Assembly: GCA_029267445.1 (NCBI GenBank)
Contig: JAJUIU010000003.1
Location: 62,001-126,000 of the forward strand
From: Rhodospirillaceae bacterium
GTDB taxonomy: Bacteria; Pseudomonadota; Alphaproteobacteria; Azospirillales; Azospirillaceae
Length of the DNA stretch: 64,000 nt
Reading direction: 5' to 3'
The position numbers were made by a program, and so were the translations under genes. Numbering within the stretch: position 1 is the first letter of the stretch; every line of letters starts with the position of its first letter. The notes beneath the pieces were generated by a model that had not been told where the DNA came from, searched no databases, and worked only from the letters and a program-made list of their open reading frames with translations. Of the stretch, positions 1 through 64,000 are shown in pieces.

Positions 1-2103
1 CGGACCACGCTTGTGCGCGAGGATTACGATGATCTGTTCCCGCTCGGTATCACGCGGGTCGAGGTGGGCGAAATCCGCCCCCTGAACGCCCCGTTGATCG
101 GAGCCGGGTTCGAGCGTGGCATCTTTCTCAGCAACGAGCGGCTGGACGAGGTCACGCGGTTCGACACTGTGGACATCACCGGCGAGGCGCTGCCGGGCTG
201 GGACGCCGACCTGTTCCAGAACGGCGTCCTGGTGGCGAGCCAGCGCATCGGGCCCAACGGCCGCTTCCTCTTCGACGACCGGAACCTCTTCATCGGCGAC
301 AACGAGTTCAAGGTCGTCCTCTACGGGCCGCAGGGCCAGATCCGTGAGGAGGTGCGGCGAATCCCGCTCGGGCTTGGCCTGACGACGCCCGGTGCGACGG
401 CCTGGTCCTTCAGCTTGTCGCAGCGGGACACGCCGATCTACGACCGGAACTTCTTTGAGACGGAGGATCAGGGCGGGCTTCGCGTGGTCGGCTCGGCCTC
501 CTACGGTCTGACGCGCAATCTGTCCCTGACCGGTGCCGCGCAGCATGTCGATGTCGGCACCCAGCGGATCAACGCCGTGCAGACCGGTGCTGTTGGACAG
601 CTCGGCGGCGCGTTGCTGAGCGGATCGGTCGCCACGGCCACCGGTGGCGGGTACGCGTTCACCGGGTCCGGGCAGGGGTCCATCGGGCGGGAGCGCGTCT
701 ACCTGACCTACGGCCGCACGGAGGGTCTGCTCGGCGCCGGGACGTCCCAGACCGCGCTCATTTCCCTGTCGGGATCGCGCAACAGGGGTCGCAGCAGCTT
801 CTCCTACGGAACGTCGTTCGGCTGGTTCGATGATTTCAATGGTGAACGGATGACCGCGACCGTGCGCGGCGGCCTGTCGATACCGGGCTATTCGCTGCTC
901 GGCTCGCTCTCGGGGGAGGACAGCACCCGGCTCGGCACGACGCTCGACGGAACGCTGCAAGGCTATGCGCGCCTGGGGCGCCTGCTGCTGCGCGCCCAGG
1001 TGGACGCGGAACTCTATCCGGACCGCAAGCTGAACGATCTGTCGGTCGCCACCAACATCCCGTTCAGTCTGTTCGACCAGCTTTCGGTGAATGTCAGCTA
1101 CGAACCGACCACCAGTGCCGCGACACTGTCGGCCTTCTACGACCTGTCCGGCCGGCAGTTCCGGCTAGGGCCGAGCCTGTCGCTCGGCAGCGATGGGGCC
1201 TTCGGCATCGGTGTCGTCGCGGGCACGACGGTCTACAGGCATCCCGGTAGCGGCTCCGTGCGGCTGGCCGAAAACACCCACGAGGCATTCGCCCGCCTCG
1301 CCGTTCGTGTGCTCGAGGATGTGAACCAGAACGGCCGGGCGGATCCGGAGGATCGCCCCATGGAGGGCGTGGCCGTGCGCATCGTTCCGGGCGACATCAT
1401 TTCCGCCCCCACCGACGCCAGCGGCGCCACACTGGTCTCCGAACTGCTGCCAGGCCGTCCGGTCGACGTTCTGCTCGACGACTTCAGCCTGCCGGACCCC
1501 TTCCAACGCCTTGTCGGCGACGGCTTCGCCGTGCGTCCGCGCAAGGGCACCATACCCGGGGTCGACCTCCTGGTCGGCATGACGGACGAGGTCTACGGCA
1601 CCGTCCTGGTCGAGGATCGCGGCGGCGATCCCCAACCCCAGAACGGGGTCAGGCTCCGCCTGTCGCCGGCGGGTGGCGGTCGCGCCATCGTCGCCAGCAC
1701 CGATTCCCAGGGCAGCGTCTACCTCGGCAATCTGCTGAAGGGCAGTTATGTGATGTCGGTCGATGAGGCGGACGCGAAACGCCTGGGCGGCGTGGCGCCC
1801 CCGCCCATGACTGTCGAGGTCCAGGCCACGGGCACCGTCGTCAACCTTCCCACGGTGATCGTGCCCCGTCGGTATCGCGGATACTTCGTCGCCGTCGGTG
1901 ACAACCAGTCGGAACTCGGCCGGATGGCCAGTCTCATGGTTCTGCGCCGGCGGTTGCCGTCTCTGTTGCAGGAGCTGCCCATCTTCACGCCGGCCGAGGG
2001 TGACCGGCCGGCCCTGCTGTTCGGGCCGGTCCCGACACGCCAGCAGGCCGACGCCTGGTGCGAGCGCGTGAGGGCGATCGGGCGCGACTGCGCCCCCGCC
2101 TGA
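1..2103 (+). CDS. Usher-like outer-membrane protein, 5' end outside the window
   Basis: The reading frame is open to the window edge, so the GTG at 13 need not be the true start; about 700 C-terminal residues are visible. The N-terminal visible part has the plug-like stretch seen in fimbrial ushers (GEALPGWDADLFQNGVLV, then FKVVLYGPQGQ). A long beta-rich barrel-like region follows. Around residues 430-470 there is a DVNQNGRADPED motif typical of SdrB-like or carboxypeptidase-regulatory beta sandwiches. The last ~75 residues (GYFVAVGD ... LLFGPVPTRQQADAWCERV) resemble a SPOR-type peptidoglycan-binding tail. Neighbouring small secreted subunits and a PapD-like chaperone support a role in secreting and assembling surface fibres. 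The usher family call is moderately sure. The SPOR-like tail is my reading by eye and would be unusual for an usher. Confidence 0.62.
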   Translation, partial: RTTLVREDYDDLFPLGITRVEVGEIRPLNAPLIGAGFERGIFLSNERLDEVTRFDTVDITGEALPGWDADLFQNGVLVASQRIGPNGRFLFDDRNLFIGDNEFKVVLYGPQGQIREEVRRIPLGLGLTTPGATAWSFSLSQRDTPIYDRNFFETEDQGGLRVVGSASYGLTRNLSLTGAAQHVDVGTQRINAVQTGAVGQLGGALLSGSVATATGGGYAFTGSGQGSIGRERVYLTYGRTEGLLGAGTSQTALISLSGSRNRGRSSFSYGTSFGWFDDFNGERMTATVRGGLSIPGYSLLGSLSGEDSTRLGTTLDGTLQGYARLGRLLLRAQVDAELYPDRKLNDLSVATNIPFSLFDQLSVNVSYEPTTSAATLSAFYDLSGRQFRLGPSLSLGSDGAFGIGVVAGTTVYRHPGSGSVRLAENTHEAFARLAVRVLEDVNQNGRADPEDRPMEGVAVRIVPGDIISAPTDASGATLVSELLPGRPVDVLLDDFSLPDPFQRLVGDGFAVRPRKGTIPGVDLLVGMTDEVYGTVLVEDRGGDPQPQNGVRLRLSPAGGGRAIVASTDSQGSVYLGNLLKGSYVMSVDEADAKRLGGVAPPPMTVEVQATGTVVNLPTVIVPRRYRGYFVAVGDNQSELGRMASLMVLRRRLPSLLQELPIFTPAEGDRPALLFGPVPTRQQADAWCERVRAIGRDCAPA

Positions 2104-2125
2104 CCGGACGGTTGCGCGGACTCCG

Positions 2126-2689
2126 TCAGGAGGTCGCGTAGATCAATGGAATGATGAGTGTGCCGTTGGTGCAGCCGCCGGTGCCGATGTCGGCGGGGAA
2201 GTTCAGCACGGGCTGCACCCAGACGCCACAAGCGCCACTGGCCACGCTGGAGCAGGAGGTGCCGATCGTGCCGGAACCGGTGAAGGTCAGGCTTCCGATG
2301 GTGACCGCCGTGGTGCCGCCGAACGCGCTCCGGCAAACCAGATCCAGAGACGCGTCCTGCATGGTGACACCGATCGGGACATTGCGCGTGAACGCGACGG
2401 CGCCCACCTGGACCGGAAGGGTGTGCCCTCCGATCGCGGGACCGCCTATGGTTCCGCTAGCCACACCTGGTGGTGACGACCCCGCGGGCGCCGTGATGCC
2501 GACAGTACCCGCCGCGACGACCGGCAGATTGTTGATCACCAGCGTCTGGTTCTGGAAGCTGATGACCGCGCTGACTGTGACGCGGACGTTCATCGTCGCC
2601 GAGCGCGGGTTCGCGTCGGCGAAACTCGGGGCGAGCACCGCCATGGCGCCCAGTCCGGCCGTTACGGCATATGGCTTCCTGCGTCGCAT
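2126..2689 (-). CDS. Secreted fimbrial subunit-like protein (DUF4402-like)
   Basis: 187 residues starting at the ATG at 2689, which has GGAAGG about six bases upstream; a TTG six codons earlier is also open but has no better site. A signal peptide (MRRRKPYAVTAGLGAMAVLA, cleavage probably after ADA) is followed by a beta-rich, Cys-containing domain. It is a clear paralogue of the protein at 3222-3782: both share the TMxVxVTV start, xxxLPxVAxGT, the internal GTSC motif, and an end of GTGGCTNGTLxIPLxY. The alternating hydrophobic ends suit donor-strand polymerisation. The family assignment (DUF4402-like) is by pattern only. It is last of three same-strand subunit genes and converges on the usher-like gene. 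Confidence 0.6.
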   Translation of the reverse strand: MRRRKPYAVTAGLGAMAVLAPSFADANPRSATMNVRVTVSAVISFQNQTLVINNLPVVAAGTVGITAPAGSSPPGVASGTIGGPAIGGHTLPVQVGAVAFTRNVPIGVTMQDASLDLVCRSAFGGTTAVTIGSLTFTGSGTIGTSCSSVASGACGVWVQPVLNFPADIGTGGCTNGTLIIPLIYATS

Positions 2690-2764
2690 CGCGACCTTCC
2701 GCCCCAACCGCAGCTACGGTCCCGTTTCAGCGATCGGAATCCGAAGCTTGGCTTCCATCCGATA

Positions 2765-3214
2765 TTACTGAAATTGGACCTGCCAATCCAGGACCAGCGG
2801 CTCACAGGCCACGGCCGGCGTGTTGGGGGGCATTCTCAACGTCGCTCCGACGTAGATCCGGCATATCCCGGTGGATCGGATGGAGCATTCGCCATCGTCC
2901 ATCGCGATTGTGATCGGTACACGCACGGACCCGCATTCGATGGAGCTGACAGGAGCGAGGAGAACCGCCGTCGCCGTCGATTCCATGCTCCGCGCGACGG
3001 TGATGATTCCCCGCCGCGGCAGCCCCACAACGTTGAGCGCACCCTCCAGTCGATCCGCCCCGGTGGGGAGGACGACGTCGCCGCCCAAGGAGGAGAACCG
3101 CCCGAATGACAGGCTTTGGACCCCCTGCACCTCGTTGGCCGAAGCCGAAGATGATGGGGACGCCAGTACAAGGAACCCCGCACAGAGGGTCCAAGCCAAT
3201 CGCCCGAACGACAC
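2765..3214 (-). CDS. Small secreted beta-sandwich protein, likely minor fimbrial subunit (DUF4402-like)
   Basis: 149 residues beginning with GTG at 3214, only seven bases after the stop of the upstream subunit gene, which suggests translational coupling; no convincing Shine-Dalgarno site is visible. A signal peptide (residues 1-27, ending SASA) is followed by LSFGRFSSLGGDVVLPTG, close to the L-x-FG...G-x-V pattern that opens DUF4402 domains, and a C-terminal strand LVLDWQVQFQ. Two cysteine pairs may form disulfides. It differs from its two neighbours, so it may be an adaptor, tip or terminator subunit rather than the bulk pilin; that role is inferred from position. Confidence 0.55.
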   Translation of the reverse strand: MSFGRLAWTLCAGFLVLASPSSSASANEVQGVQSLSFGRFSSLGGDVVLPTGADRLEGALNVVGLPRRGIITVARSMESTATAVLLAPVSSIECGSVRVPITIAMDDGECSIRSTGICRIYVGATLRMPPNTPAVACEPLVLDWQVQFQ

Positions 3215-3221
3215 GGCCCAA

Positions 3222-3782
3222 TCAGGCCGTGGTGTAGGTCAGCGGGATCGTGAGGGTGCCGTTGGTGCAGCCGCCCGTGCCCACACCCGTGGGGAAGGAG
3301 AGCTGCGGCAGGATGAAAATGCCGCAAGCACCAGTGCCGGCCGCCGCGCAGGACGTGCCGACGGTACCACCGGTCGCTTCGCTGGTGGCCGCCACGGTGA
3401 TCGTGACTTCCAGCGTCGACGCGTCGGTCGCGCGGCACGCCATCGAGGCGGTCACGGTGCCGACGTTGACGATGACGGGAGCGTTGCGGGTGAACGCGAA
3501 CGCGCCGACCGTGGCCGCGACGCTACCACCGCCGAGGGCGTTACCGCCGATGGAACCGACCGCCGTGGGCGCGCTGGGGGCGCTGACCTGGGCGGTGCCG
3601 GACGCGACGATGGGAAGGGCTGCGACGCTCATGTTACGGGACGCGATCGTCACGACCTGCTGGACGGTGACGGAAACGCCCATGGTCGCGCTGGCCTGAG
3701 CCATCGCTTCGGTGGCGCCGACGGTGGACAGAACTGCGCCGAAACCGGCGGCACCAACCACAAATGGCTTACGCTTTTTCAT
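3222..3782 (-). CDS. Secreted fimbrial subunit-like protein, probable major pilin
   Basis: 186 residues. The ATG at 3782 is preceded by GGAGG with a six-base gap and begins a proper signal peptide (MKKRKPFVVGAAGFGAVLST, cleavage near AMA-QA); the open frame runs 137 codons further upstream but that extension has no signal peptide and is antisense to the chaperone gene. The mature protein is Ala/Gly/Thr/Val-rich and beta-strand-like, ends in GGCTNGTLTIPLTYT and is paralogous to the 2126-2689 product. First gene of a three-gene unit and divergent from the chaperone at 3865, with under 90 bases between them for both promoters. The strong ribosome site suggests it is the most highly made subunit. 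Confidence 0.62.
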   Translation of the reverse strand: MKKRKPFVVGAAGFGAVLSTVGATEAMAQASATMGVSVTVQQVVTIASRNMSVAALPIVASGTAQVSAPSAPTAVGSIGGNALGGGSVAATVGAFAFTRNAPVIVNVGTVTASMACRATDASTLEVTITVAATSEATGGTVGTSCAAAGTGACGIFILPQLSFPTGVGTGGCTNGTLTIPLTYTTA

Positions 3783-3864
3783 AGGGGCCTCCACTTTTTG
3801 GGTGGTACATCTATACGATAGGACTAGGCGGCCGTCAACATGCCGCGAATCAGAGGTGGAAAAA

Positions 3865-4353
3865 ATGGCAAGCAGAAAGCGCGTGACTTCGCTGATCGCC
3901 GCGGTTTTCCTGGCTTTTGGCGCACTTCTTTCCCCTGGCGCCGCACTTGCGAACCTGACGATTCTGGACCCGATCATCACCTTCGCGGAGGGCGAAAGGA
4001 CCAAGGCGATCCGGATCGTCAACGCCGGCGCGGCCCCCCTCCAGGTGCGAGTTTCCGTCGTCAATCTGCGCCGCATGCCGGACGGGACGTTTGCCGAGGT
4101 GACCGACCCGCAGCCCGGCGAGAAGTTCGCGGACCGGATGGTGCGGTTCTCGCCGTCCCAGTTCACGCTGGCACCGGGCGCCCAGCAGGCCATCCGCCTC
4201 GCGGTGCAGATGCCGGCTGATACGGCACCGGGTCAGTACTCCACATTCCTCCGCGTGGCTGAGGTGGGCATCGGCGAAACCGGCACGTCCACCGGTGTGC
4301 AGATCGGTCTCGGCTTCATGCACCAGCTCCCGATCACGATCACCCGGCGCTGA
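3865..4353 (+). CDS. Single-domain PapD-like periplasmic fimbrial chaperone
   Basis: 162 residues from the ATG at 3865 (AGGTGGA just upstream). Signal peptide of about 29 residues ending ALA, then a PapD N-terminal-type immunoglobulin domain: TFAEGERTKAIRIVNAGAAP near the start, VRFSPSQFTLAPGAQQAIRL as the strand pair before the G1-like region, and FMHQLPITITRR at the end. Classical PapD/FimC chaperones have about 230 residues and two domains; here the protein stops where domain 2 would begin, and the next gene on the other strand overlaps its last 14 bases, so no second domain is hidden by a nearby frameshift. It would cap the neighbouring subunits in the periplasm and hand them to the usher-like protein. 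Confidence 0.7.
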   Translation: MASRKRVTSLIAAVFLAFGALLSPGAALANLTILDPIITFAEGERTKAIRIVNAGAAPLQVRVSVVNLRRMPDGTFAEVTDPQPGEKFADRMVRFSPSQFTLAPGAQQAIRLAVQMPADTAPGQYSTFLRVAEVGIGETGTSTGVQIGLGFMHQLPITITRR

Positions 4354-7300
4354 CCCCGCCACCGGGGGCGCGACCCTTGATGAAGCCGCGCCGGAGCGCG
4401 GCTTCCACGGGTGTCTCGTGGAGCAGCCAGCCCTCGACCTCGACGAAGCCCGCGCTTTCGACGAGCAGGCCCAGCATGGCCAGATTGGGCACCGGGGGCC
4501 TGTCGCCGGGAGAATCGGTATCGAACTGGAAGGCCGGCGGCGAGCCGGCGTCGCTGGTGTCGCTGACCGGGGCCTCCAGGATGAACTCGCCCCGGCACAG
4601 GCGCAGCGCCGCCTTCAGCGCCGCAAGCGGATCGCGCCAGTCCGGCCGGAAGTCGGGGAACAGCACCAGATCCGCCGGTTCGATCGTCGCCTCCAGCGCC
4701 GCGTCCCCCGGCGCATGGGGCAGTGCGGCGCAGATCGTCTCCGCATGGCCAAGCCGCTCCCGCGCGTAGGCGAAGTTCGCGGCCGCGTCGGCGAGATAGG
4801 CGGGCCTGTGCGGCGCCGTCCAATGCAGCCCCGTGGCCTTGGCGGCCCCCCGCCGCAACGCCTCGAAGCACCAGTATCCGTCGCGGGCGTCCAGGTCCAG
4901 GACGGTCAGGCCATCCAGGCGCTCCGGCAGGCCGAACGCCTCCGGCGCCAGCGGGGCCAGCCCTGGCGTGACGATGCCGTCCGGCAACGTGATCCGGTGC
5001 GTCCAGAAGCGTGAGGCCACCTGGGCTGGCAGGACCGGACGGGGGCTGGGCTCCACGGGCTTGTCGGCCGGTTCCGCCAGCGCGGTCGGTGGCGGAAGCG
5101 ACAGGTCGGACGGCGGCGGCTCCACCGGTTCGGGGGCCACTTCGACACGGCGGCGCTCGCGCCATATCTGGCGGATGGCGTCCTCGAACTGGCGCGTGAA
5201 CGTCTCGCCGTCGGCCAGCGGGCTCGCGGCGACCTCCGCGCGTAGGCGGCTCCGCTGATCGGCCAGGGCCTGCGGATCGGAGGCGAGGCGCGCGGCGATC
5301 TCGACATAATCGGCATGGCTCTCGGCAACCCATTCCGGCCGCCCAAGGCGGGTCAGCATGCTGGCCGACACCCGGCCCGAATGCCGGTCGCCGCGCAGGG
5401 TGACGACCGGGACGCCCATGATCAGGCTGTCGAAGGTCGTGGTGGTTCCGCTGTAAGGGTTGGTGTCGAGCGCGATGTCCACCTCGTGGAACCCGGTCAT
5501 GTAATGCCGGTCCTGGATGAACGGTTTGGGCAGAATCCGCTCTGCCTCGATGCCGCGCTGGCGGAACAGGTCCACGATCCTGTCGCGCGCCTCCGCGTCC
5601 GCCAGGGACCAGCCCTTGATCGAGAGGCGGGCCGTCGGCACCCGCTTCAGGAGCTCGGCCCAGGTGTCCAGCATGGACGGAGTGATCTTGGCCAGCTTGT
5701 TGAAAGAGCCGAAGGTCACATAGCCGTTCTTGAGGCAGGGCGCCTCGTTCACGTCCGGCGCGTCGATGGGGATGCGGAAGCAGAGGAAGCAGCCGGGCAG
5801 CCGCACCAGCCGCTCCGTCGCGAACCGGTCGGCCTCGTCCGGCGGGTCGGAGATGGCGTCGACGAAGCGGACGTCGATCGCGTCCATCCCCGTCGTGTTC
5901 GGATATCCAAGATATGTGGCCTGAACCGGCGCCGGCCGGTAGGCCAGCGCGCGCAGGCGGTTGCCCGCCGTGTAGCCCGACAGGTCGATCATGACGTCGA
6001 TCTTGTCGTCGCGGATCCGCTTGGCGACGTCCTCGTCGGTCATGCCGACCGTGCGGACCCACCGGTGGCCGATTCCCCTCAGATAGGCCGAGGCCTGATC
6101 CTCCATCATGACCTCCGAGTAGAGCGTCACGCTGAAGGCCCGCCGGTCGTGCCGGACCAGGATGGGCTCCATGAAGTTCATCACCACATGGCCCCGGAAA
6201 TCGGCCGAGATGTAACCGATCCTGAGGGGGCGGTCCGGATCGTCGTCGTCCGGTTCCGGCGGGCGGGGGGGCAGGGGCGTCACGCCCGCCTGCATGCGGA
6301 CGCCGTAGGCCTTGTGGTCCTCGAAGACCGTCTCCCGGTCCAGCTCCTCCAGATAGTTCAGCGCGAGCATGAGGTTGCCGCCGTAGGCGAGCGGCATATC
6401 GGCGTATGCCAGCGCCTTGCGGTAGGCGGCGATGCTCTCCGACATCTGCCAGCGCGCCTTCAGCACATTGCCCAGGGCGGCATAGAGCGCGCAGTCGGGC
6501 TGCTTCTCCAGAAGGCTGCGGATCTCCCGTTCGGCCAGATCGAACTGACCGCCCGCCTCCAGCGAGATGGCGTAGGCGATCCGGGCGGACATGCCTTCGG
6601 GATCGGCGATCAGCGCTTCCCGCGCGCACTCCAGAGCCTCGGAGGGGCGGCCCTGCTCGCGGGCGATGTGGGAGAGCGAGATCAGCGCGTCGGCGTTGTG
6701 CGGGCGCAGCGTCAGCAACTTGCGCAGGCTCTCGGTCGCCTCCGCCGGGTGACCCATCTCATGCATCAGCCGGCCGCGGACTAGGTAGGCGTCGGCGAAG
6801 TTCTCGTCGCAGGCGATCGCCGTGGCGGCCGCGGCGGCGGCCTCCTGTTTGCGGCCGGCGCCCTGCAGCGCGATGGCGAGATGGAAATACCCTTGCGGGA
6901 TGGACGGATTGGTCCGGATCACCTGCCGGAAATGCTCGGCCGCCTCCTCATGCCGCTTCTGGTCGTTCAGGATGGCGCCAAGGCCATTGTGGATATGGCC
7001 GGCCTCCGGATGGCTGCGCAGGAGCCGCTCCAGCAGGGCCAGGGCTTCGTCCGTGCGTTCCCTCCGGTGCAGCCAGGCGGCCAGCTCCACCCCCGCCTCG
7101 ATCCGGCCCGGGGCCTTGCCGATCACCTCCTCCATGGTGGCGATGGCGGCGTCCATGTCCCCCGCCGAGGCCTGCGCGCGGGCGAGTCCCTCCAACGCGC
7201 CCAGGTCTCCCGGCCGCAGGCCCGACAGCGTCCTGTAGGACTCGATCGCCTCGGCGAACAGGCCCAGCGCCATCTGCACCGGCGCCAGCTTCTCAAGGCA

Positions 7301-7846
7301 TTCAGGGTCCTTTCCATCCAGCTTCGCCGCGCTGGAAAGGGCCGCGTGCGCACCCCGCGCATCGCCGGTGCGGAACAGCAGCTCTCCGGTGGCCACCATC
7401 CACTTCCGGCGGTTGGCTCCGGTGATGCCCGAGGCCTTGCGCAGATGGGTCAGCGCCTCGCCCCACTGGCCCAGCTCCTTCAGCGTCAGGCCGATGTTCA
7501 GGTTTGTCAGGATCGGGTCCATGCCCAGCGCCAGGGCGCGCTTGTGGCAGGCCAGCGCCTCGGCAAGCCGTCCCGTCGAGGCCAGCATGACCCCCAGGTT
7601 GCTGTGGGCGTCTGGATACTCCGGCCGCTGCGACACCACCTTGCGGATCAGTCGCTCCGCGATGTCGGCCCGTCCGACCTGCATGTAGAGCACGCCCAGC
7701 TTCTCGGTCGCGACGATGTGCTCGGGATCGTGCTCGAGGATTTGGCGGTAGATCGTCTCCGCCTCCGCCAGCCGGCCCTTCTCGTGACGGTGAATCGCCG
7801 CGTTCAGTTCCTGTTCAAGGCGCAGCGGGGTCAGTGGACGGCTCAC
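4340..7846 (-). CDS. TPR protein with SPINDLY/OGT-type O-GlcNAc transferase domain and C-terminal methyltransferase-like domain
   Basis: 1168 residues from a GTG start at 7846 with GGAG upstream. Residues about 1-470 are tandem 34-residue TPR units (repeated A-E-x-x-Y-R / P-x-x-x-x-A-x-x-x-L patterns). Residues about 540-890 form the Glyco_transf_41 domain of bacterial OGT/SPINDLY proteins: RIGYISADFRGHVV, TYLGYPNTTGMDAIDVRFVD, VTFGSFNKLAKITP and LDTNPYSGTTTTFDSLIMGV. After a Pro-rich linker, residues about 945-1160 read like a class I SAM-methyltransferase fold (LDGLTVLDLDARDGYWCFEA). Such proteins are linked to protein O-glycosylation with nucleotide sugars, often of flagellin; the substrate here is unknown. 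The next gene on this strand, 7870-8631, is a methyltransferase 23 bases upstream, so the two are probably co-transcribed. Confidence 0.85.
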   Translation of the reverse strand: MSRPLTPLRLEQELNAAIHRHEKGRLAEAETIYRQILEHDPEHIVATEKLGVLYMQVGRADIAERLIRKVVSQRPEYPDAHSNLGVMLASTGRLAEALACHKRALALGMDPILTNLNIGLTLKELGQWGEALTHLRKASGITGANRRKWMVATGELLFRTGDARGAHAALSSAAKLDGKDPECLEKLAPVQMALGLFAEAIESYRTLSGLRPGDLGALEGLARAQASAGDMDAAIATMEEVIGKAPGRIEAGVELAAWLHRRERTDEALALLERLLRSHPEAGHIHNGLGAILNDQKRHEEAAEHFRQVIRTNPSIPQGYFHLAIALQGAGRKQEAAAAAATAIACDENFADAYLVRGRLMHEMGHPAEATESLRKLLTLRPHNADALISLSHIAREQGRPSEALECAREALIADPEGMSARIAYAISLEAGGQFDLAEREIRSLLEKQPDCALYAALGNVLKARWQMSESIAAYRKALAYADMPLAYGGNLMLALNYLEELDRETVFEDHKAYGVRMQAGVTPLPPRPPEPDDDDPDRPLRIGYISADFRGHVVMNFMEPILVRHDRRAFSVTLYSEVMMEDQASAYLRGIGHRWVRTVGMTDEDVAKRIRDDKIDVMIDLSGYTAGNRLRALAYRPAPVQATYLGYPNTTGMDAIDVRFVDAISDPPDEADRFATERLVRLPGCFLCFRIPIDAPDVNEAPCLKNGYVTFGSFNKLAKITPSMLDTWAELLKRVPTARLSIKGWSLADAEARDRIVDLFRQRGIEAERILPKPFIQDRHYMTGFHEVDIALDTNPYSGTTTTFDSLIMGVPVVTLRGDRHSGRVSASMLTRLGRPEWVAESHADYVEIAARLASDPQALADQRSRLRAEVAASPLADGETFTRQFEDAIRQIWRERRRVEVAPEPVEPPPSDLSLPPPTALAEPADKPVEPSPRPVLPAQVASRFWTHRITLPDGIVTPGLAPLAPEAFGLPERLDGLTVLDLDARDGYWCFEALRRGAAKATGLHWTAPHRPAYLADAAANFAYARERLGHAETICAALPHAPGDAALEATIEPADLVLFPDFRPDWRDPLAALKAALRLCRGEFILEAPVSDTSDAGSPPAFQFDTDSPGDRPPVPNLAMLGLLVESAGFVEVEGWLLHETPVEAALRRGFIKGRAPGGGVSAG

Positions 7847-7869
7847 GAACGGTCTCCGGGCGGGGTGGT

Positions 7870-8631
7870 TCAGGCGGGCTTGACGGCCTTGACGTTCAGA
7901 CTGGTCGGCTGACCGGCGTAGCGGTGCTCGCTCGCGTCCAGGAAAAGACCGAAGCCGCCAACCCGCTCGACGTCGGTGAAGCCGGTGTGCCGCAGCATGC
8001 TGGTCAGGGTCGCCTCGTCGAACCCGGTCAGGTGCCGCTCGACGGGTGTCGCCTGCGAGCCGAAGATGTGGTGGATCAGGCGCTGCTTGGAGGCGAGGTC
8101 GCGGTCCGGTTCCAGGAACATGCGGAACAGGCGGTCGAGGTCCGGCACGGACAGCCGCAGTTCCCCGCCCGGAGCAAGGATGCGATGGAACTCGGTCAGC
8201 GCCCGGGTCACCGTACCGTCATGCGGCAGGCGGGCCAGCACGTGCACGCAGTAGATCGAGCTCACCATGCCGTCCCCGAACACGGCGTAGTCGTGGAGCG
8301 GGCCGACCTGATCCACCTCCGGCCCCGGGGCGCTGTCATAGTTCAGCCAGCCCTTGGCCCGTGTGGGTGCCGCCACGGTGAGCCGGATACCGGACCCGAC
8401 AAGCGAGCGCAGCCCGGCCGAGGGGTCGACCAACTGCGAGCGGCTGAGCGATTCGTCGAGCGCCTCATGCAGGATCTGACGGTCGTCGGCCGTTGTGAAG
8501 GACAGCATGACGTGGCCCGGTGGCGACTCGACCTCGCCGGCGAGGCGCCACTGCGTCGGGACGAGCCGGTCCTCGAGAAAGGATTTGGCGGCGGGCCAGC
8601 GATGCCCGGGCACGGCGTAGAGATAATCCAT
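7870..8631 (-). CDS. Class I SAM-dependent methyltransferase-like protein
   Basis: 253 residues, ATG at 8631. The N-terminal third (residues 1-75) has no familiar motif. The central part fits the second half of a Rossmann methyltransferase of the Methyltransf_11 type: an SSIYCVHVLARLP stretch (motif II region with the helix after it), then FHRILAPGGELRLSVPDLDR, the usual post-strand-5 motif, and a C-terminal FTDVERVGGFGLF strand. The glycine-rich SAM motif is not obvious (a weak KGWLNYDSAPGP instead), so catalysis is uncertain. It lies just upstream of the OGT-like gene on the same strand, suggesting a partner in glycan or glycoprotein modification. Confidence 0.65.
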   Translation of the reverse strand: MDYLYAVPGHRWPAAKSFLEDRLVPTQWRLAGEVESPPGHVMLSFTTADDRQILHEALDESLSRSQLVDPSAGLRSLVGSGIRLTVAAPTRAKGWLNYDSAPGPEVDQVGPLHDYAVFGDGMVSSIYCVHVLARLPHDGTVTRALTEFHRILAPGGELRLSVPDLDRLFRMFLEPDRDLASKQRLIHHIFGSQATPVERHLTGFDEATLTSMLRHTGFTDVERVGGFGLFLDASEHRYAGQPTSLNVKAVKPA

Positions 8632-8741
8632 GCGATCGCGACCCCGCCCTCAAACAACCAATACCTTGGGGTTCTAGCCGATTTCGCACACGAAATCGAG
8701 AGACAGGCGCGGGTATGGCCGGTGCCGCGCGGGCATGCGGA

Positions 8742-8769
8742 AGCGGGGACGGCGAAACCCGTCCCCGCT
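8742..8769 (-). terminator. Inverted repeat after the chemoreceptor gene
   Basis: An 11-bp perfect stem (AGCGGGGACGG / CCGTCCCCGCT) around a six-base loop sits about 20 bases beyond the stop codon of the receptor gene at 8791-10755. No T run follows on the minus strand, so it may be a weak or Rho-assisted terminator or an mRNA-stabilising hairpin. Confidence 0.45.
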
Positions 8770-8790
8770 GTTCCGAAAAGACTTTTGTCG

Positions 8791-10755
8791 TCAGGCGGCG
8801 CGGATCGCCTGCAGGAAGCCTTCCACCTGCCGGCTCAGCAGGCTCGACTGGTTGGAAAGCTCCCCGGAGCTGCTGGCCACCTGGCTGGCGGCACTGCCCG
8901 ATTCCGCCGCCGCCTGCGTCACGCCGGCGATGTTGGACGAGACCTCGGTCGTGCCTTGGGCCGCCTGCTCGACGTTGCGGGCGATCTCCTGGGTGGCCGC
9001 CGCCTGCTCCTCCACGGCCGCGGCGATGGCGGCGGCGATCTCGTTCACCTCGGTGATCACGCCGGTGATCCGCCGGATCGCGTCCACGCTGCTGGTCGTC
9101 GCGGACTGGATCTCCCCGATCTGCGACGAGATCTCCTCGGTCGCCTTCTGAGTCTGCTGGGCGAGCTGCTTCACCTCCGCCGCCACCACGGCGAATCCCT
9201 TGCCGGCCTCTCCGGCCCGTGCCGCCTCGATCGTGGCGTTCAGGGCCAGCAGGTTGGTCTGGCTGGCGATCGAGTTGATCAGGTTCACGACCTCGCCGAT
9301 CCGGTGCGCGGCCTCGGCGAGTCCGTTCACCACGGCCTGGGTGCTCTGCGCCTCGTCCGCACCCTTGGCGGCGATCCGGCTGGAGTGGCTGACCTGCTTG
9401 CCGATCTCGGCGATGGAGCTGGAAAGCTCCTCGGCGGCGGACGCGACGGTCTGCACGTTGCTGGAGGCCTGCTCTGCCGCGGCCGCCACGGCCGTGGCCT
9501 GCCGGTTCGTCTCCTCCGCCGTGGCCGACATGGCCTGGGCGGACGCCTCCAGCTCGGTGGCGGCGGCGGCGACCGTATCGACGACCGCCTTCACGGTGGC
9601 CTCGAACTCGTTCGCCAGCTTCACCTGTGCCGTGATCAGGGACCAGCTCAGCATGGTGCCGACATAGTCGCCGCGCCGGTTCTTAACGGCCGAGATGCGC
9701 AGGTCCATGGCTTCCGAGCCCATGGTGATCTTCGCCTTCCACGGCAGTTTGGTCGGGTCCGACAGGATGCGCCGCTGGTGCTGCGGGTTCTTGTGGAAGA
9801 TGTCGATGGACTGTCCGATCAGCTGTTCGGCGCGCACGGGGATAAGGTGTTCCATCCCGCGCAGGGTGCTGGTCGTCATCTTGTTGGCATAGGTGATCTT
9901 GAACTCGTCCTTCGGGTCCGCGAGGATCACGGCGATCGGCATGTCATCGACCATCTGCTTCAGCCGGAAGGCCTCGACGACGGTGTCGCGCAGGGCCTGC
10001 ATGGCGGTCTGCATGCGGCCGATCTCGTCCTTGCGGTCGGTGGCGTCGACCGTGACCTCGTCGTCGCCGGCGGCGAGCCGGGACATGGCGTCGGTCAGCC
10101 GGGCGACCGGCCCGGAGATGGAGCGGACGATCAGGTAGGCGATGGCGACACCGATCGCCAGGGCGACCAGACCCGTCAGGATCATGGTGAGGCTGGCGCT
10201 CGACTTGGCGTCGGCAACGATGGTCACGGCCTGCTCGGTCGCCGACTGCTGACGGTCCTCGATGCCGCGGAAAAGGGCGCGCAGTTCGCTGACCGTGGCG
10301 ACGCCGGCATAGGCGGCGCTTTCGGCGGCCTTCAGGTCGCCGGCCTGCCCATGCTTGACCACCTGGGACATGGTGCCCTCGTATGCCGCAAGCTTCTGCT
10401 CGACCGTCGCGAGGGTGTCGGCGATGGCGGGATCGTTGGCCGCCCGCAGCTCACGGACGCGGCCTTTCAGCTTGTCAAGCTCGGCCGCCGCGTCGGCCTC
10501 GTGCTTGCGCCGATCGTCCGGGCTCAGTTCCAGGGGCAGGAACTCGACGTCCCGGGCCAGCGCCAGCAGGTTGGACGTCGCCCGGCTCGAGGAGAACATC
10601 GTCTGCGAGACCTCCTTCAGATGGAGGGTCTCGGCATAGAGCGTCTCGAGGGAGAACTTCGCGACGCCGAAGAGGACGGCGGCGATGGTCAGAAGCATCG
10701 CCACCAGACCGAAGATTTTCCGGCCCACCGGTTGGTTTTGTATCCACGCCTGCAT
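8791..10755 (-). CDS. Methyl-accepting chemotaxis protein with PAS domain
   Basis: 654 residues, ATG at 10755 with GGAGG seven bases upstream. A first membrane helix (about 12-34) is followed by a helical periplasmic domain (35-185), a second membrane helix (about 190-212), a HAMP domain (to ~262), a PAS domain (about 270-385, including [17 protein letters not shown] and the ITYANKM stretch) and the conserved signalling coiled coil with its hairpin tip ([20 protein letters not shown] then [11 protein letters not shown]). Such receptors relay ligand or redox signals to CheA/CheW. The PAS domain between HAMP and the signalling domain suggests cytoplasmic sensing as well. No che genes lie in the window, so it is an orphan receptor here. 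Confidence 0.93.
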
Positions 10756-10864
10756 GTTGGCCTCCGCCCTGAACAGAAAACCGGACGTAAGGCAAGCATG
10801 ACACTTCTTGCGGAAAAATTAATTTAGCAAAAAATGTATGGTTAAGGAATCATTGACGAGTTCT

Positions 10865-10891
10865 CGATGTCGCAACGTATCGTGGACATCG
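10865..10891. repeat. Interrupted palindrome between receptor and NAGGN operon
   Basis: CGATGTC ... ACG tat CGT ... GACATCG forms a 7-bp outer and 3-bp inner stem in the 176-base gap between the receptor start (10755) and the end of the peptidase gene (10932). It could end the NAGGN transcript on the minus strand or be an operator for the receptor. The rest of the gap, around 10800-10860, is unusually A+T-rich and is the likely receptor promoter region, though I cannot assign clear -35/-10 boxes. Confidence 0.3.
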
Positions 10892-10931
10892 TGGCCGCCT
10901 TGCGAGTCCTCGGCGAATTCTTTGTCGATCT

Positions 10932-11993
10932 TCACCCGCCGACCGGCGGGCTTTGCATGTACAGCGTGATCAGCCGGGCGAGATCCTCCAGCGCGCTCAC
11001 ATGCGTGCGTTCGTAGCCGTGGGAGGCGTCGACCCCGAAGCAGAGCAGGGCGGTGCGGATGTCGTTCCCCGCCTCGATGGCGGCGGCGCTGTCGCACCGG
11101 TAGTAGCGGAAGATGTCGCGCTGGTGCGGGATGTGGAACTCCCGCGCCAGCTCGATCAGCGACCGTGTCAGCCGCATGTCGAACGGGCCGGTGCTGTCGG
11201 CCATGGCGACGGTGACCCCGTACTCGCTGCTGTTCTGGCCCGGTGCCGGGGTGCCGTTGTCGATCGTCACCATCTCGGCGACGTCCTGATGCAGGACGGT
11301 GGAGGCGCCGGAGCCGACCTCCTCGCTGATGGTGAATAGGAGGTGGCAGTCGACCGGCAGTTCCACGCGCGCTTCCAACACGGCCTTCGCCGCCGCAAGC
11401 ATCGTGGCGACACCGGCCTTGTCATCGAGATGGCGGGAGACGATGAAGCCGCTGGACAGGAACTCCGGCTGCGGATCAATGGACACGGCGTCGCCGATAT
11501 GGATGCCGAGTTCCATCAGGTCCGCGATGCCGGAGACGCGCTCATCCACCCGCAGCTCCACATGCTGCCAGCCGACCGGTGCCGTATCGACCTCCTCGTT
11601 GTAGGTGTGGCCGGACGCCTTGAGCGGCAGGATCGTGCCGCGGCGGATGCCCGTCTCCGTCATCACGGTGCAGCGCGCACCCTCGGCGAACCGGGCCGAC
11701 CAGTGCCCGATGGGCACAAGTTCCAGCCGGCCGTTCTCCTTCAGCCGCTTCACCTGGGCGCCCAGCGTGTCGATATGGGCGACGATGGCCCGGTCCGGAG
11801 AGTAGCGCCGGCCCGACAGGTTCGCCCGGATGGCGCCCCGGCGGGTCATCTCGAACGGGATGCCGAGGCGGCCCAATTCCGCCTGGAGCACCCCCACCGC
11901 TTGGTCGGTGAAGCCGGTGGGGCTGGGTGTGTCGAGAAGCTGCCGCAGAAGCGTGGTCAGATAGTCGGAGTCGATCGGCAGCGGCCGTGGCAT
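10932..11993 (-). CDS. NAGGN-system M42-family metallopeptidase
   Basis: 353 residues, ATG at 11993 overlapping the stop of the upstream ngg gene as ATGA. It shows the M42/M20-like aminopeptidase metal motifs in order: VAHIDTLG (His-x-Asp), SRHLDDKAG (bridging Asp), FTISEEVGSG (catalytic Glu pair), TIDNGTPAPG, and a late GVDASHGYERTH. This family is encoded together with N-acetylglutaminylglutamine amide synthesis genes in many bacteria and is assumed to process or recycle that osmolyte dipeptide; its exact reaction is not established. It is the last gene of the operon asnO-ngg-peptidase and cytoplasmic by lack of a signal peptide. Confidence 0.9.
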   Translation of the reverse strand: MPRPLPIDSDYLTTLLRQLLDTPSPTGFTDQAVGVLQAELGRLGIPFEMTRRGAIRANLSGRRYSPDRAIVAHIDTLGAQVKRLKENGRLELVPIGHWSARFAEGARCTVMTETGIRRGTILPLKASGHTYNEEVDTAPVGWQHVELRVDERVSGIADLMELGIHIGDAVSIDPQPEFLSSGFIVSRHLDDKAGVATMLAAAKAVLEARVELPVDCHLLFTISEEVGSGASTVLHQDVAEMVTIDNGTPAPGQNSSEYGVTVAMADSTGPFDMRLTRSLIELAREFHIPHQRDIFRYYRCDSAAAIEAGNDIRTALLCFGVDASHGYERTHVSALEDLARLITLYMQSPPVGG

Positions 11994-13747
11994 CAGCCTC
12001 CCCCTTTCGTGTGCGGGAACAGCAGGTCGATGAAACGCTCGGCCGTGGGCTGGGGTTCATGGTTGGCGAGGCCGGGCCGCTCGTTCGCCTCGATGATCAC
12101 GTAGTCCGCCCCGGCGGGATCGGGCACGAGGAAGTCGAAGCCGACGACCGGGATGCCGATCCGCCGCGCCGCCTCCTCGGCCACGACGGCGAGTTTGGGA
12201 TTCAGCCTCGCCGTCACGTCGTGGATGGTGCCGCCCGTGTGCAGATTGGCGGTCTTGCGGACCCGGACGGTGACGCCCGCCGGCGGCACATCCTCCATGC
12301 CGAAGCCCGCGGCCCCCACGCAGCGCTCGGTCTCCGCGTCAAGCGGGATGCGGCTTTCGCCCCCCGTCGCCGCCGCCCGTCGGCGGCTCCGCTCCTCGAT
12401 CAGCGCCCGCACGGTCTGCCGTCCGTCGCCCACCACCTCGGCCGGGCAGCGGATCGCCGCCGCGACGACGCGATAGTCGATGACGACGATGCGGAGGTCA
12501 TGCCCCTCCACGAACTGCTCCAGCAGCACCGTCTCGCAATGGTTCCGCGCGGCGGCGACGGCCCGCTCCAGGGTCTCCGCGTCTCGGACGTCGACGGTGA
12601 TCCCCCGGCCCTGTTCTCCCCGCGCCGGCTTCACCACCACGCTGCCATGGGTCGCCAGGAACGCGCGGTCCGCCTCGGCGTCCAACGCCGGACGCTGGTC
12701 GGGAACGCGCAGGCCCGCCTTGGCCAGGAGGCGCCGCGTCACAGCCTTGTCGTCGCAGCGGCTCATGGCGACGGCGTTCGTCAGTTCCGACAGGCTCTCG
12801 CGGCAGGCGACGCTGCGCCCACCGGCGGTCAGGCAGAAGAAGCCGGCTTCCGCATCCTGCACCTCGCAGGCGATGCCCCGCCGCCGGGCCTCGTTGATGA
12901 TGATCATGGCGTAGGGGTTCAGCCGGGCCTCGTCCTCCGGCGGGGGGCCCATGAACAAGGCCTCGTTCATCGGGCTCTTCGTCTTCAGCGCGAAGGCGGG
13001 AATGCGTCGGAACCCCAGCCGCTCGTACAGCGCGATCGCCGCGTCGTTGTCGTGCAGCACCGACAGATCCAGGAAGGTGCGGCCGCGCGCCATGAAGTGC
13101 TCCGCCACGGTGCGCACCAGGTTCTCACCCACCCCGGCGAAGGGGGCCTGGTCGTCGACGGCGAGGCACCAGAGCGAGCTCCCGTTCTCCGGATCGCCGA
13201 AGGCGCGTCGGTGATCGACGCCGGAGACGACCCCCACGACCCGCCCGGTCGCCTCGTCCACGGCGATGAAGTGGGAGAGGGTGCGGCTGTGCCGGGTGGC
13301 CATCAGGAACTCGATCCCCGGCGGCACCATGTGGCGGCGGGCATGGATGGCGACCGCCGCTTCAGCCTCCTCCCGGCGGCGCAGGCGGCGCACGGCGTAG
13401 CCTCGCGGCCGGCGCCGGCCCGCACGATAATCCGACAGCCAGAGCCGATAGGTGTGCGACGGGTCGAGGAACAGCTCCTGCGGCGCCTTTGCCAGCACGA
13501 CGTGCGGGTCCTGCAGGTAGAGTGCTATGTCGCGCCGCTCCGGCCGTTCCCGCCGCATCGTCTCGACCAGCCGATCCAGGTCGGTGAAGGTGTGGGCGAA
13601 AATCAGTCGCCCCCAGCCGCAGTCGATCACCGCCTCGGGCCTGTACTCCACCTCGGGGTCGCCCTGCGGCGCGCGCCGGCGGATGAGGGACAGGGTCGGG
13701 CTGACGTGCCGCTCGAGCCTGTGCTGGTGGCCTCGTGGAACGCTCAT
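11993..13747 (-). CDS. ngg: N-acetylglutaminylglutamine synthetase
   Basis: 584 residues if translation starts at the ATG at 13747 (MSVPRGHQHRLERH); an open frame continues 43 codons upstream but that part is basic and unlike the family. The N-terminal half carries a GNAT acetyltransferase domain (about 130-290: FIAVDEATGRVVGVVSGVDH, then the acetyl-CoA region FAGVGENLVRTV and ALYERLGFRRI). The C-terminal half is an ATP-grasp ligase (about 340-580: VVVKPARGEQGRGITVDV, EQFVEGHDLRIVVID, FDFLVPDP...YVIIEANERPG). The enzyme acetylates and ligates glutamine to make N-acetylglutaminylglutamine, the precursor of the dipeptide osmolyte NAGGN. Sits between asnO (22 bases upstream) and the M42 peptidase (ATGA overlap). 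Confidence 0.93.
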   Translation of the reverse strand: MSVPRGHQHRLERHVSPTLSLIRRRAPQGDPEVEYRPEAVIDCGWGRLIFAHTFTDLDRLVETMRRERPERRDIALYLQDPHVVLAKAPQELFLDPSHTYRLWLSDYRAGRRRPRGYAVRRLRRREEAEAAVAIHARRHMVPPGIEFLMATRHSRTLSHFIAVDEATGRVVGVVSGVDHRRAFGDPENGSSLWCLAVDDQAPFAGVGENLVRTVAEHFMARGRTFLDLSVLHDNDAAIALYERLGFRRIPAFALKTKSPMNEALFMGPPPEDEARLNPYAMIIINEARRRGIACEVQDAEAGFFCLTAGGRSVACRESLSELTNAVAMSRCDDKAVTRRLLAKAGLRVPDQRPALDAEADRAFLATHGSVVVKPARGEQGRGITVDVRDAETLERAVAAARNHCETVLLEQFVEGHDLRIVVIDYRVVAAAIRCPAEVVGDGRQTVRALIEERSRRRAAATGGESRIPLDAETERCVGAAGFGMEDVPPAGVTVRVRKTANLHTGGTIHDVTARLNPKLAVVAEEAARRIGIPVVGFDFLVPDPAGADYVIIEANERPGLANHEPQPTAERFIDLLFPHTKGGG

Positions 13748-13769
13748 GGAATGTCCTCCGCGGGCCCGC

Positions 13770-15545
13770 TCAGAGCCCATGTTCCTGGAGCCAGAATTCC
13801 AGCAGGCCGATCTGCCAGAGCTTGGATCCGCCCAGCGGCGTGATGTGCGCCTCCGGGTCCGCAAGCAGACGGTCAACGTATCCAGGCTGGAACAATCCCC
13901 GCCGCCGCGCCGTCCCGCCCGTGGCGAGATCGCGCACCAGCTCCAGGAAAGGGCCGCGCAGGTACTTCAGCGCCGGCACCGGGAAGTACCCCTTCGGGCG
14001 GTTGATCACGGCGGCTGGAATGACTTCGCGGGCCGCCTCCTTCAGCACATGCTTGCCGCCCTCGGCCACCTTGAACTCCGCGGGGATGCGGGCCGCCAGC
14101 TCGACCAGCTCGTGGTCGAGGAAGGGCACCCTGGCCTCCAGGCCCGACGCCATGGTCATGTTGTCCACCCGCTTCACCGGGTCGTCGACCAGCATGACGG
14201 TGGTGTCCAGACGCAGCGCCTTGTCGACCGGACGGTCGGCACCCTGCTCGGCGAACCGCTCCTCCACGAAGGCCCGGGCATGGTCGCCATCCAGCAGGCC
14301 CGGGTTCAGCGCGGCCGCCATCTCCGCATGGTCGCGGTCGAAGAACACCCGGGCGTAGTCGGCGACGGCGTTGCCGCTGTCCAGCAGGGGCGGGTACCAG
14401 TGGTAGCCGCCGAACACCTCGTCGGCACCCTGGCCCGACTGCACGACCTTAACGTGCTTCGCCACCTCGCGGGACAGCAGGAAGAAGCCGATGTTGTCGT
14501 GGCTGACCATCGGTTCGGCCATGGCCCGCACACAGGCGGCGAGCTCCGGCAGCGCCCGGCCGCTGTCGACGAACAGGCGATGGTGGTCGGTGCCGAACCG
14601 CTCCGCGACGATGTCGGAATATTGGAACTCGTCGCCCCGCTCCTCCCCGACGGTTTCGAACCCGATGGAGAAGGTCTTGAGGCCAGCCTGACCGTCCTCG
14701 GCCAGCAGCCCGGTGATCAGGGAACTGTCCAGCCCCCCGGACAGCAGCACGCCGACCGGAACGTCGGCCACCCGGCGGCGGCGGACGGCTTTGCGCAGGC
14801 ATGCCAGCACGTCCGCCTGCCAGTCGGCCAGGGTCTTGCCCGCGTCCTCCGGTCCCGGACCGTAGCGGACCCGCCAGTAGCGCGTCTCCGTTCGCCGCCC
14901 GTCCGGCTCGATGGCGAGCAAGGTGGCTGGCGGCAGCTTCCGCACTCCCTTCAAAATGGTGCGCGGGGCGGGGACCACGGCGTGGAAGCTCATGTAATGA
15001 TGCAGCGCCACCGGATCGATCGCGGTGTCCACGCCGCCTCCCGCCAGCAGGGCGGGCAGGGTGGAGGCGAAGCGCAGGGCGCCCTGGACCTCCGCCAGAT
15101 AGAGCGGCTTGATCCCCAGCCGGTCGCGGCCGAGCAGGACCCGCCCGCTGTCCCGTTCCAGGATGGCGAAGGCGAACATCCCGTTCAGCCGCTCGACGAA
15201 CCGGTCCCCCCAGGCCTTGTAAGCCTTCAGCAGCACCTCCGTGTCCCCGGTCGAGAAGAAGCGGAAACCCGCCTCTTCCAGCTCCCGGCGGAGCTCCTTG
15301 TGATTGTAGATGCAGCCGTTGAAGACGATCGCGAGACCGAGGGCCGGGTCCACCATCGGCTGCTGCGCCGCCTCGCTCAGGTCGATGATCTTCAGCCGCT
15401 GGTGGCCCAGCGCCACCTGCCCCTGCGCGAACACGCCGTGTCCGTCCGGCCCGCGGTCGGCCATCCGACCGCACATCGCGGCTACGGCGGCGACATCCGG
15501 CCGCCCGCCCCGATCAAGCCTGATCTCTCCACTGATGCCGCACAT
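13770..15545 (-). CDS. asnO: N-acetylglutaminylglutamine amidotransferase (asparagine synthase family)
   Basis: 591 residues starting MCGISGE, so Cys2 becomes the N-terminal nucleophile of the class II glutaminase domain (1-210, with RGPDGHG and FNGCIYNH). The synthase domain (about 230-560) has the PP-loop LLSGGLDSS near residue 267 and SGQGADEVFGGYHWY. In Sinorhizobium the homologue amidates N-acetylglutaminylglutamine to the compatible solute NAGGN; the linked ngg and M42 genes argue for that role rather than asparagine synthesis. First gene of the operon. Its leader (15546 upward) contains GC-rich hairpins, including CGACCCT/AGGGTCG at 15604-15622. Osmotic induction is expected from the pathway but not shown by the sequence. 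Confidence 0.93.
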   Translation of the reverse strand: MCGISGEIRLDRGGRPDVAAVAAMCGRMADRGPDGHGVFAQGQVALGHQRLKIIDLSEAAQQPMVDPALGLAIVFNGCIYNHKELRRELEEAGFRFFSTGDTEVLLKAYKAWGDRFVERLNGMFAFAILERDSGRVLLGRDRLGIKPLYLAEVQGALRFASTLPALLAGGGVDTAIDPVALHHYMSFHAVVPAPRTILKGVRKLPPATLLAIEPDGRRTETRYWRVRYGPGPEDAGKTLADWQADVLACLRKAVRRRRVADVPVGVLLSGGLDSSLITGLLAEDGQAGLKTFSIGFETVGEERGDEFQYSDIVAERFGTDHHRLFVDSGRALPELAACVRAMAEPMVSHDNIGFFLLSREVAKHVKVVQSGQGADEVFGGYHWYPPLLDSGNAVADYARVFFDRDHAEMAAALNPGLLDGDHARAFVEERFAEQGADRPVDKALRLDTTVMLVDDPVKRVDNMTMASGLEARVPFLDHELVELAARIPAEFKVAEGGKHVLKEAAREVIPAAVINRPKGYFPVPALKYLRGPFLELVRDLATGGTARRRGLFQPGYVDRLLADPEAHITPLGGSKLWQIGLLEFWLQEHGL

Positions 15546-15855
15546 CGGCCGTCCATCTCCTCACGTCTGTCCGCGCGCTTCCGGGGCGCGGAACGGCGTG
15601 CCGCGACCCTGGGAAAGGGTCGGGCACCGTGCGGACCTGACGGGGAGGCGTTCGCCGATTCCATTGGGATCGGACGGACCGGGCCTGCGCGGGCCAGATA
15701 CTCGAGCGTCACCGCCAAGTCGCTGGATGTCGGTGCGCAAGCGCAACCGGCCTCGGTTGTTTAGAGGAGGATGGGGGAGGGGTCCACACACCCTAGGTCG
15801 TACCCGGACGGTGCCCAAAGGCCGACCACCATCGGCCTAAGCCTCCCCCCAAGCC
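15546..15855. other. Intergenic region upstream of the NAGGN operon
   Basis: About 310 bases without a convincing gene. It holds the leader of asnO with a GAGGAG ribosome site about 12 bases from the start, a 7-bp hairpin at 15604-15622, a small 6-bp hairpin CAACCG/CGGTTG at 15744-15759, and the terminator-like hairpin of the glycosyltransferase gene at 15819-15838. No clear sigma-70 boxes were found. Confidence 0.5.
15819..15838 (-). terminator. Terminator-like hairpin after the GT4 gene
   Basis: AGGCCGA / TCGGCCT, a 7-bp perfect stem with a six-base loop, lies about 18 bases past the stop of the glycosyltransferase gene and is followed on the minus strand by TTTGGG. Short U-tract, so moderate support only. 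Confidence 0.45.
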
Positions 15856-17061
15856 TCAGCCCGGCACGGCGCGCGGCCAGGTCTCAGCCTCCTCGCGGGG
15901 GACCGCGAACGGACCGGCCGAGTCGTCCAGGGCCCGCAACACCGACTCCGCGATCTCGCGGCGGAACCGCTGCGGGTTGAACCGCAAGGCGTTCTCCCGG
16001 CAGACCGCCGGGACGATGCGGTCCCGTTCCGCCTCGAACGCCGTCACGGCGTCGATCAGGCTTTCCACATCCTGACGGTCGAAGAAGGCGCCGGTCGGCC
16101 GATCCGAACCCAGGCCGCGCACGCTTTCCAGCACGCCCCCCTTGCCGAAGGCGATGACGGGCGTTCCGCAAGCCTGCGCCTCGACCGGCAGGATGCCGAA
16201 GTCCTCCTCCGCCGCGAAGACGAAGGCGCGGGCGCGCTGTATGTGCCGGACCAGGACATCCGTCGGCTGGAAGCCCATCAGGTGCACGTTCGGTCCCGCC
16301 TTGGCCCGCACCTTTGGCATCTCGGGGCCTTCGCCGATCACCACCAGGGTCTTGTCGGGCATGCGGGCGAAGGCCTCGACGATAAGGTCGATCTTCTTGT
16401 AGGGCACCATCCGCGACGCGGTGACGTAGAAGTCCTCCTTCTCCGCCGCCAGCTGGAACCGGCCCGTGTCGACCGGCGGGTAGATGACCTCGGCGCTGCG
16501 CCGGTAGGTCTTCCAGATGCGCCGGGCGATGAACTGGCTGTTGGCGATGAAGCTGTCCACGCCGTTTGCGGTGCGGGCGTCCCACATGCGGATGTAATGC
16601 AGGATCTGGCGCGCCATCCAGGCGCGCGGCCCGGAAAGCAGATTCGACTGGCGGAGATAGAAGTGCTGGAGGTCCCAGGCGTAGCGCGCCGGCGAGTGGA
16701 CGTAGCTGACATGCTTCTGATCGGGGCCGGTGATGGCTCCTTTGGCGACAGCGTAGGAACTGGACAGGACCACGTCGTAACCGGACAGGTCGAACTGCTC
16801 CACCGCGACAGGCATGAGCGGCAGGTAGGGGCGGTGGTTCTTCGCCACGCGCGGCATCTTCTGCAGGAACGAGGTGTGCACCGGACGGCCCTGCAGGAAC
16901 CCCGTCTGGTCCGGCGGCAGGAAGTTGATCAGGGTGTAGACGTCCGCCTCGGGGAACAGCAGCAGGAACTGCTCCAGCACCCGCTCGGCACCGGCGTAGG
17001 TGTAAAGCCAGTCGTGGACGACCGCGACCCGAAGGTCCGGCAGCTCTGGAATTGAATTCAT
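15856..17061 (-). CDS. Glycosyltransferase family 4 (WbaZ-like mannosyltransferase type)
   Basis: 401 residues, ATG at 17061. GT-B fold signs: N-terminal LRVAVVHDWLYTYAGAERVL, SYVHSPARYAWDL, YPPVDTGRF, then the donor-binding half with ASRMVPYKKIDLIVEAFARM, VIGEGPEMPKV and FAAEEDFGILPVEAQACGTP, where the two Glu residues form the retaining EX7E-type motif. This is the pattern of WbaZ/WbdB-like transferases that add mannose or related sugars to lipid-linked glycans. It follows the sugar-phosphate transferase gene at 17129-17836 by 67 bases on the same strand, consistent with a two-gene unit making and extending an undecaprenyl-linked sugar. The exact sugar cannot be read from the sequence. Confidence 0.9.
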   Translation of the reverse strand: MNSIPELPDLRVAVVHDWLYTYAGAERVLEQFLLLFPEADVYTLINFLPPDQTGFLQGRPVHTSFLQKMPRVAKNHRPYLPLMPVAVEQFDLSGYDVVLSSSYAVAKGAITGPDQKHVSYVHSPARYAWDLQHFYLRQSNLLSGPRAWMARQILHYIRMWDARTANGVDSFIANSQFIARRIWKTYRRSAEVIYPPVDTGRFQLAAEKEDFYVTASRMVPYKKIDLIVEAFARMPDKTLVVIGEGPEMPKVRAKAGPNVHLMGFQPTDVLVRHIQRARAFVFAAEEDFGILPVEAQACGTPVIAFGKGGVLESVRGLGSDRPTGAFFDRQDVESLIDAVTAFEAERDRIVPAVCRENALRFNPQRFRREIAESVLRALDDSAGPFAVPREEAETWPRAVPG

Positions 17062-17128
17062 GCGCTCGCCCGTTCTGCGGCTGTTTCGGCTGCGACTGTT
17101 GTGGCTGCGACTGTCGTGGTTGTGCGCG

Positions 17129-17836
17129 TCAACTCGTGGAATCGACCTTCAGGACCGCTCCGACGGTCGCGATCAACAGACGCAGATCCGTTCCAACGGA
17201 ACAGCTGTCGGCGTAATGCCGCTCGATCTCGACGCGTTGCGCGAAGGTGGTGCGGTTGCGGCCGCCGACCTGCCACGGGCCTGTAAGGCCGGGCTTGGCG
17301 CGCAGGATGCTGTCGTAGGCCCCACCCATCTTGCCGCGTTCGCCCGGCAGATACGGGCGCGGACCCACGATGCTCATCTCGCCGCGCAGCACGTTGATCA
17401 GCTGCGGCAGCTCATCGAGGCTGGACTTGCGCAGGAAACGTCCGAACGGGGTGACGCGGGGGTCGCGCGTCAGCTTGTGGAAGACGGCGTACTCGGCCCT
17501 GAGTTCCGGCGAGCCGGCCAGGACGGCCTGGAGACGCTCCTCCGCGTCGACGACCATCGTCCGGAACTTCAGCAGGTGGAAACGCTCCCCGCCGGCCCCC
17601 ATCCGCTGTTGGCGGAAGAAGATCGGGCCGGGCGATCCCACGCGGATCGCCAGCGCGATCACCAGCATGGCGGGCAGGAACGCCAGGAGCGCCAGCGCGC
17701 TCACCAGGACGTCGAACAGGCGCTTTCCGGAATAGGTGGCGAGCGCCGGGCCGGGGGAGATCCGGTCTTCCCGCAGTCCCGAACTGTCGAGACCATGCCC
17801 TGCGCCGTCCGAAAGGTCCTCCGGATTGACGAGCAT
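17129..17836 (-). CDS. Initiating sugar-phosphate transferase (WcaJ/ExoY-type polyprenyl-phosphate glycosylphosphotransferase)
   Basis: 235 residues from the ATG at 17836 (GGAG eight bases upstream); an upstream TTG adds four codons but is less likely. After a short polar N-terminus there is one membrane segment (about 40-65, KRLFDVLVSALALLAFLPAM). The catalytic domain follows: RMGAGGERFHLLKFRTMVVD, LTRDPRVTPFGRFLRKSSLD, ELPQLINVLRGEMSIVGPRP and KPGLTGPWQVGGR. These are the signatures of enzymes that move a sugar-1-phosphate from a nucleotide sugar to undecaprenyl phosphate, starting exopolysaccharide or O-antigen repeats. It lacks the extra N-terminal helices of full WcaJ/WbaP proteins, so it is the short ExoY-like form. 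Confidence 0.92.
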   Translation of the reverse strand: MLVNPEDLSDGAGHGLDSSGLREDRISPGPALATYSGKRLFDVLVSALALLAFLPAMLVIALAIRVGSPGPIFFRQQRMGAGGERFHLLKFRTMVVDAEERLQAVLAGSPELRAEYAVFHKLTRDPRVTPFGRFLRKSSLDELPQLINVLRGEMSIVGPRPYLPGERGKMGGAYDSILRAKPGLTGPWQVGGRNRTTFAQRVEIERHYADSCSVGTDLRLLIATVGAVLKVDSTS

Positions 17837-18172
17837 ACGAGGCTCCAAGCTATGTCATTTTTTTCGTGGCCGGCGCCACGAACTTAGCCGGCGCAGACCC
17901 GCTTAATAACGCGGACTGCCGAGAAACGTATAATGATCAAATGGTTTTTTTACGAATTAGCCCAGCCGAAGGTGGGTTCTATATTGATTGTTCTCTCCAT
18001 TGTGGGCCAACAAATACTCTGTTTGTGCTTGACTGCCCTCGGTTTCGATGAAAGAAGGTGGTAGAACGCGGATGCGCCGGCGCGAATGGGGCGTGCGATC
18101 CGCCCGCCGCGCTTTGGCGCCGCCGGGTCCGGGTCCCATGATCCGGTCCGCGATAACCCCGTGGAGCCCGAC
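17837..18172. other. A+T-rich divergent intergenic region
   Basis: 336 bases between the divergent sugar transferase and MaoC genes. 17880-18060 is clearly richer in A+T than anything around it. An 8-bp hairpin TTCGTGGC/GCCACGAA (17863-17882) lies in the leader of the sugar transferase mRNA. A TATAAT hexamer occurs at 17929-17934 and a TTGACT near 18029, but neither has a well-placed partner box. A 61-codon open frame here lacks a ribosome site and was not called. Confidence 0.45.
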
Positions 18173-18631
18173 ATGCCCCGCTTTCTTGAGGATCTGGTGC
18201 CCGGCGAGGTCGCCGAGTTCGGGGACAAGCTGATGACGGCGGAGGAGATCGTGGCGTTCGCGAGCGCCTACGATCCGCAGCCCTTCCACATCGACGAGGC
18301 GGCCGCCCGGTCTTCGATCTTCGGCGGCCTGATCGCCAGCGGCTGGCATTCCGCGGCCGTGGCGATGCGCATCTGCGTGGATCATTTCCTGTCGCCGGAA
18401 TCGTCCCTCGGCTCGCCCGGCGTGGACGAGCTGCGCTGGCTGAAGCCGGTTCGGCCGGGCGACCGGCTGCGGCTGCGCGTGACGACGCTGGAGGCCACGC
18501 CGTCCCGGAGCAAGCCGGACCGTGGCCTGTCCCGGCACCGGATGGAGCTTCTGAACCAGGATGACGAGGTCGTGATGAGCTTCATCGCGATGGCGCTCCT
18601 GCGCACCCGGGCCGGCGGGGCGGCGCCATGA
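18173..18631 (+). CDS. MaoC-family acyl-CoA dehydratase/hydratase
   Basis: 152 residues starting at the ATG at 18173 (GGAG upstream; the longer frame to 18086 is not supported). Hotdog fold with the MaoC/hydratase-2 motif: FASAYDPQPFHIDEAAA (the Asp and His of the catalytic dyad are in YDPQPFH), FGGLIASGWHSAAVAMR, and a later LRWLKPVRPGDRLRL strand. Such proteins hydrate (R)-enoyl-CoA or act on related thioesters. The stop overlaps the start of the thioesterase gene (ATGA), so both are probably translated together and act on the same acyl-CoA pool. Confidence 0.88.
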   Translation: MPRFLEDLVPGEVAEFGDKLMTAEEIVAFASAYDPQPFHIDEAAARSSIFGGLIASGWHSAAVAMRICVDHFLSPESSLGSPGVDELRWLKPVRPGDRLRLRVTTLEATPSRSKPDRGLSRHRMELLNQDDEVVMSFIAMALLRTRAGGAAP

Positions 18632-19077
18632 GCGGGGAGGCGCCGGGTCCATTCGTCGTCGATGAGCCGGGTCCGTTCCAAGGCTGGATGAGCTGGGGGC
18701 AGGCCGACCCGTGGGAGGCCATGACGGGTCCGTTCCATTTCCGCGAGGAGGCGGGGGGTGTGCGCTGCGCCTTTCTGGTGGAGCGGCGGCACCTCAATCT
18801 CATGGGCGCCGTCCATGGTGGCTGCCTGATGACCTTCGCCGACTTCGCCCTGTTCGCCATCGCCTATCCGGTGATCGGGGCGACCCCGGCGGTGACCGTC
18901 TCCCTTCAGGGGGATTTCATCTCCGCCGGGAAGCTTGGCGACCGTGTCGAGGCGATGGGGCAGGTGGTCCGTGCCGGACGGTCCCTCGTCTTCGTCCGCG
19001 GCCTGCTGACCGTCGCGGAGCGGCCGATCCTGAACTTCTCGGGCATCCTCCGCTGCCTGGACGCCCAGGGTGGATGA
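18628..19077 (+). CDS. PaaI-family hotdog thioesterase
   Basis: 149 residues, ATG at 18628 overlapping the previous stop. The PaaI/YbgC-like hotdog motif HLNLMGAVHGGCLMTFADFALFA is present in pieces at about residues 55-77 (HGG followed by an acidic residue in a helix), then a strand VTVSLQGDFI and VRAGRSLVFVRGL. Enzymes of this type hydrolyse acyl-CoA thioesters. The tight pairing with a MaoC hydratase suggests clearing of intermediates of an acyl-CoA pathway; the substrate is unknown. Confidence 0.88.
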   Translation: MSGEAPGPFVVDEPGPFQGWMSWGQADPWEAMTGPFHFREEAGGVRCAFLVERRHLNLMGAVHGGCLMTFADFALFAIAYPVIGATPAVTVSLQGDFISAGKLGDRVEAMGQVVRAGRSLVFVRGLLTVAERPILNFSGILRCLDAQGG

Positions 19078-19112
19078 CGGAACCCTCTTGGCGCGGTGGG
19101 TCCTGCTGGCTA

Positions 19113-19131
19113 GTCTTTGGAGATAAGACTT
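19113..19131. promoter_or_regulatory. Small inverted repeat before the 69-residue unknown gene
   Basis: AGTCTT / AAGACT, a 6-bp stem with a seven-base loop, ends 15 bases before the start at 19147. It could be an operator or a leader hairpin near the ribosome site GAGGG. Confidence 0.3.
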
Positions 19132-19146
19132 TAGTGAGGGCGGTCG

Positions 19147-19356
19147 ATGGGACGTGAGGTTCCGGAACTTCTGGCTGGCGACTGGGTGGAGGAGACCAAA
19201 CCGCAGAAGCGGCGGTTCCAGATCCTGGCGATCCACCACAAGCCGGGGCATCCGGCGCCGAACGTGGAGCTCGCCATCGAGGGCAACGCCGCGGACAGGA
19301 TCACGCTCTCCCTGTTCGCGGTCGCCGACGCCAGCCGCTTCCGCCGGCTGAGCTGA
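19147..19356 (+). CDS. Small protein of unknown function, paralogue of the 20273 gene
   Basis: 69 residues, ATG at 19147 with GAGGG upstream. Not a family I recognise. It aligns along its length with the 78-residue product at 20273-20509: both have G-[DE]-W-x-E-E-x-K, KRR, A-[IV]-H-x-[KR]-PGHP, VE-x-x-[IV]-EG, DR-[IL]-[TS]-L and a final RFRRL. It is basic with no signal peptide or membrane helix. Two copies within 1.2 kb, each with its own ribosome site and a hairpin just upstream, argue that it is a real gene with a conserved role, perhaps regulatory or nucleic-acid binding; that role is a guess. Confidence 0.65.
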   Translation: MGREVPELLAGDWVEETKPQKRRFQILAIHHKPGHPAPNVELAIEGNAADRITLSLFAVADASRFRRLS

Positions 19357-19382
19357 GCCGCTGCGCCGCGGCGACGGCCCGC

Positions 19383-19988
19383 TCAGCCCTTGTTGGCGAG
19401 AAGCCGGCGGCCGACGCGGAACAGATAGATGCCGATGATGCCGAAGATGACCGCCTTGGACACCGGGTCCACGTAGGCTTCCACCCGCGCGTACTGGTCC
19501 TCCAGGACGTAACCGGCACCGAGCAGGAGGCTGGTCCAGACCAGTGAGCCCAGCGTGGTGAAGGCGAGGAACGGCAGCATCGGCATCCGGGCGAGGCCGG
19601 CCGGGACGGAGATCAGGGTGCGCACGGCCGGCACCAGCCGCCCGAACAGGACGGCCCGCCACCCTTTGCGCTCGAACCAATGGTGCGCGGTCTCGACGTC
19701 GTGCGGTTCCACGGTGAGCCAGAAGCCGTACCGCTCGCTCATCCGCAGCAGCCGGTCCTTCCCATAGAGGCGGCCCAGGGCATACCAGGGCAGGGCGCCG
19801 ACGACGGAGCCCGCCGTGCCGGTCAGCACCGCGATGACCGGGTCCATGTCGCCGCGGGCGCAGAGGAATCCGGCCAGCGGCATGATCACCTCCGACGGAA
19901 TCGGGGGGAACAGGTTCTCAAGGAACATGAGGGCGAACAGGCCCAGATAGCCCGCGCCGTTGATCACGTTCAGAACCCAATCGAACAT
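19383..19988 (-). CDS. DedA-family membrane protein
   Basis: 201 residues from the ATG at 19988 (GGGAG upstream). Family motifs: FLENLFPPIPSEVIMPLAGF at about residues 23-42 and GRLVPAVRTLISVPAG, the conserved Arg/Pro/Gly block of DedA/SNARE-associated proteins. Several membrane helices flank them. DedA proteins are inner-membrane lipid or proton-dependent transporters, some of which flip undecaprenyl phosphate or phosphatidylethanolamine. A link to the nearby polyprenyl-linked glycan genes is possible but only inferred. Confidence 0.9.
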   Translation of the reverse strand: MFDWVLNVINGAGYLGLFALMFLENLFPPIPSEVIMPLAGFLCARGDMDPVIAVLTGTAGSVVGALPWYALGRLYGKDRLLRMSERYGFWLTVEPHDVETAHHWFERKGWRAVLFGRLVPAVRTLISVPAGLARMPMLPFLAFTTLGSLVWTSLLLGAGYVLEDQYARVEAYVDPVSKAVIFGIIGIYLFRVGRRLLANKG

Positions 19989-20203
19989 ACCGTCTCCCCG
20001 CTGCGTCCCCGCTGCCCTCCGGCCGCGCACTAACCACGGGCGTTGCGGTCCCGCAAGCCCCCTGGTCGCTCCCGCCGGGCATCCTTCGCAGGATAAATGG
20101 GGGTATGGCGCGGATGTCGCAGTCGCTCAAATCCATCCCGAATATGTACCCCTTCCGTCGGCCATCGGGTATGCTATGGCCCTTTACAGCCGTCCCGGAA
20201 ATC

Positions 20204-20235
20204 CGCGGGCCGCGCCTTGTCGGGCGCGGCCCGCG
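20204..20235 (+). promoter_or_regulatory. Strong 13-bp hairpin in the leader of the 78-residue unknown gene
   Basis: A perfect 13-bp GC stem (CGCGGGCCGCGCC / GGCGCGGCCCGCG) closes a TTGTCG loop and ends 37 bases before the ATG at 20273. No T run follows, so it is not a typical terminator; it may be an attenuator, protein-binding leader element or simply a stable mRNA cap. Confidence 0.5.
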
Positions 20236-20272
20236 CGGACCCGGTGCGGATGTCGATGCAAGGAGCACACCG

Positions 20273-20509
20273 ATGGTACTGTCGAGGCGGACGGTGGAAC
20301 CGCCGAAGCCTGGGGAATGGATGGAAGAGGTCAAACTGCCGAAGCGCAGGATGCTCGTCCACGCGGTGCATCAGCGCCCGGGCCACCCCCCGCATGTTGA
20401 ATTCCTGGTGGAGGGCCGGTCGAGCGACCGGCTGTCGCTGGCGCTGGAGGTCGTGTTGGACACCGACCGGTTCCGCCGTCTGGCGCAGAGCGCCCAGAAC
20501 GCGGCCTGA
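20273..20509 (+). CDS. Small protein of unknown function, paralogue of the 19147 gene
   Basis: 78 residues, ATG at 20273 with AAGGAG at a good distance; open frame further upstream runs through the leader hairpin and is rejected. Shares the whole pattern of the 19147 product (GEWMEE, KRR, HQRPGHP, VEFLVEG, DRLSLALEV, RFRRL). Soluble, basic, without signal peptide. A clear intrinsic terminator follows at 20556. Function unknown. Confidence 0.7.
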   Translation: MVLSRRTVEPPKPGEWMEEVKLPKRRMLVHAVHQRPGHPPHVEFLVEGRSSDRLSLALEVVLDTDRFRRLAQSAQNAA

Positions 20510-20555
20510 CCTGGGCGGCGGCCCGGCCCCACGGCCATCTCCGGCCGCGTTGGCG

Positions 20556-20586
20556 AACCCCCGTGGCCCGGCCGCGGGGGTTTTCG
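20556..20586 (+). terminator. Intrinsic terminator
   Basis: AACCCCCGTGG / CCGCGGGGGTT, an 11-bp stem (one G-T pair) with a five-base loop, runs into a TTTT tract. It lies 47 bases after the stop of the 78-residue gene and separates it from the convergent deoxyribosyltransferase gene. Confidence 0.8.
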
Positions 20587-20596
20587 ATTCGGCGCC

Positions 20597-21133
20597 TTAG
20601 CTGTTGCCGCCCAGCAGGCGCTCCGCGGCGGCGCGGGCGGCGGCGGCGAAGTCCGGATGCACGGGACCGGTCGCTGGGTCGACCAGCATCAGGTTCACCG
20701 GCAGTCCGAACTCCTCCACCAGCATGCCATCGGCATCCCGCCAGGCCGTCCCATCGCGGGTCAGCGGCAGCCGCGCCCGCGTCCGCTCCAGCAGTGGCCG
20801 GACATCCGACGACCAGGGGAAGACCGGCAGCCCCAGCGCCGTCGCGAAACCCATCTCATAGGCCGTGCCGTCGTCGGCGGACGGCCCGCGGAACGGGGAG
20901 ACGTTGGCGATCACCGCTTGTACACCCCGGATCAGCTCCAGGTTGGCGGCCCGGATCCGGGCGCCGAAGGCTTCGGCAGCCTCACCCGGGTCGGGCCTCA
21001 GCTCGGCATCCAGCGGAAACACGTCCTCCAGCCCGACCGCCGCGCAGACGGCCTTCATCTCCGCCGCCGCCGCCAGCGGATCGGGGAGGAAGACGTCCGG
21101 CCCCGCCAGATAAACGCGCGGACGGCCGCTCAT
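20597..21133 (-). CDS. Nucleoside 2-deoxyribosyltransferase
   Basis: 178 residues, ATG at 21133 overlapping the cpdB stop (ATGA). Family signs: RVYLAGPDVFLPDP near the N-terminus, ELIRGVQAVIANVSPFRGPS, and DDGTAYEMGFATALGLPVF, where the Glu in AYEMG is the usual catalytic nucleophile of this fold. The family transfers deoxyribose between bases or hydrolyses deoxynucleosides; specificity is not readable here. Being translationally coupled to the periplasmic nucleotide phosphatase fits salvage of nucleosides released outside the cell. Confidence 0.9.
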   Translation of the reverse strand: MSGRPRVYLAGPDVFLPDPLAAAAEMKAVCAAVGLEDVFPLDAELRPDPGEAAEAFGARIRAANLELIRGVQAVIANVSPFRGPSADDGTAYEMGFATALGLPVFPWSSDVRPLLERTRARLPLTRDGTAWRDADGMLVEEFGLPVNLMLVDPATGPVHPDFAAAARAAAERLLGGNS

Positions 21134-23100
21134 CGGCGGGCCTCGGACAGATCGAGCCTGTAGTTGACGAACCCGTTCTCACCCGGCCCAACGACGCTCA
21201 GCCCCGGCGCCTCGGCCAGCAGCGCTTCCGCCTTCGGCGAGCTGTCGAAGATGATCGTGGCGCCGGGGATAGGGGCGAAACGCCATGTGGAATCGCTGGC
21301 GGGCTTCACGGTGCCGACCGTGCGGATATGGTCGATGATCGCCTGCTGCGCCGTATCCGGCGCCTGATAGACGACGTTGGAGCCGTCCAGTCCGGGGAAG
21401 CTGCCGCCGCCATTGGCGCGGTAGTTGTTGGTGACGACGATGAACAGCTGGTCGTCCCTCACCGGACGGCCGTCGAACATTAGGTCCTTGATCCGCCGCG
21501 CCTCGGGTGCGACCACGCGGCCGTTGCGGTCGTAGCGCGACGGCTGGGTCAGGTCGATGGTGTAGGTGACCCCGTCCAGGACGTCGAAATTGTAGCTGGG
21601 CACCCGCCGATCGACGAGCATCTGGGGCGTGGTCCTGGCCGGATCGATGCGGTTGAACACGCGGGTCGACATCTCCAGCCACTCCCGCACCTGCGCCCCC
21701 GTCATCCGCACCGCCGTCAGCTGGTTCGGGTAGACATAAAGGTCGGCCACGTTGCGGATGGCGATCGGACCCTCGGGGATGTCGGTGTAGTACTCCACGC
21801 CCGGACGCCCGCCGGACTTGAAGGGCGCCACGGCCGACAGGATCGGCAGGCTCGCCTCGGGCCGGCCCTGCAGGGCCTTTCGCATGTAGGCGCGCTGCGC
21901 CTTGGCGACGAGGTCGACGGCCGGCGTGTCCTGGATGAGGGAGAAGTAGCTGTGGATCTGGCCGGTGGTCCGGCCGACCGGCTGGCGCACATAGGCCAGC
22001 GTCCCCTCATGCGCCGGGGTCAGCCGCTCCGTCAGCTCCGGATCGGCGTCGGCCACCGGGGTGGGCCGGTTGTCCACCCGCGTCACGATGGGCCGCGCCT
22101 CGCTCCGCCCGTCGACCACCGCCCAGCCGTCGCCCCGCTTCTCCAGAGTCAGGGTGATCACACCCAGATGGCTGCCGAAGCTGCCGGGCATCACGGTCGG
22201 ACGGCCGTTGATCGTCCCGCGATCGAGGTCGGCGTTCGGGAAGCCCTTGTAGTCCGGGCCGGGGAACACCCGGTGCGAATGGCCGGAGACGATGGCGTCG
22301 ATCCCGTCCACGGCGGCGAGATAGGCGGACGCGTTCTCGTCCCCGCCCTGGCGCGGCGCCGGTGACAGGCCCGCGTGCGACAGCGCCACGATGACATCCG
22401 CACCCTTGGCCTTCATCTCGGGCACCAGCTTGCGGGCGGTGTCCACGATGTCACGGGTCTCGACCTTGCCCTCCAGCTTGTCCTTGTCCCAAGTCATGAT
22501 CTGCGGCGTGAGCAGGCCGAGCAGCCCGATCCGGACCTTATGTCTGCCACCGGCGCCATCGACCAGCTCACGTTCCAGGATGGCGTAGGCGGGATAGAGC
22601 GTGGGGTCGTTCGCCGGGTTCTGATCCCCGTCCAGCCTGAACACGTTTCCGGCCAGCACCGGGAACTTCGCCCCGGCATAGGACCGCTCCAGCAGGTCCA
22701 GGCCGAAGTTGAACTCGTGGTTGCCCAGGACCGCCCCGTCGAAATCCAGCGCGTTCATGGCGTCGACGGCCGGGTGCGGGCGGTTGGACCCGTCGCGCAG
22801 CTCCTGCACCGCCCAGTCCCCCATCGGTCCGCCCTGGATGGTGTCCCCATTGTCCACCAGGATGGTGTTGGGGTTGGCGGCCCGCGCCTGCCGGATCAGC
22901 GGCGTGACACGCACCAGCCCGACATCGCTGTCCGGACGGTCCGCATAGTAGTCGTAGTCCTTCAGGTACATGTGCAGATCGCTGGTCGCCAGCACCTGCA
23001 GGGTGACCCGCTCCTGCGCGGCCGCGGCCGCCGGTGCCAGCAGTGCGATGAACGCGGCGATCAGTAGCCTGCGGGCGGACGTCGGCCGGCGGATGGACAT
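21130..23100 (-). CDS. cpdB: 2',3'-cyclic-nucleotide 2'-phosphodiesterase/3'-nucleotidase
   Basis: 656 residues from the ATG at 23100 (AGGTGA upstream), beginning with a signal peptide (residues about 1-28, ending AAAAQ). The frame is open 240 codons further upstream but that part is antisense to the PilZ gene. Metallophosphoesterase motifs in order: TSDLHMYL, VDNGDTIQGGP, GNHEFNFG, ALSHAGLS and SGHSHRVF; then the 5'-nucleotidase C-terminal domain with FKSGGRPGVEYY and VVTNNYRANGGG. The enzyme degrades 2',3'-cyclic and 3'-nucleotides in the periplasm to nucleosides and phosphate. Coupled by ATGA to a nucleoside deoxyribosyltransferase; a nucleoside ABC transporter lies at 49-55 kb. Confidence 0.95.
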   Translation of the reverse strand: MSIRRPTSARRLLIAAFIALLAPAAAAAQERVTLQVLATSDLHMYLKDYDYYADRPDSDVGLVRVTPLIRQARAANPNTILVDNGDTIQGGPMGDWAVQELRDGSNRPHPAVDAMNALDFDGAVLGNHEFNFGLDLLERSYAGAKFPVLAGNVFRLDGDQNPANDPTLYPAYAILERELVDGAGGRHKVRIGLLGLLTPQIMTWDKDKLEGKVETRDIVDTARKLVPEMKAKGADVIVALSHAGLSPAPRQGGDENASAYLAAVDGIDAIVSGHSHRVFPGPDYKGFPNADLDRGTINGRPTVMPGSFGSHLGVITLTLEKRGDGWAVVDGRSEARPIVTRVDNRPTPVADADPELTERLTPAHEGTLAYVRQPVGRTTGQIHSYFSLIQDTPAVDLVAKAQRAYMRKALQGRPEASLPILSAVAPFKSGGRPGVEYYTDIPEGPIAIRNVADLYVYPNQLTAVRMTGAQVREWLEMSTRVFNRIDPARTTPQMLVDRRVPSYNFDVLDGVTYTIDLTQPSRYDRNGRVVAPEARRIKDLMFDGRPVRDDQLFIVVTNNYRANGGGSFPGLDGSNVVYQAPDTAQQAIIDHIRTVGTVKPASDSTWRFAPIPGATIIFDSSPKAEALLAEAPGLSVVGPGENGFVNYRLDLSEARR

Positions 23101-23280
23101 GCGCGGGTCACCTGTCGTGAGCGGTCGGGGGCGCCCGCCTTGAGGGGCGCCGTTCGCGCCACCACTTGGCACGACCGCGCGCCCCCCGCAAGCCCCCGCC
23201 GCGCGGACGAGGCACCCCCTTTCCACCGGCCCGTCGCCTCCGCCTTGCCAAGTGGTCCGGTTCCGGTGATGCTCCCGCCC

Positions 23281-23628
23281 ATGACACGCGCGACATCCAA
23301 CGAACGCCGCCGCCACCTGCGTCATGCCGGCGACCGCCGCTACCTGGAGGTGGCGGGGCATCCCGCCCGGCTGCTCGACTGGTCCTTCAGCGGCCTCGGC
23401 GCGGAACTGGAAGGGGGCGTGGCCGACCTCGCCGTCGGCCAGGCCGTCGAGTTGCGGACCCTGCGCAAGGACGAGGTCACCTGGGCGACCCTCTCGGCCA
23501 CCATCCGCCGGATCGAACCGGATGCGGCCATCGTGGGCGTCGAGCTGGTCGGCGACAACGATCAGGCGATGGCGATCCTGCTCGAACTGCTGGGTCACCG
23601 CCTGCATATGTCGGCTCAGCCGCGCTGA
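23281..23628 (+). CDS. PilZ-domain protein (c-di-GMP receptor type)
   Basis: 115 residues from the ATG at 23281; an in-frame ATG at 23269 is also possible and neither has a strong ribosome site. The PilZ signature is intact: an N-terminal RxxxR (within NERRRHLRH) and, about 22 residues later, the D-x-S-x-x-G motif DWSFSGLGAEL. The rest is a short beta barrel. Stand-alone PilZ proteins usually control motility or exopolysaccharide in response to c-di-GMP. It is divergent from cpdB and converges with the epimerase gene with only four bases between stops. Confidence 0.85.
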   Translation: MTRATSNERRRHLRHAGDRRYLEVAGHPARLLDWSFSGLGAELEGGVADLAVGQAVELRTLRKDEVTWATLSATIRRIEPDAAIVGVELVGDNDQAMAILLELLGHRLHMSAQPR

Positions 23629-23632
23629 GCTC

Positions 23633-24571
23633 CTATGGACTGGCAGGTCGCCCAAGCCGCCGGGTGGCCCGGATTTCCATGATCGTGGCGGCCAGCCCCT
23701 GGTCCGGCGCGGTGCTCGCCCGCCATCCGAGCAACCGATCGGCCGGATCGGTGATGGCGGCCTTCTCGATCTCCATTGGCCGGTCCTGCAACGCGCCGAA
23801 CCGCAGAAGATCGGCTCCACCGGTCAGCTCCGCGGCGATCGACAGGAAGTCGCGGATGGACAGCAGCGCGCCGCTGCCGATGTCGATGGGAACGGTCCCG
23901 GCTGGCGGCGCTTCCGCCGCGCGGACGAACGCGTCCACGACATCGTCCAGGAACACCCAATCCACCAGGCGGTGCCCGCTCGACAGGGGGATCGGGCGTC
24001 CTTCGATCAGGCCTTCCAAAACGCTGGGCACCAGTTTGAAGGGTTTCTGGCCCGGCCCGTATGTCATGAAGGGCCGCAGGATGGTGACCGGAAGGTCGTA
24101 CAGCGCCGCCATCATCCGGGCATAGGTGGCCCCCGCCCATTTCGCCGCCGCATAGGGTGATGACGGGACGGCGTCGCCGGCGTCGCCCACCGGCTCCTCC
24201 AGCGACCCGGTCGTGATCAGCAGGCCGCTTCGATGCCGACAGGCGGCCAGCATGATGTTCACGGCCGCGATCAGGTCGTTCCGCAGGCTGTCGGGGATCA
24301 GCTCGATCTCCCGGCCGCCCCGGCTGTCACTGGTAAGGTTGTAGACCAGCCGGGGCCGCACGGCTTCGAACAGCGCGTCGACCTGTCCGGCATCGGACGC
24401 GTCGCAGCGCGCCCACATGACGCCATCCTGGTCCCGGCCCGGCCCGGCGCGACGGGAGACGGCGTGGACGCGCGCCCCCGATTGGGCGAGGCGGCGCACC
24501 AGCGGGCGCCCAAGGAAGCCGCTGGCGCCGAAGACGAGGGCGGAGGTGTCGCGGAACGTGTCGGTCGGCAT
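23633..24571 (-). CDS. NAD-dependent epimerase/dehydratase (extended SDR)
   Basis: 312 residues from the ATG at 24571 with GAGG five bases upstream. Rossmann motif GASGFLGRP at the N-terminus, catalytic YAAAK tetrad motif in mid-protein (SSPYAAAKWAG), preceded by TTGSLEEPV (the Thr/Ser region), and LRPFMTYGPGQ and VDWVFLDDVVDA as in sugar-nucleotide epimerases. Likely acts on an NDP-sugar; the product cannot be told. It is the last gene, 117 bases after the SGNH gene, of the same-strand array 30707 to 23633. Confidence 0.88.
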   Translation of the reverse strand: MPTDTFRDTSALVFGASGFLGRPLVRRLAQSGARVHAVSRRAGPGRDQDGVMWARCDASDAGQVDALFEAVRPRLVYNLTSDSRGGREIELIPDSLRNDLIAAVNIMLAACRHRSGLLITTGSLEEPVGDAGDAVPSSPYAAAKWAGATYARMMAALYDLPVTILRPFMTYGPGQKPFKLVPSVLEGLIEGRPIPLSSGHRLVDWVFLDDVVDAFVRAAEAPPAGTVPIDIGSGALLSIRDFLSIAAELTGGADLLRFGALQDRPMEIEKAAITDPADRLLGWRASTAPDQGLAATIMEIRATRRLGRPASP

Positions 24572-24688
24572 CGCCTCGGCGGAAGCTGCAGGGATGGTGC
24601 CGGCAGTATGGGCGCAGCCAACCCGCACGCCATGGCGCAAGGGTGGGTGCCGCCTCGCCGGTCGGTGCCGCGCGAACGGCTGGAGGCT

Positions 24689-25702
24689 TCAGCGGATGGT
24701 TGTCGCCGGCTCCGTCCGGGGTGCCTCGGCCCGGATGGCCGTCGCCCCGGTCCCGTCGCCGTCGCCGGCCAGCACCGGCGCGATCCGGGCCGAGAAGCGT
24801 TGGACCGCGGTCCACTGCATATGGAACGCGTCCCAGAAATCGGCCGCCCGATAGGCCGGATCGGCGTGCATGTCGATCACCGGAACACCCAGGGGTTCCA
24901 CCCGCTCGCGGACCGTCGCGATGATCGTCTGCAACCGGTGCCGACCGCGCGGATAGTGCCGCCAGTAGTCCGGGTGGGTCGGCGGGAAGACGATGACGAA
25001 CCGCCGGCCCCCCGCGCGGATCTCCTCCGCCAGCGTGACGAGCTGATCAACGCAGTTCGGGTCCAGATCGATACGGCCATAGCGCAGACCGTCCTGCATC
25101 TCCGTCGGCACCTGCATCGGACCCGATCCATACTCGTCCTGCCACAGATCGCCGATCAGCGGGCGCCGGCGATCGGGCAGGTCGAGTCCGGTGCGTACGT
25201 AGCGTACGGGCGCGAAATAGCGCAGGTACAGCGGCAGCGGGTCGACTTGATCGAAGGCGTACGCCGTCGCATCCTCCGGGTCCATCAGTTCGGCCGGTCG
25301 CCGCAGGCAGTCGTCGAAATCGGGCAGGCCGACGAAGGTCGCGATCGTGCCGATCCCGGGGAACCGATCCAGGTAGAAATGGATCATGGCCCGCGTCTGA
25401 TGGGTCTTCAGAAGGCCCGTCCCGCCGTTCAGCACGGTCAGGTCACGTCCCCCCTCCGCCACCAGCGCGTCCCCGTCCAGATGCCTCCACGTGATGGAGG
25501 ACCCCACCGTCAGCACGTCCGGCGGCCCGTCATCGTACCGTTCGCGCAGATAGCGCAGCTTCTCGTCCAAGGGCTCCAGGCTCGTGATGGCCGGCGCCGG
25601 CAGGTGCTCCGGCCAGAACCGGACCACCGCCTGATAACCCCCCAGCAGCGTCAGCGGGGTGGCGAGGAGGCCGAGAATCATGCCGATGACGTAACGCCGC
25701 AC
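24689..25702 (-). CDS. SGNH/DltD-like protein paired with MBOAT acyltransferase
   Basis: 337 residues, start at 25702, ten bases after the MBOAT stop. One N-terminal membrane anchor (about 5-28) puts the rest in the periplasm. SGNH-hydrolase signs: LTVGSSITWR with Ser68/Ser69 as block I, NGGTG, and DAFH (Asp291, His294) as block V. No high overall similarity to a named enzyme is evident. In AlgX/AlgJ, PatB or DltD-type systems such proteins complete transfer of an acyl group from the MBOAT partner onto a polysaccharide. That partnership is inferred from gene order. Confidence 0.75.
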   Translation of the reverse strand: MRRYVIGMILGLLATPLTLLGGYQAVVRFWPEHLPAPAITSLEPLDEKLRYLRERYDDGPPDVLTVGSSITWRHLDGDALVAEGGRDLTVLNGGTGLLKTHQTRAMIHFYLDRFPGIGTIATFVGLPDFDDCLRRPAELMDPEDATAYAFDQVDPLPLYLRYFAPVRYVRTGLDLPDRRRPLIGDLWQDEYGSGPMQVPTEMQDGLRYGRIDLDPNCVDQLVTLAEEIRAGGRRFVIVFPPTHPDYWRHYPRGRHRLQTIIATVRERVEPLGVPVIDMHADPAYRAADFWDAFHMQWTAVQRFSARIAPVLAGDGDGTGATAIRAEAPRTEPATTIR

Positions 25703-25711
25703 GAGCCCTCC

Positions 25712-27325
25712 TCAGAAGGTGAAGTAAAGGAATTCGGTCGGGGCCGCCGAGAAGGCCTGCAGCAGCGTCAGGCACAGCAGCACGCCCATGGCGACGCCCT
25801 GCGTCATGGTCGGCCGCCAGGCGAGCTTCGGGACCAGCCCGGCCGGACGGTCGGGGCGGCTGGCGAACTCGGCGCAGCCGGCCAGCCACTGCTGCGTGTT
25901 CGGCAGCAGCCAGACGATGGCGAGGCCGGCCGCCACCCGCCAGACATCCTCGGTCATCAGCCGGTTCATCGCCTTGCGCAGGATGACGTCCCAGAAGTTC
26001 GGCGGCGGTCCGGCGGCGGCGACCGTCGGCGGTGGCGGCATGGCGGCCAGCGCTTCGGCCCCGCCCTGTCCGATAAGGCCCTGAAGGACCAGGATCGCCT
26101 GGGTCAGGCTGGTCGATTTGAAGAAGATGAAGCTCAAGGTCACCAGCCCGAAGGTCAGCAGCACGCCCGCCGGGTGCGCGGTCCAGGCGATCCAGGCGGG
26201 CAGCGCCCGTCGCGGCGCGAGATGCCGCCAGGCATGGTTCACCACCAGCATGATCCCGTGGAAGGCGCCGAAGATCAGGAACTGCCAGCCCGCCCCGTGC
26301 CAGACGCCGGCCAGCACCATGGTGATCATGGTGGGCGTGGCTAGCAGCATGATGAAGGGCACGAAGGCCGGCGCGCTCTTCTTCAGCAGCGGCTTTCCGG
26401 CGGCCATACGCCGCTTGGTCAGCGCCATCAGCACGGGGTTGTAGAGGTACGCCGTCAGGAACCGGGTCAGGGTGATGTGCCAGCGGCTCCAGAATTCGAT
26501 GATGCTGGCGGCCTTGTAGGGTGAGGCGAAGTTGATCGGCAGGCGGATGCCGAACATGAGCGCCAGCCCGATCGCCATGTCCGAATATCCTGAGAAGTCG
26601 AAATAGAGCTGGAGGGAGAAGGCCGTCACGCCGACCCAGCTGTCGACGAAGGCGGGCGCCACGCCCTGTGCCGCCGGCGCGTACGCCAGGGCCGCCGTCT
26701 CCGACAGCGGGTCGGCGAGATAGACCTTCTTGAACAGCCCGATGGCGAACACCGTCAGCCCGACCGCCAGCGTCCCCAGCCTCGGCCGGTAGATCTCCGG
26801 CTTGTCGAACTGCGACAGCACCTCCTTGTGGTGCACGATGGGGCCGGCGATCAGCTGCGGGAAGAACAGGATGAAGACGCAGTAGCGGCCGAAATCCGTC
26901 TCCTCCACCATCCCGTCATGGGCGTCCACCAGGAACGCGATCTGCTGGAACGTGTAGAAGGAGATGGCGAGCGGCAGGATGATCTGCGGCACCGGCAGTC
27001 CCAAGCCCGCCAGCAGGTTCGCCGTCTCCGCCAGGAAGCCCGCGTACTTGAACCAGCCGAGCGCCAGCAGGTTGGCCGCCACACCCAGGGCGAGCAGCCA
27101 GCGGCTGGGCTTGCGGATCAGCGCCGTGCCGACGGCGAAATTGAACAGGACCGAGCCGATGATCAGCGGCAGGAAGCTGATCTTCCACCAGCCGTAGAAG
27201 AAGAGCGACGCGCCGACCAACCACCAGACCGCCATCCGCCGCCGGCCGAGCGAGCCCAGCAGGAAGAAGCCCGCCAGGGTCACCGGCAGGAACGCCAGGA
27301 TGAATTCCGGCGCGTTGAACAGCAT
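25712..27325 (-). CDS. MBOAT-family membrane O-acyltransferase (AlgI-like)
   Basis: 537 residues, ATG at 27325, with about ten or more membrane helices. MBOAT signatures: LPLAISFYTFQQIAFLVDAH, FFPQLIAGPIVHH, FDFSGYSDMAIGLALMFG, FWSRWHITLTRFL and the catalytic-channel histidines in GVWHGAGW (about His343) and GAFHGIMLVVNH (about His356). AlgI-type proteins move an acyl group across the inner membrane for O-acylation of exopolysaccharides. Directly upstream is an acyl carrier protein and downstream an SGNH protein, so the acyl donor may be acyl-ACP rather than acetyl-CoA. Confidence 0.92.
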   Translation of the reverse strand: MLFNAPEFILAFLPVTLAGFFLLGSLGRRRMAVWWLVGASLFFYGWWKISFLPLIIGSVLFNFAVGTALIRKPSRWLLALGVAANLLALGWFKYAGFLAETANLLAGLGLPVPQIILPLAISFYTFQQIAFLVDAHDGMVEETDFGRYCVFILFFPQLIAGPIVHHKEVLSQFDKPEIYRPRLGTLAVGLTVFAIGLFKKVYLADPLSETAALAYAPAAQGVAPAFVDSWVGVTAFSLQLYFDFSGYSDMAIGLALMFGIRLPINFASPYKAASIIEFWSRWHITLTRFLTAYLYNPVLMALTKRRMAAGKPLLKKSAPAFVPFIMLLATPTMITMVLAGVWHGAGWQFLIFGAFHGIMLVVNHAWRHLAPRRALPAWIAWTAHPAGVLLTFGLVTLSFIFFKSTSLTQAILVLQGLIGQGGAEALAAMPPPPTVAAAGPPPNFWDVILRKAMNRLMTEDVWRVAAGLAIVWLLPNTQQWLAGCAEFASRPDRPAGLVPKLAWRPTMTQGVAMGVLLCLTLLQAFSAAPTEFLYFTF

Positions 27326-27357
27326 CGCGTCTTCCCCGCTCCACCCTCAGGTGCCGC

Positions 27358-27606
27358 TCAGGCCGCTTCCTTGCGGTCCTGGATCAGCCTCGCGAAATCG
27401 CCGACGTTGCGCAGCCCTTCGATCTCCGAGGCGCGGAACTTCACGCCGAAGCGCATCTCGGCCGCGACGATGATGTTGATGTGGTTGAAGCTGTCCCATT
27501 CGGGCACGTCGGCGGCCGACATCTCCGGCTTGGCCTCGATGTCGGGGTCGTCGAACACGTCCCGGAAGATGTCCGTCAGCGCTGCGTAGATTTCGCGTTC
27601 CTGCAT
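27358..27606 (-). CDS. Acyl carrier protein
   Basis: 82 residues, ATG at 27606, five bases after the FkbH-like stop. It shows the four-helix ACP pattern with the phosphopantetheine site at Ser39 in EWDSFNHINII (DSF instead of the usual DSL), and acidic helix 2. It is not the housekeeping AcpP: the sequence departs from the canonical DSLD region and it lies in a specialised operon between a HAD-IIIC enzyme and an MBOAT. Likely carries the acyl group passed to the membrane acyltransferase. Confidence 0.9.
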   Translation of the reverse strand: MQEREIYAALTDIFRDVFDDPDIEAKPEMSAADVPEWDSFNHINIIVAAEMRFGVKFRASEIEGLRNVGDFARLIQDRKEAA

Positions 27607-27611
27607 GTCCC

Positions 27612-29513
27612 TCAATCCTCGATGCGGATGGTGACGTGGTCGGCGGCGGGCAGGGGCCCCGGCAGGGCCAGTTCCCACACCTGCTCTTCCGGCGTCTCCG
27701 GCGGTGCGTCGGCGGCGGCGAAGCCGAGACGCGGGTACATGTCGCGGACGAGGCCGTTCTTTGCCGTCGGCCGATAGCGGCCGATCAGGCGGTGTGCCCC
27801 GGCGGCAAGCGCCTTCTCCGCCACGGCGTGCAGCACCGCGTCCTCGACCTTGCGGCCCAGCACGCGGCAACTCATCAGCCAGGTGTCCAGTTCCACGGCG
27901 TCGCCGTCCCGCCGCCCGATCACCACGCTGACCAGCCCGTTGTCGCCGAACCGGTCGGTGACCCGCACGGCGAAGGTCAGCCTGTCCGGATCGGCCATCA
28001 TGGCCTTCACCTCGGCTTCCGTGTGGCGGCGGGTCGTCAGGTTGAACTGGTTCGTCTTGTTGATGAGCTGAGTGACGCGGGCGAGGTCCACGGGCCGGAA
28101 CGGCGCGATCGACACGGTCATGTCCAGGTCGCGCAGGAACCCTTCGAGGTCGGTGGCTCCCGCCTGCAGGCGCCGGCGCTCCGCGTTCGCGGCATACTGG
28201 CCCGCCCGCTTTGCATCGTCGGCGGTGAAGGACACGGCCTCGAACCAACCGCTGTCGGCGAGACAACGCACGTACAGCTCCGGTGCCGTCGGCACCTCCG
28301 GCACGGCCACCATGGGAAGCGTACGGCGGACCAGCTCGCGTTCCGCCGGGTTGTCGTCGAAGAAAACCAGGCTGTCGATTCCCAGGTCCAGGTCGGCCGC
28401 GATGCGTCGCAGGGCGGACGGTTTGTCGTGCCAGCCGGCCTCGAAGGCGGCGATATCCTCGCGCCTCAGCACCATCTCGGGGTGCTCGCGGAACGGGGCT
28501 TCCGCCGTGGCGGGCTCGTTCTTGCTGCTGACCGCCAGCACGATTCCACGCCCTGCAAGCTGCTTGGCGTAACGCTGGAACGCGGCGTAGGCCTCGCCGG
28601 TGCCGCTTCCCTGGCCCAGGACCAGCCCGTCCACACCGTCGTCGCCGACCACACCGCCCCACAGGGTGTTGTCCAGGTCCAGGACCAGCACCTTCTTCGA
28701 CAGGCCGCGCAGGGCGGCCAGGATGCGGGCCACCTGATCGCCGGCCCAGGGCACCGCGGCGGGGCCGATCGCCTGCTTGGCGTGGAACCACAGGGTCGGG
28801 TCCACCAGGCCGCGGGCCCCAAGCTCTCCGGCCGCGGCCCGCAGGTCGAGCGGCAGCACGCCGTCGCGCGCGGCGGCTTCCAGCATCCGCGCGTCAAGCC
28901 GTGCCGCCAGCGCCGCCGGGGACGAAGGCACCAGCCGGTCGAGATGGCCGAACAGGGCCGGCTGGTCCGGCAGGATCGTCTGCTGGATCACGGTGGCGCG
29001 CAGCCTGTCCTGGATCGCCCGCCAGACGGCGGTCAACTCGTCGATCCGGCCCTCGATCGCCAGCTCCGCCTCGCGGGCGGGGGTGTCGGAGGGCAGTTCG
29101 GGGACGATGGCGCCCCCCTCCAGCGACAGCAGCACCACGTCAGGCGCGTAGCCCGCCAGTTCGGAGGACGGGTCCAGCGCCTGCTGCCGCCATTGTCCGT
29201 AGGGCGCCACCCAGACATCGGCCAGCAGGCCGCGCCGCAGCGCGCCCACGCGGATGCCGGGGACGAGCTGGTCCAGCGTGCCGCTGCCCAGCAGGGCGAG
29301 GCGGATGCGCGGCAGGCCGGACGCCTCCATCGCCGTTGCGTGCGTCGCCATGGCGCGGTCGAGCTTGCGTGTCTGCAGGAAGTCCAGCCTCAGCCCCGCC
29401 GCCGCCCGCAGGCTGGCCACGATCTCCGTAGCCGTGGCGTCGGGCGGGGGCCGCACGAGGTCCGCGAACCGGTCCGCCGGGGGAAGCCAATGAAGGGACA
29501 GGTCGATCGTCAT
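27612..29513 (-). CDS. FkbH-like HAD-IIIC family protein (acyl-ACP loading enzyme type)
   Basis: 633 residues from the ATG at 29513, one base after the SDR stop. The N-terminal ~270 residues resemble the SGNH-like domain found in FkbH relatives. The HAD-IIIC core begins at KVLVLDLDNTLWGGVVGDD (Asp279/Asp281), followed by VSSKNEPATA and FFDDNPAEREL. After it comes the family hallmark LINKTNQFNLTTRR and a GNAT-like C-terminal part (WLMSCRVLGRKVEDAVL). FkbH-type enzymes load a glyceryl group from 1,3-bisphosphoglycerate onto an ACP. The adjacent ACP makes that reaction plausible here, though some relatives act on other substrates. Confidence 0.9.
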   Translation of the reverse strand: MTIDLSLHWLPPADRFADLVRPPPDATATEIVASLRAAAGLRLDFLQTRKLDRAMATHATAMEASGLPRIRLALLGSGTLDQLVPGIRVGALRRGLLADVWVAPYGQWRQQALDPSSELAGYAPDVVLLSLEGGAIVPELPSDTPAREAELAIEGRIDELTAVWRAIQDRLRATVIQQTILPDQPALFGHLDRLVPSSPAALAARLDARMLEAAARDGVLPLDLRAAAGELGARGLVDPTLWFHAKQAIGPAAVPWAGDQVARILAALRGLSKKVLVLDLDNTLWGGVVGDDGVDGLVLGQGSGTGEAYAAFQRYAKQLAGRGIVLAVSSKNEPATAEAPFREHPEMVLRREDIAAFEAGWHDKPSALRRIAADLDLGIDSLVFFDDNPAERELVRRTLPMVAVPEVPTAPELYVRCLADSGWFEAVSFTADDAKRAGQYAANAERRRLQAGATDLEGFLRDLDMTVSIAPFRPVDLARVTQLINKTNQFNLTTRRHTEAEVKAMMADPDRLTFAVRVTDRFGDNGLVSVVIGRRDGDAVELDTWLMSCRVLGRKVEDAVLHAVAEKALAAGAHRLIGRYRPTAKNGLVRDMYPRLGFAAADAPPETPEEQVWELALPGPLPAADHVTIRIED

Positions 29514-29514
29514 G

Positions 29515-30285
29515 TCAGGCCGTCTTCCTGCTGTGGTCGTCGCGCCGGTCATCTGGCACCGGGAGGGGCAACTCAACGAGCATCTGCGGTTCGGGCGGGT
29601 CCTCCAGCGCCGCGGCGAGCGGGGCCGCCACCTCCTCCGGTGTCAGGAACCGCCCGGCGGGGCTGGCCGCCCGCGCCTGCTCAAGCGCCAGGGCTGGAAA
29701 GGCGGACAGCATCGGCGTCTCCACATGGCCGGGGCGGATCACGGCCACGCGCAGGCCGGCGCGGCCCAGCTCCGCCACCGCCGCGCGCAGCAGCCCTTCG
29801 AACCCGGCCTTGGCCGCGACATACCCCGCCATGTGGCTGGCGGTCCGCGTCCCGGCGGCGGCGCTGAGGACGGCGACCACGGTTCCGCCGCCCCGCCCCC
29901 GGAAGCAGCGGCGCCAGATTTCGGCCAGCAGGACGTGGTTTCCCACCACCTGCGCCTCGAACTGCGCGCGGAGCTGGTCCGGCGACTGCTTGCCGAAGGC
30001 CAGCACGTCGGGTGCCGGGGCGGCGCAGAGGGCCAGCGCCGTCGGCGGGTGCTCGCCATCGGCAAGCCGCGCCACCGCGTCCCGCAGCCTGTCGGGATCG
30101 CCGAGCGGCAGGTGGATGGGCGAGGCACCGCCGCCCGCCGCCGCGATCGCCGCCGCCACCTCCCGCGCGCGGTCCGCACCGGTGTTGTAGCCGAGATGCG
30201 CGTGCCAGCCGGCCGCCGCCGCCCGCATGGCGAGCGCCCGGCCGATCCCGCTGCCCCCGCCGGTGACGATCAGGGCCTTCGCCAT
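29515..30285 (-). CDS. Short-chain dehydrogenase/reductase
   Basis: 256 residues from the ATG at 30285, sharing one base with the MaoC stop (TGATG). Classical SDR: TGGGSGIGRAL nucleotide motif, and YVAAKAGFEGLL with the Tyr/Lys pair, preceded by a Ser-containing strand (VAVLSAAAGTR), then VIRPGHVETPM. The NNAG motif is replaced by LCAAPAPD, which is unusual. Probably a ketoacyl or hydroxyacyl thioester oxidoreductase working with the preceding MaoC and the downstream ACP; substrate inferred only. Confidence 0.88.
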   Translation of the reverse strand: MAKALIVTGGGSGIGRALAMRAAAAGWHAHLGYNTGADRAREVAAAIAAAGGGASPIHLPLGDPDRLRDAVARLADGEHPPTALALCAAPAPDVLAFGKQSPDQLRAQFEAQVVGNHVLLAEIWRRCFRGRGGGTVVAVLSAAAGTRTASHMAGYVAAKAGFEGLLRAAVAELGRAGLRVAVIRPGHVETPMLSAFPALALEQARAASPAGRFLTPEEVAAPLAAALEDPPEPQMLVELPLPVPDDRRDDHSRKTA

Positions 30286-30707
30286 CACGCCACCCCCCGG
30301 ATGGACATCAGGCTCGCCTGCGCCTCGCCGTTGGCGACCGTGCGGCCTTCGGACTCGATCCGCAGATCGATCAGGTAGAGCCCCGCCTCCTCGTTGGCGT
30401 GGCTGACCCGGCCGGTCAGCACCGCCTCCTGACCGACATGCAACGGGCTTCTGAACTTGAGCGTCAGCGACCGCCAGACGCAGCCATGGCCCGGCAGGCG
30501 CGTCCCCAGCAGCCGCGACACCTGCGCGACCAGCAGGCCGCCATAGACGACCGGCCCCTGGAAACCGCCATCGGCGGCCAGTGCGGCGTCATGGTGAAGG
30601 GGGTTGTCGTCGCCGCTGAGACGGGCGAAGTCCGCCATGTCGCGGTCCGTGACGATGAAGCGGACAACCTCCGTCCGCGTCTCTGCGGATACAGGATTGG
30701 ACTGCAT
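30285..30707 (-). CDS. MaoC-like (R)-hydratase
   Basis: 140 residues, ATG at 30707, without a convincing Shine-Dalgarno site. Hydratase-2 motif FARLSGDDNPLHHDAALA (catalytic Asp and His) followed by VVYGGLLVAQVSRLLG and LTLKFRSPLHVGQEAVL, the hotdog helix and strands of PhaJ/MaoC proteins. First gene of the operon MaoC-SDR-FkbH-ACP-MBOAT-SGNH. With the SDR it could make or interconvert a 3-hydroxyacyl thioester for the acylation pathway. Distinct from the MaoC at 18173. Confidence 0.87.
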   Translation of the reverse strand: MQSNPVSAETRTEVVRFIVTDRDMADFARLSGDDNPLHHDAALAADGGFQGPVVYGGLLVAQVSRLLGTRLPGHGCVWRSLTLKFRSPLHVGQEAVLTGRVSHANEEAGLYLIDLRIESEGRTVANGEAQASLMSIRGVA

Positions 30708-30837
30708 GGGACGAAACTCGATGCAACGGACTCGTCACCGCGTCCCCACTGCCGAGGGGGCGGTTTCGGACGCCGCGTTCCCTTCGTCGTGGCAGGGGAA
30801 GGCGGCATCCCGCGTACCGGCCGTCAGCCGGCTCTGA

Positions 30838-30929
30838 TATTGGATCAGGGCGGTGTCACACGCATCGTTTGGCCGAATTCCAGGTTGGTGCCACCGTTGA
30901 AACGGCAACCGCCCTGTTTCGATCCAATA
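30838..30929. repeat. 92-bp element bounded by 17-bp imperfect inverted repeats
   Basis: The left arm 30838-30854 (TATTGGATC AGGGCGGT) is the reverse complement of the right arm 30908-30929 (ACCGCCCT, five extra bases GTTTC, GATCCAATA). The 53 bases between hold a smaller CCGTT/AACGG hairpin. It lies in non-coding DNA between two genes and could be a miniature mobile element, a repetitive extragenic palindrome or an RNA structure. Confidence 0.5.
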
Positions 30930-30967
30930 CCGGCCTGCCGCTTGGGCGACCTATGCGGGGTACCGAT

Positions 30968-30994
30968 GGAGGGGTGGCGCGGTGGCACCCCTCC
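30968..30994 (-). terminator. Hairpin after the second chemoreceptor gene
   Basis: GGAGGGGTG / CACCCCTCC, a 9-bp perfect stem with a nine-base loop, starts 13 bases beyond the receptor stop at 31007. No T run follows on the minus strand. Confidence 0.45.
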
Positions 30995-31006
30995 GGGGTC
31001 CGGGCG

Positions 31007-32986
31007 TCAAGCTGCCCGGACCTCCTTCAGGAAGCCCTCGATCGAGTTCCTGAGGTTGGCGATTTCCCCCTCCATGCTGGCGGTCGCCTGCGCCATGCTC
31101 TGCGCGTGCTGCATGGCGACACGCGCCTGACCGGCGACGCTTTCGACGGCGGCCTGCGCCTTGCGGGAGCCGTCGGCGGTCTGCTGGGTGCTGTTGGAGA
31201 TCTCCGCCGTCGTCGCCGACTGCTGCGTGACCGCGGCCGAGATCTGGCCCGAAATCCCGTTCAGCTGTTCGATCATGGCGACGATCTGGGTCACGGCCGC
31301 CGCGACGCTCTGCGTCACGTCCTGAACCTGGGAGATCTGGCCGCGGATTTCTTCCGTGGTCTGGCTCGTGCGGGTCGCCAGGCTCTTCACCTCGTTGGCG
31401 ACGACGGCGAAGCCTTTGCCGGCCTCACCGGCCCTGGCGGACTCGATCGTGGCGTTCAGCGCCAGCAGGTTGGTCTGGGACGCGATCTGGGAGATCAGGG
31501 CCGTTGCTTCGCCGATCTGGGCCGCGGCGGCCTGAAGCTGGGTCACGGTTCCGATCGTCTGGCTGGCTTCGCTGTTCGCGGTGTCCATGCGGCTGGCGCT
31601 GCCTTCGACCTGCTTCGCGATCTCCTGGATGGACGCCGACATCTCCTCCGCGGCCCCGGCGATCGTGTTGACGTTCTGGGCGGTCGCCTGCACGGCCTCC
31701 TGCGCCGCCCGGGCCTGCGCGCTGGTCAGTTCGCTGCTCTGGCGCACCGCGTGCCCGGCCGCCGAAAGCGATGCGACCGCCTGGCTGATGGTCCCGAGCA
31801 GGCGGTCGCAGTCGGCGCCGAACCCTGCCAGCAGCTGCTCCATCCGGCGCATCCGTTCCTCCCGCGCGCCCGCGTCGCGTCGCGCTTCCTCCTCGAGCGT
31901 CTGCTGCCGGACTGCGTTCTGGCGGAAGGTTTCGACCCTGACGGCCATCAGGCCGACCTCGTCGCGCCGTCCGGCATGGGGGACCGTGATGTCGGTCCGG
32001 CCGGCGGCAAGCTCGTCCATGGTGACCATCAGTTCCCGGACCGGCCGGGAGATGGACCGGGCGATGAGGAATCCGCTGGCGAAGCCGAAGGCGATCGTGA
32101 GGGCCGCCCCGGCGATGTTCTTGAATGTGCCGGAATCCACGCTGGCGACGACGCGGTCCGCCGCGCCCCGCAGCGCGTCGCCCGCACTTGCCTTGATGGA
32201 GACGATGCCGGCTTCGATCACCCCGGTGCGGTCGCCCAGCAGGTCCTGGAGCAGTCTCGCCGTCTCCGCGATGATGGCGTCCAGCATCTCGATATCCGCG
32301 CCGACAGCGGCGACGGCGCCGTTCAGGCTTTTCGCTCCGCTGCCGCCCACGGGCTGCGCCGTCGCCGTCAGCGCGTCCAGCGCGGCGGACAGCGTCCTGC
32401 GGTCCTTCGTCTGCTCGGTCTCCAGATAGGCGACCAGGGCCATCACCAGCGCGTCCATCTGCTTAAGCAGCGTCTGGCGGGTCTCCGGCGGCATCGCGGC
32501 ATCCTGGATCGCGCCGTGCAGCCGCGCGAAGGTCGCCGGCATGGAGCGGCGGACGAAATCCTCCCGGGCGAAACGCACCGAGGCAAGCTCGCCCAGGGGC
32601 TCCTGGAGCTTGGCCAAATTCTCGCTCAGAGCGTCGATGGCGGCCACGTTGGCCCCGCCTTCGGCCGCGTCGGACTCCTTCAGCGTCGCCAGCGTCTTCT
32701 GGAGTTCGCCCTGCAGGCGTTCGATCTCCGTGAAGGCCTTGGCCTCGCCCGTCAGCGCGAACTGGGTCAGCGCCACGTCCAGCCCCTTCATGCCGATCAG
32801 GGCGTCCTGCGCATGCAGCGTCTTGGTCTCTGCCGCCTTCTGGACCGCGATCTGGCTTTCGACCTGCTTGAACGCCAGCACAGAGAAACCGGCGATCATC
32901 GCGGTCAGGGCGAAGATGATCGCATAGCCCACGAGCATTTTGTGCTCCAGCCGCGCATTCTGAAAGACCACACGGACCATGTGCAT
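31007..32986 (-). CDS. Methyl-accepting chemotaxis protein
   Basis: 659 residues from the ATG at 32986; the second Met codon (32980) is better spaced from the G-rich stretch GGGGGG and may be the real start. Membrane helix 1 at about 17-40, an unusually long helical periplasmic sensor (about 41-280) without a known domain, helix 2 at about 285-308, HAMP, then the signalling coiled coil with [20 protein letters not shown] and [20 protein letters not shown]. Unlike the 8791 receptor it has no PAS domain and its tip shows ESARA rather than EAARA. Ligand unknown. It is divergent from the pseudoazurin gene. Confidence 0.92.
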
Positions 32987-33132
32987 TTACCCCCCGACAG
33001 TACGCACCGCGTCAAGTCATGGGGCGAATTCCATAAATAATTAATTAATGAACAAGGCCCCATTGTTGCCCTCACGGATATTTGGGGCCACGCCGTTCAA
33101 GGGGGGCTCCGCAACGGACACAGGGGAGCTTC

Positions 33133-33576
33133 ATGAGAACCATCATCGCCGCCGCGCTCGCCGCCGGCCTTCTGTTCACGGGCGGTGCTGCCACGGCCGC
33201 CACTGTCGAGGTGAAGATGCTGAACAAGGGCCATGACGGGCATTCGATGTCCTTCGAGCCCGGCATCATCACGGCCAATGTCGGCGATACGATCAAGTTC
33301 GTCGCCGTCGACAAGTTCCACAGCATTGAGAGCATCGACGAGATGCTTCCCGCCGGGGTGGCGCCGTTCGCCGGCCAGCTGAACAAGGACTTCGAACTGA
33401 AGCTCGACAAGCCGGGCGTCTACGGCATCAAGTGCACGCCCCACATGACCATGGGCATGATCGGGCTGATCGTGGTCGGTGGCGACAAGAGCAATCTGGA
33501 CGCGGTCAAGAAGGGCAGCGCCGTCCTCGAAGGCAAGGCCAAGGAGCGGATGGACGCCCTCCTGGCCAAGCTCTGA
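33133..33576 (+). CDS. Pseudoazurin, blue copper electron carrier
   Basis: 147 residues from the ATG at 33133 (AGGGGAG upstream). A 23-residue signal peptide ending ATAA sends it to the periplasm. The type 1 copper ligands are all present with the spacing of pseudoazurins: His63 (DKFHSIES), Cys101, His104 and Met109 (KCTPHMTMGM). Pseudoazurins donate electrons to copper nitrite reductase or other periplasmic oxidases. No denitrification genes are nearby, so the partner is not known from this window. A strong hairpin follows the gene. Confidence 0.95.
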   Translation: MRTIIAAALAAGLLFTGGAATAATVEVKMLNKGHDGHSMSFEPGIITANVGDTIKFVAVDKFHSIESIDEMLPAGVAPFAGQLNKDFELKLDKPGVYGIKCTPHMTMGMIGLIVVGGDKSNLDAVKKGSAVLEGKAKERMDALLAKL

Positions 33577-33603
33577 CGGATCGCGCCCGGTCTGCGGAAC
33601 GGA

Positions 33604-33630
33604 ATCCCGGCGGCGCCATGCCGCCGGGAT
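33604..33630. terminator. Bidirectional terminator-like hairpin
   Basis: A perfect 11-bp stem ATCCCGGCGGC / GCCGCCGGGAT with a five-base loop stands between the convergent pseudoazurin and cytidylyltransferase genes. On the minus strand it is followed by a short T-rich stretch (TTCCGTT); none on the plus strand. Confidence 0.6.
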
Positions 33631-33662
33631 CGGTTGTCGGGACCATGAACTGCCGTCGGGCC

Positions 33663-34481
33663 TCAGACCGCCCGCAGCAGGGCGCCCGCCTGCTGGAGTT
33701 TTGACTTCGGCGTGTCCCAGATGCGCCAGGGCGGCGAGCCGGACTGCCAGAGATTCTCCAGCACCATCTTGTCTCGCAGGGAATCCATCGGCTGCCAGAA
33801 TCCCCGGTGGAGGAAGGCCTGCAGCTGGCCCGCTTCGACCAGCCGGTCCATGGGCTCGCGCTCCAGCACCGTGTCGTCCCCGTCGATCTGGTCGATCACC
33901 GACGGCTCCATCACGAAGAACCCGCCGTTGATGAAGCCGCCATCCTCCGGTCCCTTCTCGCGGAAGCCGTTGACCCGGTGCTCCGGCGACAGGTGCAGGG
34001 CGCCGAAGCGGCCCGGCTGGAGGACGGCGGTCACCGTCGCCGCCAGCCCGCTCTTGCTGTGGAACTCCAGCAGGGCCGCGATGTCCACGTCGCTGACGCC
34101 GTCGCCGTATGTTAGGCAGAAGGTATCGTCCAGCAGGTGCCGCACCCGCTTCAGCCGGCCGCCGGTCATGGTGGCCTCGCCCGTGTCCACCAGGGTGACG
34201 CGCCAGGGCTCCCGCTGTTCGGGAATGGCGTGAACGGTGTTGCGGGCCAGATCGAAGGTCACCTGTCCGGACAGCGACATGAAATCCCGGAAGTACTTCT
34301 TCAGCATGTCGCCCTTGTAGCCGCAGCAGACCACGAAGTCCGTCAGGCCGTAGTGGGCGTAGATCTTCATGATGTGCCAGATGATCGGGCGCCCGCCGAT
34401 CTCCACCAGCGGCTTCGGCCGCACTTGGCTTTCCTCGCTGATCCGGGTGCCGTAACCGCCGGCGAGAATGACCACCTTCAT
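33663..34481 (-). CDS. rfbF: Glucose-1-phosphate cytidylyltransferase
   Basis: 272 residues from the ATG at 34481 (GGAGG eight bases upstream). The N-terminal nucleotidyltransferase motif [19 protein letters not shown] continues with [20 protein letters not shown], then [24 protein letters not shown] and [10 protein letters not shown], all typical of RfbF. It makes CDP-glucose from glucose-1-phosphate and CTP, the entry to 3,6-dideoxyhexoses and some branched sugars. The open frame extends far upstream through the flippase gene but that is antisense-frame noise. The usual next enzyme, CDP-glucose 4,6-dehydratase, is not adjacent; a different SDR-type enzyme is encoded at 36389. Confidence 0.95.
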
Positions 34482-34519
34482 GCGCTCCTCCGTCTTGGGC
34501 GAAGGCGTCCGCGTATCCC

Positions 34520-36043
34520 TTACGCGGCGTCCTTCAGGGCGGCTTCCTGCCGTCCCCTGTTCAGCGCCAGTCCGGCCAGGGCCCGCCATGTCCGCACGAT
34601 CCGTCGCCCGGTGAGGAACAGGATGACGGCGTAGACGGCGAGACCCGCCCCTGTGGCAAGGCCGCCGCGGACCCACTCGTTCATGTCCGGAGCTGCCCAC
34701 ACGATAACGCCCAGCCAGGCCAGCAGGCCGCTGGTGGAGGCGAAAACGATAGGCAGGCATTCGCGGTAGACCTTGCGGGCGGGGATGCCGGCCTGGCGTT
34801 CCAGCGCCCAGATGTCCAGCGGCGCCGACAGGAGCTGCCGGACCGCGATGCCGAGCGCGGCCGCCTGGATGCCGTAGGGCAGCAGCAGGCCCACCGCCAG
34901 CAGGTTGCCGGCCGCTCCCACGGCGATCAGCGCCATGAACAGGCCGGCCCCGCCGGTGCCCCGGATCACCGCCCCGCAGAAGCTGCCCAGCACAACCGCC
35001 GGGCTGGTGGCGATCACCAGGGCCAGCGCCTGTCCCGACGCCAGCCAGCGGGAGCCGAACAGGGTGGAGACCAGCAGCGGCGCGTTCGCCCCGATGGCGA
35101 GCAGCACCGGGATGCTGAGGGCCAGCGCCGCCGGCATGGCCTCCAGGAAGGCCTGCTTCAAACGCTGCCGGTCGCCCTGGATCTTGGCGAAGGCGACGAA
35201 CGCCACCTGCGCCACGGTGCGCGACAGCAGCGTGATCAGCGTCTCGTACAGCCGCATGGCGAAGGCGTAGAGCCCCAGGATCATCGTCCCGGCCAGGAGG
35301 CCGACCAGGAAGCGGTCGGCATGGCTGTAGGCGAACAGCAGCAGCCGGGCCCCGGCCGTCTTCATCGTGAAGGGCAGCAGGTCGGCCGCGGCGGCGCGGC
35401 TGAACCGAAGCGACGGCCGCCATCCGGACGTGTACCACATGATGGCGATGCTGACCGTCTGCTCGACCACGAGCTGACCCAGCAGCGCCCAGGCTCCGGC
35501 CCCCGCCAGGGCGAGGCCGACGCCGGTCAGGCCGCCGCAGATGACGCCCACCAGCGTGCGCAGGGCCAGCTGCTTGAAGCGGAGGGTGCGCATCAGGATG
35601 CCCTGGTGCACGGCGGCCGATCCCGCCCCCGCGATGACGACGCAGCCGGCCCAGATCAGGTCGGCCAGCCCCGGCGCGTCGTACAGCCGTTCCACCGGAA
35701 CGGCGATGGCGGCCAGCACCGCCGCGACCCCGACCCCGCAGCCGAGGCAGATCCAGAAGGCCGCGTTCAGATGTTCCGGCGACACCTCCTCCCGCTGCAC
35801 CACGGCGTCGGCGAGGCCATCGTTGATCACCGCCTGGGCCAGGGTCACGAAGGCGAGCACCAGGGCGAAGACGCCGAAATCCTCCGGAGTCAGCAACCGG
35901 GACAGGACCGCGATGACGGCCAGTGAGGCGACCTGACGGCCCCACATGCCGGTCGCGGACCAGATGGCGCCCGAGATCGCCGCCAAGCGCAATCGCCGGG
36001 GCGCCGCGTTGATCGCCTCCCCGCGAAGTTGGTCAGTCGTCAT
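34520..36043 (-). CDS. Wzx-like oligosaccharide flippase
   Basis: 507 residues from the ATG at 36043 ([15 protein letters not shown]); the ribosome site is weak, and the longer frame to 36190 lacks a better one. About twelve to fourteen membrane helices. Polysaccharide-transport family signs include a [20 protein letters not shown] start, [19 protein letters not shown], and [20 protein letters not shown]. Proteins of this type move undecaprenyl-linked repeat units across the inner membrane. It lies directly upstream of rfbF on the same strand and beside sugar-modifying genes, so it probably exports the glycan built with CDP-glucose-derived sugars. Confidence 0.9.
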
Positions 36044-36388
36044 TCCGGCGGAAATCCCTTCGACACTGGGCCCGTCGCGCGATGCCGGTCCGCTCGCGCG
36101 TCTGCGCGGCTCGGCCGGTGTGGCGAGCCGGACCCACAACGAACACGTCAGGCGGACCATGGTTGCCTGCCGGACGGGGGAAACGTCCAATTCGATTCAG
36201 GTCTGTTGCCAATCCAGATAGGATTAGCCTGAGATGAAGGATAGTTGATGTCGAATTCGGAGTAGGGAACGCCGCGAGATTACGCCAAATGCCGGCCTGA
36301 AACTGGATCTCTCCCTGGTGTAAGGAACCGGGTGGACGGAGCCGAGTTGCTTCATGGACTCACCCTTTCCGGCTGGAGGACGGCGTTC
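36044..36388. other. Divergent intergenic region of the glycan cluster
   Basis: 345 bases between the flippase (minus) and the epimerase (plus). The part around 36185-36260 is less GC-rich than its surroundings and probably holds both promoters; a small AATCC/GGATT repeat lies near 36211. No gene and no convincing -35/-10 pair seen. Confidence 0.4.
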
Positions 36389-37459
36389 ATGCGCATTTTA
36401 TTGACCGGATCGGACGGATATATTGGGGCCCGGATGGGTCCTTATCTGCTGAGCGCGGGGTACGACGTCCGAGGGGTCGATGCCGGATACTACCGTGCCG
36501 GCTGGCTCTACAATGATGCGGAGCGCCGACCCGAGACCGTGACCCGCGACATCCGGGACCTCCAGCTCGAGGATTTCCAGGGCATCGACGCCGTGGTCCA
36601 TCTGGCGGAGCTGTCCAACGATCCGCTCGGCGCCCACGATCGCGAGAACACCTACGACATAAACTTCAAGGGTACCGTGAGGCTGGCCCTGCTGGCGAAG
36701 AAGGCGGGCGTGAAGCGGTTCGTCTACGCCTCATCGTGCAGCGTCTATGGCCGGGGCAATGGCGGTGGTGCCCCGCTGGACGAGACCGCACCGGTCGATC
36801 CCCTGACCGCCTACGCCGAATGCAAGGTCCTGTCGGAGCGGAGCCTGCTCGACCTCGCCGACAGCGATTTCACTGTCACCTTCCTGCGCAACGCCACCGC
36901 CTTCGGCGCCTCGCCGCGCATGCGGTTCGACATCGTGCTGAACAATCTCGCTGGGCTGGCCTGGACGCGGCGGGAGATCGCCATGACCAGCGACGGCTCC
37001 CCCTGGCGCCCGCTGGTCCATGTGCTGGACATCTGCAAGGCCTTCGCGCTCACCCTGAAAGCGGATGCGGACCGGGTCCAGGGGCAGGTCTTCAACGTCG
37101 GCGCCAACCATCAGAACTACCGGGTGCGGGACATCGCCAACATCGTCGCGGCCGAGTTCCGGGGTTGCGCCCTGTCGTTCGGCGAGCCGGGGCAGGACAA
37201 CCGCAGCTACCGCGTCGCCTTCGACCGGATCCGCCAGCACCTCGACGGCTTCGAGTGCGACCATTCCGCCGAGTATGGCGCCGCCGAGCTGCGCGCGGTG
37301 TTCGAGCACATCGGCCTGACGGGTGAGCAGTTCAACGCCGCCGCCTTCACCCGGCTGTCGGCGCTGAAGCAGCTCCAGCAGTCCGGCCAGATCGACGAGC
37401 GCTTCTATTTCCGGGATATCGCCCGGCCGCTTCAGCTCCGGCGCACGGCGGCCGCCTGA
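36389..37459 (+). CDS. NAD-dependent epimerase/dehydratase for NDP-sugars
   Basis: 356 residues from the ATG at 36389 (GGAGG about ten bases upstream). Extended SDR: LLTGSDGYIGARM at the N-terminus, VVHLAELSNDPLG, YASSCSVYGRG (catalytic Ser/Thr region) and the Tyr/Lys motif AYAECKVLSER; a LRNATAFGASPRMRFDIVLN stretch and a WRPLVHVLDICKAF strand follow, as in many sugar-nucleotide epimerase/dehydratases. First of a same-strand set with the DUF4910 and C-methyltransferase genes. By position it may act after RfbF on CDP-glucose or on its keto product, but it is not the classical RfbG. Confidence 0.9.
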   Translation: MRILLTGSDGYIGARMGPYLLSAGYDVRGVDAGYYRAGWLYNDAERRPETVTRDIRDLQLEDFQGIDAVVHLAELSNDPLGAHDRENTYDINFKGTVRLALLAKKAGVKRFVYASSCSVYGRGNGGGAPLDETAPVDPLTAYAECKVLSERSLLDLADSDFTVTFLRNATAFGASPRMRFDIVLNNLAGLAWTRREIAMTSDGSPWRPLVHVLDICKAFALTLKADADRVQGQVFNVGANHQNYRVRDIANIVAAEFRGCALSFGEPGQDNRSYRVAFDRIRQHLDGFECDHSAEYGAAELRAVFEHIGLTGEQFNAAAFTRLSALKQLQQSGQIDERFYFRDIARPLQLRRTAAA

Positions 37460-37496
37460 GCCGGCCGCCGCGACGCGCGTTTGGCGAAGGGATCGC

Positions 37497-38837
37497 ATGG
37501 ACAGTCTGCACCAGGACGGGCCGGCACTGACGCCGGCCGCCACGGAACCGTCGCGGATGATGGATGTCGTTCGCGACCTCTACCCGATCTGCCGCAGCAT
37601 CACGGGCGAGGGGCTGCGCGCCACCCTGCGCTACATCGCGGATCGCGTCCCGATGGAGATCGTGGAGGTGCCGTCGGGCACCCCGATCTTCGACTGGACG
37701 GTGCCGGACGAGTGGACCCTCCGCGAGGCCTACATCGCCGACATGGCGGGGAACCGCCTCGTCGATGTCCGCAGGCATAGCCTGCACATCCTGCAGTACA
37801 GCGTGCCGGTCGACCGGGTGGTGCCGCGCGCGGAGCTGGCGAAGCACGTCCATACCCTGCCCGACCAGCCGGACCTGATCCCTTACCGCACGGCCTATTT
37901 CGCCCGCACCTGGGGCTTTTGCCTGAGCCACCGCCAGTGGGAGTCGATGCGGGACGCGGAGTACCGGGTCGTCGTGGACAGCGACATCGCGCCCGGCGCC
38001 GTCTCCTACGGGGAGCTGCTGGTGCGCGGGCGCTCGGAGGCGGAGTATCTGATCTCCGCCCACTCCTGCCATCCCAGCCTCGCCAACGACAACCTGTCCA
38101 GCGCGGCCGTGGGCATCGAGCTCGCCCGCCACCTGCTGGACCTCGCCGAAGCCGGGCTGCTGAACCGCAGCTACCGTTTCCTGTTCGCCCCCGGCATGAT
38201 CGGCGCGCTCACCTGGCTGGCGCGGAACGAGTCGCATCTCGGCCGGGTCCGGGGCGGCCTCACGCTGTCCTGCCTGGGCGACGCCGGCCCGCACCACTTC
38301 AAGCGCACCAAGGCCGGGGGCTCGACGGTGGACAAGGCGGTCGCCATCGCCTTCCGCGACGCCGGCGCGCCGGTGACCATGCTGCCCTTCACGCCCTTTG
38401 GCTATGACGAGCGCCAGTACAACTCGCCCGGCATCAACCTGCCGGTCGGCTGCCTGATGCGCTCGCCGAACGGCACCTTCGCCGAGTACCACACCTCGGC
38501 CGACAATCCGGATTTCCTGTCGGAGGCGGCGTTGCAGGGATCCCTCGACCGGCTGAAGGAGATCGTCGCCATCCTGGACGCCGACGCCCGGTACGTCCGC
38601 ACCGATGGCCGGGGCGAGCCCCAGCTCGGCCGGCGCGGCCTCTACCGGCAGATCAGCGGCCAGGCGGCCGGCGGCGGCTCGCTCCAGGACAGCATGATGT
38701 GGGTGCTCAACCTCGCCGACGGGGACCACAGCCTGATCGACATGGCGGAGCGATCCGGCAAGCCGTTCGCCGAACTGCTGCGGGCCGCCACCCTCGCCCG
38801 CGAGGCCGACCTGATCCGCGCCGCCGCGGACGCATGA
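37497..38837 (+). CDS. DUF4910-type aminopeptidase-like protein
   Basis: 446 residues, ATG at 37497. Signs of the DUF4910/DUF2172 family, related to zinc aminopeptidases: DLYPICRSITGEGLRATLRY at the start, IFDWTVPDEW, a metal-site-like SAHSCHPSLANDNLSSAAVG (His and Asp), GYDERQYNSPGINLPVGCLM and FAEYHTSADNPDFL. A winged-helix-like C-terminal tail follows (HSLIDMAERSGKPFAELL). Members recur in lipopolysaccharide and capsule clusters although no peptide substrate is known there; some role in sugar or amino-sugar modification is suspected. No signal peptide, so cytoplasmic. Confidence 0.85.
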   Translation: MDSLHQDGPALTPAATEPSRMMDVVRDLYPICRSITGEGLRATLRYIADRVPMEIVEVPSGTPIFDWTVPDEWTLREAYIADMAGNRLVDVRRHSLHILQYSVPVDRVVPRAELAKHVHTLPDQPDLIPYRTAYFARTWGFCLSHRQWESMRDAEYRVVVDSDIAPGAVSYGELLVRGRSEAEYLISAHSCHPSLANDNLSSAAVGIELARHLLDLAEAGLLNRSYRFLFAPGMIGALTWLARNESHLGRVRGGLTLSCLGDAGPHHFKRTKAGGSTVDKAVAIAFRDAGAPVTMLPFTPFGYDERQYNSPGINLPVGCLMRSPNGTFAEYHTSADNPDFLSEAALQGSLDRLKEIVAILDADARYVRTDGRGEPQLGRRGLYRQISGQAAGGGSLQDSMMWVLNLADGDHSLIDMAERSGKPFAELLRAATLAREADLIRAAADA

Positions 38838-38889
38838 ACCGGCCCATGAGCGGCCCCGTGACCCAACGACCAATCCCAGGGAGAACCGC

Positions 38890-40164
38890 GTGACCAAGAT
38901 CGTCACCTGCCGGTCCTGCGGCAGCGACCGCCTGACCACCTTCCTCGATCTCGGGCTCCAGCCCATCGCCAACGCCCTGGTCGAGCCGGACCGCGTCGGC
39001 CAGCCGGAGGACCGCTACCCGCTGGAGGTGGCCCACTGCGCCGACTGCGCCCTGGTGCAGGTGACGGAGAGTCTGCCGCCGGAGGTGCTGTTCGGCCGCG
39101 ACTATCCCTACTTCTCCTCCTTCTCCCCGGCCCTGCTGAAGCACAGCCGGGACCATGCCCTGGCCCTGATCGCGGAGCGCGGCCTGGGCCCGGACAGCCT
39201 CGTCGTCGAGGTCGCCAGCAACGACGGCTATCTTCTGAAGAACTTCGTGGAGCGGGGGGTCCCGGTGCTCGGGATCGATCCCGCCGAGGGCCCGGCGCGG
39301 GCGGCCGTGGCGGCCGGTGTGGAGACCTTGAACACCTTCTTCGACCGAGCGCTGGCCGAGCGGCTGGCGGGGGAGGGGCGGCGGGCCGACGTGATCCTGG
39401 CCAACAACGTGGCCGCCCATGTGGACGGCATCAACGCCTTCGTCGCCGGCTTCGCGCCGCTGCTGAAGGATGACGGCATCGTCGAGATCGAGGTCGCCTA
39501 TCTGCTCGACCTGGTCGAGAGCTGCGCCTTCGACACGATCTACCACGAGCACGTCTTCTATCATTCGCTGACGGCGCTCGAGCCCTTGTTCCAGCGCCAC
39601 GGTCTGCACATGAACGATGTTGAGCGGCTGGACATTCATGGCGGCTCGATCCGGGTCCGCTTCTCCAGGCACCCCGGCAAGACCGACCGGCTGCTCGCTC
39701 AGCTGGGGGAGGAGAGCCGCCTCGGCATGGCTGGGATCGGCTTCTACGCAGACTTCGCCGACCGTGTGGCCGCCGTCGGCCGCGACCTGCGCGCCCTGGT
39801 CGGCCGGCTCCGGGCCGAGGGTGCCCGCATCGCCGCTTATGGTGCCGCCGCCAAGGGGGCAACGCTGCTGAATTATGCCGGGCTCACGGCGGCGGAGCTC
39901 GCCTACGTCGTGGACCGCAACACCCACAAGGTCGGCAAGTACATGCCCGGCACGGGGCTGGAGATCCGGCCCGTCGAGGCGCTGCGGGAGGACCGGCCCG
40001 ACTATCTGCTGCTGCTCGCCTGGAACTTCGGGCGGGAGATCATGCGCCAGAACCAGGATTTCGCCGACGCCGGCGGGCGCTTCATCCTGCCCGTGCCGGA
40101 ACCCCGCATCGTCTCCGGCGTGGACGAGGTGCGCGGCGCCAAGATCGGCACGGTGGCGGCCTGA
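38890..40164 (+). CDS. Zinc-binding SAM-dependent sugar C-methyltransferase
   Basis: 424 residues, GTG at 38890 with AGGGAG just upstream. Three parts: an N-terminal zinc-binding domain (CRSCGS at about 6-11 and HCADCALVQV near 50-60, with FLDLGLQPIANAL between), a central Methyltransf_13-type fold (VVEVASNDGYLLKNFVERGV, DVILANNVAAHVDGINAF, EIEVAYLLDLVESCAFDTIY) and a C-terminal Methyltransf_14 domain (IAAYGAAAKGATLLNYAGL). This is the architecture of enzymes that C-methylate 4-keto-deoxysugars in the cytoplasm. The keto sugar could come from the epimerase/dehydratase two genes earlier. Confidence 0.92.
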   Translation: MTKIVTCRSCGSDRLTTFLDLGLQPIANALVEPDRVGQPEDRYPLEVAHCADCALVQVTESLPPEVLFGRDYPYFSSFSPALLKHSRDHALALIAERGLGPDSLVVEVASNDGYLLKNFVERGVPVLGIDPAEGPARAAVAAGVETLNTFFDRALAERLAGEGRRADVILANNVAAHVDGINAFVAGFAPLLKDDGIVEIEVAYLLDLVESCAFDTIYHEHVFYHSLTALEPLFQRHGLHMNDVERLDIHGGSIRVRFSRHPGKTDRLLAQLGEESRLGMAGIGFYADFADRVAAVGRDLRALVGRLRAEGARIAAYGAAAKGATLLNYAGLTAAELAYVVDRNTHKVGKYMPGTGLEIRPVEALREDRPDYLLLLAWNFGREIMRQNQDFADAGGRFILPVPEPRIVSGVDEVRGAKIGTVAA

Positions 40165-40235
40165 GCGTGAAGCGACTTGTAGGCCCGCTCCGCAGGATGT
40201 AAGACTGGCGCAGATTACAGCCTGGAGGTGCGGTT

Positions 40236-41129
40236 TTGCGGCGGGGCATGCGGGCCAGGTTTGCGGCGTTTGCCATTCTGGTCACGCTCACCGTCATGTC
40301 CGGCTCCACCCTGGCCGACACTCCCCTGATCGAGGCCTGCGAGGATGAGGTCGTTCATTCACGCGATGCCGGCCGCCTCCGGCATGCTGACACCGAGCTT
40401 ATCCTCGATCGTGGCGCTGATGCCGGCGCTCTCGTGTATGTGGGTGTCTTCCATACCCGTGATGCGGGTCATCGCCAGTACGCCCGGATCGAGGAGCTGG
40501 TCGAGATACACCGGCCAACCATGATGTTCTTCGAAGGAACTGGCTCGGGCTTCTCCCCTGAACGCAACGAAACGATCCGGCGGCGTGGTGAACCATCATT
40601 CGTGCGGCTTCTTGCGTCAAAGGCGGGCACGCCCGCCAAGAGCCTCGAACCGCTCGAGGAAGACACTCTGGCCCACTTGGCCCGTCACTTCCCGGCCGAC
40701 CAGATCTTCCTCTTCACAATGCTGCGCAATGTCGTCGGCGCGCGGTTCCAGGCCGGCATTCCAAGCGACAGGCTTGAGCAAACCATGGAGTTCCAGCTGG
40801 TCGCGCTCGCCGACGCGGCGCTACGTGCGGGCATCGAGCCCCCTTTCCGTGATCTGGAGGGTCTTCAACATGCCTATCTCCGATACTGGAAGGTCGGCAG
40901 CTGGCGGGACGCGAGCCGCGAGTGGTTCAATCCAATGGTGCCGTCGGAACAGACCGGTGGCCTGTTCACCAACGACATCAACGCGGTCGAAAGCCACTTC
41001 AGGAACCTGCACATGTATCGTGTGCTGGCGGCGGCTGTCCTGGCCGGCGAACGCGTCCTCGCCGTGGTCGGTCGCACACACGTGACACTTCAGGCGGCCG
41101 CGCTGCGCTGCGCGCTGGCCGCCAAGTGA
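40236..41129 (+). CDS. TraB/GumN-like secreted protein
   Basis: 297 residues if translation starts at the TTG at 40236, which has GGAGG at ideal distance; an ATG at 40248 is the alternative. A signal peptide runs to about residue 27 (STLADT). Two GxxH motifs, the hallmark of the TraB/PrgY/TIKI/GumN superfamily, are present: YVGVFHTRDAG near residue 70 and VVGRTHVTLQ near the C-terminus, with a conserved acidic block MFFEGTGSG between. Some TIKI relatives are metal-dependent proteases; bacterial GumN is of unknown function and found beside exopolysaccharide genes, as here. Codon third positions look less GC-rich than neighbours. The stop abuts the stop of the GT2 gene. Confidence 0.65.
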   Translation: MRRGMRARFAAFAILVTLTVMSGSTLADTPLIEACEDEVVHSRDAGRLRHADTELILDRGADAGALVYVGVFHTRDAGHRQYARIEELVEIHRPTMMFFEGTGSGFSPERNETIRRRGEPSFVRLLASKAGTPAKSLEPLEEDTLAHLARHFPADQIFLFTMLRNVVGARFQAGIPSDRLEQTMEFQLVALADAALRAGIEPPFRDLEGLQHAYLRYWKVGSWRDASREWFNPMVPSEQTGGLFTNDINAVESHFRNLHMYRVLAAAVLAGERVLAVVGRTHVTLQAAALRCALAAK

Positions 41130-42164
41130 TCACCCCATCGCCGCCACGCGCCGTCCTTCGGGTTCGGCCGCCCTCGGGCGCATGATGCCGCCGAGGCGCG
41201 GAATCGGCCGGCCCCGGCGCAGCAACACGGTGTGCTCCGCCATCAGCGCCGGATCGGCGGTGCGGTGCAGGCGCGGCCGGAACCAGAGCGCCGACAGGGT
41301 GCCAGCGAACAGGGCCCGGGCGGCCGCCAGATTGCCCCTGGCCAAGGCCCGCAGGAACTGCCCGCCGGCACCCCAGGCGCACTCCAGCGCGGACCAGAAG
41401 CCGTAATACCGCATCCGGATATAGACGTTGTTCCGGCACTTGTGCCGCATCAGGCGCAGGCGCGCCGGATCGGTCTCCGTCATCGGGCTGACGGGCTTGG
41501 CGATCTTGCGCAGGTGCACGGCGCGGCTCGCCCCGATCATGAAAGCCGGCAGTTCGGCGGTGACCCGGAGCGTGAAGTCCGAATCCTCGCCCCACATGTA
41601 GAAGTCCGGGGCCGACGGCGCGAACCGGTCCAGGGTCGTCCGCGGCACCAGGGTGGAGGTCAGGGCCGCCTTGCTGATGGCGACGATGCCGTCCTTCAGC
41701 AGCCGCTCCCAGTCGGGATAGTTCGTGCCGTCGGTACGCCAGGCGACCTCGGGCGTGTTCTGCGACCGCCCGTCCTCGCCCACCACCCGGCTCTGCAGAT
41801 AACCGATGCCCTCGACGGGCGGCAGCTTCGGCAGGGCGGCCAGCATGGTCTCCAGGCAGTCCGGGTCGGGCAGGACGTCGTCGTCCATCACCCAGACCCA
41901 GTCGGCACCTCCGGCGTGGGCGTAGGACATGCCCTGCCAGAAGCCCCGCGCGGGGCCGCGGTTCGGCTCCAGCCGGACATAATCCACGCGGGACAGGTCC
42001 AGGCCCGAGGCGAGCAGCTTCTCGTAGGTCCCGTCCGTCGAACCGTTGTCCAGCAGCACGATCGCGTCGACCTGACGCGTCTGCGCCAGCAGGGCCTGGA
42101 TCGTAAGGGAGAGAAGGTCGAAGCGGTTGTAGGTGACGACCAGGGCGGCAACCGTCTGGCTCAT
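41130..42164 (-). CDS. Glycosyltransferase family 2 (GlfT2/rhamnosyltransferase type)
   Basis: 344 residues from the ATG at 42164 (GAGGAG upstream). GT-A fold: VAALVVTYNRFDLLSLTIQA, LLDNGSTDGTYEKL, a WVWVMDDDVLPDPDCLETML stretch holding the DxD metal/sugar-nucleotide motif, and PDFYMWGEDSDFTLRV with the catalytic-base region (ED-D). The C-terminal 80 residues are basic and amphipathic, suggesting membrane association. It would add a sugar to the lipid-linked glycan of this cluster; donor unknown. Confidence 0.92.
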   Translation of the reverse strand: MSQTVAALVVTYNRFDLLSLTIQALLAQTRQVDAIVLLDNGSTDGTYEKLLASGLDLSRVDYVRLEPNRGPARGFWQGMSYAHAGGADWVWVMDDDVLPDPDCLETMLAALPKLPPVEGIGYLQSRVVGEDGRSQNTPEVAWRTDGTNYPDWERLLKDGIVAISKAALTSTLVPRTTLDRFAPSAPDFYMWGEDSDFTLRVTAELPAFMIGASRAVHLRKIAKPVSPMTETDPARLRLMRHKCRNNVYIRMRYYGFWSALECAWGAGGQFLRALARGNLAAARALFAGTLSALWFRPRLHRTADPALMAEHTVLLRRGRPIPRLGGIMRPRAAEPEGRRVAAMG

Positions 42165-42526
42165 GATCTCCTCTGGGCGCATCGCCCGCAGGTTGGGGCC
42201 GGGCTTCCGGTCACGCGGAATTCGCGGCGCGTCCAGGAACTCTGATCCTCCGGCCCCGGCGGGCGAAGCATGCAGGCGGATGAACCACTTAGGAGACAGC
42301 CACCTGGACTTTGCAACGGATCGCCCCGCCGGAACGCGCCGTCCCGTCCCCTGTTTGTCACAGGACCGATTAGGGTGGTAACGCGCGCGGACGGCGCGTG
42401 GTTGCAAGGCCGGAGTACCCACCCGCCCGACTGTTGCCATTCCGCAACGCCCCGGCGCTGTATCGGACACTTGACGCTGTGCATCACGCATCCGATGCTT
42501 GATGCACAAGTTCACCGGGCCCAATC
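42165..42526. other. Intergenic region between the GT2 gene and vapBC
   Basis: 362 bases of GC-rich DNA with no supported gene. Holds the GT2 leader and, at its right end, the probable vapBC promoter and operator. Nothing else recognised. Confidence 0.4.
42471..42508 (+). promoter_or_regulatory. Putative vapBC promoter and autoregulatory operator
   Basis: TTGACG at 42471-42476 and GATGCT at 42494-42499 are spaced by 17 bases as weak -35/-10 boxes. A perfect 9-bp inverted repeat TGTGCATCA (42478-42486) / TGATGCACA (42500-42508) overlaps them and lies 18 bases before the antitoxin start, the usual place for an operator bound by antitoxin or the toxin-antitoxin complex. Confidence 0.55.
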
Positions 42527-42751
42527 ATGCGGACAACACTGAAACTGGATGATGATGTGCTCCAGGCGGCCCGCGCCGTGGCGGAGCGGGACGGTCGAAC
42601 CCTGGGGGAAGTCGTCTCGGCGCTCGCGCGGCAGGGGCTTCGTCGGGCGGAGGTTGGGCCGGTGCGGAACGGGATCCCGCTTCTGCCTGCGCGGGGCGGC
42701 AGTCCCGTAACGCTGGATCTGGTCAACAGGCTGCGTGACGAGATGCCGTGA
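42527..42751 (+). CDS. vapB: VapB-type antitoxin
   Basis: 74 residues, ATG at 42527. Begins with the ribbon-helix-helix pattern MRTTLKLDDDVLQAARAVAE, then GRTLGEVVSALARQGLRR, and a flexible C-terminus that would wrap the toxin. Overlaps the toxin gene by GTGA, the common type II arrangement. It probably binds the palindrome just upstream and represses its own operon. Confidence 0.87.
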   Translation: MRTTLKLDDDVLQAARAVAERDGRTLGEVVSALARQGLRRAEVGPVRNGIPLLPARGGSPVTLDLVNRLRDEMP

Positions 42752-43179
42752 CCATCTACCTGCTCGACGTCAATGTCCTGGTCGCCCTGGTCGATCCGAA
42801 CCACGTCCAACATGAACCGGCGCACGCGTGGTTCACACGGGTCGGCAGGAACGGGTGGGCGACCTGCCCTCTGACCGAGAACGGCCTGCTCCGCGTCGTC
42901 GGTAACCCGCGCTACCCGAACTCTCCCGGCTCTCCTTCACAAGTGGCCGACATCCTGGCCGGTCTCCGCATGGCGCCGGGCCATCGGTTCTGGTCCGATG
43001 ACATCAGCCTTGTCGATGAGGGCCGGATAGACCGGTCCCGCCTCCTCGCCCACGCCCAGGTGACGGACAGTTACCTTCTGGCCCTCGCCAAGGCGAAGGG
43101 CGGCAAGCTCGCCAGCTTCGACCGCAGATTGGTCGTCGACGCCGTGCCCGGCGGCTCCGGAACCCTGCACCTCATCTAG
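42748..43179 (+). CDS. vapC: VapC-type PIN-domain ribonuclease toxin
   Basis: 143 residues from a GTG start overlapping the antitoxin stop. PIN-domain acidic residues are present: Asp in LLDVNVLVALVD, Glu in TENGLLRVVG, Asp in VTDSYLLALAK and Asp in SFDRRL. Such toxins cut tRNA or rRNA when released from the antitoxin. The pair is intact and separate from the second vapBC-like pair at 46890-47545. Confidence 0.9.
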   Translation: MTIYLLDVNVLVALVDPNHVQHEPAHAWFTRVGRNGWATCPLTENGLLRVVGNPRYPNSPGSPSQVADILAGLRMAPGHRFWSDDISLVDEGRIDRSRLLAHAQVTDSYLLALAKAKGGKLASFDRRLVVDAVPGGSGTLHLI

Positions 43180-43200
43180 CCGGTCGGTCCGACCCGCCGC

Positions 43201-45264
43201 TCACCCCGGAAACATCCAGCCGCAGTCGCGCTCGCCGGCCTTGCGCGTTTGGATGCGGTCCCAAAGGCCAGCGGCCTCCGCGATCAGCGCGTCGATCTCC
43301 GCCGGGATCAGAAAGCCTTGCGCCGCCGTCGCCTCCGCCGTCGCGCGCAGCTTGGCGAGATAGGCCTCCTTCGTCCCATAGCGCTCCTCCAGCGAGGGGC
43401 GGGGGTCGCCCGCCGCCTCCCGTTCCGCGCGGGTGCGGGCGAAGGGGATGAAGGCGCCGTTGAACCGCTCCAGCGCGCCGGCGGCCCCAGCTTCGGCGCT
43501 TCGGGTGTTCCAGCCCAGATAGGTGCCGAGCGGCACCGCCACCTGAGGCAGGACGATGCCGCCCGCGTCGATCCCGTCCGCCCCCGGCAGGGGGACCAGC
43601 GTCGGGTACGGCTCGCCCGCGCGCGGCGGGACCACGGTCGCCACCCCCGTCGTGGCGAACTCCGGCCCGTGGTCCAGGCGCGGCGGCCGTAGCGCGCCCT
43701 TCGGCATGGCGAGGCCGGGGATGGCGGGCAGGGCGGCCAGGGCGGACTGGACCGGCACAAGCGTGCCCTCTGCGATGCGGGGCAGGGTGGTTGGCGGCGG
43801 GACCGTGCCGTTCCGCACCCAGCCGTCGAGGGCGAGGGTGAGTGCGCGCATGGCGAACTGGTGGTTCAGCGGGCTGACGCACTGGTCGAGGATGCCGCGC
43901 TCGCGCTGGCGGCCGACGAAGTGTTGTGCCGCGGCGATGTGGTAGAGGCGCGCGTGCGGATGCGCCCCGATGTCGGCCGCACCGTCCGGCGTGGTGTGGA
44001 TCAGGCTGGCCGCGCGGTTCCAGTATTCCGCCGAGGTGTTGGTGAAGAACAGCTTCGGCACGAAGCCGCCCGCCCGGTCCAGCAGCGACGCGGTGGCGCC
44101 GCCGACGGGGTCGGTTGTGGGAACCGTGGCGAAGGGGTGGAAGTCGGTCGGGTAGGCATGCTCGAACCACATGCTGAAATGGCGCGTGGTCTGGGCGAAG
44201 CGGTGGTTGAAGCTGCCCTTGCCGCCGCCGGCCACATGCACGACGGCACCGTCGAAGGCGGGATGGCCGGCCTCGTCCAGGTGCAACCCCTCGTACAGCA
44301 TGTGGCTGATGAACCGGCCCGACTGGCTGATCCCGTACATCAGCACCGCCCCTGGCGGCGGATGGCCGGCGATCCCCTGCCGCCGCGCATGGGCCAGCAG
44401 ATCGCGGACGGACGCCAGGCCCAGCCCGACGACCACCGGATCGGCGGCCGTGAAAACCACCTCGTAGGTCCTGCCGGGTTCGAACCCGCCCTCCAGCCGG
44501 ATGCGGCTCGGCCGGCCGTCGGGGCCGGGCGCGAACCGCCAGCGGTCGCGCGGGATGACCCTCCGCTCCCCGTCCGGCGTGTCCCGCACGGACAGGACGG
44601 CATCGGCCGCGTCCGGATCGGCCGGCATGTAGCCGCGCGCCCTGGCGCCGGTGTAGTCCAGTTCTGCGGCCGGTGATTCGGGCACCACCTCGTGATGCAC
44701 CCGGCCGGTGATCGGCCCGTCGGGCGTCCGCGCCACGGGAAGGTCGATGCGCAGCCAGTCCGGCGCGCCCGCCGCCGCCGCCGCGACGTCCGCGTTCCAG
44801 CCGGACCACAGCAGCGTGAACCCTTCCCGCAGCAGGAACCCGTTGCCGGCATGTTCGGCCGTCCGGGGATCGGGCGTGCCGCGCGCCTCGTTCAACTGCC
44901 CCAGGATGCCGATGCCGCCCCGATTCGTGACCTCGTACAGCAAGGTGCCCCGCGCCAGCGCAGGGTCGACCGGGCGCAGCATGACGAAGTCGCCGGAGAA
45001 GGTGACGAGGCCGCGTGCGTCGCGCGGGGCCTTGCCCAGGTCGACGATGCGCGCGTTGGCGGGCAGGGCGGGGTCGACCGCGTAATGCGCCCGGCCCCGG
45101 ATCACCTCATAGGCGCCGGCGTCGCCGAACGTCTTCCCATCCGCGAACGGCCGGCGCTCGGTGATCTCCAGCCGCTCGACCGCCGCCCGCCCGGCGTCCG
45201 GCAGCAGCGCCAGAATCAGAAGGACGACGCCCAGCGCCCGGACCACACCCGCGAAACGAACCAT
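43201..45264 (-). CDS. Secreted alpha/beta-hydrolase-domain protein
   Basis: 687 residues from the ATG at 45264, with a signal peptide of about 28 residues (MVRFAGVVRALGVVLLILAL...AGRA). The nucleophile elbow is GISQSGRFISHML near the middle, where Ser lies in GxSxG; HDG-like and late His candidates include the HQFAMRAL region. The N-terminal half is beta-rich (RPFADGKTFGDAGAYEVIRG, ITGRVHHEVV). This long format matches the family annotated as alpha/beta hydrolase domain protein (Abhydrolase_10 type), with unknown substrates. It lies 99 bases after glpK on the same strand; a role in releasing glycerol-containing esters is possible but speculative. Confidence 0.8.
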   Translation of the reverse strand: MVRFAGVVRALGVVLLILALLPDAGRAAVERLEITERRPFADGKTFGDAGAYEVIRGRAHYAVDPALPANARIVDLGKAPRDARGLVTFSGDFVMLRPVDPALARGTLLYEVTNRGGIGILGQLNEARGTPDPRTAEHAGNGFLLREGFTLLWSGWNADVAAAAAGAPDWLRIDLPVARTPDGPITGRVHHEVVPESPAAELDYTGARARGYMPADPDAADAVLSVRDTPDGERRVIPRDRWRFAPGPDGRPSRIRLEGGFEPGRTYEVVFTAADPVVVGLGLASVRDLLAHARRQGIAGHPPPGAVLMYGISQSGRFISHMLYEGLHLDEAGHPAFDGAVVHVAGGGKGSFNHRFAQTTRHFSMWFEHAYPTDFHPFATVPTTDPVGGATASLLDRAGGFVPKLFFTNTSAEYWNRAASLIHTTPDGAADIGAHPHARLYHIAAAQHFVGRQRERGILDQCVSPLNHQFAMRALTLALDGWVRNGTVPPPTTLPRIAEGTLVPVQSALAALPAIPGLAMPKGALRPPRLDHGPEFATTGVATVVPPRAGEPYPTLVPLPGADGIDAGGIVLPQVAVPLGTYLGWNTRSAEAGAAGALERFNGAFIPFARTRAEREAAGDPRPSLEERYGTKEAYLAKLRATAEATAAQGFLIPAEIDALIAEAAGLWDRIQTRKAGERDCGWMFPG

Positions 45265-45363
45265 GCCAACGCTCCCGCCGCCGACGCGCCCACTCGTCCG
45301 GAAGAGTGCGCCCCGTCCAGCACCCACCGCAAGCGCCCACGGCAAGCGGTCGTGTCGGTGGCG

Positions 45364-46851
45364 TCAGGCCGACCGGGTCCGCCGCACCGCCTCGCGCCAC
45401 CCGGCGACCAGCGCGTCGCGTGTCTGCGCCGGCATCGCCGGGGCGAAGCGCCGGTCCCGGCGCCAGACGCGCGTGAACTCGGCGAACCCGCCATAGACCC
45501 CGGCCTTGCGGCCCGCGAGATAGGCGGCACCCAGGGCCGTCGTCTCCATCACCACCGGGCGGTCCACGGCGAGGTCCAGGACGTCCGCCAGGAACTGCAC
45601 CATCCAGTCGTTCGCCACCATGCCGCCATCCACCCGCAGCGCGGCCGGATGGGCCCCGTCCTCCTTCATGGCGGCCAGCAGGTCGAAGGTCTGGTAGCAG
45701 CTCGCCTCCAGTGCCGCGCGGGCGAGGTGGGCGCGCCCGCTGGCCCGCGTCAGGCCGCAGAGCAGCCCCCGCGCCGCCGCGTCCCAGTGCGGTGCCCCCA
45801 GGCCGGTGAAGGCCGGGACCATGTAGACGCCGCCATTGTCCGGCAGCCCGCTCGCCAGCGCTTCCGTCTCGGCGGCCGACTTCACCACGCCCAGCCCGTC
45901 GCGCAGCCATTGCACGGCGGCACCGGCGACGAAGATGGAGCCTTCCAGCGCGTAATCCGTCCGCCCGTCGATGCGGTAGGCGATGGTGGTCAGCAGCCGG
46001 TGCCGGCTCGCGACCGGCTTGGCGCCCGTGTTGACCACGACGAAGGCGCCGGTGCCATAGGTGCTCTTGATGGTGCCCGGCTCGAAGCAGCACTGGCCGA
46101 TGGTGGCACCCTGCTGGTCGCCGACGAGGCCCAGGATCGGAATCGGCCGCCCGAACAGGGAGGGGTCGGTCGTCCCGTAATCGTCGCTGCTGTCCATTAC
46201 CCTGGGCAGGATGGCCGCCGGCACCTTGAACAGGCGCAGCAGCTCCGGATCCCAGTCCTGGGTGTGGATGTTGAACAGATTGGTGCGGCTGGCGTTGGTG
46301 GCGTCCGTGGCGTGGAGCCTGCCGCCGGTCAGGCGCCACAGCAGGAACGTGTCCACCGTGCCGAAGCGGAGCTGCCCGCCCTCCGCCCGCAGCCGCGCGC
46401 CCGACACATGGTCCAGCAGCCACGCCGCCTTGGTGGCCGAGAAATAGGGGTCCAGCAGCAGGCCGCTGCGCGCCTGCACCAGCGGCTCCGCCCCCTCGGC
46501 GCGAAGGGTGTCGCACACGCCGGCCGTCCGCCGGTCCTGCCACACGATGGCGTTGTGGATCGGAGCACCCGTCGCCCCGTCCCAGATCAGCGTCGTTTCC
46601 CGCTGGTTCGTGACGCCGATGGCGACGACGTGGGCGCCCTTGGCCTCCGCCGCCTGCAAGGCGCGGCGGGAGACCTCCAGCGTGCTGGACCAGATCGCCT
46701 CCGGATCGTGCTCCACCCAGCCGTCGGCGGGATAGAGCTGCGGGAACTCCATCTGCGCCACCGACACCACACCCGCGTCGCCGTCGAACACGATGGCCCG
46801 GCTGCTGGTGGTGCCCTGGTCGATGGCCAGGATGCAGGGACGTGCGGCCAT
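45364..46851 (-). CDS. glpK: Glycerol kinase
   Basis: 495 residues, ATG at 46851, close to the length of E. coli GlpK. FGGY-kinase landmarks: [15 protein letters not shown] phosphate-binding motif at residues 9-23, [20 protein letters not shown] (Arg and Glu that bind glycerol), [34 protein letters not shown] and [20 protein letters not shown]. It phosphorylates glycerol to glycerol-3-phosphate for GlpD. A toxin-antitoxin pair separates it from glpD on the same strand, 38 bases from the toxin stop. Confidence 0.97.
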
Positions 46852-46889
46852 TCTTCTCGCGTCTTCCTAGGTCAAGCGGCCTTCGATGG

Positions 46890-47297
46890 TCATGTGTCCT
46901 CGTTCAGGTCCAGTATGCGCTGGCCGCCTTGGGCCACAAGCTTCAGGGCGCGTCGGTCGAAGCTGGCGAACATGGCACCGCCGCCGGCCGCCCCGGTGTG
47001 CGCGATCACGCCGTCGGCGAAGTCCCCGCCCGCTTGCAATACGGCGAGGCCCGCCTCCACGGCGGCGCGTTCGACCACGACCTTGGATGACGCGAGCAGT
47101 CCCCCCATCGCCCGTGTGATCGCGTCCGTCCCTTGCCGGTACATGGACGAAAGAACCCATGCGAACTCGCACAGGGATACGGTCGTCACGACGACGGCCT
47201 CCGCCTCCAGCAGCAACCGCGCCGCGCGCGGGGATTGGACTGGATCGTCCATCATGGCCGCACGGACCAGGATGTTCGTATCGGCGGTGACGATCAC
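46890..47297 (-). CDS. vapC: PIN-domain toxin (VapC family)
   Basis: 135 residues from the GTG at 47297, which overlaps the antitoxin stop as GTGA; the open frame goes much further upstream but that is antisense noise. PIN residues: Asp in VTADTNILVRAAM, Glu in VSLCEFAWVLSSM, Asp in GGDFADGVIAH and Asp in ASFDRRALKL. Predicted ribonuclease toxin, second pair in the window and of a different subtype from the one at 42748 (its antitoxin is AbrB-like). Confidence 0.88.
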   Translation of the reverse strand: MIVTADTNILVRAAMMDDPVQSPRAARLLLEAEAVVVTTVSLCEFAWVLSSMYRQGTDAITRAMGGLLASSKVVVERAAVEAGLAVLQAGGDFADGVIAHTGAAGGGAMFASFDRRALKLVAQGGQRILDLNEDT

Positions 47298-47545
47298 CGG
47301 CGCCCCGCCCAGCCGGCCGAAATCGCCCTGTTCATATCCTCGATCGATGGTGCCTCGCCGAGGGGGGAGCGCAGACAGCCGATGAATCCCTCGATCCCCG
47401 CCTTCTGCATGGCCCGCACTTCGACGCGGCCGGACGGGAGAAGCTCCACCTCCAGCGCCCCGCCGGGACCGACCCCCAGATGCTCCAGGACCTTCTTGCG
47501 GAATGTGACCTGCCCCTTGGCCGTCACTTTCAGGGTCACACCCAT
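47294..47545 (-). CDS. AbrB/MazE/SpoVT-family antitoxin
   Basis: 83 residues, ATG at 47545 with AGGAGG. The swapped-hairpin DNA-binding pattern VTLKVTAKGQVTFRKKVLEH followed by LGVGPGGALEVELLPSGRVE and a C-terminal tail that would neutralise the PIN toxin (SIEDMNRAISAGWAGRR). Pairs with the toxin gene by a four-base overlap. Located 42 bases after the stop of glpD, so it may be read from both its own and the glp promoter. Confidence 0.88.
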   Translation of the reverse strand: MGVTLKVTAKGQVTFRKKVLEHLGVGPGGALEVELLPSGRVEVRAMQKAGIEGFIGCLRSPLGEAPSIEDMNRAISAGWAGRR

Positions 47546-47587
47546 CGCGGTTCCTCCTGCCGAGGAAAATGTAAGGCGAAAATACCC

Positions 47588-49072
47588 TTACCGCAAGGCG
47601 CGTTCGAACCACGCCGCGATGTCCGCCCGGACCCCGGCATCCAGGTGCAGTCCCAGCTTGGACCGGCGCCACAGCGCGTCCTCCGCCGTCATCGCCCACT
47701 CGTCGCGCCGGAGATGGTCGAGCTCCGCTTCCGTCACGCCGCCGAAGTCCCACCCGAGCGCCGCCAGGGTCGTGGCACCGTCCACGATGCGCTCGATCCG
47801 GGTGCCATAGGCGCGGGCCATGCGGCGCGCCATCGCGGGCGGCAGGAAGGGGAACCGCCGGGCCGTCTCGGCGGCGAAGCGCTCGAAATCCGCGTCCGCG
47901 ATATCCCCGCCCGGCAAGGGTGCGGCCGCCGTCCAGGGCCGCCCGTCATGGCCGAGGGTGGGGAGCAGCTTCGCCAGCGCATCCTCCGCGAGGCGGCGGT
48001 ATGTCGTGATCTTGCCGCCGAAGACCGTCAGCGCGGGCGCGCCGTCCGGCGGTGTCTCCAGATCCAGCGTGTAGTCCCGGGTGACGGCGGACGGATTCTC
48101 GCTGCCGTCCTCCAGCAGGGGCCGCACCCCGGCGAAGCTCCAGACCACGTCGGCGGGCGAGACGGGCGTGCGGAAGTAGGCGGTCACCACGCCGCAGAGA
48201 TAGGCGATCTCGTCGGGCGACGCTTGCGCCCGCCCGGGATCGTCCGTGAACACCACGTCGGTCGTCCCGACCAGGGAGAAGCGCCGCTCGTACGGAATCA
48301 CGAAGACGATCCGCCCGTCGGCGTTCTGCAGGGTGAAGGCGCGCGGGTCGTCGTGCAGCCGGGGCACGACGATGTGGCTCCCCTTCACCAGCCGGACGGT
48401 CCGGCGGTTGCCCAGCGCACCCATGGCGCCCTGGACGTTCATCACCCAGGGGCCCGCCGCGTTGACCAGGGCCCGCGCCCGCACGGTTTCCGTCCCGCCG
48501 TCCGGCCGGATCAGCCTCGCCTCCCAGACACCGTCCACCATGCGGGCCTCGCCGCAGCGCGCGCGGGTCCTCACCCGCGCACACCGGTCGGCGGCGTCCC
48601 GCGCGTTAAGGACCACAAGCCGGGCATCCTCCACCCAGCAGTCGGAATATTCGAAGCCGGTCCGGTAGATGTCCCGCAGCGGGTCGTTCGGCCCTAACCG
48701 GACCGTGCGCGTGGCCGGCAGCATCCGCCGCCCGCCCAGATGGTCGTAGATGAACAGGCCCGTCCGCAGCAGCCACGCCGGCCGCAGCCCGGCATGGTGG
48801 GGCAGCACGAAACGCAGCGGCCAGATGATGTGCGGGGCCGCGCGCAGCAGCACCTCGCGCTCGCTCAGCGACTCCCGCACCAGCCGGAACTCGCGGTGCT
48901 CCAGATAGCGCAAGCCCCCATGGATCAGCTTGGAGCTGGCCGAGGATGTCGCGGAGCCGAGATCGCCCATCTCGCACAGCGTCACGGACAGGCCCCGTCC
49001 CGCGGCGTCGCGGGCGATGCCGGCGCCGTTGATGCCGCCGCCCACGATCAGGATGTCCGTGACTCCGGTCAT
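47588..49072 (-). CDS. glpD: Glycerol-3-phosphate dehydrogenase (FAD-dependent)
   Basis: 494 residues, ATG at 49072. FAD-binding Rossmann motif DILIVGGGINGAGIARDAAG at residues about 6-25, then LCEMGDLGSATSSASSKLIH and GGLRYLEHREFRLVRE; further GlpD blocks KGSHIVVPRLHDD and FGGKITTYRRLAEDALAKL. It oxidises glycerol-3-phosphate to dihydroxyacetone phosphate at the membrane and feeds electrons to quinone. With glpK it completes glycerol catabolism; the regulator glpR and transporter glpF/ugp are not in the window. Confidence 0.97.
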   Translation of the reverse strand: MTGVTDILIVGGGINGAGIARDAAGRGLSVTLCEMGDLGSATSSASSKLIHGGLRYLEHREFRLVRESLSEREVLLRAAPHIIWPLRFVLPHHAGLRPAWLLRTGLFIYDHLGGRRMLPATRTVRLGPNDPLRDIYRTGFEYSDCWVEDARLVVLNARDAADRCARVRTRARCGEARMVDGVWEARLIRPDGGTETVRARALVNAAGPWVMNVQGAMGALGNRRTVRLVKGSHIVVPRLHDDPRAFTLQNADGRIVFVIPYERRFSLVGTTDVVFTDDPGRAQASPDEIAYLCGVVTAYFRTPVSPADVVWSFAGVRPLLEDGSENPSAVTRDYTLDLETPPDGAPALTVFGGKITTYRRLAEDALAKLLPTLGHDGRPWTAAAPLPGGDIADADFERFAAETARRFPFLPPAMARRMARAYGTRIERIVDGATTLAALGWDFGGVTEAELDHLRRDEWAMTAEDALWRRSKLGLHLDAGVRADIAAWFERALR

Positions 49073-49116
49073 GGCGCCACTCTATCGTTTCGGCGCGCCA
49101 CCCCGGAAGCCGGCGC

Positions 49117-50091
49117 TCACCGGTCCTTCACATACGGCAGACCAAGCGCGCGCGGCGGCACCGCCCGCCCGACGAATCCGGCCAGCAGCACCACCGTGAC
49201 GATATAGGGCAGCGCCTCGATCAGCTGCACGGGCACCTCGCCGATGCCGGGGACGGGCACGCCCTGCAGCCGGGTCTGCAGCGCGTCGGCGGCGGCGAAC
49301 AGCAGGCAGGCGGCCAGGGTGGGCCAGGGCCGCCATTTGCCCAGGATCAGGGCCGCCAGGGCCAGGAAGCCCTTGCCCGCCGTCATGTTTTCCTGGAAGG
49401 CCGCCCCCTGGGCCGTGGACAGGTAGGCGCCCGCGATCCCGCACAGCACGCCCGTCACCAGCACCGCGCGGTAGCGCAGGGCCGGCACCGAGATGCCGGC
49501 GGTGTCCACCGCCGCCGGGTTCTCCCCCACGGCGCGCAGCCGCAGGCCGAACCGTGTCCGGTACACCACCCAGGCGGTCAGCGGCACCATGGCCACGGCG
49601 ACATAGACCAGCAGCGTGTGCCCGCTGATCAGGTCGGCGTAGATCGGTCCCAGCACGGGCACGCCCGAAAGCGTCCCGGCCAGCGGCAGCGTCACCTCCC
49701 CGAACCGGGCCGCACCCTCCAGGCTGGGCGTGCGGCCGCCCATCGCGAACCACGCGCTGGCCAGCACCGCCGTCAGCCCCAGCGCGATGGTGTTGATCGC
49801 CATGCCGGAGACGACCTGGTTGCCCTTCTGGCTGATGCAGGCGAACCCATGCACCCCCGCCAGCAGGCAGGAGGCCGCGATCCCGGCGAGAAGGCCGAGC
49901 CATGCCGACCCGGTCACCGCCGCCGTGGCCGCCGCCGCGAAGGCGGCCGCCAGCATCTTGCCCTCCAGACCGATGTCGATGACGCCGGCCCTTTCGGAAT
50001 AGAGGCCGGCGAGCGCCGCCAGCACCAGGGGTGCGGCGAGCCGGATCGTGCTGTCCAGCAGGGACAGGAGCCAGAGGGCGGCGTCCGCCAT
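49117..50091 (-). CDS. BMP-type nucleoside ABC transporter permease 2
   Basis: 324 residues from the ATG at 50091, which shares one base with the preceding permease stop (TGATG). About eight to ten helices. Carries the BPD_transp_2 motif GLYSERAGVIDIGLEGKMLA near residue 30-50, typical of YufQ/NupQ-like permeases, and FGLRLRAVGENPAAVDTAGI, the cytoplasmic EAA-like loop. Inner-membrane half of an importer whose other parts are the permease, ATPase and lipoprotein-like binding protein upstream. Confidence 0.93.
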   Translation of the reverse strand: MADAALWLLSLLDSTIRLAAPLVLAALAGLYSERAGVIDIGLEGKMLAAAFAAAATAAVTGSAWLGLLAGIAASCLLAGVHGFACISQKGNQVVSGMAINTIALGLTAVLASAWFAMGGRTPSLEGAARFGEVTLPLAGTLSGVPVLGPIYADLISGHTLLVYVAVAMVPLTAWVVYRTRFGLRLRAVGENPAAVDTAGISVPALRYRAVLVTGVLCGIAGAYLSTAQGAAFQENMTAGKGFLALAALILGKWRPWPTLAACLLFAAADALQTRLQGVPVPGIGEVPVQLIEALPYIVTVVLLAGFVGRAVPPRALGLPYVKDR

Positions 50092-51218
50092 CACGCGACC
50101 TCCACCCGGCGGCCCCGGGCGGGGCGGAACATGCGCGCGATGGCGGGCCGGAACATGTGCTCCAGGGCGCCCGCGAACAGGATCACGACACCCTGGATCA
50201 CCACCACCAGGTCGGGGCTGATCGTCGGGTACTCGAAGGCCAGTTCCGACCCGCCCTGGATCAGCACGCCGAACAGGATGGCGGCCGGGATGATCCCAGC
50301 CGGATGCGCCCGGCCCATCAGCGCGACGGCGATGCCGGTGAAGCCCATGCCGGCCGGGAAGTTCAGGATCAGCCGGTGCTGCACGCCCTGGATCTCGTTG
50401 ATGCCCAGAAGGCCTGCCAGCGCGCCCGACAGCAGCATCGTCACCACGATCATCCGCTTCGGATCGATGCCGCCATAGCGCGCCGCGTCCTCGTTCGCCC
50501 CCACGGTGCGCAGGGCGAAGCCCCAGCGCGTGTGCCAGACCAGCAGCCAGACCAGCGCGCAGGCCGCCAGCGCCAGCAGGAAGCTGAGGTTGAGCGGCGA
50601 TCCCGCGATCTCCAGGCCGATGGCGGCCAGCATCTCCTGCATGGTCGGCAGGAACAGGGACGGGTCGAACTCCCGCGTCTCCGGCGACATCTGGCCGGGT
50701 GCTATCAGCACGTTGACCAGCAGATAAACCATCAGCGCCGAGGCGATGAAGTTGAACATGATGGTCGTGATGACGACGTGGCTGCCCCGGTAGGCCTGAA
50801 GATAGCCCGGGATCGCCGCCCAGGCGGCGCCGAACAGGGCGGCCGCCGCGATCGTCACGGGCAGCGCGAGATACCAGGGCCAGCCGCCCAGTGACAGGCA
50901 GACCAGCGCCACGCCGAGGCCCCCCAGATAGGCCTGTCCCTCCGCGCCGATGTTGAACAGCCCGCCATGGAAGGCGATGGCGACGGCGAGGCCGGTGAAG
51001 ATCAGGCTGGTCGCATAGTAGAGGGTGTAGCCAATGCCGCCGCCGCTGCCCAAGGCGCCCACCAGCATCACCCGCAGCGCCTCCACCGGGTTCTCGCCGA
51101 TCGCCAGGATGACCAGCGCCGACACGGCCAGCGCCAGCAGCACGTTCAGCGCCGGCATCAGCAGCGCCGTCGCCCAGCCGGGGATCTCCTCGCCCGTGCC
51201 CGCCGCGACGCCGGCCAT
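50091..51218 (-). CDS. BMP-type nucleoside ABC transporter permease 1
   Basis: 375 residues from the ATG at 51218, overlapping the ATPase stop (ATGA). YufP/NupP-like permease: ATSLIFTGLAVAIAFHGGLF then NIGAEGQAYLGGLG, GSHVVITTIMFNFIASALMV and WGFALRTVGANEDAARYGGI as the loop contacting the ATPase. Forms the membrane channel together with the 49117 product. Confidence 0.93.
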   Translation of the reverse strand: MAGVAAGTGEEIPGWATALLMPALNVLLALAVSALVILAIGENPVEALRVMLVGALGSGGGIGYTLYYATSLIFTGLAVAIAFHGGLFNIGAEGQAYLGGLGVALVCLSLGGWPWYLALPVTIAAAALFGAAWAAIPGYLQAYRGSHVVITTIMFNFIASALMVYLLVNVLIAPGQMSPETREFDPSLFLPTMQEMLAAIGLEIAGSPLNLSFLLALAACALVWLLVWHTRWGFALRTVGANEDAARYGGIDPKRMIVVTMLLSGALAGLLGINEIQGVQHRLILNFPAGMGFTGIAVALMGRAHPAGIIPAAILFGVLIQGGSELAFEYPTISPDLVVVIQGVVILFAGALEHMFRPAIARMFRPARGRRVEVA

Positions 51219-52789
51219 CAGGCGGCCTCCTGCGCGATGCCGGCCATCAGGCAGCCGATCGTCCGCTCGTCGGCTTCGGCCGCCGGCATGTCTCCGGTGA
51301 TGACGCCGTCGCACATCACCAGGATTCGGTCCGACAGGGCCATGATCTCGTCCAGCTCGGCGGAGACCAGCAGGATCGCCTTGCCCCGGTCCCGCAGGGC
51401 AACGAGCTGTTCATGGATGAAGGCGATGGCGCCGATGTCGACACCGCGCGTCGGCTGGCCGACCAGCAGGATGTCCGGCTCCCGGTCCATTTCCCGCGCC
51501 ATGACCAGCTTCTGCTGGTTGCCGCCGGAGAAGAGGGAGGAGCGCAGCGCCGGATCGCGCGGCCGAACGTCGAACCGCTCCATCAGTGCTGCCGTCTTCG
51601 CCGCCACCCGCTTCCAGGCGAGCAGGGGGCCCTTCGCCAGCGCCGGGTCGCGATGGTACCCAAGGATGGCGCTCTCGAGCGCCGCGAACGGCTTCACCAG
51701 GGCGAGCCGCAGCCGGTCCTCCGGTACATGCGCGATGCCCAGCGCCCGCGCCTTGCCGGGGTCCAGCGGGCTCGCCGCGTTGAACACCGCCTCCTTCACC
51801 CGGATGTCGCCGGCGGCGACCGGCACCATCCCGGCCAGCGCCTCCAGCAGCTCGGACTGTCCGTTGCCCGCCACGCCGGCGATGCCGACGATCTCCCCGG
51901 CCCGGACCCTGAGGCCCACCTTCTTCAGCCGCTCCACCCCGCGCGCGTCCACGACCGACAGGCCCGCCGCCTCCAGCAGGACGGGGCCGGGGTTGGCCGG
52001 GCCCTTGGTCACAGCAAGGGCGGCCTTGCGGCCAACCATCGCGTCGGCGAGGGCCTGTTCGCTGGTGGCGGCCGTGTCGAATTCCGCGACGACCTCGCCC
52101 CGCCGCAGGACGGAGACGCGGTCGGTGACCGCCATGATCTCCTTCAGCTTGTGGGTGATCAGCACCACGGTCCGGCCTTCGGCGCGAAGCCGCCGCAGGA
52201 TCTGGAACAGCTGCTCCACCTCCGGCGGCGACAGCACGGCCGTCGGCTCGTCCAGGATCAGCACGTCGGCACCCCGGTACAGCGCCTTCAGGATTTCCAC
52301 CCGCTGCTGCTCCCCGACGGACAGGTCCGAAACCCGGCTGTCCAGGGGGACCTCCAGGCCGAAGCTGCGCTCGAGCGCCTCCACCTCCGCCCGCGCCTTG
52401 GCGACACCGTCCTTCAGCAGCGCGCCACCTTCGGCTCCCAGCAGCAGGTTCTCCAGGACCGTGAAGGTCTCCACCAGCATGAAGTGCTGGTGGACCATGC
52501 CGATGCCGCGCCGGATGGCGTCCTCCGGCCCGTCGATGCGCACCGGCTCCCCGCGCACGCGGATCTCCCCCGAATCGGCTTGGTAGAAGCCGTAGAGGAT
52601 GCTCATCAGCGTCGACTTGCCGGCCCCGTTCTCCCCCACCAGCCCGTGGATGGAGCCGGGCGCGAAGCGCAGCGTCACCGCCTTGTTGGCGTGCACCGGG
52701 CCGAAGCGCTTGTCGATGCCGACCAGCTCCACCGCATATGCGGCGCCGGCGGCCTGTGTCGGGTTGTCGGGAGGGGGGGAAGGGGTCAC
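51218..52789 (-). CDS. BMP-type nucleoside ABC transporter ATPase (two-domain)
   Basis: 523 residues from a GTG at 52789 with a weak ribosome site. Two ABC cassettes in tandem. The first is complete: Walker A VGENGAGKSTL, signature LSVGEQQRVEILKAL, Walker B VLILDEPTAVL. The second has the usual degenerate Walker A (GVAGNGQSELLEAL), signature LFSGGNQQKLVMARE and LLVGQPTRGVDIG. This is the YufO/NupO/RbsA-type layout. It powers uptake of purine nucleosides or related compounds with the two permeases and the BMP binding protein at 53964. Confidence 0.94.
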   Translation of the reverse strand: MTPSPPPDNPTQAAGAAYAVELVGIDKRFGPVHANKAVTLRFAPGSIHGLVGENGAGKSTLMSILYGFYQADSGEIRVRGEPVRIDGPEDAIRRGIGMVHQHFMLVETFTVLENLLLGAEGGALLKDGVAKARAEVEALERSFGLEVPLDSRVSDLSVGEQQRVEILKALYRGADVLILDEPTAVLSPPEVEQLFQILRRLRAEGRTVVLITHKLKEIMAVTDRVSVLRRGEVVAEFDTAATSEQALADAMVGRKAALAVTKGPANPGPVLLEAAGLSVVDARGVERLKKVGLRVRAGEIVGIAGVAGNGQSELLEALAGMVPVAAGDIRVKEAVFNAASPLDPGKARALGIAHVPEDRLRLALVKPFAALESAILGYHRDPALAKGPLLAWKRVAAKTAALMERFDVRPRDPALRSSLFSGGNQQKLVMAREMDREPDILLVGQPTRGVDIGAIAFIHEQLVALRDRGKAILLVSAELDEIMALSDRILVMCDGVITGDMPAAEADERTIGCLMAGIAQEAA

Positions 52790-52868
52790 GAACGCGTCCG
52801 AACTGTGCCGTTCCCGTTAATTAGCCGTGGAACCATGCCGTTGGAAAGCGGCGATGACTCGAATTCCT

Positions 52869-52890
52869 GGGTCGGGCTGGCAACCGACCC
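52869..52890 (-). terminator. Hairpin just after the META-domain gene
   Basis: GGGTCGG / CCGACCC, a 7-bp stem with an eight-base loop, begins three bases past the stop at 52893 on the minus strand. No T run, so only a possible terminator. Confidence 0.35.
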
Positions 52891-52892
52891 GC

Positions 52893-53576
52893 TCAGGGCC
52901 GCCGTGCCCAGACGCGGCGGCCGTCATCCGTGATCAGCACCAGCGTGTGGTCCTTGCCCACCTCGTACCGCGCGACGCCGCCCAGAAGGGACAGGAACGC
53001 CGCCTCCCGCTCCATCGCCTCCGGCGCGCAGGCCTTGCGCGTCGACACCGTCTGCGTGATCGCCAGCCGGTCGCCCGTCACTTCGTATCCCGCAGTGTAG
53101 GCGTTGCAGGATGCGCTTCCCGCCACCCGTCCGTCCGTCCGGAACTCCAGGGTCGGCGGCCCGTCCTCCGGCGTCGTGGTGTGGTCGATCCGCGTCACCC
53201 GCCACGCCGTACCCTGCAGCAGCCGCGCCGGATCGCCGCCGCAGCCCCAGAAGGTCCGCTCGCCGAAGGTGACGATGACCGTGTCCGGAAAGGGGGCCCC
53301 GTCCACCGTGTCGCGGCAGATGCCGGGGCGGATGGAGACGGTCAGCGGGCCGGGTCCCGTCACCGCGCGATAGACGGTCTCGTCGCCGTCCATCTCCTTG
53401 GGCGGTGTGGGCGCGTCCACGCGCAGCCGTCCACGGTCGGACAGCAGGGTGATCGTCTCCGGCCCGATGGCGAGCGTCCAGTTCGGGTCCTGGCCGCGCG
53501 CCTGATACGGGCCGGCGACCGCCCCCGTCGCGGGCAGCAGCGTCAGGGCGATCAGCGCGATGGTCGTTGCACGCAT
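52893..53576 (-). CDS. Secreted META-domain protein (HslJ-like)
   Basis: 227 residues from the ATG at 53576 (GGAG upstream), with a signal peptide (MRATTIALIALTLLPATGAV). Residues 25-130 form a YmgD/uncharacterised beta-rich domain with ICRDTVDGAPFPDTVIVTFG and a YWCGG-like FWGCGGDPARL. The C-terminal META domain reads LLQGTAWRVTRIDH, LEFRTDGRVAGSASCNAYTA and AFLSLLGGVARYEVGKDHTL. META proteins are periplasmic or outer-membrane stress-related proteins of unclear function. It sits between the binding protein and ATPase of the nucleoside importer on the same strand, an unusual place. Confidence 0.82.
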   Translation of the reverse strand: MRATTIALIALTLLPATGAVAGPYQARGQDPNWTLAIGPETITLLSDRGRLRVDAPTPPKEMDGDETVYRAVTGPGPLTVSIRPGICRDTVDGAPFPDTVIVTFGERTFWGCGGDPARLLQGTAWRVTRIDHTTTPEDGPPTLEFRTDGRVAGSASCNAYTAGYEVTGDRLAITQTVSTRKACAPEAMEREAAFLSLLGGVARYEVGKDHTLVLITDDGRRVWARRP

Positions 53577-53701
53577 GAACGGGCTTTCTCCTGCCAGGGA
53601 CTGCGACAAACCGTCCCGGCGCTCCAAAACTTCACCCACCGAATTACCTCCAACGGCGCGAAAGGCGCGGGATCACGCGCCGCCAGGAGGGATGAACACC
53701 A

Positions 53702-53944
53702 ATGACTCTGCGTTCCGGTTTCCTGCTCGGTCTTCTGCTTTTCGTCCACACCGCCAGCATCTTCCCGGCGGCGCTGATCATGAACGGCGCCAACGCCTTC
53801 CTCGTGATCGGGGTGGCGCTCATCGTCGTCGGCCTGCTCTGGTTCTTCACCCAGGGCGTGATCGACGACGAGCCCGGCCGGCCGGACTACGGCGACCTCG
53901 TCACGCGCCTGAACGCGGCGGCGCTGCGCGAACGCGGCTGGTGA
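53702..53944 (+). CDS. Small two-helix membrane protein of unknown function
   Basis: 80 residues, ATG at 53702 with GGAGG 14 bases upstream. Two hydrophobic helices (about 5-25 and 32-52, the second LVIGVALIVVGLLWFF) and a charged cytoplasmic tail (DDEPGRPDYGDLVTRLNAAA). No recognised family. It is on the opposite strand to the transporter genes on both sides, so it is not simply part of that operon. Coding potential is supported by the ribosome site and sharp hydrophobic pattern. Confidence 0.6.
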   Translation: MTLRSGFLLGLLLFVHTASIFPAALIMNGANAFLVIGVALIVVGLLWFFTQGVIDDEPGRPDYGDLVTRLNAAALRERGW

Positions 53945-53963
53945 CGGCGGCGGCGTCCCCGCC

Positions 53964-54953
53964 TCAGTACTTGCAGCCGTCGGCGTCGCTGTAATTGGCG
54001 ACGGTGCGGGCACCGGACTTGATCTCCGCCGCCGCGGCGTCCACGGCCGCGCGCATCTCCGGCGTGATCAGGGCCTTGTTGTGCTCGTCGTCGGCCCAGC
54101 CCACGCCGTCCTCCTTCAGGCCCAGGCGCCGCACGCCCGGCTCCCACGTGCCCTCCTTGGCGGTCTTGAAGGCGTTGTAGGCGGCGACATCCACGCGCTT
54201 CACCATGCTGGTCAGCATGGTGCCGGGATGCAGGTGGTTCTGGTTGCTGTCCACACCGATGGCGAGCTTGCCCGCGTCCTTGGCCGCCTGCAGCGTGCCG
54301 AGGCCGGTGGTGCCCGCCGCCGCGAACACCACGTCGGAGCCCCGGTCGAACTGGCTCTTCGCCAGCTCGCTGCCACGCGTCGGGTCGGACCAGGCGGCCG
54401 GGGTGGTGCCCGCCATGTTGACCAGCACCTTGGCGTCCGGCTTCACGGCCTTCACCCCCTGCTCATAGCCGCAGGCGAATCGGCGGATCAGGGGGATGTC
54501 CATGCCGCCCACGAAGCTCACCGTGCCGGTCTTGCTCGCCATCGCGGCCAGCATGCCGACAAGGTACGACCCCTCATGCTCGGCGAAGGTGACGGATTGC
54601 ACGTTGGGCAGGTCGACCACCCCGTCGATCAGGGTGAAGCGGACCTTGGGGAACTGCTTGGCCACCTTCTCCACCACCGGCGCCTGGGAGAAGCCCACCG
54701 CCACGATCACATCCGCCCCGCGCTCGGCCAGGCGGCGCAGGAACTGCTCCCGTTGGGCCTCGTTCGTCACCTCGAAGGACCGGTAGTTGATCCCGGTTTC
54801 CGCCTTGAACTTCTCCACCCCGTTGTGGACGCCCTCGTTGAAGGACTTGTCGAACTTGCCGCCCATGTCGAACACGACGGCGGGTTCGAAAGCGGCCGCC
54901 GGGGCCGCCGCGAGGAGGAGGGTGAGGGCGAGGGCGGCTAGTCTGGACGGCAT
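53964..54953 (-). CDS. BMP-family ABC transporter substrate-binding protein
   Basis: 329 residues from the ATG at 54953 (MPSRLAALALTLLLAAAPAA signal peptide, ending AAAF; no lipobox Cys). BMP signature: AVVFDMGGKFDKSFNEGVHN, then the repeated-lobe strands VGFSQAPVVEKVAKQFPKVR, FAEHEGSYLVGMLAAMASKT, ACGYEQGVKAVKPDAKVLVN and AIGVDSNQNHLHPGTMLTSM. PnrA/BmpA relatives bind purine nucleosides. Its transporter genes follow on the same strand after the META gene. The pathway would take in nucleosides freed by CpdB, PhoX or PhoD-type enzymes. Confidence 0.94.
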   Translation of the reverse strand: MPSRLAALALTLLLAAAPAAAFEPAVVFDMGGKFDKSFNEGVHNGVEKFKAETGINYRSFEVTNEAQREQFLRRLAERGADVIVAVGFSQAPVVEKVAKQFPKVRFTLIDGVVDLPNVQSVTFAEHEGSYLVGMLAAMASKTGTVSFVGGMDIPLIRRFACGYEQGVKAVKPDAKVLVNMAGTTPAAWSDPTRGSELAKSQFDRGSDVVFAAAGTTGLGTLQAAKDAGKLAIGVDSNQNHLHPGTMLTSMVKRVDVAAYNAFKTAKEGTWEPGVRRLGLKEDGVGWADDEHNKALITPEMRAAVDAAAAEIKSGARTVANYSDADGCKY

Positions 54954-55208
54954 CGGCGTGGTCACCCGGTCGATGGAGGGACGGGAACGGTGTCCGCAAC
55001 CTAGTGGCTGGCGATTGTGGCGACAAGCGGGGCCGTACGCGGAGGCGGCGCGGATGTCATCGTCCTGCAACGCGGGGCGTCTAAACCGATGAATGTTCTG
55101 CGACAACGTGGCCGGGGGCTTTGGTCGGCGCCGTCCGATCTATATTTCCGGTGTCGCGAGAGCTACCACATACGCCCCCATGCGCCCGCCGCCGTCCCGC
55201 GAGGAACC
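54954..55208. other. Divergent intergenic region of transporter and phoX
   Basis: 255 bases that must hold the promoters of the binding-protein and phoX genes. An imperfect PHO-box-like ATGTCAT-N4-CTGCAAC at 55054-55071 is present but is far from the only -10-like TATATT (55141). No gene seen. Confidence 0.35.
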
Positions 55209-57260
55209 ATGACGACCACGACCACCCCCGCCTGCGACTTCGTCGAGCTCGAGCGCCTGCCGGATACGCCGACGAGTCCGGCGGATGCCCCCACCATCGG
55301 CGACGTGATCAACCGGCGGCTTGGTCGTCGCGGCTTCCTGAAGGGTGCGCTGGCGACCACGGCGCTGGTGGCCGTGCCCTCGGTGGCCGCCGTCACGGCC
55401 GCGCGGCCCGCCTCGGCCGCCACGCCCAGCTTCGGCTTCGCGGAGGTGGCGCGCGGCGTCGACCGGACCCACCATGTCGCCCCCGGCCATGACGCGCGGG
55501 TGCTGATCCGCTGGGGCGATCCGGTGCTGCAGGGTGCGCCTGAGTTCGACCCCATGGCGCAGACGCCGGAGAAGCAGCTCGCCCAGTTCGGCTACAACTG
55601 CGACTTCGTGGGCTTCCTGCCGCTGCCCCAGGGCGCGACCGCCGCCGACCGCGGCCTGCTCTGGGTGAACCACGAATACACGATCGCCCCCGTGATGTTC
55701 CCGGGTCTGGTGCCTCCCGGCATGGACCGCATCCCGCTGGAGATGGTCGAGCGGGTGATGACGAAGCAGATCGTGGACATCGAGATGGCGGCCCATGGCG
55801 GCACCATCGTGGAGGTGGTCCGGGGCAAGGACGGCACCTGGACCTACCTGAAGGACAGCACGTACAACCGCCGCATCACCGCGCTGACGACGGAGTTCGC
55901 GGTGACCGGCCCCGCCGCCGGGCACCGGCGCATGCGGACCGGCGCCGACCCACAGGGCGTGAAGATCGTCGGCATGGTCAACAACTGCGCCGGTGGCGTC
56001 ACCCCCTGGGGCACGTTCCTGACCTGCGAGGAGAATTTCGACAGCTACTTCACCGGCCGGCTCGACCAGTCCCACCCCGAGCAGCGCAACTACGACCGCT
56101 ACGGCGTGCCCGGCCAGGTCTTCGCCTGGGGCCTGCACCACGCCCGCTTCGACGTTGAGAAGGAGCCGAACGAGGCGAACCGCTTCGGCTGGGTGGTGGA
56201 GGTCGACCCCTACGATCCCGCCTCGACCCCGCGCAAGCACACCGCGCTTGGCCGCTTCAAGCACGAGGGGGCCGGGGTGATCGTCAACAAGGACGGCCGC
56301 GTGGTCGTCTACATGGGCGACGATCAGCGCTTCGAGCATGTCTACCGCTTCGTCTCGAAGAACCGGTTCGACCCGGCAGACCGCGCCGCCAACATGCGCC
56401 TGCTGGAGGAGGGGACGCTGTCCGTCGCCCGCTACGACGAGGACGGCACGCTGACCTGGCTGCCGCTGGTCCACGGCCAGGGCCCGCTGACGGCCGCGAA
56501 CGGCTTCCGCGACCAGGGCGACGTCGTCATCAATGTCCGTCAGGCCGCCACCCTTCTGGGCGCCACCCGCATGGACCGGCCGGAGGACGTCGAGGTCAAT
56601 CCGAAGACCCACAAGGTCTACGCGATGCTGACCAACAACGAGGATCGCCGGCCGGCCGACTGGGACGCCAAGGGTATCCCCGCGACGGAGGTGAACGGAC
56701 CGAACCCGCGTGCCTTCAACATCTGGGGTCACATCGTGGAAATGACCCCGCCGGACCAGGACCACACGGCCGAGAAGTACACCTGGGAAATGCTCATTCA
56801 GGCCGGCAACCCGGCCGACCCGGCCACGGCCGCCGTCTTCAACGCGGCGACCACGGCCGACGGCTGGTTCTCCTGCCCGGACAACTGCGCCATCGATCAC
56901 CAGGGCCGGCTCTGGATCGCCACCGACCAGGGCAACAACTGGCCGCTCGCCAGCGGGTCGGCCGACGGGCTCTGGGCGCTGGAGACCGAAGGTCCCGCCC
57001 GCGGCACCGCCAAGGCCTTCTTCCGCGTGCCCGTGGGGGCGGAGCTGTGCGGTCCCTGCTTCACGCCGGACGACACCGCCCTGTTCCTCGCCGTCCAGCA
57101 TCCGGGCACCGACGGCGTGGCGCAGTTCCTGACCGGCGGGGCCGAGCGCTCCACCTTCGAGAACCCGGCCACGCGCTGGCCCGACTTCAAGGAGGGCGTG
57201 CCGCCGCGCCCGTCCGTCGTCGTCGTCACCAAGCAGGGCGGCGGCGCGGTCGGGACCTGA
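55209..57260 (+). CDS. phoX: Tat-exported alkaline phosphatase PhoX
   Basis: 683 residues from the ATG at 55209 (GAGGA upstream). The Tat signal RRGFLKGALATTALVAVPSV lies at about residues 41-60, followed by AASA-type cleavage. PhoX (DUF839) motifs: WVNHEYTIAPVMFPG, NCAGGVTPWGTFLTCEENFD, LGRFKHEGAGVIVN, RPEDVEVNPKTHKVYAMLTN, and FSCPDNCAIDHQGRLWIATD. PhoX is a calcium- and iron-dependent phosphomonoesterase of the periplasm that releases phosphate from organic esters. Followed after 34 bases by phoD, probably in the same transcript. Confidence 0.95.
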   Translation: MTTTTTPACDFVELERLPDTPTSPADAPTIGDVINRRLGRRGFLKGALATTALVAVPSVAAVTAARPASAATPSFGFAEVARGVDRTHHVAPGHDARVLIRWGDPVLQGAPEFDPMAQTPEKQLAQFGYNCDFVGFLPLPQGATAADRGLLWVNHEYTIAPVMFPGLVPPGMDRIPLEMVERVMTKQIVDIEMAAHGGTIVEVVRGKDGTWTYLKDSTYNRRITALTTEFAVTGPAAGHRRMRTGADPQGVKIVGMVNNCAGGVTPWGTFLTCEENFDSYFTGRLDQSHPEQRNYDRYGVPGQVFAWGLHHARFDVEKEPNEANRFGWVVEVDPYDPASTPRKHTALGRFKHEGAGVIVNKDGRVVVYMGDDQRFEHVYRFVSKNRFDPADRAANMRLLEEGTLSVARYDEDGTLTWLPLVHGQGPLTAANGFRDQGDVVINVRQAATLLGATRMDRPEDVEVNPKTHKVYAMLTNNEDRRPADWDAKGIPATEVNGPNPRAFNIWGHIVEMTPPDQDHTAEKYTWEMLIQAGNPADPATAAVFNAATTADGWFSCPDNCAIDHQGRLWIATDQGNNWPLASGSADGLWALETEGPARGTAKAFFRVPVGAELCGPCFTPDDTALFLAVQHPGTDGVAQFLTGGAERSTFENPATRWPDFKEGVPPRPSVVVVTKQGGGAVGT

Positions 57261-57294
57261 GCCCGCCAGCACGCGCCCGATCGAAAGGCCAGCC

Positions 57295-58917
57295 ATGACC
57301 ATCCGCCACCCGTTCCCAGGCACCGGTATCGACGCCACCCGCCTCGGCCGCCGCGCCCTCCTCAAGACCTTCGGCGCGTCGGCGCTGGTGGCGCTGTCGC
57401 TGCCCGTCACCATCCGCCAGTCGCTGGCCCAGCCGATCTTCGTGACATACCCGTTCCAGCTCGGTGTGGCGGCCGGCGATCCGGCACCCGACGGCTTCGT
57501 CATCTGGACCCGGCTGGCGCCGCTGCCGCTGGAACCCGGCTACGGCATGCCCATGCAGCCGGTGGAGATCGAATGGCAGGTGGCGGAGGACAGCGGCTTC
57601 CGCACGGTGACGCAGAAGGGGACCGTCATCGCCCGCCCCGAACTCGGTCACGCCTGTCATGTGGAGGTCGCGGGCCTTCAGCCCGGCCGCACCTATTTCT
57701 ACCGCTTCACGGCGGGCAGGGAGCGTTCCATCGTCGGCCGCGCGCGCACCCTGCCCGCACCGGGCGCGGCGGTCGAGCGGGTCCGCTTCGCCGTGGCCGG
57801 CTGCCAGTCATACGAGCAGGGGTACTACACCGCCTACCGTGACCTGTCGCTGCAGGACGAGCTCGACTTCGTCTTCCACTACGGCGACTACATCTACGAA
57901 TACGATCCGCGGCCCTTCACCTTCGACCGGCATCTGAACCGCCAGGTCCCCATCGTCCGCGACGTTCCCGGCACGGAACTCATGACGGTGGAGGATTATC
58001 GGCGGCGGTACGCGGTCTACAAGATGGACCCCGATCTCCAGCTCGCGCACGCCTCGGCGGCCTTCATCCCCACCTGGGACGACCACGAGATCGACAACAA
58101 CTGGGCCGCCAGCGTGGCGGAGGACGACGTCCCGCCGGAGGTGTTCGACCTGCGCCGTGTGGCCGCCGCCCAGGCCTACTACGAGAACATGCCGCTGCGG
58201 CGGACCTCCTGGCCGCTCGGACCGGCGATCCGTCTTCACCGCCGCTTCGATTACGGCGGGCTGCTGGGCTTCAGCGCGCTCGATACCCGCCAGTACCGTT
58301 CGGATCAGCCCTGCGGCGACGGCGTGAAGCCGATCTGCCCCGAGGTCGACGATCCCAAGGCCACCATCCTGGGGCCGGAGCAGGAGAAGTGGCTGTTCGA
58401 CGGGCTCGCCCGGTCGAAGACCCTCTGGAACGCCATCGGCCAGCAGGTCGTCGTCATGGCCAAGGATTTCGGCCGGCCCAACGAGGAGGCGAGGAACCTC
58501 GACGCCTGGGACGGCTACCGCGTGCCGCGCCAGCGTTTGATGGACCACCTGCACGACCGCAAGGTCCGCAACGCGGTGATCCTGACCGGCGACATGCACC
58601 AGAACGTGGCCGGCGACCTGCACCGCCGGCCGGACGATCCGTCCTCGCCGATCGTCGCGACCGAGTTCGTGGCCACCTCCATCTCCTCCGGCTTCGACGG
58701 GGGGGAGGCGCGGTCCACCTACCCGGCCGTGCTCAGCCGCAATCCGCACGTCAAGTTCATGAACGACCAGCGCGGCTACGTCCTGCACACCGTGCGGCCC
58801 GACCGCTGGGAGGCGGCGTTCCGCGTGGTGGACAAGGTGCGCACGCCCGACGGCACGGTGTCCACCCGCGCCACCCTGGCGGTGGAGGCGGGTGATCCCG
58901 GCGTGAAGACGGCCTAG
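57295..58917 (+). CDS. phoD: Tat-exported alkaline phosphatase/phosphodiesterase PhoD
   Basis: 540 residues, ATG at 57295 with AAAGG upstream. Tat signal LGRRALLKTFGASALVALSL in the first 45 residues. PhoD domain: PFQLGVAAGDPAPDGFVIWT at the start, FAVAGCQSYEQGYYTAYRDL (the iron-ligand Cys region), FHYGDYIYEY, TWDDHEIDNNW and ILTGDMHQNVAGDL, the metal-binding Asp/His set. Hydrolyses phosphomonoesters and diesters outside the cytoplasm. Acts with phoX in phosphate scavenging. Confidence 0.96.
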   Translation: MTIRHPFPGTGIDATRLGRRALLKTFGASALVALSLPVTIRQSLAQPIFVTYPFQLGVAAGDPAPDGFVIWTRLAPLPLEPGYGMPMQPVEIEWQVAEDSGFRTVTQKGTVIARPELGHACHVEVAGLQPGRTYFYRFTAGRERSIVGRARTLPAPGAAVERVRFAVAGCQSYEQGYYTAYRDLSLQDELDFVFHYGDYIYEYDPRPFTFDRHLNRQVPIVRDVPGTELMTVEDYRRRYAVYKMDPDLQLAHASAAFIPTWDDHEIDNNWAASVAEDDVPPEVFDLRRVAAAQAYYENMPLRRTSWPLGPAIRLHRRFDYGGLLGFSALDTRQYRSDQPCGDGVKPICPEVDDPKATILGPEQEKWLFDGLARSKTLWNAIGQQVVVMAKDFGRPNEEARNLDAWDGYRVPRQRLMDHLHDRKVRNAVILTGDMHQNVAGDLHRRPDDPSSPIVATEFVATSISSGFDGGEARSTYPAVLSRNPHVKFMNDQRGYVLHTVRPDRWEAAFRVVDKVRTPDGTVSTRATLAVEAGDPGVKTA

Positions 58918-58929
58918 TTCTCCCGCCGC

Positions 58930-59523
58930 CTAGGGGTCGAGGGTCATGCGGGCGGAGAAATCCCCCCGCGCGACCACGATCCATGCCGGTCCGGCTTCGA
59001 TCCGATAGCCGTCGCGGCTGATGGCGCGTGGCGGCTCCCGCCCGGCGAAGGCCGGTTCGATCTCCCCGGACACGGCGCGGAGCAGCCGGTTGATGGCCGC
59101 GAGCTCGTCCGGTCTCCGGCTCAATGTCATAGCCATCGCGGCCGTCGCCGCGTCCGCCAGCCCGTCCGCGATCTGCTCGACGCTTCCCTCCAGGGCGAGA
59201 CGGAGCGCGGCGGCCGGCGGCCTGTCCAGGTCCAGCCGCCGTAGCGCGTCCATCGTCTCGGCATGGCGATGGCGGGCACGGGGGCTGGCCGGCTGGCCCA
59301 TGTCGTCGCCATCCGGCGCGCGCCGTCCGATCCGGGCCGTGCTGCAGTAGCCGCCGTCCTCGGCGACGACGCAGAGGGCCGGGCCCGTCCCCCGGCTGAT
59401 CGACCGGTTCATCGACGACCCTCCACAGGCGCAGCTGGCGCTTGCCGGTTCCGCGACGGCCGGTTGCGGCGGGGCCGATATCAGGACCAGCGCCGCCGCC
59501 GTTCGCATCATGGCGGGGCCCAT
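58930..59523 (-). CDS. Secreted protein of unknown function at the end of the curli operon
   Basis: 197 residues from the ATG at 59523 (a second Met at 59511 is possible). Signal peptide of about 24 residues ending AVAE, then a Cys-rich start (SCACGG) and a second Cys pair (LCVVAEDGGYC). The middle is Ala/Leu-rich helix (RLDLDRPPAAALRLALEGSV, then ADAATAAMAMTLSRR), and the end is a beta-like WIVVARGDFSARMTL. No recognised family. It is three bases downstream of the curlin gene at 59527 on the same strand, so it is very likely co-expressed with curli. The curli chaperone CsgE is otherwise missing from this locus, but this protein does not look like CsgE. Confidence 0.6.
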   Translation of the reverse strand: MGPAMMRTAAALVLISAPPQPAVAEPASASCACGGSSMNRSISRGTGPALCVVAEDGGYCSTARIGRRAPDGDDMGQPASPRARHRHAETMDALRRLDLDRPPAAALRLALEGSVEQIADGLADAATAAMAMTLSRRPDELAAINRLLRAVSGEIEPAFAGREPPRAISRDGYRIEAGPAWIVVARGDFSARMTLDP

Positions 59524-59526
59524 GGC

Positions 59527-60117
59527 TCAGTACTGGGTGACGACGATGTCCTGCCCCCGGCCCGTCTGTGTGACGGTCACGCCGGCCGCTCCCGGCGCCA
59601 GCATGCCTGTGATGCTGTGGCCCGAGCCGTACTGGATCAGGATGGTATCCTCGCCGCCGTTCTGGATCGTGTCGATGGTGTTGTCCGTACCGTTCTGGTG
59701 CGTGCCGATCCGGTTGCCGTTTCCGCGTTGCTCGACCCGCGAGACGTTGCGCGCCCCGATCTGGATCTGGATCGCCTCGTTGTCGTCACCCCATTGCAGC
59801 AGGTGGGCCTCGTTGGCCACCCCGTGCTGGAACTGGGTCGCCCGGTTGCCGATCCCCGTCTGTGCGATGCGCGCGGCATTAGCACCGATCTGCGTCTGGC
59901 TGGCGAAGTTGTCGCGACCCCGCTGTTCGATGCGGGCCCGGTTGCCCCCGGTGGAGCCGTTGGCGCCGTCCGGCAGGATGGCGGATTCCGGGCCCTCCAT
60001 GGTCGCGGCGTTCCTCGGTATCTGGTCGACATAGGCGGGGCCTTCCGCGCGGGCGTCCTGGGCCGACAGGGCCAGGGCGATGGACAGGGCCGCCGCCAGT
60101 TTCGCCGATGCTGACAT
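59527..60117 (-). CDS. Curlin-repeat amyloid subunit, CsgA/CsgB-like
   Basis: 196 residues from the ATG at 60117 (GGGGGAG upstream), with a signal peptide ending ARAE. After a spacer (GPESAILPDGANGSTGG) come about six curlin units of the form N-x-A-x-x-x-Q-x-G-x-x-N: ARIEQRGRDNFASQTQIGAN, IAQTGIGNRATQFQHGVAN, LLQWGDDNEAIQIQIG and IGTHQNGTDNTIDTIQNG. The Gln and Asn ladders are those of CsgA/CsgB beta-strand-loop-strand repeats. It is less regular than the 60215 product and may be the nucleator (CsgB-like) or a minor subunit. Confidence 0.85.
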   Translation of the reverse strand: MSASAKLAAALSIALALSAQDARAEGPAYVDQIPRNAATMEGPESAILPDGANGSTGGNRARIEQRGRDNFASQTQIGANAARIAQTGIGNRATQFQHGVANEAHLLQWGDDNEAIQIQIGARNVSRVEQRGNGNRIGTHQNGTDNTIDTIQNGGEDTILIQYGSGHSITGMLAPGAAGVTVTQTGRGQDIVVTQY

Positions 60118-60214
60118 CTTCTCCCCCCTTCGGACATGCACCCTGGTGCGGACTTCCTGCCCCACCGTCGCGCCGGTGTGGACGGCGGGGTCTGCCCCGC
60201 CGTCCGTGTCGCCG

Positions 60215-60880
60215 TCAGTACTGGGTCTGGTAGCTCGTGTTGCCGTTGCCGTCCTGGTAGGCCTCGGCGAGGTTCCGATGCTCATACTGATACTGGTAGC
60301 TCTTGTTGTTGTTTCCGTACTGCCACGCATAGGCTTCATGATACGTGCCGGACTGATACTGGTAGGCGTCGTTGTCGTTGCCGTCCTGATAGATATCCGC
60401 GTAGTGATGGTTGCCATACTGCTCTTGCTTGGCCCAGTTACCATTACCATCCTGTTCGATCAGAGCTTCGTTATAGAAGCCGTCTTGCTTCTGGTACGCG
60501 TAATTGTTGTTTCCATCCTGCAGAACCACGGCTTCGTTCTCGTCGTGATACTGGTACTGGTAGGCGTCATTCCCGTTGCCGTCCTGGTGAACATAGGCAT
60601 CATTCTCATCGCCATACTGCTCCTGGCGTGAGTAATTGTTATTGCCTTCCTGCTCGGACTCGGCATCGTTTTTATAGCCAACCTGCTTTTGCCAGGCATC
60701 GTTGTTGTTGCCGTCCTGGTAGACGTAGCCCCAGTTCTTATCGCCGTCCTGGTACTGATTATTGTAGTTGTCGTTGCCGATCTGATCGACAAAAGCCTCG
60801 TTATCGCTCGCCATCGCACCGGTCGCCCCGAAGGACAGCGCCAGCACGGCGGCGGTCGTCAGCAGGAAGCGCTTCGTCAT
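60215..60880 (-). CDS. Tyrosine-rich curlin-repeat fibre protein
   Basis: 221 residues from the ATG at 60880, with AGGAAGGAG upstream. A 24-residue signal peptide (ending GAMA) is followed by 197 residues that divide exactly into nine tandem units, eight of 22 and a last of 21 residues. Consensus of a unit: x-x-N-x-A-x-x-x-Q-x-G-N-x-N-x-x-x-x-Q-x-x-G. It keeps the curlin Q-x-G and N positions of CsgA but has about 28 tyrosines, many Asp and Glu, and almost no Ser or Thr. It is probably the main secreted amyloid subunit, exported by CsgG. Confidence 0.85.
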   Translation of the reverse strand: MTKRFLLTTAAVLALSFGATGAMASDNEAFVDQIGNDNYNNQYQDGDKNWGYVYQDGNNNDAWQKQVGYKNDAESEQEGNNNYSRQEQYGDENDAYVHQDGNGNDAYQYQYHDENEAVVLQDGNNNYAYQKQDGFYNEALIEQDGNGNWAKQEQYGNHHYADIYQDGNDNDAYQYQSGTYHEAYAWQYGNNNKSYQYQYEHRNLAEAYQDGNGNTSYQTQY

Positions 60881-61038
60881 TGCTTCTCTCCTTCCTCTCG
60901 TTTGCGAAGTTCCGGAGGATCCGGGATGGACGCTCCGGTGCACTCGGCCCCGCTCGGTAAAGGGCCAAACCAATCGCGTGCGTTCGCTTCAAATTGTTTT
61001 GGGTTGAATGGGTTGGCGCGGATCGCCCTTGGGTCGCG

Positions 61039-62202
61039 TCAGCGCGGGACCGGCTGCTGGGTCCGGACGTCGGGAAGGGTGCGTCTCGTCTGTCCGTCCG
61101 GTATCGGGCTCCGGCCGTTCGGCGTGGGCAGCACGTAGGTCGGGCCCTCCTCGCCCGGCTCGCGGCCCGGGGCCTCCTCAAGCTCCGGTTCGGCACTGCC
61201 CGGTCTGGGTTCGCGTCCCTCCACCTGGGGCAGGGTCGCGGCACCGCCGCCGTTGGCGGGCCCGACCTGGGTGGGTGCTGAAAGGTCGGCGTCGGGCGGC
61301 AGGCTGTAGCTCGCCCGTTCCAGGATGCCGTCGCGTTCGCGCAGGTACTGGCCGACGATGTCCGCCTCCTGCGCGGGATCGCGCAGGGACCAATGGTCGG
61401 CCTGGAGGCCTTCCGCGATCAGCGCGTGAACCGCCTTTTCGACGGCTTGGCGGACGGCCAGCAGGACAGGCTCGTTCGTGGTCGTCCCGACCTCGATCTC
61501 GAGCAGTTCCTGGAAATCGATGTAGCGGAAGGCGCCGGCGCGGAGGGCCACCGAGTAGATGGTCTTGCTGGCGCTGACGGACTTCAGGACCTCGCCCGTC
61601 TGCACGCTGACGGCCCGCAGATAGACTGTGACCGTATCCTTGCGGTACTGCGTGTCGCCGCCGATGCCGAGGAAGCGGGCGCCCGCCCCGCCGGTGACGA
61701 TGTTGCTGTCATAGCCGATGATCCCGCCGTCCAGCAGAAGTCCAGCATAGGTGAGCGGTGCCAAGGGCGGCAGGCTTCCGGCCGCATAGGCCTCGCGCAT
61801 CTGGCGGATGATCCTGCGTTCCTGCAGCAGGGCCGGCAGGCTCGCCCGCTCCACCACCCGGAACCAGGCCCCGTTGCCCGTCCGCTTGAGCGCGTTGATG
61901 AGGACCGCGTTGGCGCCTTGGGTGACGGCGCGCGAATACTCCGGGAACTCGTCGTTCGGCTTGTTCTGCCCGGTCTGATCGCCGAACTGATACACGGCGA
62001 CGACGAGCTGGCGGGCTGGTGGCGGCAGCGTGGTCAGCCGGTCCAGGCTGGGGGTCCGCGGTGTCAGGGCCGGCGGGTCCGGAAAGGCCTCGGGCGGTCG
62101 TGGGGTGCCGCAGGCGGCCAGCGCGGCGCCGGCCCCGAGAACCGCCAGAAGGCGCAGGGATCTGCGCACTGGAAAATGAAGTCGATTTTGAAAGACACGC
62201 AT
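61039..62202 (-). CDS. csgG: Curli secretion channel CsgG with long C-terminal extension
   Basis: 387 residues from the ATG at 62202 (GGAG upstream). Lipoprotein signal with LAAC lipobox near residues 27-30. The CsgG core follows: QLVVAVYQFGDQTGQNKPND, RAVTQGANAVLINALKRTGN, FRVVERASLPALLQERRIIR, LLLDGGIIGYDSNIVTGGAG and a later TVYLRAVSVQTGEVLKSVSA. E. coli CsgG is 277 residues; the last ~90 here (from about 297) are a Pro/Glu/Gly-rich low-complexity tail, likely periplasmic. The protein forms the outer-membrane pore that exports curlin subunits. Confidence 0.95.
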   Translation of the reverse strand: MRVFQNRLHFPVRRSLRLLAVLGAGAALAACGTPRPPEAFPDPPALTPRTPSLDRLTTLPPPARQLVVAVYQFGDQTGQNKPNDEFPEYSRAVTQGANAVLINALKRTGNGAWFRVVERASLPALLQERRIIRQMREAYAAGSLPPLAPLTYAGLLLDGGIIGYDSNIVTGGAGARFLGIGGDTQYRKDTVTVYLRAVSVQTGEVLKSVSASKTIYSVALRAGAFRYIDFQELLEIEVGTTTNEPVLLAVRQAVEKAVHALIAEGLQADHWSLRDPAQEADIVGQYLRERDGILERASYSLPPDADLSAPTQVGPANGGGAATLPQVEGREPRPGSAEPELEEAPGREPGEEGPTYVLPTPNGRSPIPDGQTRRTLPDVRTQQPVPR

Positions 62203-62281
62203 AGGTCGTGCTCCACGGCGAAGACCGGGGTCGACGCCGCGCCCCTGCGCGGCGGTTCTCGATGCGGCCTATTGGACCGCC

Positions 62282-62710
62282 TCAGAATTCGGGGGTGGGG
62301 ATCTCGATCCTCGTCTGTCCGCCGGTCGCCCCGTCGAAGATGTCGACGATGGTCTGCCCGCCCTGGCGGAAGAAGTTCACGCGCGTGGTGCCGATCACGA
62401 ACTGGCCCTGGTCCAGCGCGTTCTCGCCGTAGATCTGGTTCGCGATCTGGGAGGAGATGCGGCTCAGCAGACTCTGCGTGATGATCCGTTCGAACTCGGC
62501 GCCGGGATCCTGGGTGCCGAACCGGTCATCCTCTTCGTGATCCTCGTACTTGTTCTGGGCACCGGCTGTGCCGAGAAGATGGGAGGAATAGAACGGATTG
62601 CCGCCGAAAGATGGGTTGATCGGCGTGTAAACAAGTTCACTACTGATTGCAGGCGAAGCAGAAGCCACAAGGCAGCAGCCCACGCTGCCGAGTATAAGCC
62701 GCCTCAGCAT
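62282..62710 (-). CDS. csgF: Curli assembly factor CsgF
   Basis: 142 residues from the ATG at 62710 with GAGGGGG upstream. Signal peptide of about 22 residues, then the CsgF hallmark ELVYTPINPSFGGNPFYSSH that plugs into CsgG, and a C-terminal domain IITQSLLSRISSQIANQIYG ... GTTRVNFFRQGGQTIVDIFD. CsgF sits at the mouth of CsgG and anchors the nucleating subunit. First gene of csgF-csgG-curlin-curlin-unknown on the minus strand. Confidence 0.95.
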   Translation of the reverse strand: MLRRLILGSVGCCLVASASPAISSELVYTPINPSFGGNPFYSSHLLGTAGAQNKYEDHEEDDRFGTQDPGAEFERIITQSLLSRISSQIANQIYGENALDQGQFVIGTTRVNFFRQGGQTIVDIFDGATGGQTRIEIPTPEF

Positions 62711-63223
62711 GGCGAAATCCCCCTCGATGTGTAAAGGATGGCCCGCGTCTTTTTTGATTTGTTAGCGCGGGCTGTGATCTTTTTCAGTTTGTAATCGAGG
62801 GAATTGAAATGGACCAGGGCTGTTTTCAAAGTATTTGGGGTTAAAGCCTGGGCATGCCTCGTTCGCATGTGGCTTGCCCGTGTGCCGATTGCTTCGTCTG
62901 CCAATTATCCGAAATCGCGGCCAATTCCGGCCTATCGGACTGGATGAATGGAGACCGGTTTTCCCGATCGCCGCCGCAAACGACACAGGGGCCCGCCGAC
63001 CCTCTTCGACGCAGGCGCGAATGGCGGGTTGCCATTTGGAGCGCGGCCACGGCTCCATTCCCGGGCCTGGAAACCTGCAAGCGATCCGTCGCGGACCGGC
63101 ACGGATGCGGCGATTCCGGTGCCGAAAGAGGAAAGAGATTGCTTGCGGTCGCCCGATCGTTCGGACACGGTCCAGGCCCGAACTTGCCGATCGCAGTGAC
63201 CACCCCAGCCGGCCAGCGTCCGC
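62711..63223. other. Upstream regulatory region of the curli operon
   Basis: 513 bases with no supported gene in any frame. 62730-62860 is A+T-rich for this genome (runs such as CTTTTTTGATTTG) and is the likely promoter of csgF. Poorly matching CRP-like TGTGATCTTTTTCAGT near 62773. The remainder, up to the GTG of the kinase at 63224, is ordinary GC-rich sequence. Confidence 0.45.
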
Positions 63224-64000
63224 GTGTCCAATACCCTCCTGTATACAAGCCTGATCTGGCTGACCTGCGCCGGTATCCTCGCCGCCATTGCGGTCAGCCG
63301 GCGGCACGGCGCCACGGCGCTCTGGGCGGCCGGCAACCTCGCGGGCGGAGTGGGGCTGCTCAGCTATCTCTTCCGTCCCCATCTGCCGGAACCGGTGTCG
63401 CTGCTGGTCACGAACATCGGCTTGCTGCTCGTCCCGCTCCTGCTGATCGCGGCACTCCGGACCGTTGCCGGGCGGGCAGCACTGCTCTGGCCGGGACTGC
63501 TGCTCTGCGGCCTCGTCGCGATGATCAACTTCGGGCTGGGCACAGCTCCGGAGTCGCTCGGATTCCGCGTCGGCCTTGGCGTCATCAGCCATCTCGTCCT
63601 GATGATACCCTTACTGCCGCTGCTGAAGGACCGCGACCCGGCCGTCAGGCTGCTCGCGGGTCTGCTGGGCGTCCTGCTGTTGCTGCGGCCGATCCGCTTC
63701 CTGATCTTCCTGGGACTGTCGTTGGGATCGTTCGACAGTCCCTTGATCACGGATGAGGCCTTCGCGCTCCTGGTCGGTCTCATTGTCGTCGGCGTCAATG
63801 TCTCCTTTCTCTGGCTGCTGGCGGTCCAGGCGGCCGCAGCGCATGCGGCGAGCCAGGTAAGGCTGATGGTCGCCCTGAGCGAGGCGCGTGACCGCGCAGA
63901 AGCGGCCAGTCGCGCCAAAAGCGCCTTCATCGCCAGTCTCAGCCACGAACTGAAGACTCCGCTGAACGCGATCCTGGGCTTCAATCAGCTTCTCGCGACG
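63224..64000 (+). CDS. Membrane histidine kinase, 3' end outside the window
   Basis: A frame open from the GTG at 63224 to the window edge codes for at least 259 residues. The first ~210 are six or seven hydrophobic helices (for example [20 protein letters not shown] and [20 protein letters not shown]), followed by a linker ([16 protein letters not shown]) and the H-box [20 protein letters not shown] of a HisKA domain with its phospho-accepting His. No clear ribosome site is seen, so the start is uncertain. Its partner domains (HATPase, possibly receiver) lie beyond the window. It is divergent from the curli operon and might regulate it. Confidence 0.8.

Follow-up and report, generated by a model that had tools for sequence, protein, structure and literature searches.

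The window (the whole stretch of 64,000 nucleotides that was analysed) carries an intact six-gene operon whose products retain their active sites and include an MBOAT and an SGNH fold, and whose parts are found in conserved association in other genomes. This operon probably encodes a carrier-fed acylation across the membrane, Dlt-like in its working, in which an FkbH-like enzyme would act as the loader and a glycan would be esterified by the MBOAT together with the SGNH protein. Genomic evidence for the route is good; the acyl group and the glycan acceptor are inferred.

The six products and their active sites

The operon occupies positions 30707 to 24689 on the minus strand, in the order MaoC-SDR-FkbH-ACP-MBOAT-SGNH (table 1), with successive intergenic gaps of -4, 1, 5, 32 and 9 bases. 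The six tightly spaced genes on a single strand reported in the preliminary description thus lie where it had placed them, the largest gap being 32 bases. The coding status of all six genes is consistent with their high third-position GC; domain searches back the MaoC, SDR, FkbH, ACP and MBOAT calls, while the sixth gene (SGNH) was called by fold.

The FkbH-like enzyme, for which the cut-offs are 146.65 bits (TIGR01686, curated) and 27 bits (FkbH_N), is the only copy in a genome of 4.2 Mb rated 100% complete. The aspartates of its DLDNT motif (D280 and D282) and the cysteine of MSCRVLGR are invariant in 13 of 13 relatives. FkbH proteins charge carriers with glycerate, the likely source of which is 1,3-bisphosphoglycerate (PMC13122637, PMC4979870), and by analogy the window enzyme is proposed to be the glyceryl loader of the ACP. 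The latter matches PRK00982 at 37 bits, which is under the cut-off, and Ser39 of its WDS site is invariant in 18 of 18 relatives. Its nearest solved structure is 2lml, a putative ACP (E 6e-28), which we take to be GmACP3 of Geobacter metallireducens, with a proposed role in LPS synthesis.

The MaoC-type protein displays the hydratase motif SGDDNPLH, with Asp33 and His38 invariant in 10/10 relatives, and the solved structures closest to it are those of 3-hydroxyacyl-thioester dehydratase 2 and (R)-specific enoyl-CoA hydratases. Tyr155 and Lys159 of the FabG-like SDR are likewise invariant (9/9 relatives). Both proteins, to which the preliminary description had given no specific role, are proposed to act on an ACP-bound acyl group, MaoC by dehydrating it and the SDR as a ketoreductase.

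The MBOAT ends in FLYFTF (residues 532-537), which fits the FxYxxF motif that serves as acyl shuttle in MBOAT-SGNH systems, and its His343, Phe532, Tyr534 and Phe537 are invariant in 32/32 relatives. A His and a C-terminal Tyr motif of this kind are those of transmembrane acyl transfer (PMC12148441), in agreement with the earlier proposal that the group is moved across the membrane. DltB is the best match of the MBOAT model (Z 28.6 over 382 residues, against 22.7 for other MBOATs), although, DltB being the only bacterial MBOAT among the solved matches, this best match alone is no proof of DltB-like donor use. The protein scores 185.5 bits against the DltB equivalog TIGR04091 and misses its cut-off of 375; the DltB-family score was rejected as a marker of carrier use, since unlinked MBOATs also reach 161-191 bits.

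Pfam and NCBIfam searches of the SGNH protein returned no match. Its AlphaFold2 model, built from 17 relatives (pLDDT 89.7), matches SGNH structures with Z up to 14.7 (12.8 for PatB) and has DltD among its best Foldseek matches; the three best PDB matches of the sequence profile, weak and consistent with this, are all DltD (E 0.003, 0.04 and 0.13). With Ser69, Asp291 and His294 invariant in 17/17 relatives, sequence and model make this protein a candidate for the final transferase onto the glycan.

Table 1. Location of the cassette genes, of neighbouring genes and of comparable features at related loci
Feature	Location	Strand	Remarks
MaoC-type hydratase/dehydratase, 140 aa	window 30285..30707	-	PF01575 48 bits (cut-off 27)
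FabG-like SDR, 256 aa	window 29515..30285	-	PF13561/PF00106; under all equivalog cut-offs
FkbH-like HAD-IIIC enzyme, 633 aa	window 27612..29513	-	TIGR01686 300.8 bits; FkbH_N 35 bits; start probable ATG 29513, end 27612
Acyl carrier protein, dedicated, 82 aa	window 27358..27606	-	phosphopantetheine site WDS
MBOAT membrane acyltransferase, 537 aa	window 25712..27325	-	PF03062 84 bits (cut-off 27)
SGNH-fold protein, membrane-anchored, 337 aa	window 24689..25702	-	model fold; N-terminal helix 2-29
NAD-dependent sugar epimerase/dehydratase	window 23633..24568	-	PF01370 123.5 bits; directly downstream of SGNH gene
RfbF-like nucleotidyltransferase and Wzx-like flippase	window 33663..36190	-	PF00483, PF13440; upstream of cassette
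Second epimerase, DUF4910 protein, sugar C-methyltransferase	window 36332-40164		
Sugar-phosphate transferase, glycosyltransferase, asparagine synthase	window 13770-17848		further downstream
MaoC-SDR fusions	L072:16127-17848, L128:11791-13368, L129:4263-5687, L135:11773-13260	+ (all)	
Radical SAM gene	L133:8287-9936, L136:8089-9834, L141:8134-9897	+	between MaoC and FkbH, MBOAT nearby
Methyltransferase	L118:11842-12840	+	between FkbH and MBOAT; similar sphingomonad loci alike
DltA-like ligase and small carrier	L193:9779-11505, L197:5178-6971	- (both)	beside MBOAT
Carrier-like domain fused to phosphopantetheinyl transferase domain	L194:5203-6051	+	two genes before MBOAT
Sinorhizobium meliloti pSymB cassette	L211 (CP140955.1) 5750-10785		MBOAT, one further gene, ACP, FkbH

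Recurrence of the cassette and the MBOAT clade

An FkbH alignment scan of named genomes yielded 80 loci, 56 of which have at least 5 kb of flank on both sides. Among these 56, an ACP was detected within 5 kb of FkbH in 52, an MBOAT in 39 and a match to a narrow SGNH profile in 17. The FkbH-linked combination was found in alpha-, beta- and gammaproteobacteria as well as in other phyla. The exact six-gene order, which the preliminary description had suggested looking for in other genomes, is present in G014 (L147) and in G004 (L148, identical in sequence to L063); this recurrence, together with that of the core FkbH-ACP-MBOAT in dozens more genomes, excludes a chance grouping.

The order of the genes varies: MBOAT-FkbH-ACP-SGNH in Stutzerimonas, Belnapia and Acetobacter, SGNH-MBOAT-ACP-FkbH in Ensifer, FkbH-ACP-MBOAT in Pandoraea and Paraburkholderia, and ACP-FkbH-methyltransferase-MBOAT in sphingomonads. 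That the linkage survives such shuffling argues for a working unit. Its commonest form is a core set devoid of MaoC and SDR (MBOAT, FkbH, ACP and SGNH only, in Stutzerimonas, Belnapia and Roseomonas), and on annotated replicons the core set was found on Sinorhizobium meliloti pSymB, on a Rhodobacteraceae plasmid and in Tistrella mobilis. The pSymB cassette lies near capsular polysaccharide (rkp) export genes, and its MBOAT ends in FLYQGF. Two genes were considered as possible SGNH partners. In Sinorhizobium meliloti, the gene that separates MBOAT from ACP was not retained as SGNH, and in sphingomonads the gene of approximately 1 kb that separates FkbH from MBOAT was rejected, as it is a methyltransferase; the latter suggests that the group transferred in these bacteria may be O-methylglyceryl.

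A quick maximum-likelihood tree was built from 69 MBOATs; some of its branches are long. It places the window MBOAT in a 43-member clade (SH-aLRT 98) where 38 members are FkbH-linked. The five others are L191, L193, L194, L195 and L197. L191 was rejected as an FkbH-free example, because the place of FkbH between MBOAT and ACP is masked by N. L193 and L197 have a small carrier and, instead of FkbH, a ligase of DltA-like type (358 bits in L193, 330 bits in L197), and their MBOAT is sister to the FkbH-linked MBOAT of Pandoraea; these two loci look like a Gram-negative Dlt-like set and hint at an exchange of loader. The carrier-like domain of L194 is part of a fusion (table 1), and no carrier was seen near the L195 MBOAT. 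As loci selected by FkbH bias these counts, the linkage was recounted on MBOATs fetched by MBOAT similarity alone: a carrier or FkbH was found nearby in 8/9 cases inside the clade (window included) versus 2/21 outside it (Fisher p 6e-5, on small counts and with relatives that are not independent). Locus recurrence and the linkage within the MBOAT clade thereby back the earlier claim that ACP, FkbH, MBOAT and SGNH belong together.

The proposed route and the transferred group

In the route that we favour, FkbH would take D-1,3-bisphosphoglycerate and drop the phosphate, leaving a glyceryl group on the ACP thiol, as expected from its family. MaoC would dehydrate this glyceryl-ACP, with loss of the 3-hydroxyl, to enolpyruvyl/pyruvyl-ACP, which the SDR would reduce to lactyl-ACP. 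By means of His343, the MBOAT would then shuttle this group across the membrane, taking it from the ACP arm and delivering it to Tyr534 of FLYFTF, following PatA/DltX chemistry, and the SGNH protein would accept it on Ser69 before esterifying a surface or exported glycan, an acceptor suggested by the neighbouring glycan genes.

That the group is lactyl, made through MaoC and SDR, is plausible but less likely than not; otherwise glyceryl itself or another derivative would be transferred. In support of the lactyl route, MaoC and SDR adjoin FkbH in several phyla, the two are fused into one protein at L072, L128, L129 and L135, loci that also carry FkbH and ACP, and no ketosynthase, as a 3-hydroxybutyryl route would need, was found in the operon or near FkbH and ACP in the 80 related loci. 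The closest parallel to MaoC and SDR is the loading module of bryostatin, in which FkbH, KR and DH domains lead to lactyl. The middle part of the fusions (approx. 130-180 aa) has no domain assignment, and it is as MaoC-SDR fusions that these large 'MaoC' matches were recognized, a hydratase-phosphotransferase being rejected.

Two arrangements count against the lactyl route, since they indicate that the pairing of MaoC with SDR is not universal: the L062 cassette has MaoC and no SDR within 10 kb, and at L133, L136 and L141 MaoC is paired with a radical SAM gene instead. The radical SAM genes of L133 and L141 have a B12-binding match, and that of L136 was assigned by position and sequence start; such loci may constitute a further tailoring variant. 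The lactyl found in the polysaccharide of Pseudomonas stutzeri AS22 was rejected as direct support, because it is reported as a lactyl rhamnose, probably an ether (PMC7026135), and also because Stutzerimonas cassettes contain neither MaoC nor SDR.

The same route could instead transfer the glyceryl group unmodified, MaoC and SDR serving another purpose or a minor product. This would fit the prevalence of the core set without these two genes, the established role of FkbH-type enzymes as glyceryl loaders in pathways to polyketides and peptides (PMC4979870, PMC13122637) and the L-glycerate esters long known on gellan (PMC9104527), for whose transfer no paper naming the genes was found in the literature searched. 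However, MaoC and SDR share one operon with the other four genes, have intact active sites and keep their position beside FkbH across phyla, also when fused, which makes unmodified transfer rather unlikely. Clearly improbable is the construction by MaoC and SDR of an (R)-3-hydroxyacyl group (e.g. 3-hydroxybutyryl) on the ACP for MBOAT and SGNH, with FkbH unrelated or a helper. Indeed, a FabG-like reductase and an R-specific hydratase are a usual pair for 3-hydroxyacyl thioesters, but besides the absence of a ketosynthase noted above (no KAS or FabH-like partner stands beside FkbH and ACP in the 80 loci, and the KAS genes of this genome lie on other contigs than the cassette), FkbH retains its HAD aspartates and cysteine, and core cassettes dispense altogether with MaoC and SDR. 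We give the least credence to a soluble molecule or nucleotide-sugar amide made by FkbH, ACP, MaoC and SDR, with MBOAT-SGNH an acetyl-CoA O-acetyltransferase located downstream by chance: FkbH-ACP pairs without MBOAT do exist (17/56 full-flank loci), as do carrier-free MBOAT-SGNH pairs among relatives (L149 and L150), but the linkage holds through shuffled orders and across the MBOAT tree, the FkbH-less clade members L193 and L197 nevertheless keep a carrier along with a loader of DltA-like type, and the vicinity offers no ketosynthase or other biosynthetic partner.

If the carrier-fed route with FkbH as loader is true, it would be a second one beside the D-alanine (Dlt) pathway and would supply a way to non-acetyl esters on bacterial polysaccharides. 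As to its extent, we regard the case as evenly balanced for a widespread Gram-negative family, in which a three-carbon unit drawn from glycolysis and loaded by FkbH onto a dedicated ACP would be modified by plug-in tailoring genes (MaoC and SDR, methyltransferase or radical SAM, giving lactyl, O-methylglyceryl or other groups) and delivered to surface polysaccharides by carrier-fed MBOATs that form a clade dedicated to this task, together with their SGNH proteins. Such a cassette would be a widespread counter-example, so that the MBOAT donor rule would need to be changed, and it predicts that the type of ester could be altered by exchanging the loading and tailoring genes.

Known systems and the glycan neighbourhood

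PatA is an MBOAT that places the acyl group on a Tyr at its own C-terminus, from which an SGNH protein moves the group to the glycan, and in Dlt a carrier protein feeds the MBOAT with D-alanine (PMC12148441). The preliminary description ascribed acetyl donors to the known MBOAT polysaccharide systems; Dlt contradicts this, as does the dra locus of Bordetella, through which D-alanine is added to an outer-membrane component (PMC4448142). Accordingly, the proper comparison is Dlt with another loading enzyme. The likeness lies in a carrier-fed MBOAT, an FxYxxF acyl-Tyr shuttle and an SGNH-fold end transferase (PMC12148441), as well as in the DltB and DltD matches of the MBOAT model and SGNH profile, respectively. 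The differences concern the loader (FkbH, versus the adenylating ligase DltA), the Tyr motif (on the MBOAT itself, versus on the DltX microprotein) and the host (Gram-negative and without teichoic acid, whereas Dlt D-alanylates teichoic acids). No DltA was detected over the cut-off in this genome (best match 99 bits versus 559.85), nor any match to the DltC carrier (TIGR01688) at E 0.001; given these results and the missed DltB equivalog cut-off, the cassette is not a member of Dlt, though Dlt-like in its proposed working.

PatAB, AlgI/AlgJ/AlgX and WssH-type systems share with the cassette the C-terminal FxYxxF of the MBOAT and a periplasmic SGNH partner, and the window set has the sequence features of MBOAT-SGNH acyltransferases (MBOAT domain, His, FxYxxF, and an SGNH partner with Ser, Asp and His). 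These systems differ in drawing on acetyl-CoA with no carrier protein (PMC12148441), whereas a carrier would replace acyl-CoA as the donor for the window MBOAT. Gram-negative carrier-fed acylation is also common to Bordetella dra and the Burkholderiales loci L193 and L197, whose MBOATs belong to the window clade; the loader of L193/L197 is however DltA-like rather than FkbH, and the effect of dra is known here from PMC4448142 only. Lastly, the tetronate, FK520 and suomilide pathways resemble the cassette in combining an FkbH-type enzyme with an ACP or PCP bearing glycerate (PMC4979870, PMC13122637). In those pathways a ketosynthase or NRPS receives the unit, whereas the window has a membrane acyltransferase instead; the absence of a ketosynthase sets the cassette apart from polyketide-type FkbH pathways. 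In the literature searched, with subscription papers outside it, no glycan system combining FkbH with an MBOAT was described: FkbH occurred with MBOAT only in cyanobacterial peptides, the two enzymes having separate roles, and nothing relevant was found on FkbH with surface polysaccharides.

Homologues of the window RfbF, C-methyltransferase and flippase genes stand beside the cassette of L062, the closest relative, and the glycan genes flanking both cassettes indicate a surface polysaccharide as acceptor. Elsewhere, any of nine window glycan-gene homologues lies within approximately 10 kb in only 10/48 MBOAT-linked loci, and the Stutzerimonas cassette stands alone. The epimerase directly downstream of the SGNH gene is likely to have a role in glycan sugar synthesis, its membership of the operon being uncertain. 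Between the sugar epimerase and the sugar C-methyltransferase further upstream, the window encodes a DUF4910/DUF2172/HTH_47 protein (37497-38837, plus strand) that is likely sugar- or glycan-related. A large TPR protein carrying a family 41 glycosyltransferase domain is encoded at 4340-7846 of the window, on the minus strand.
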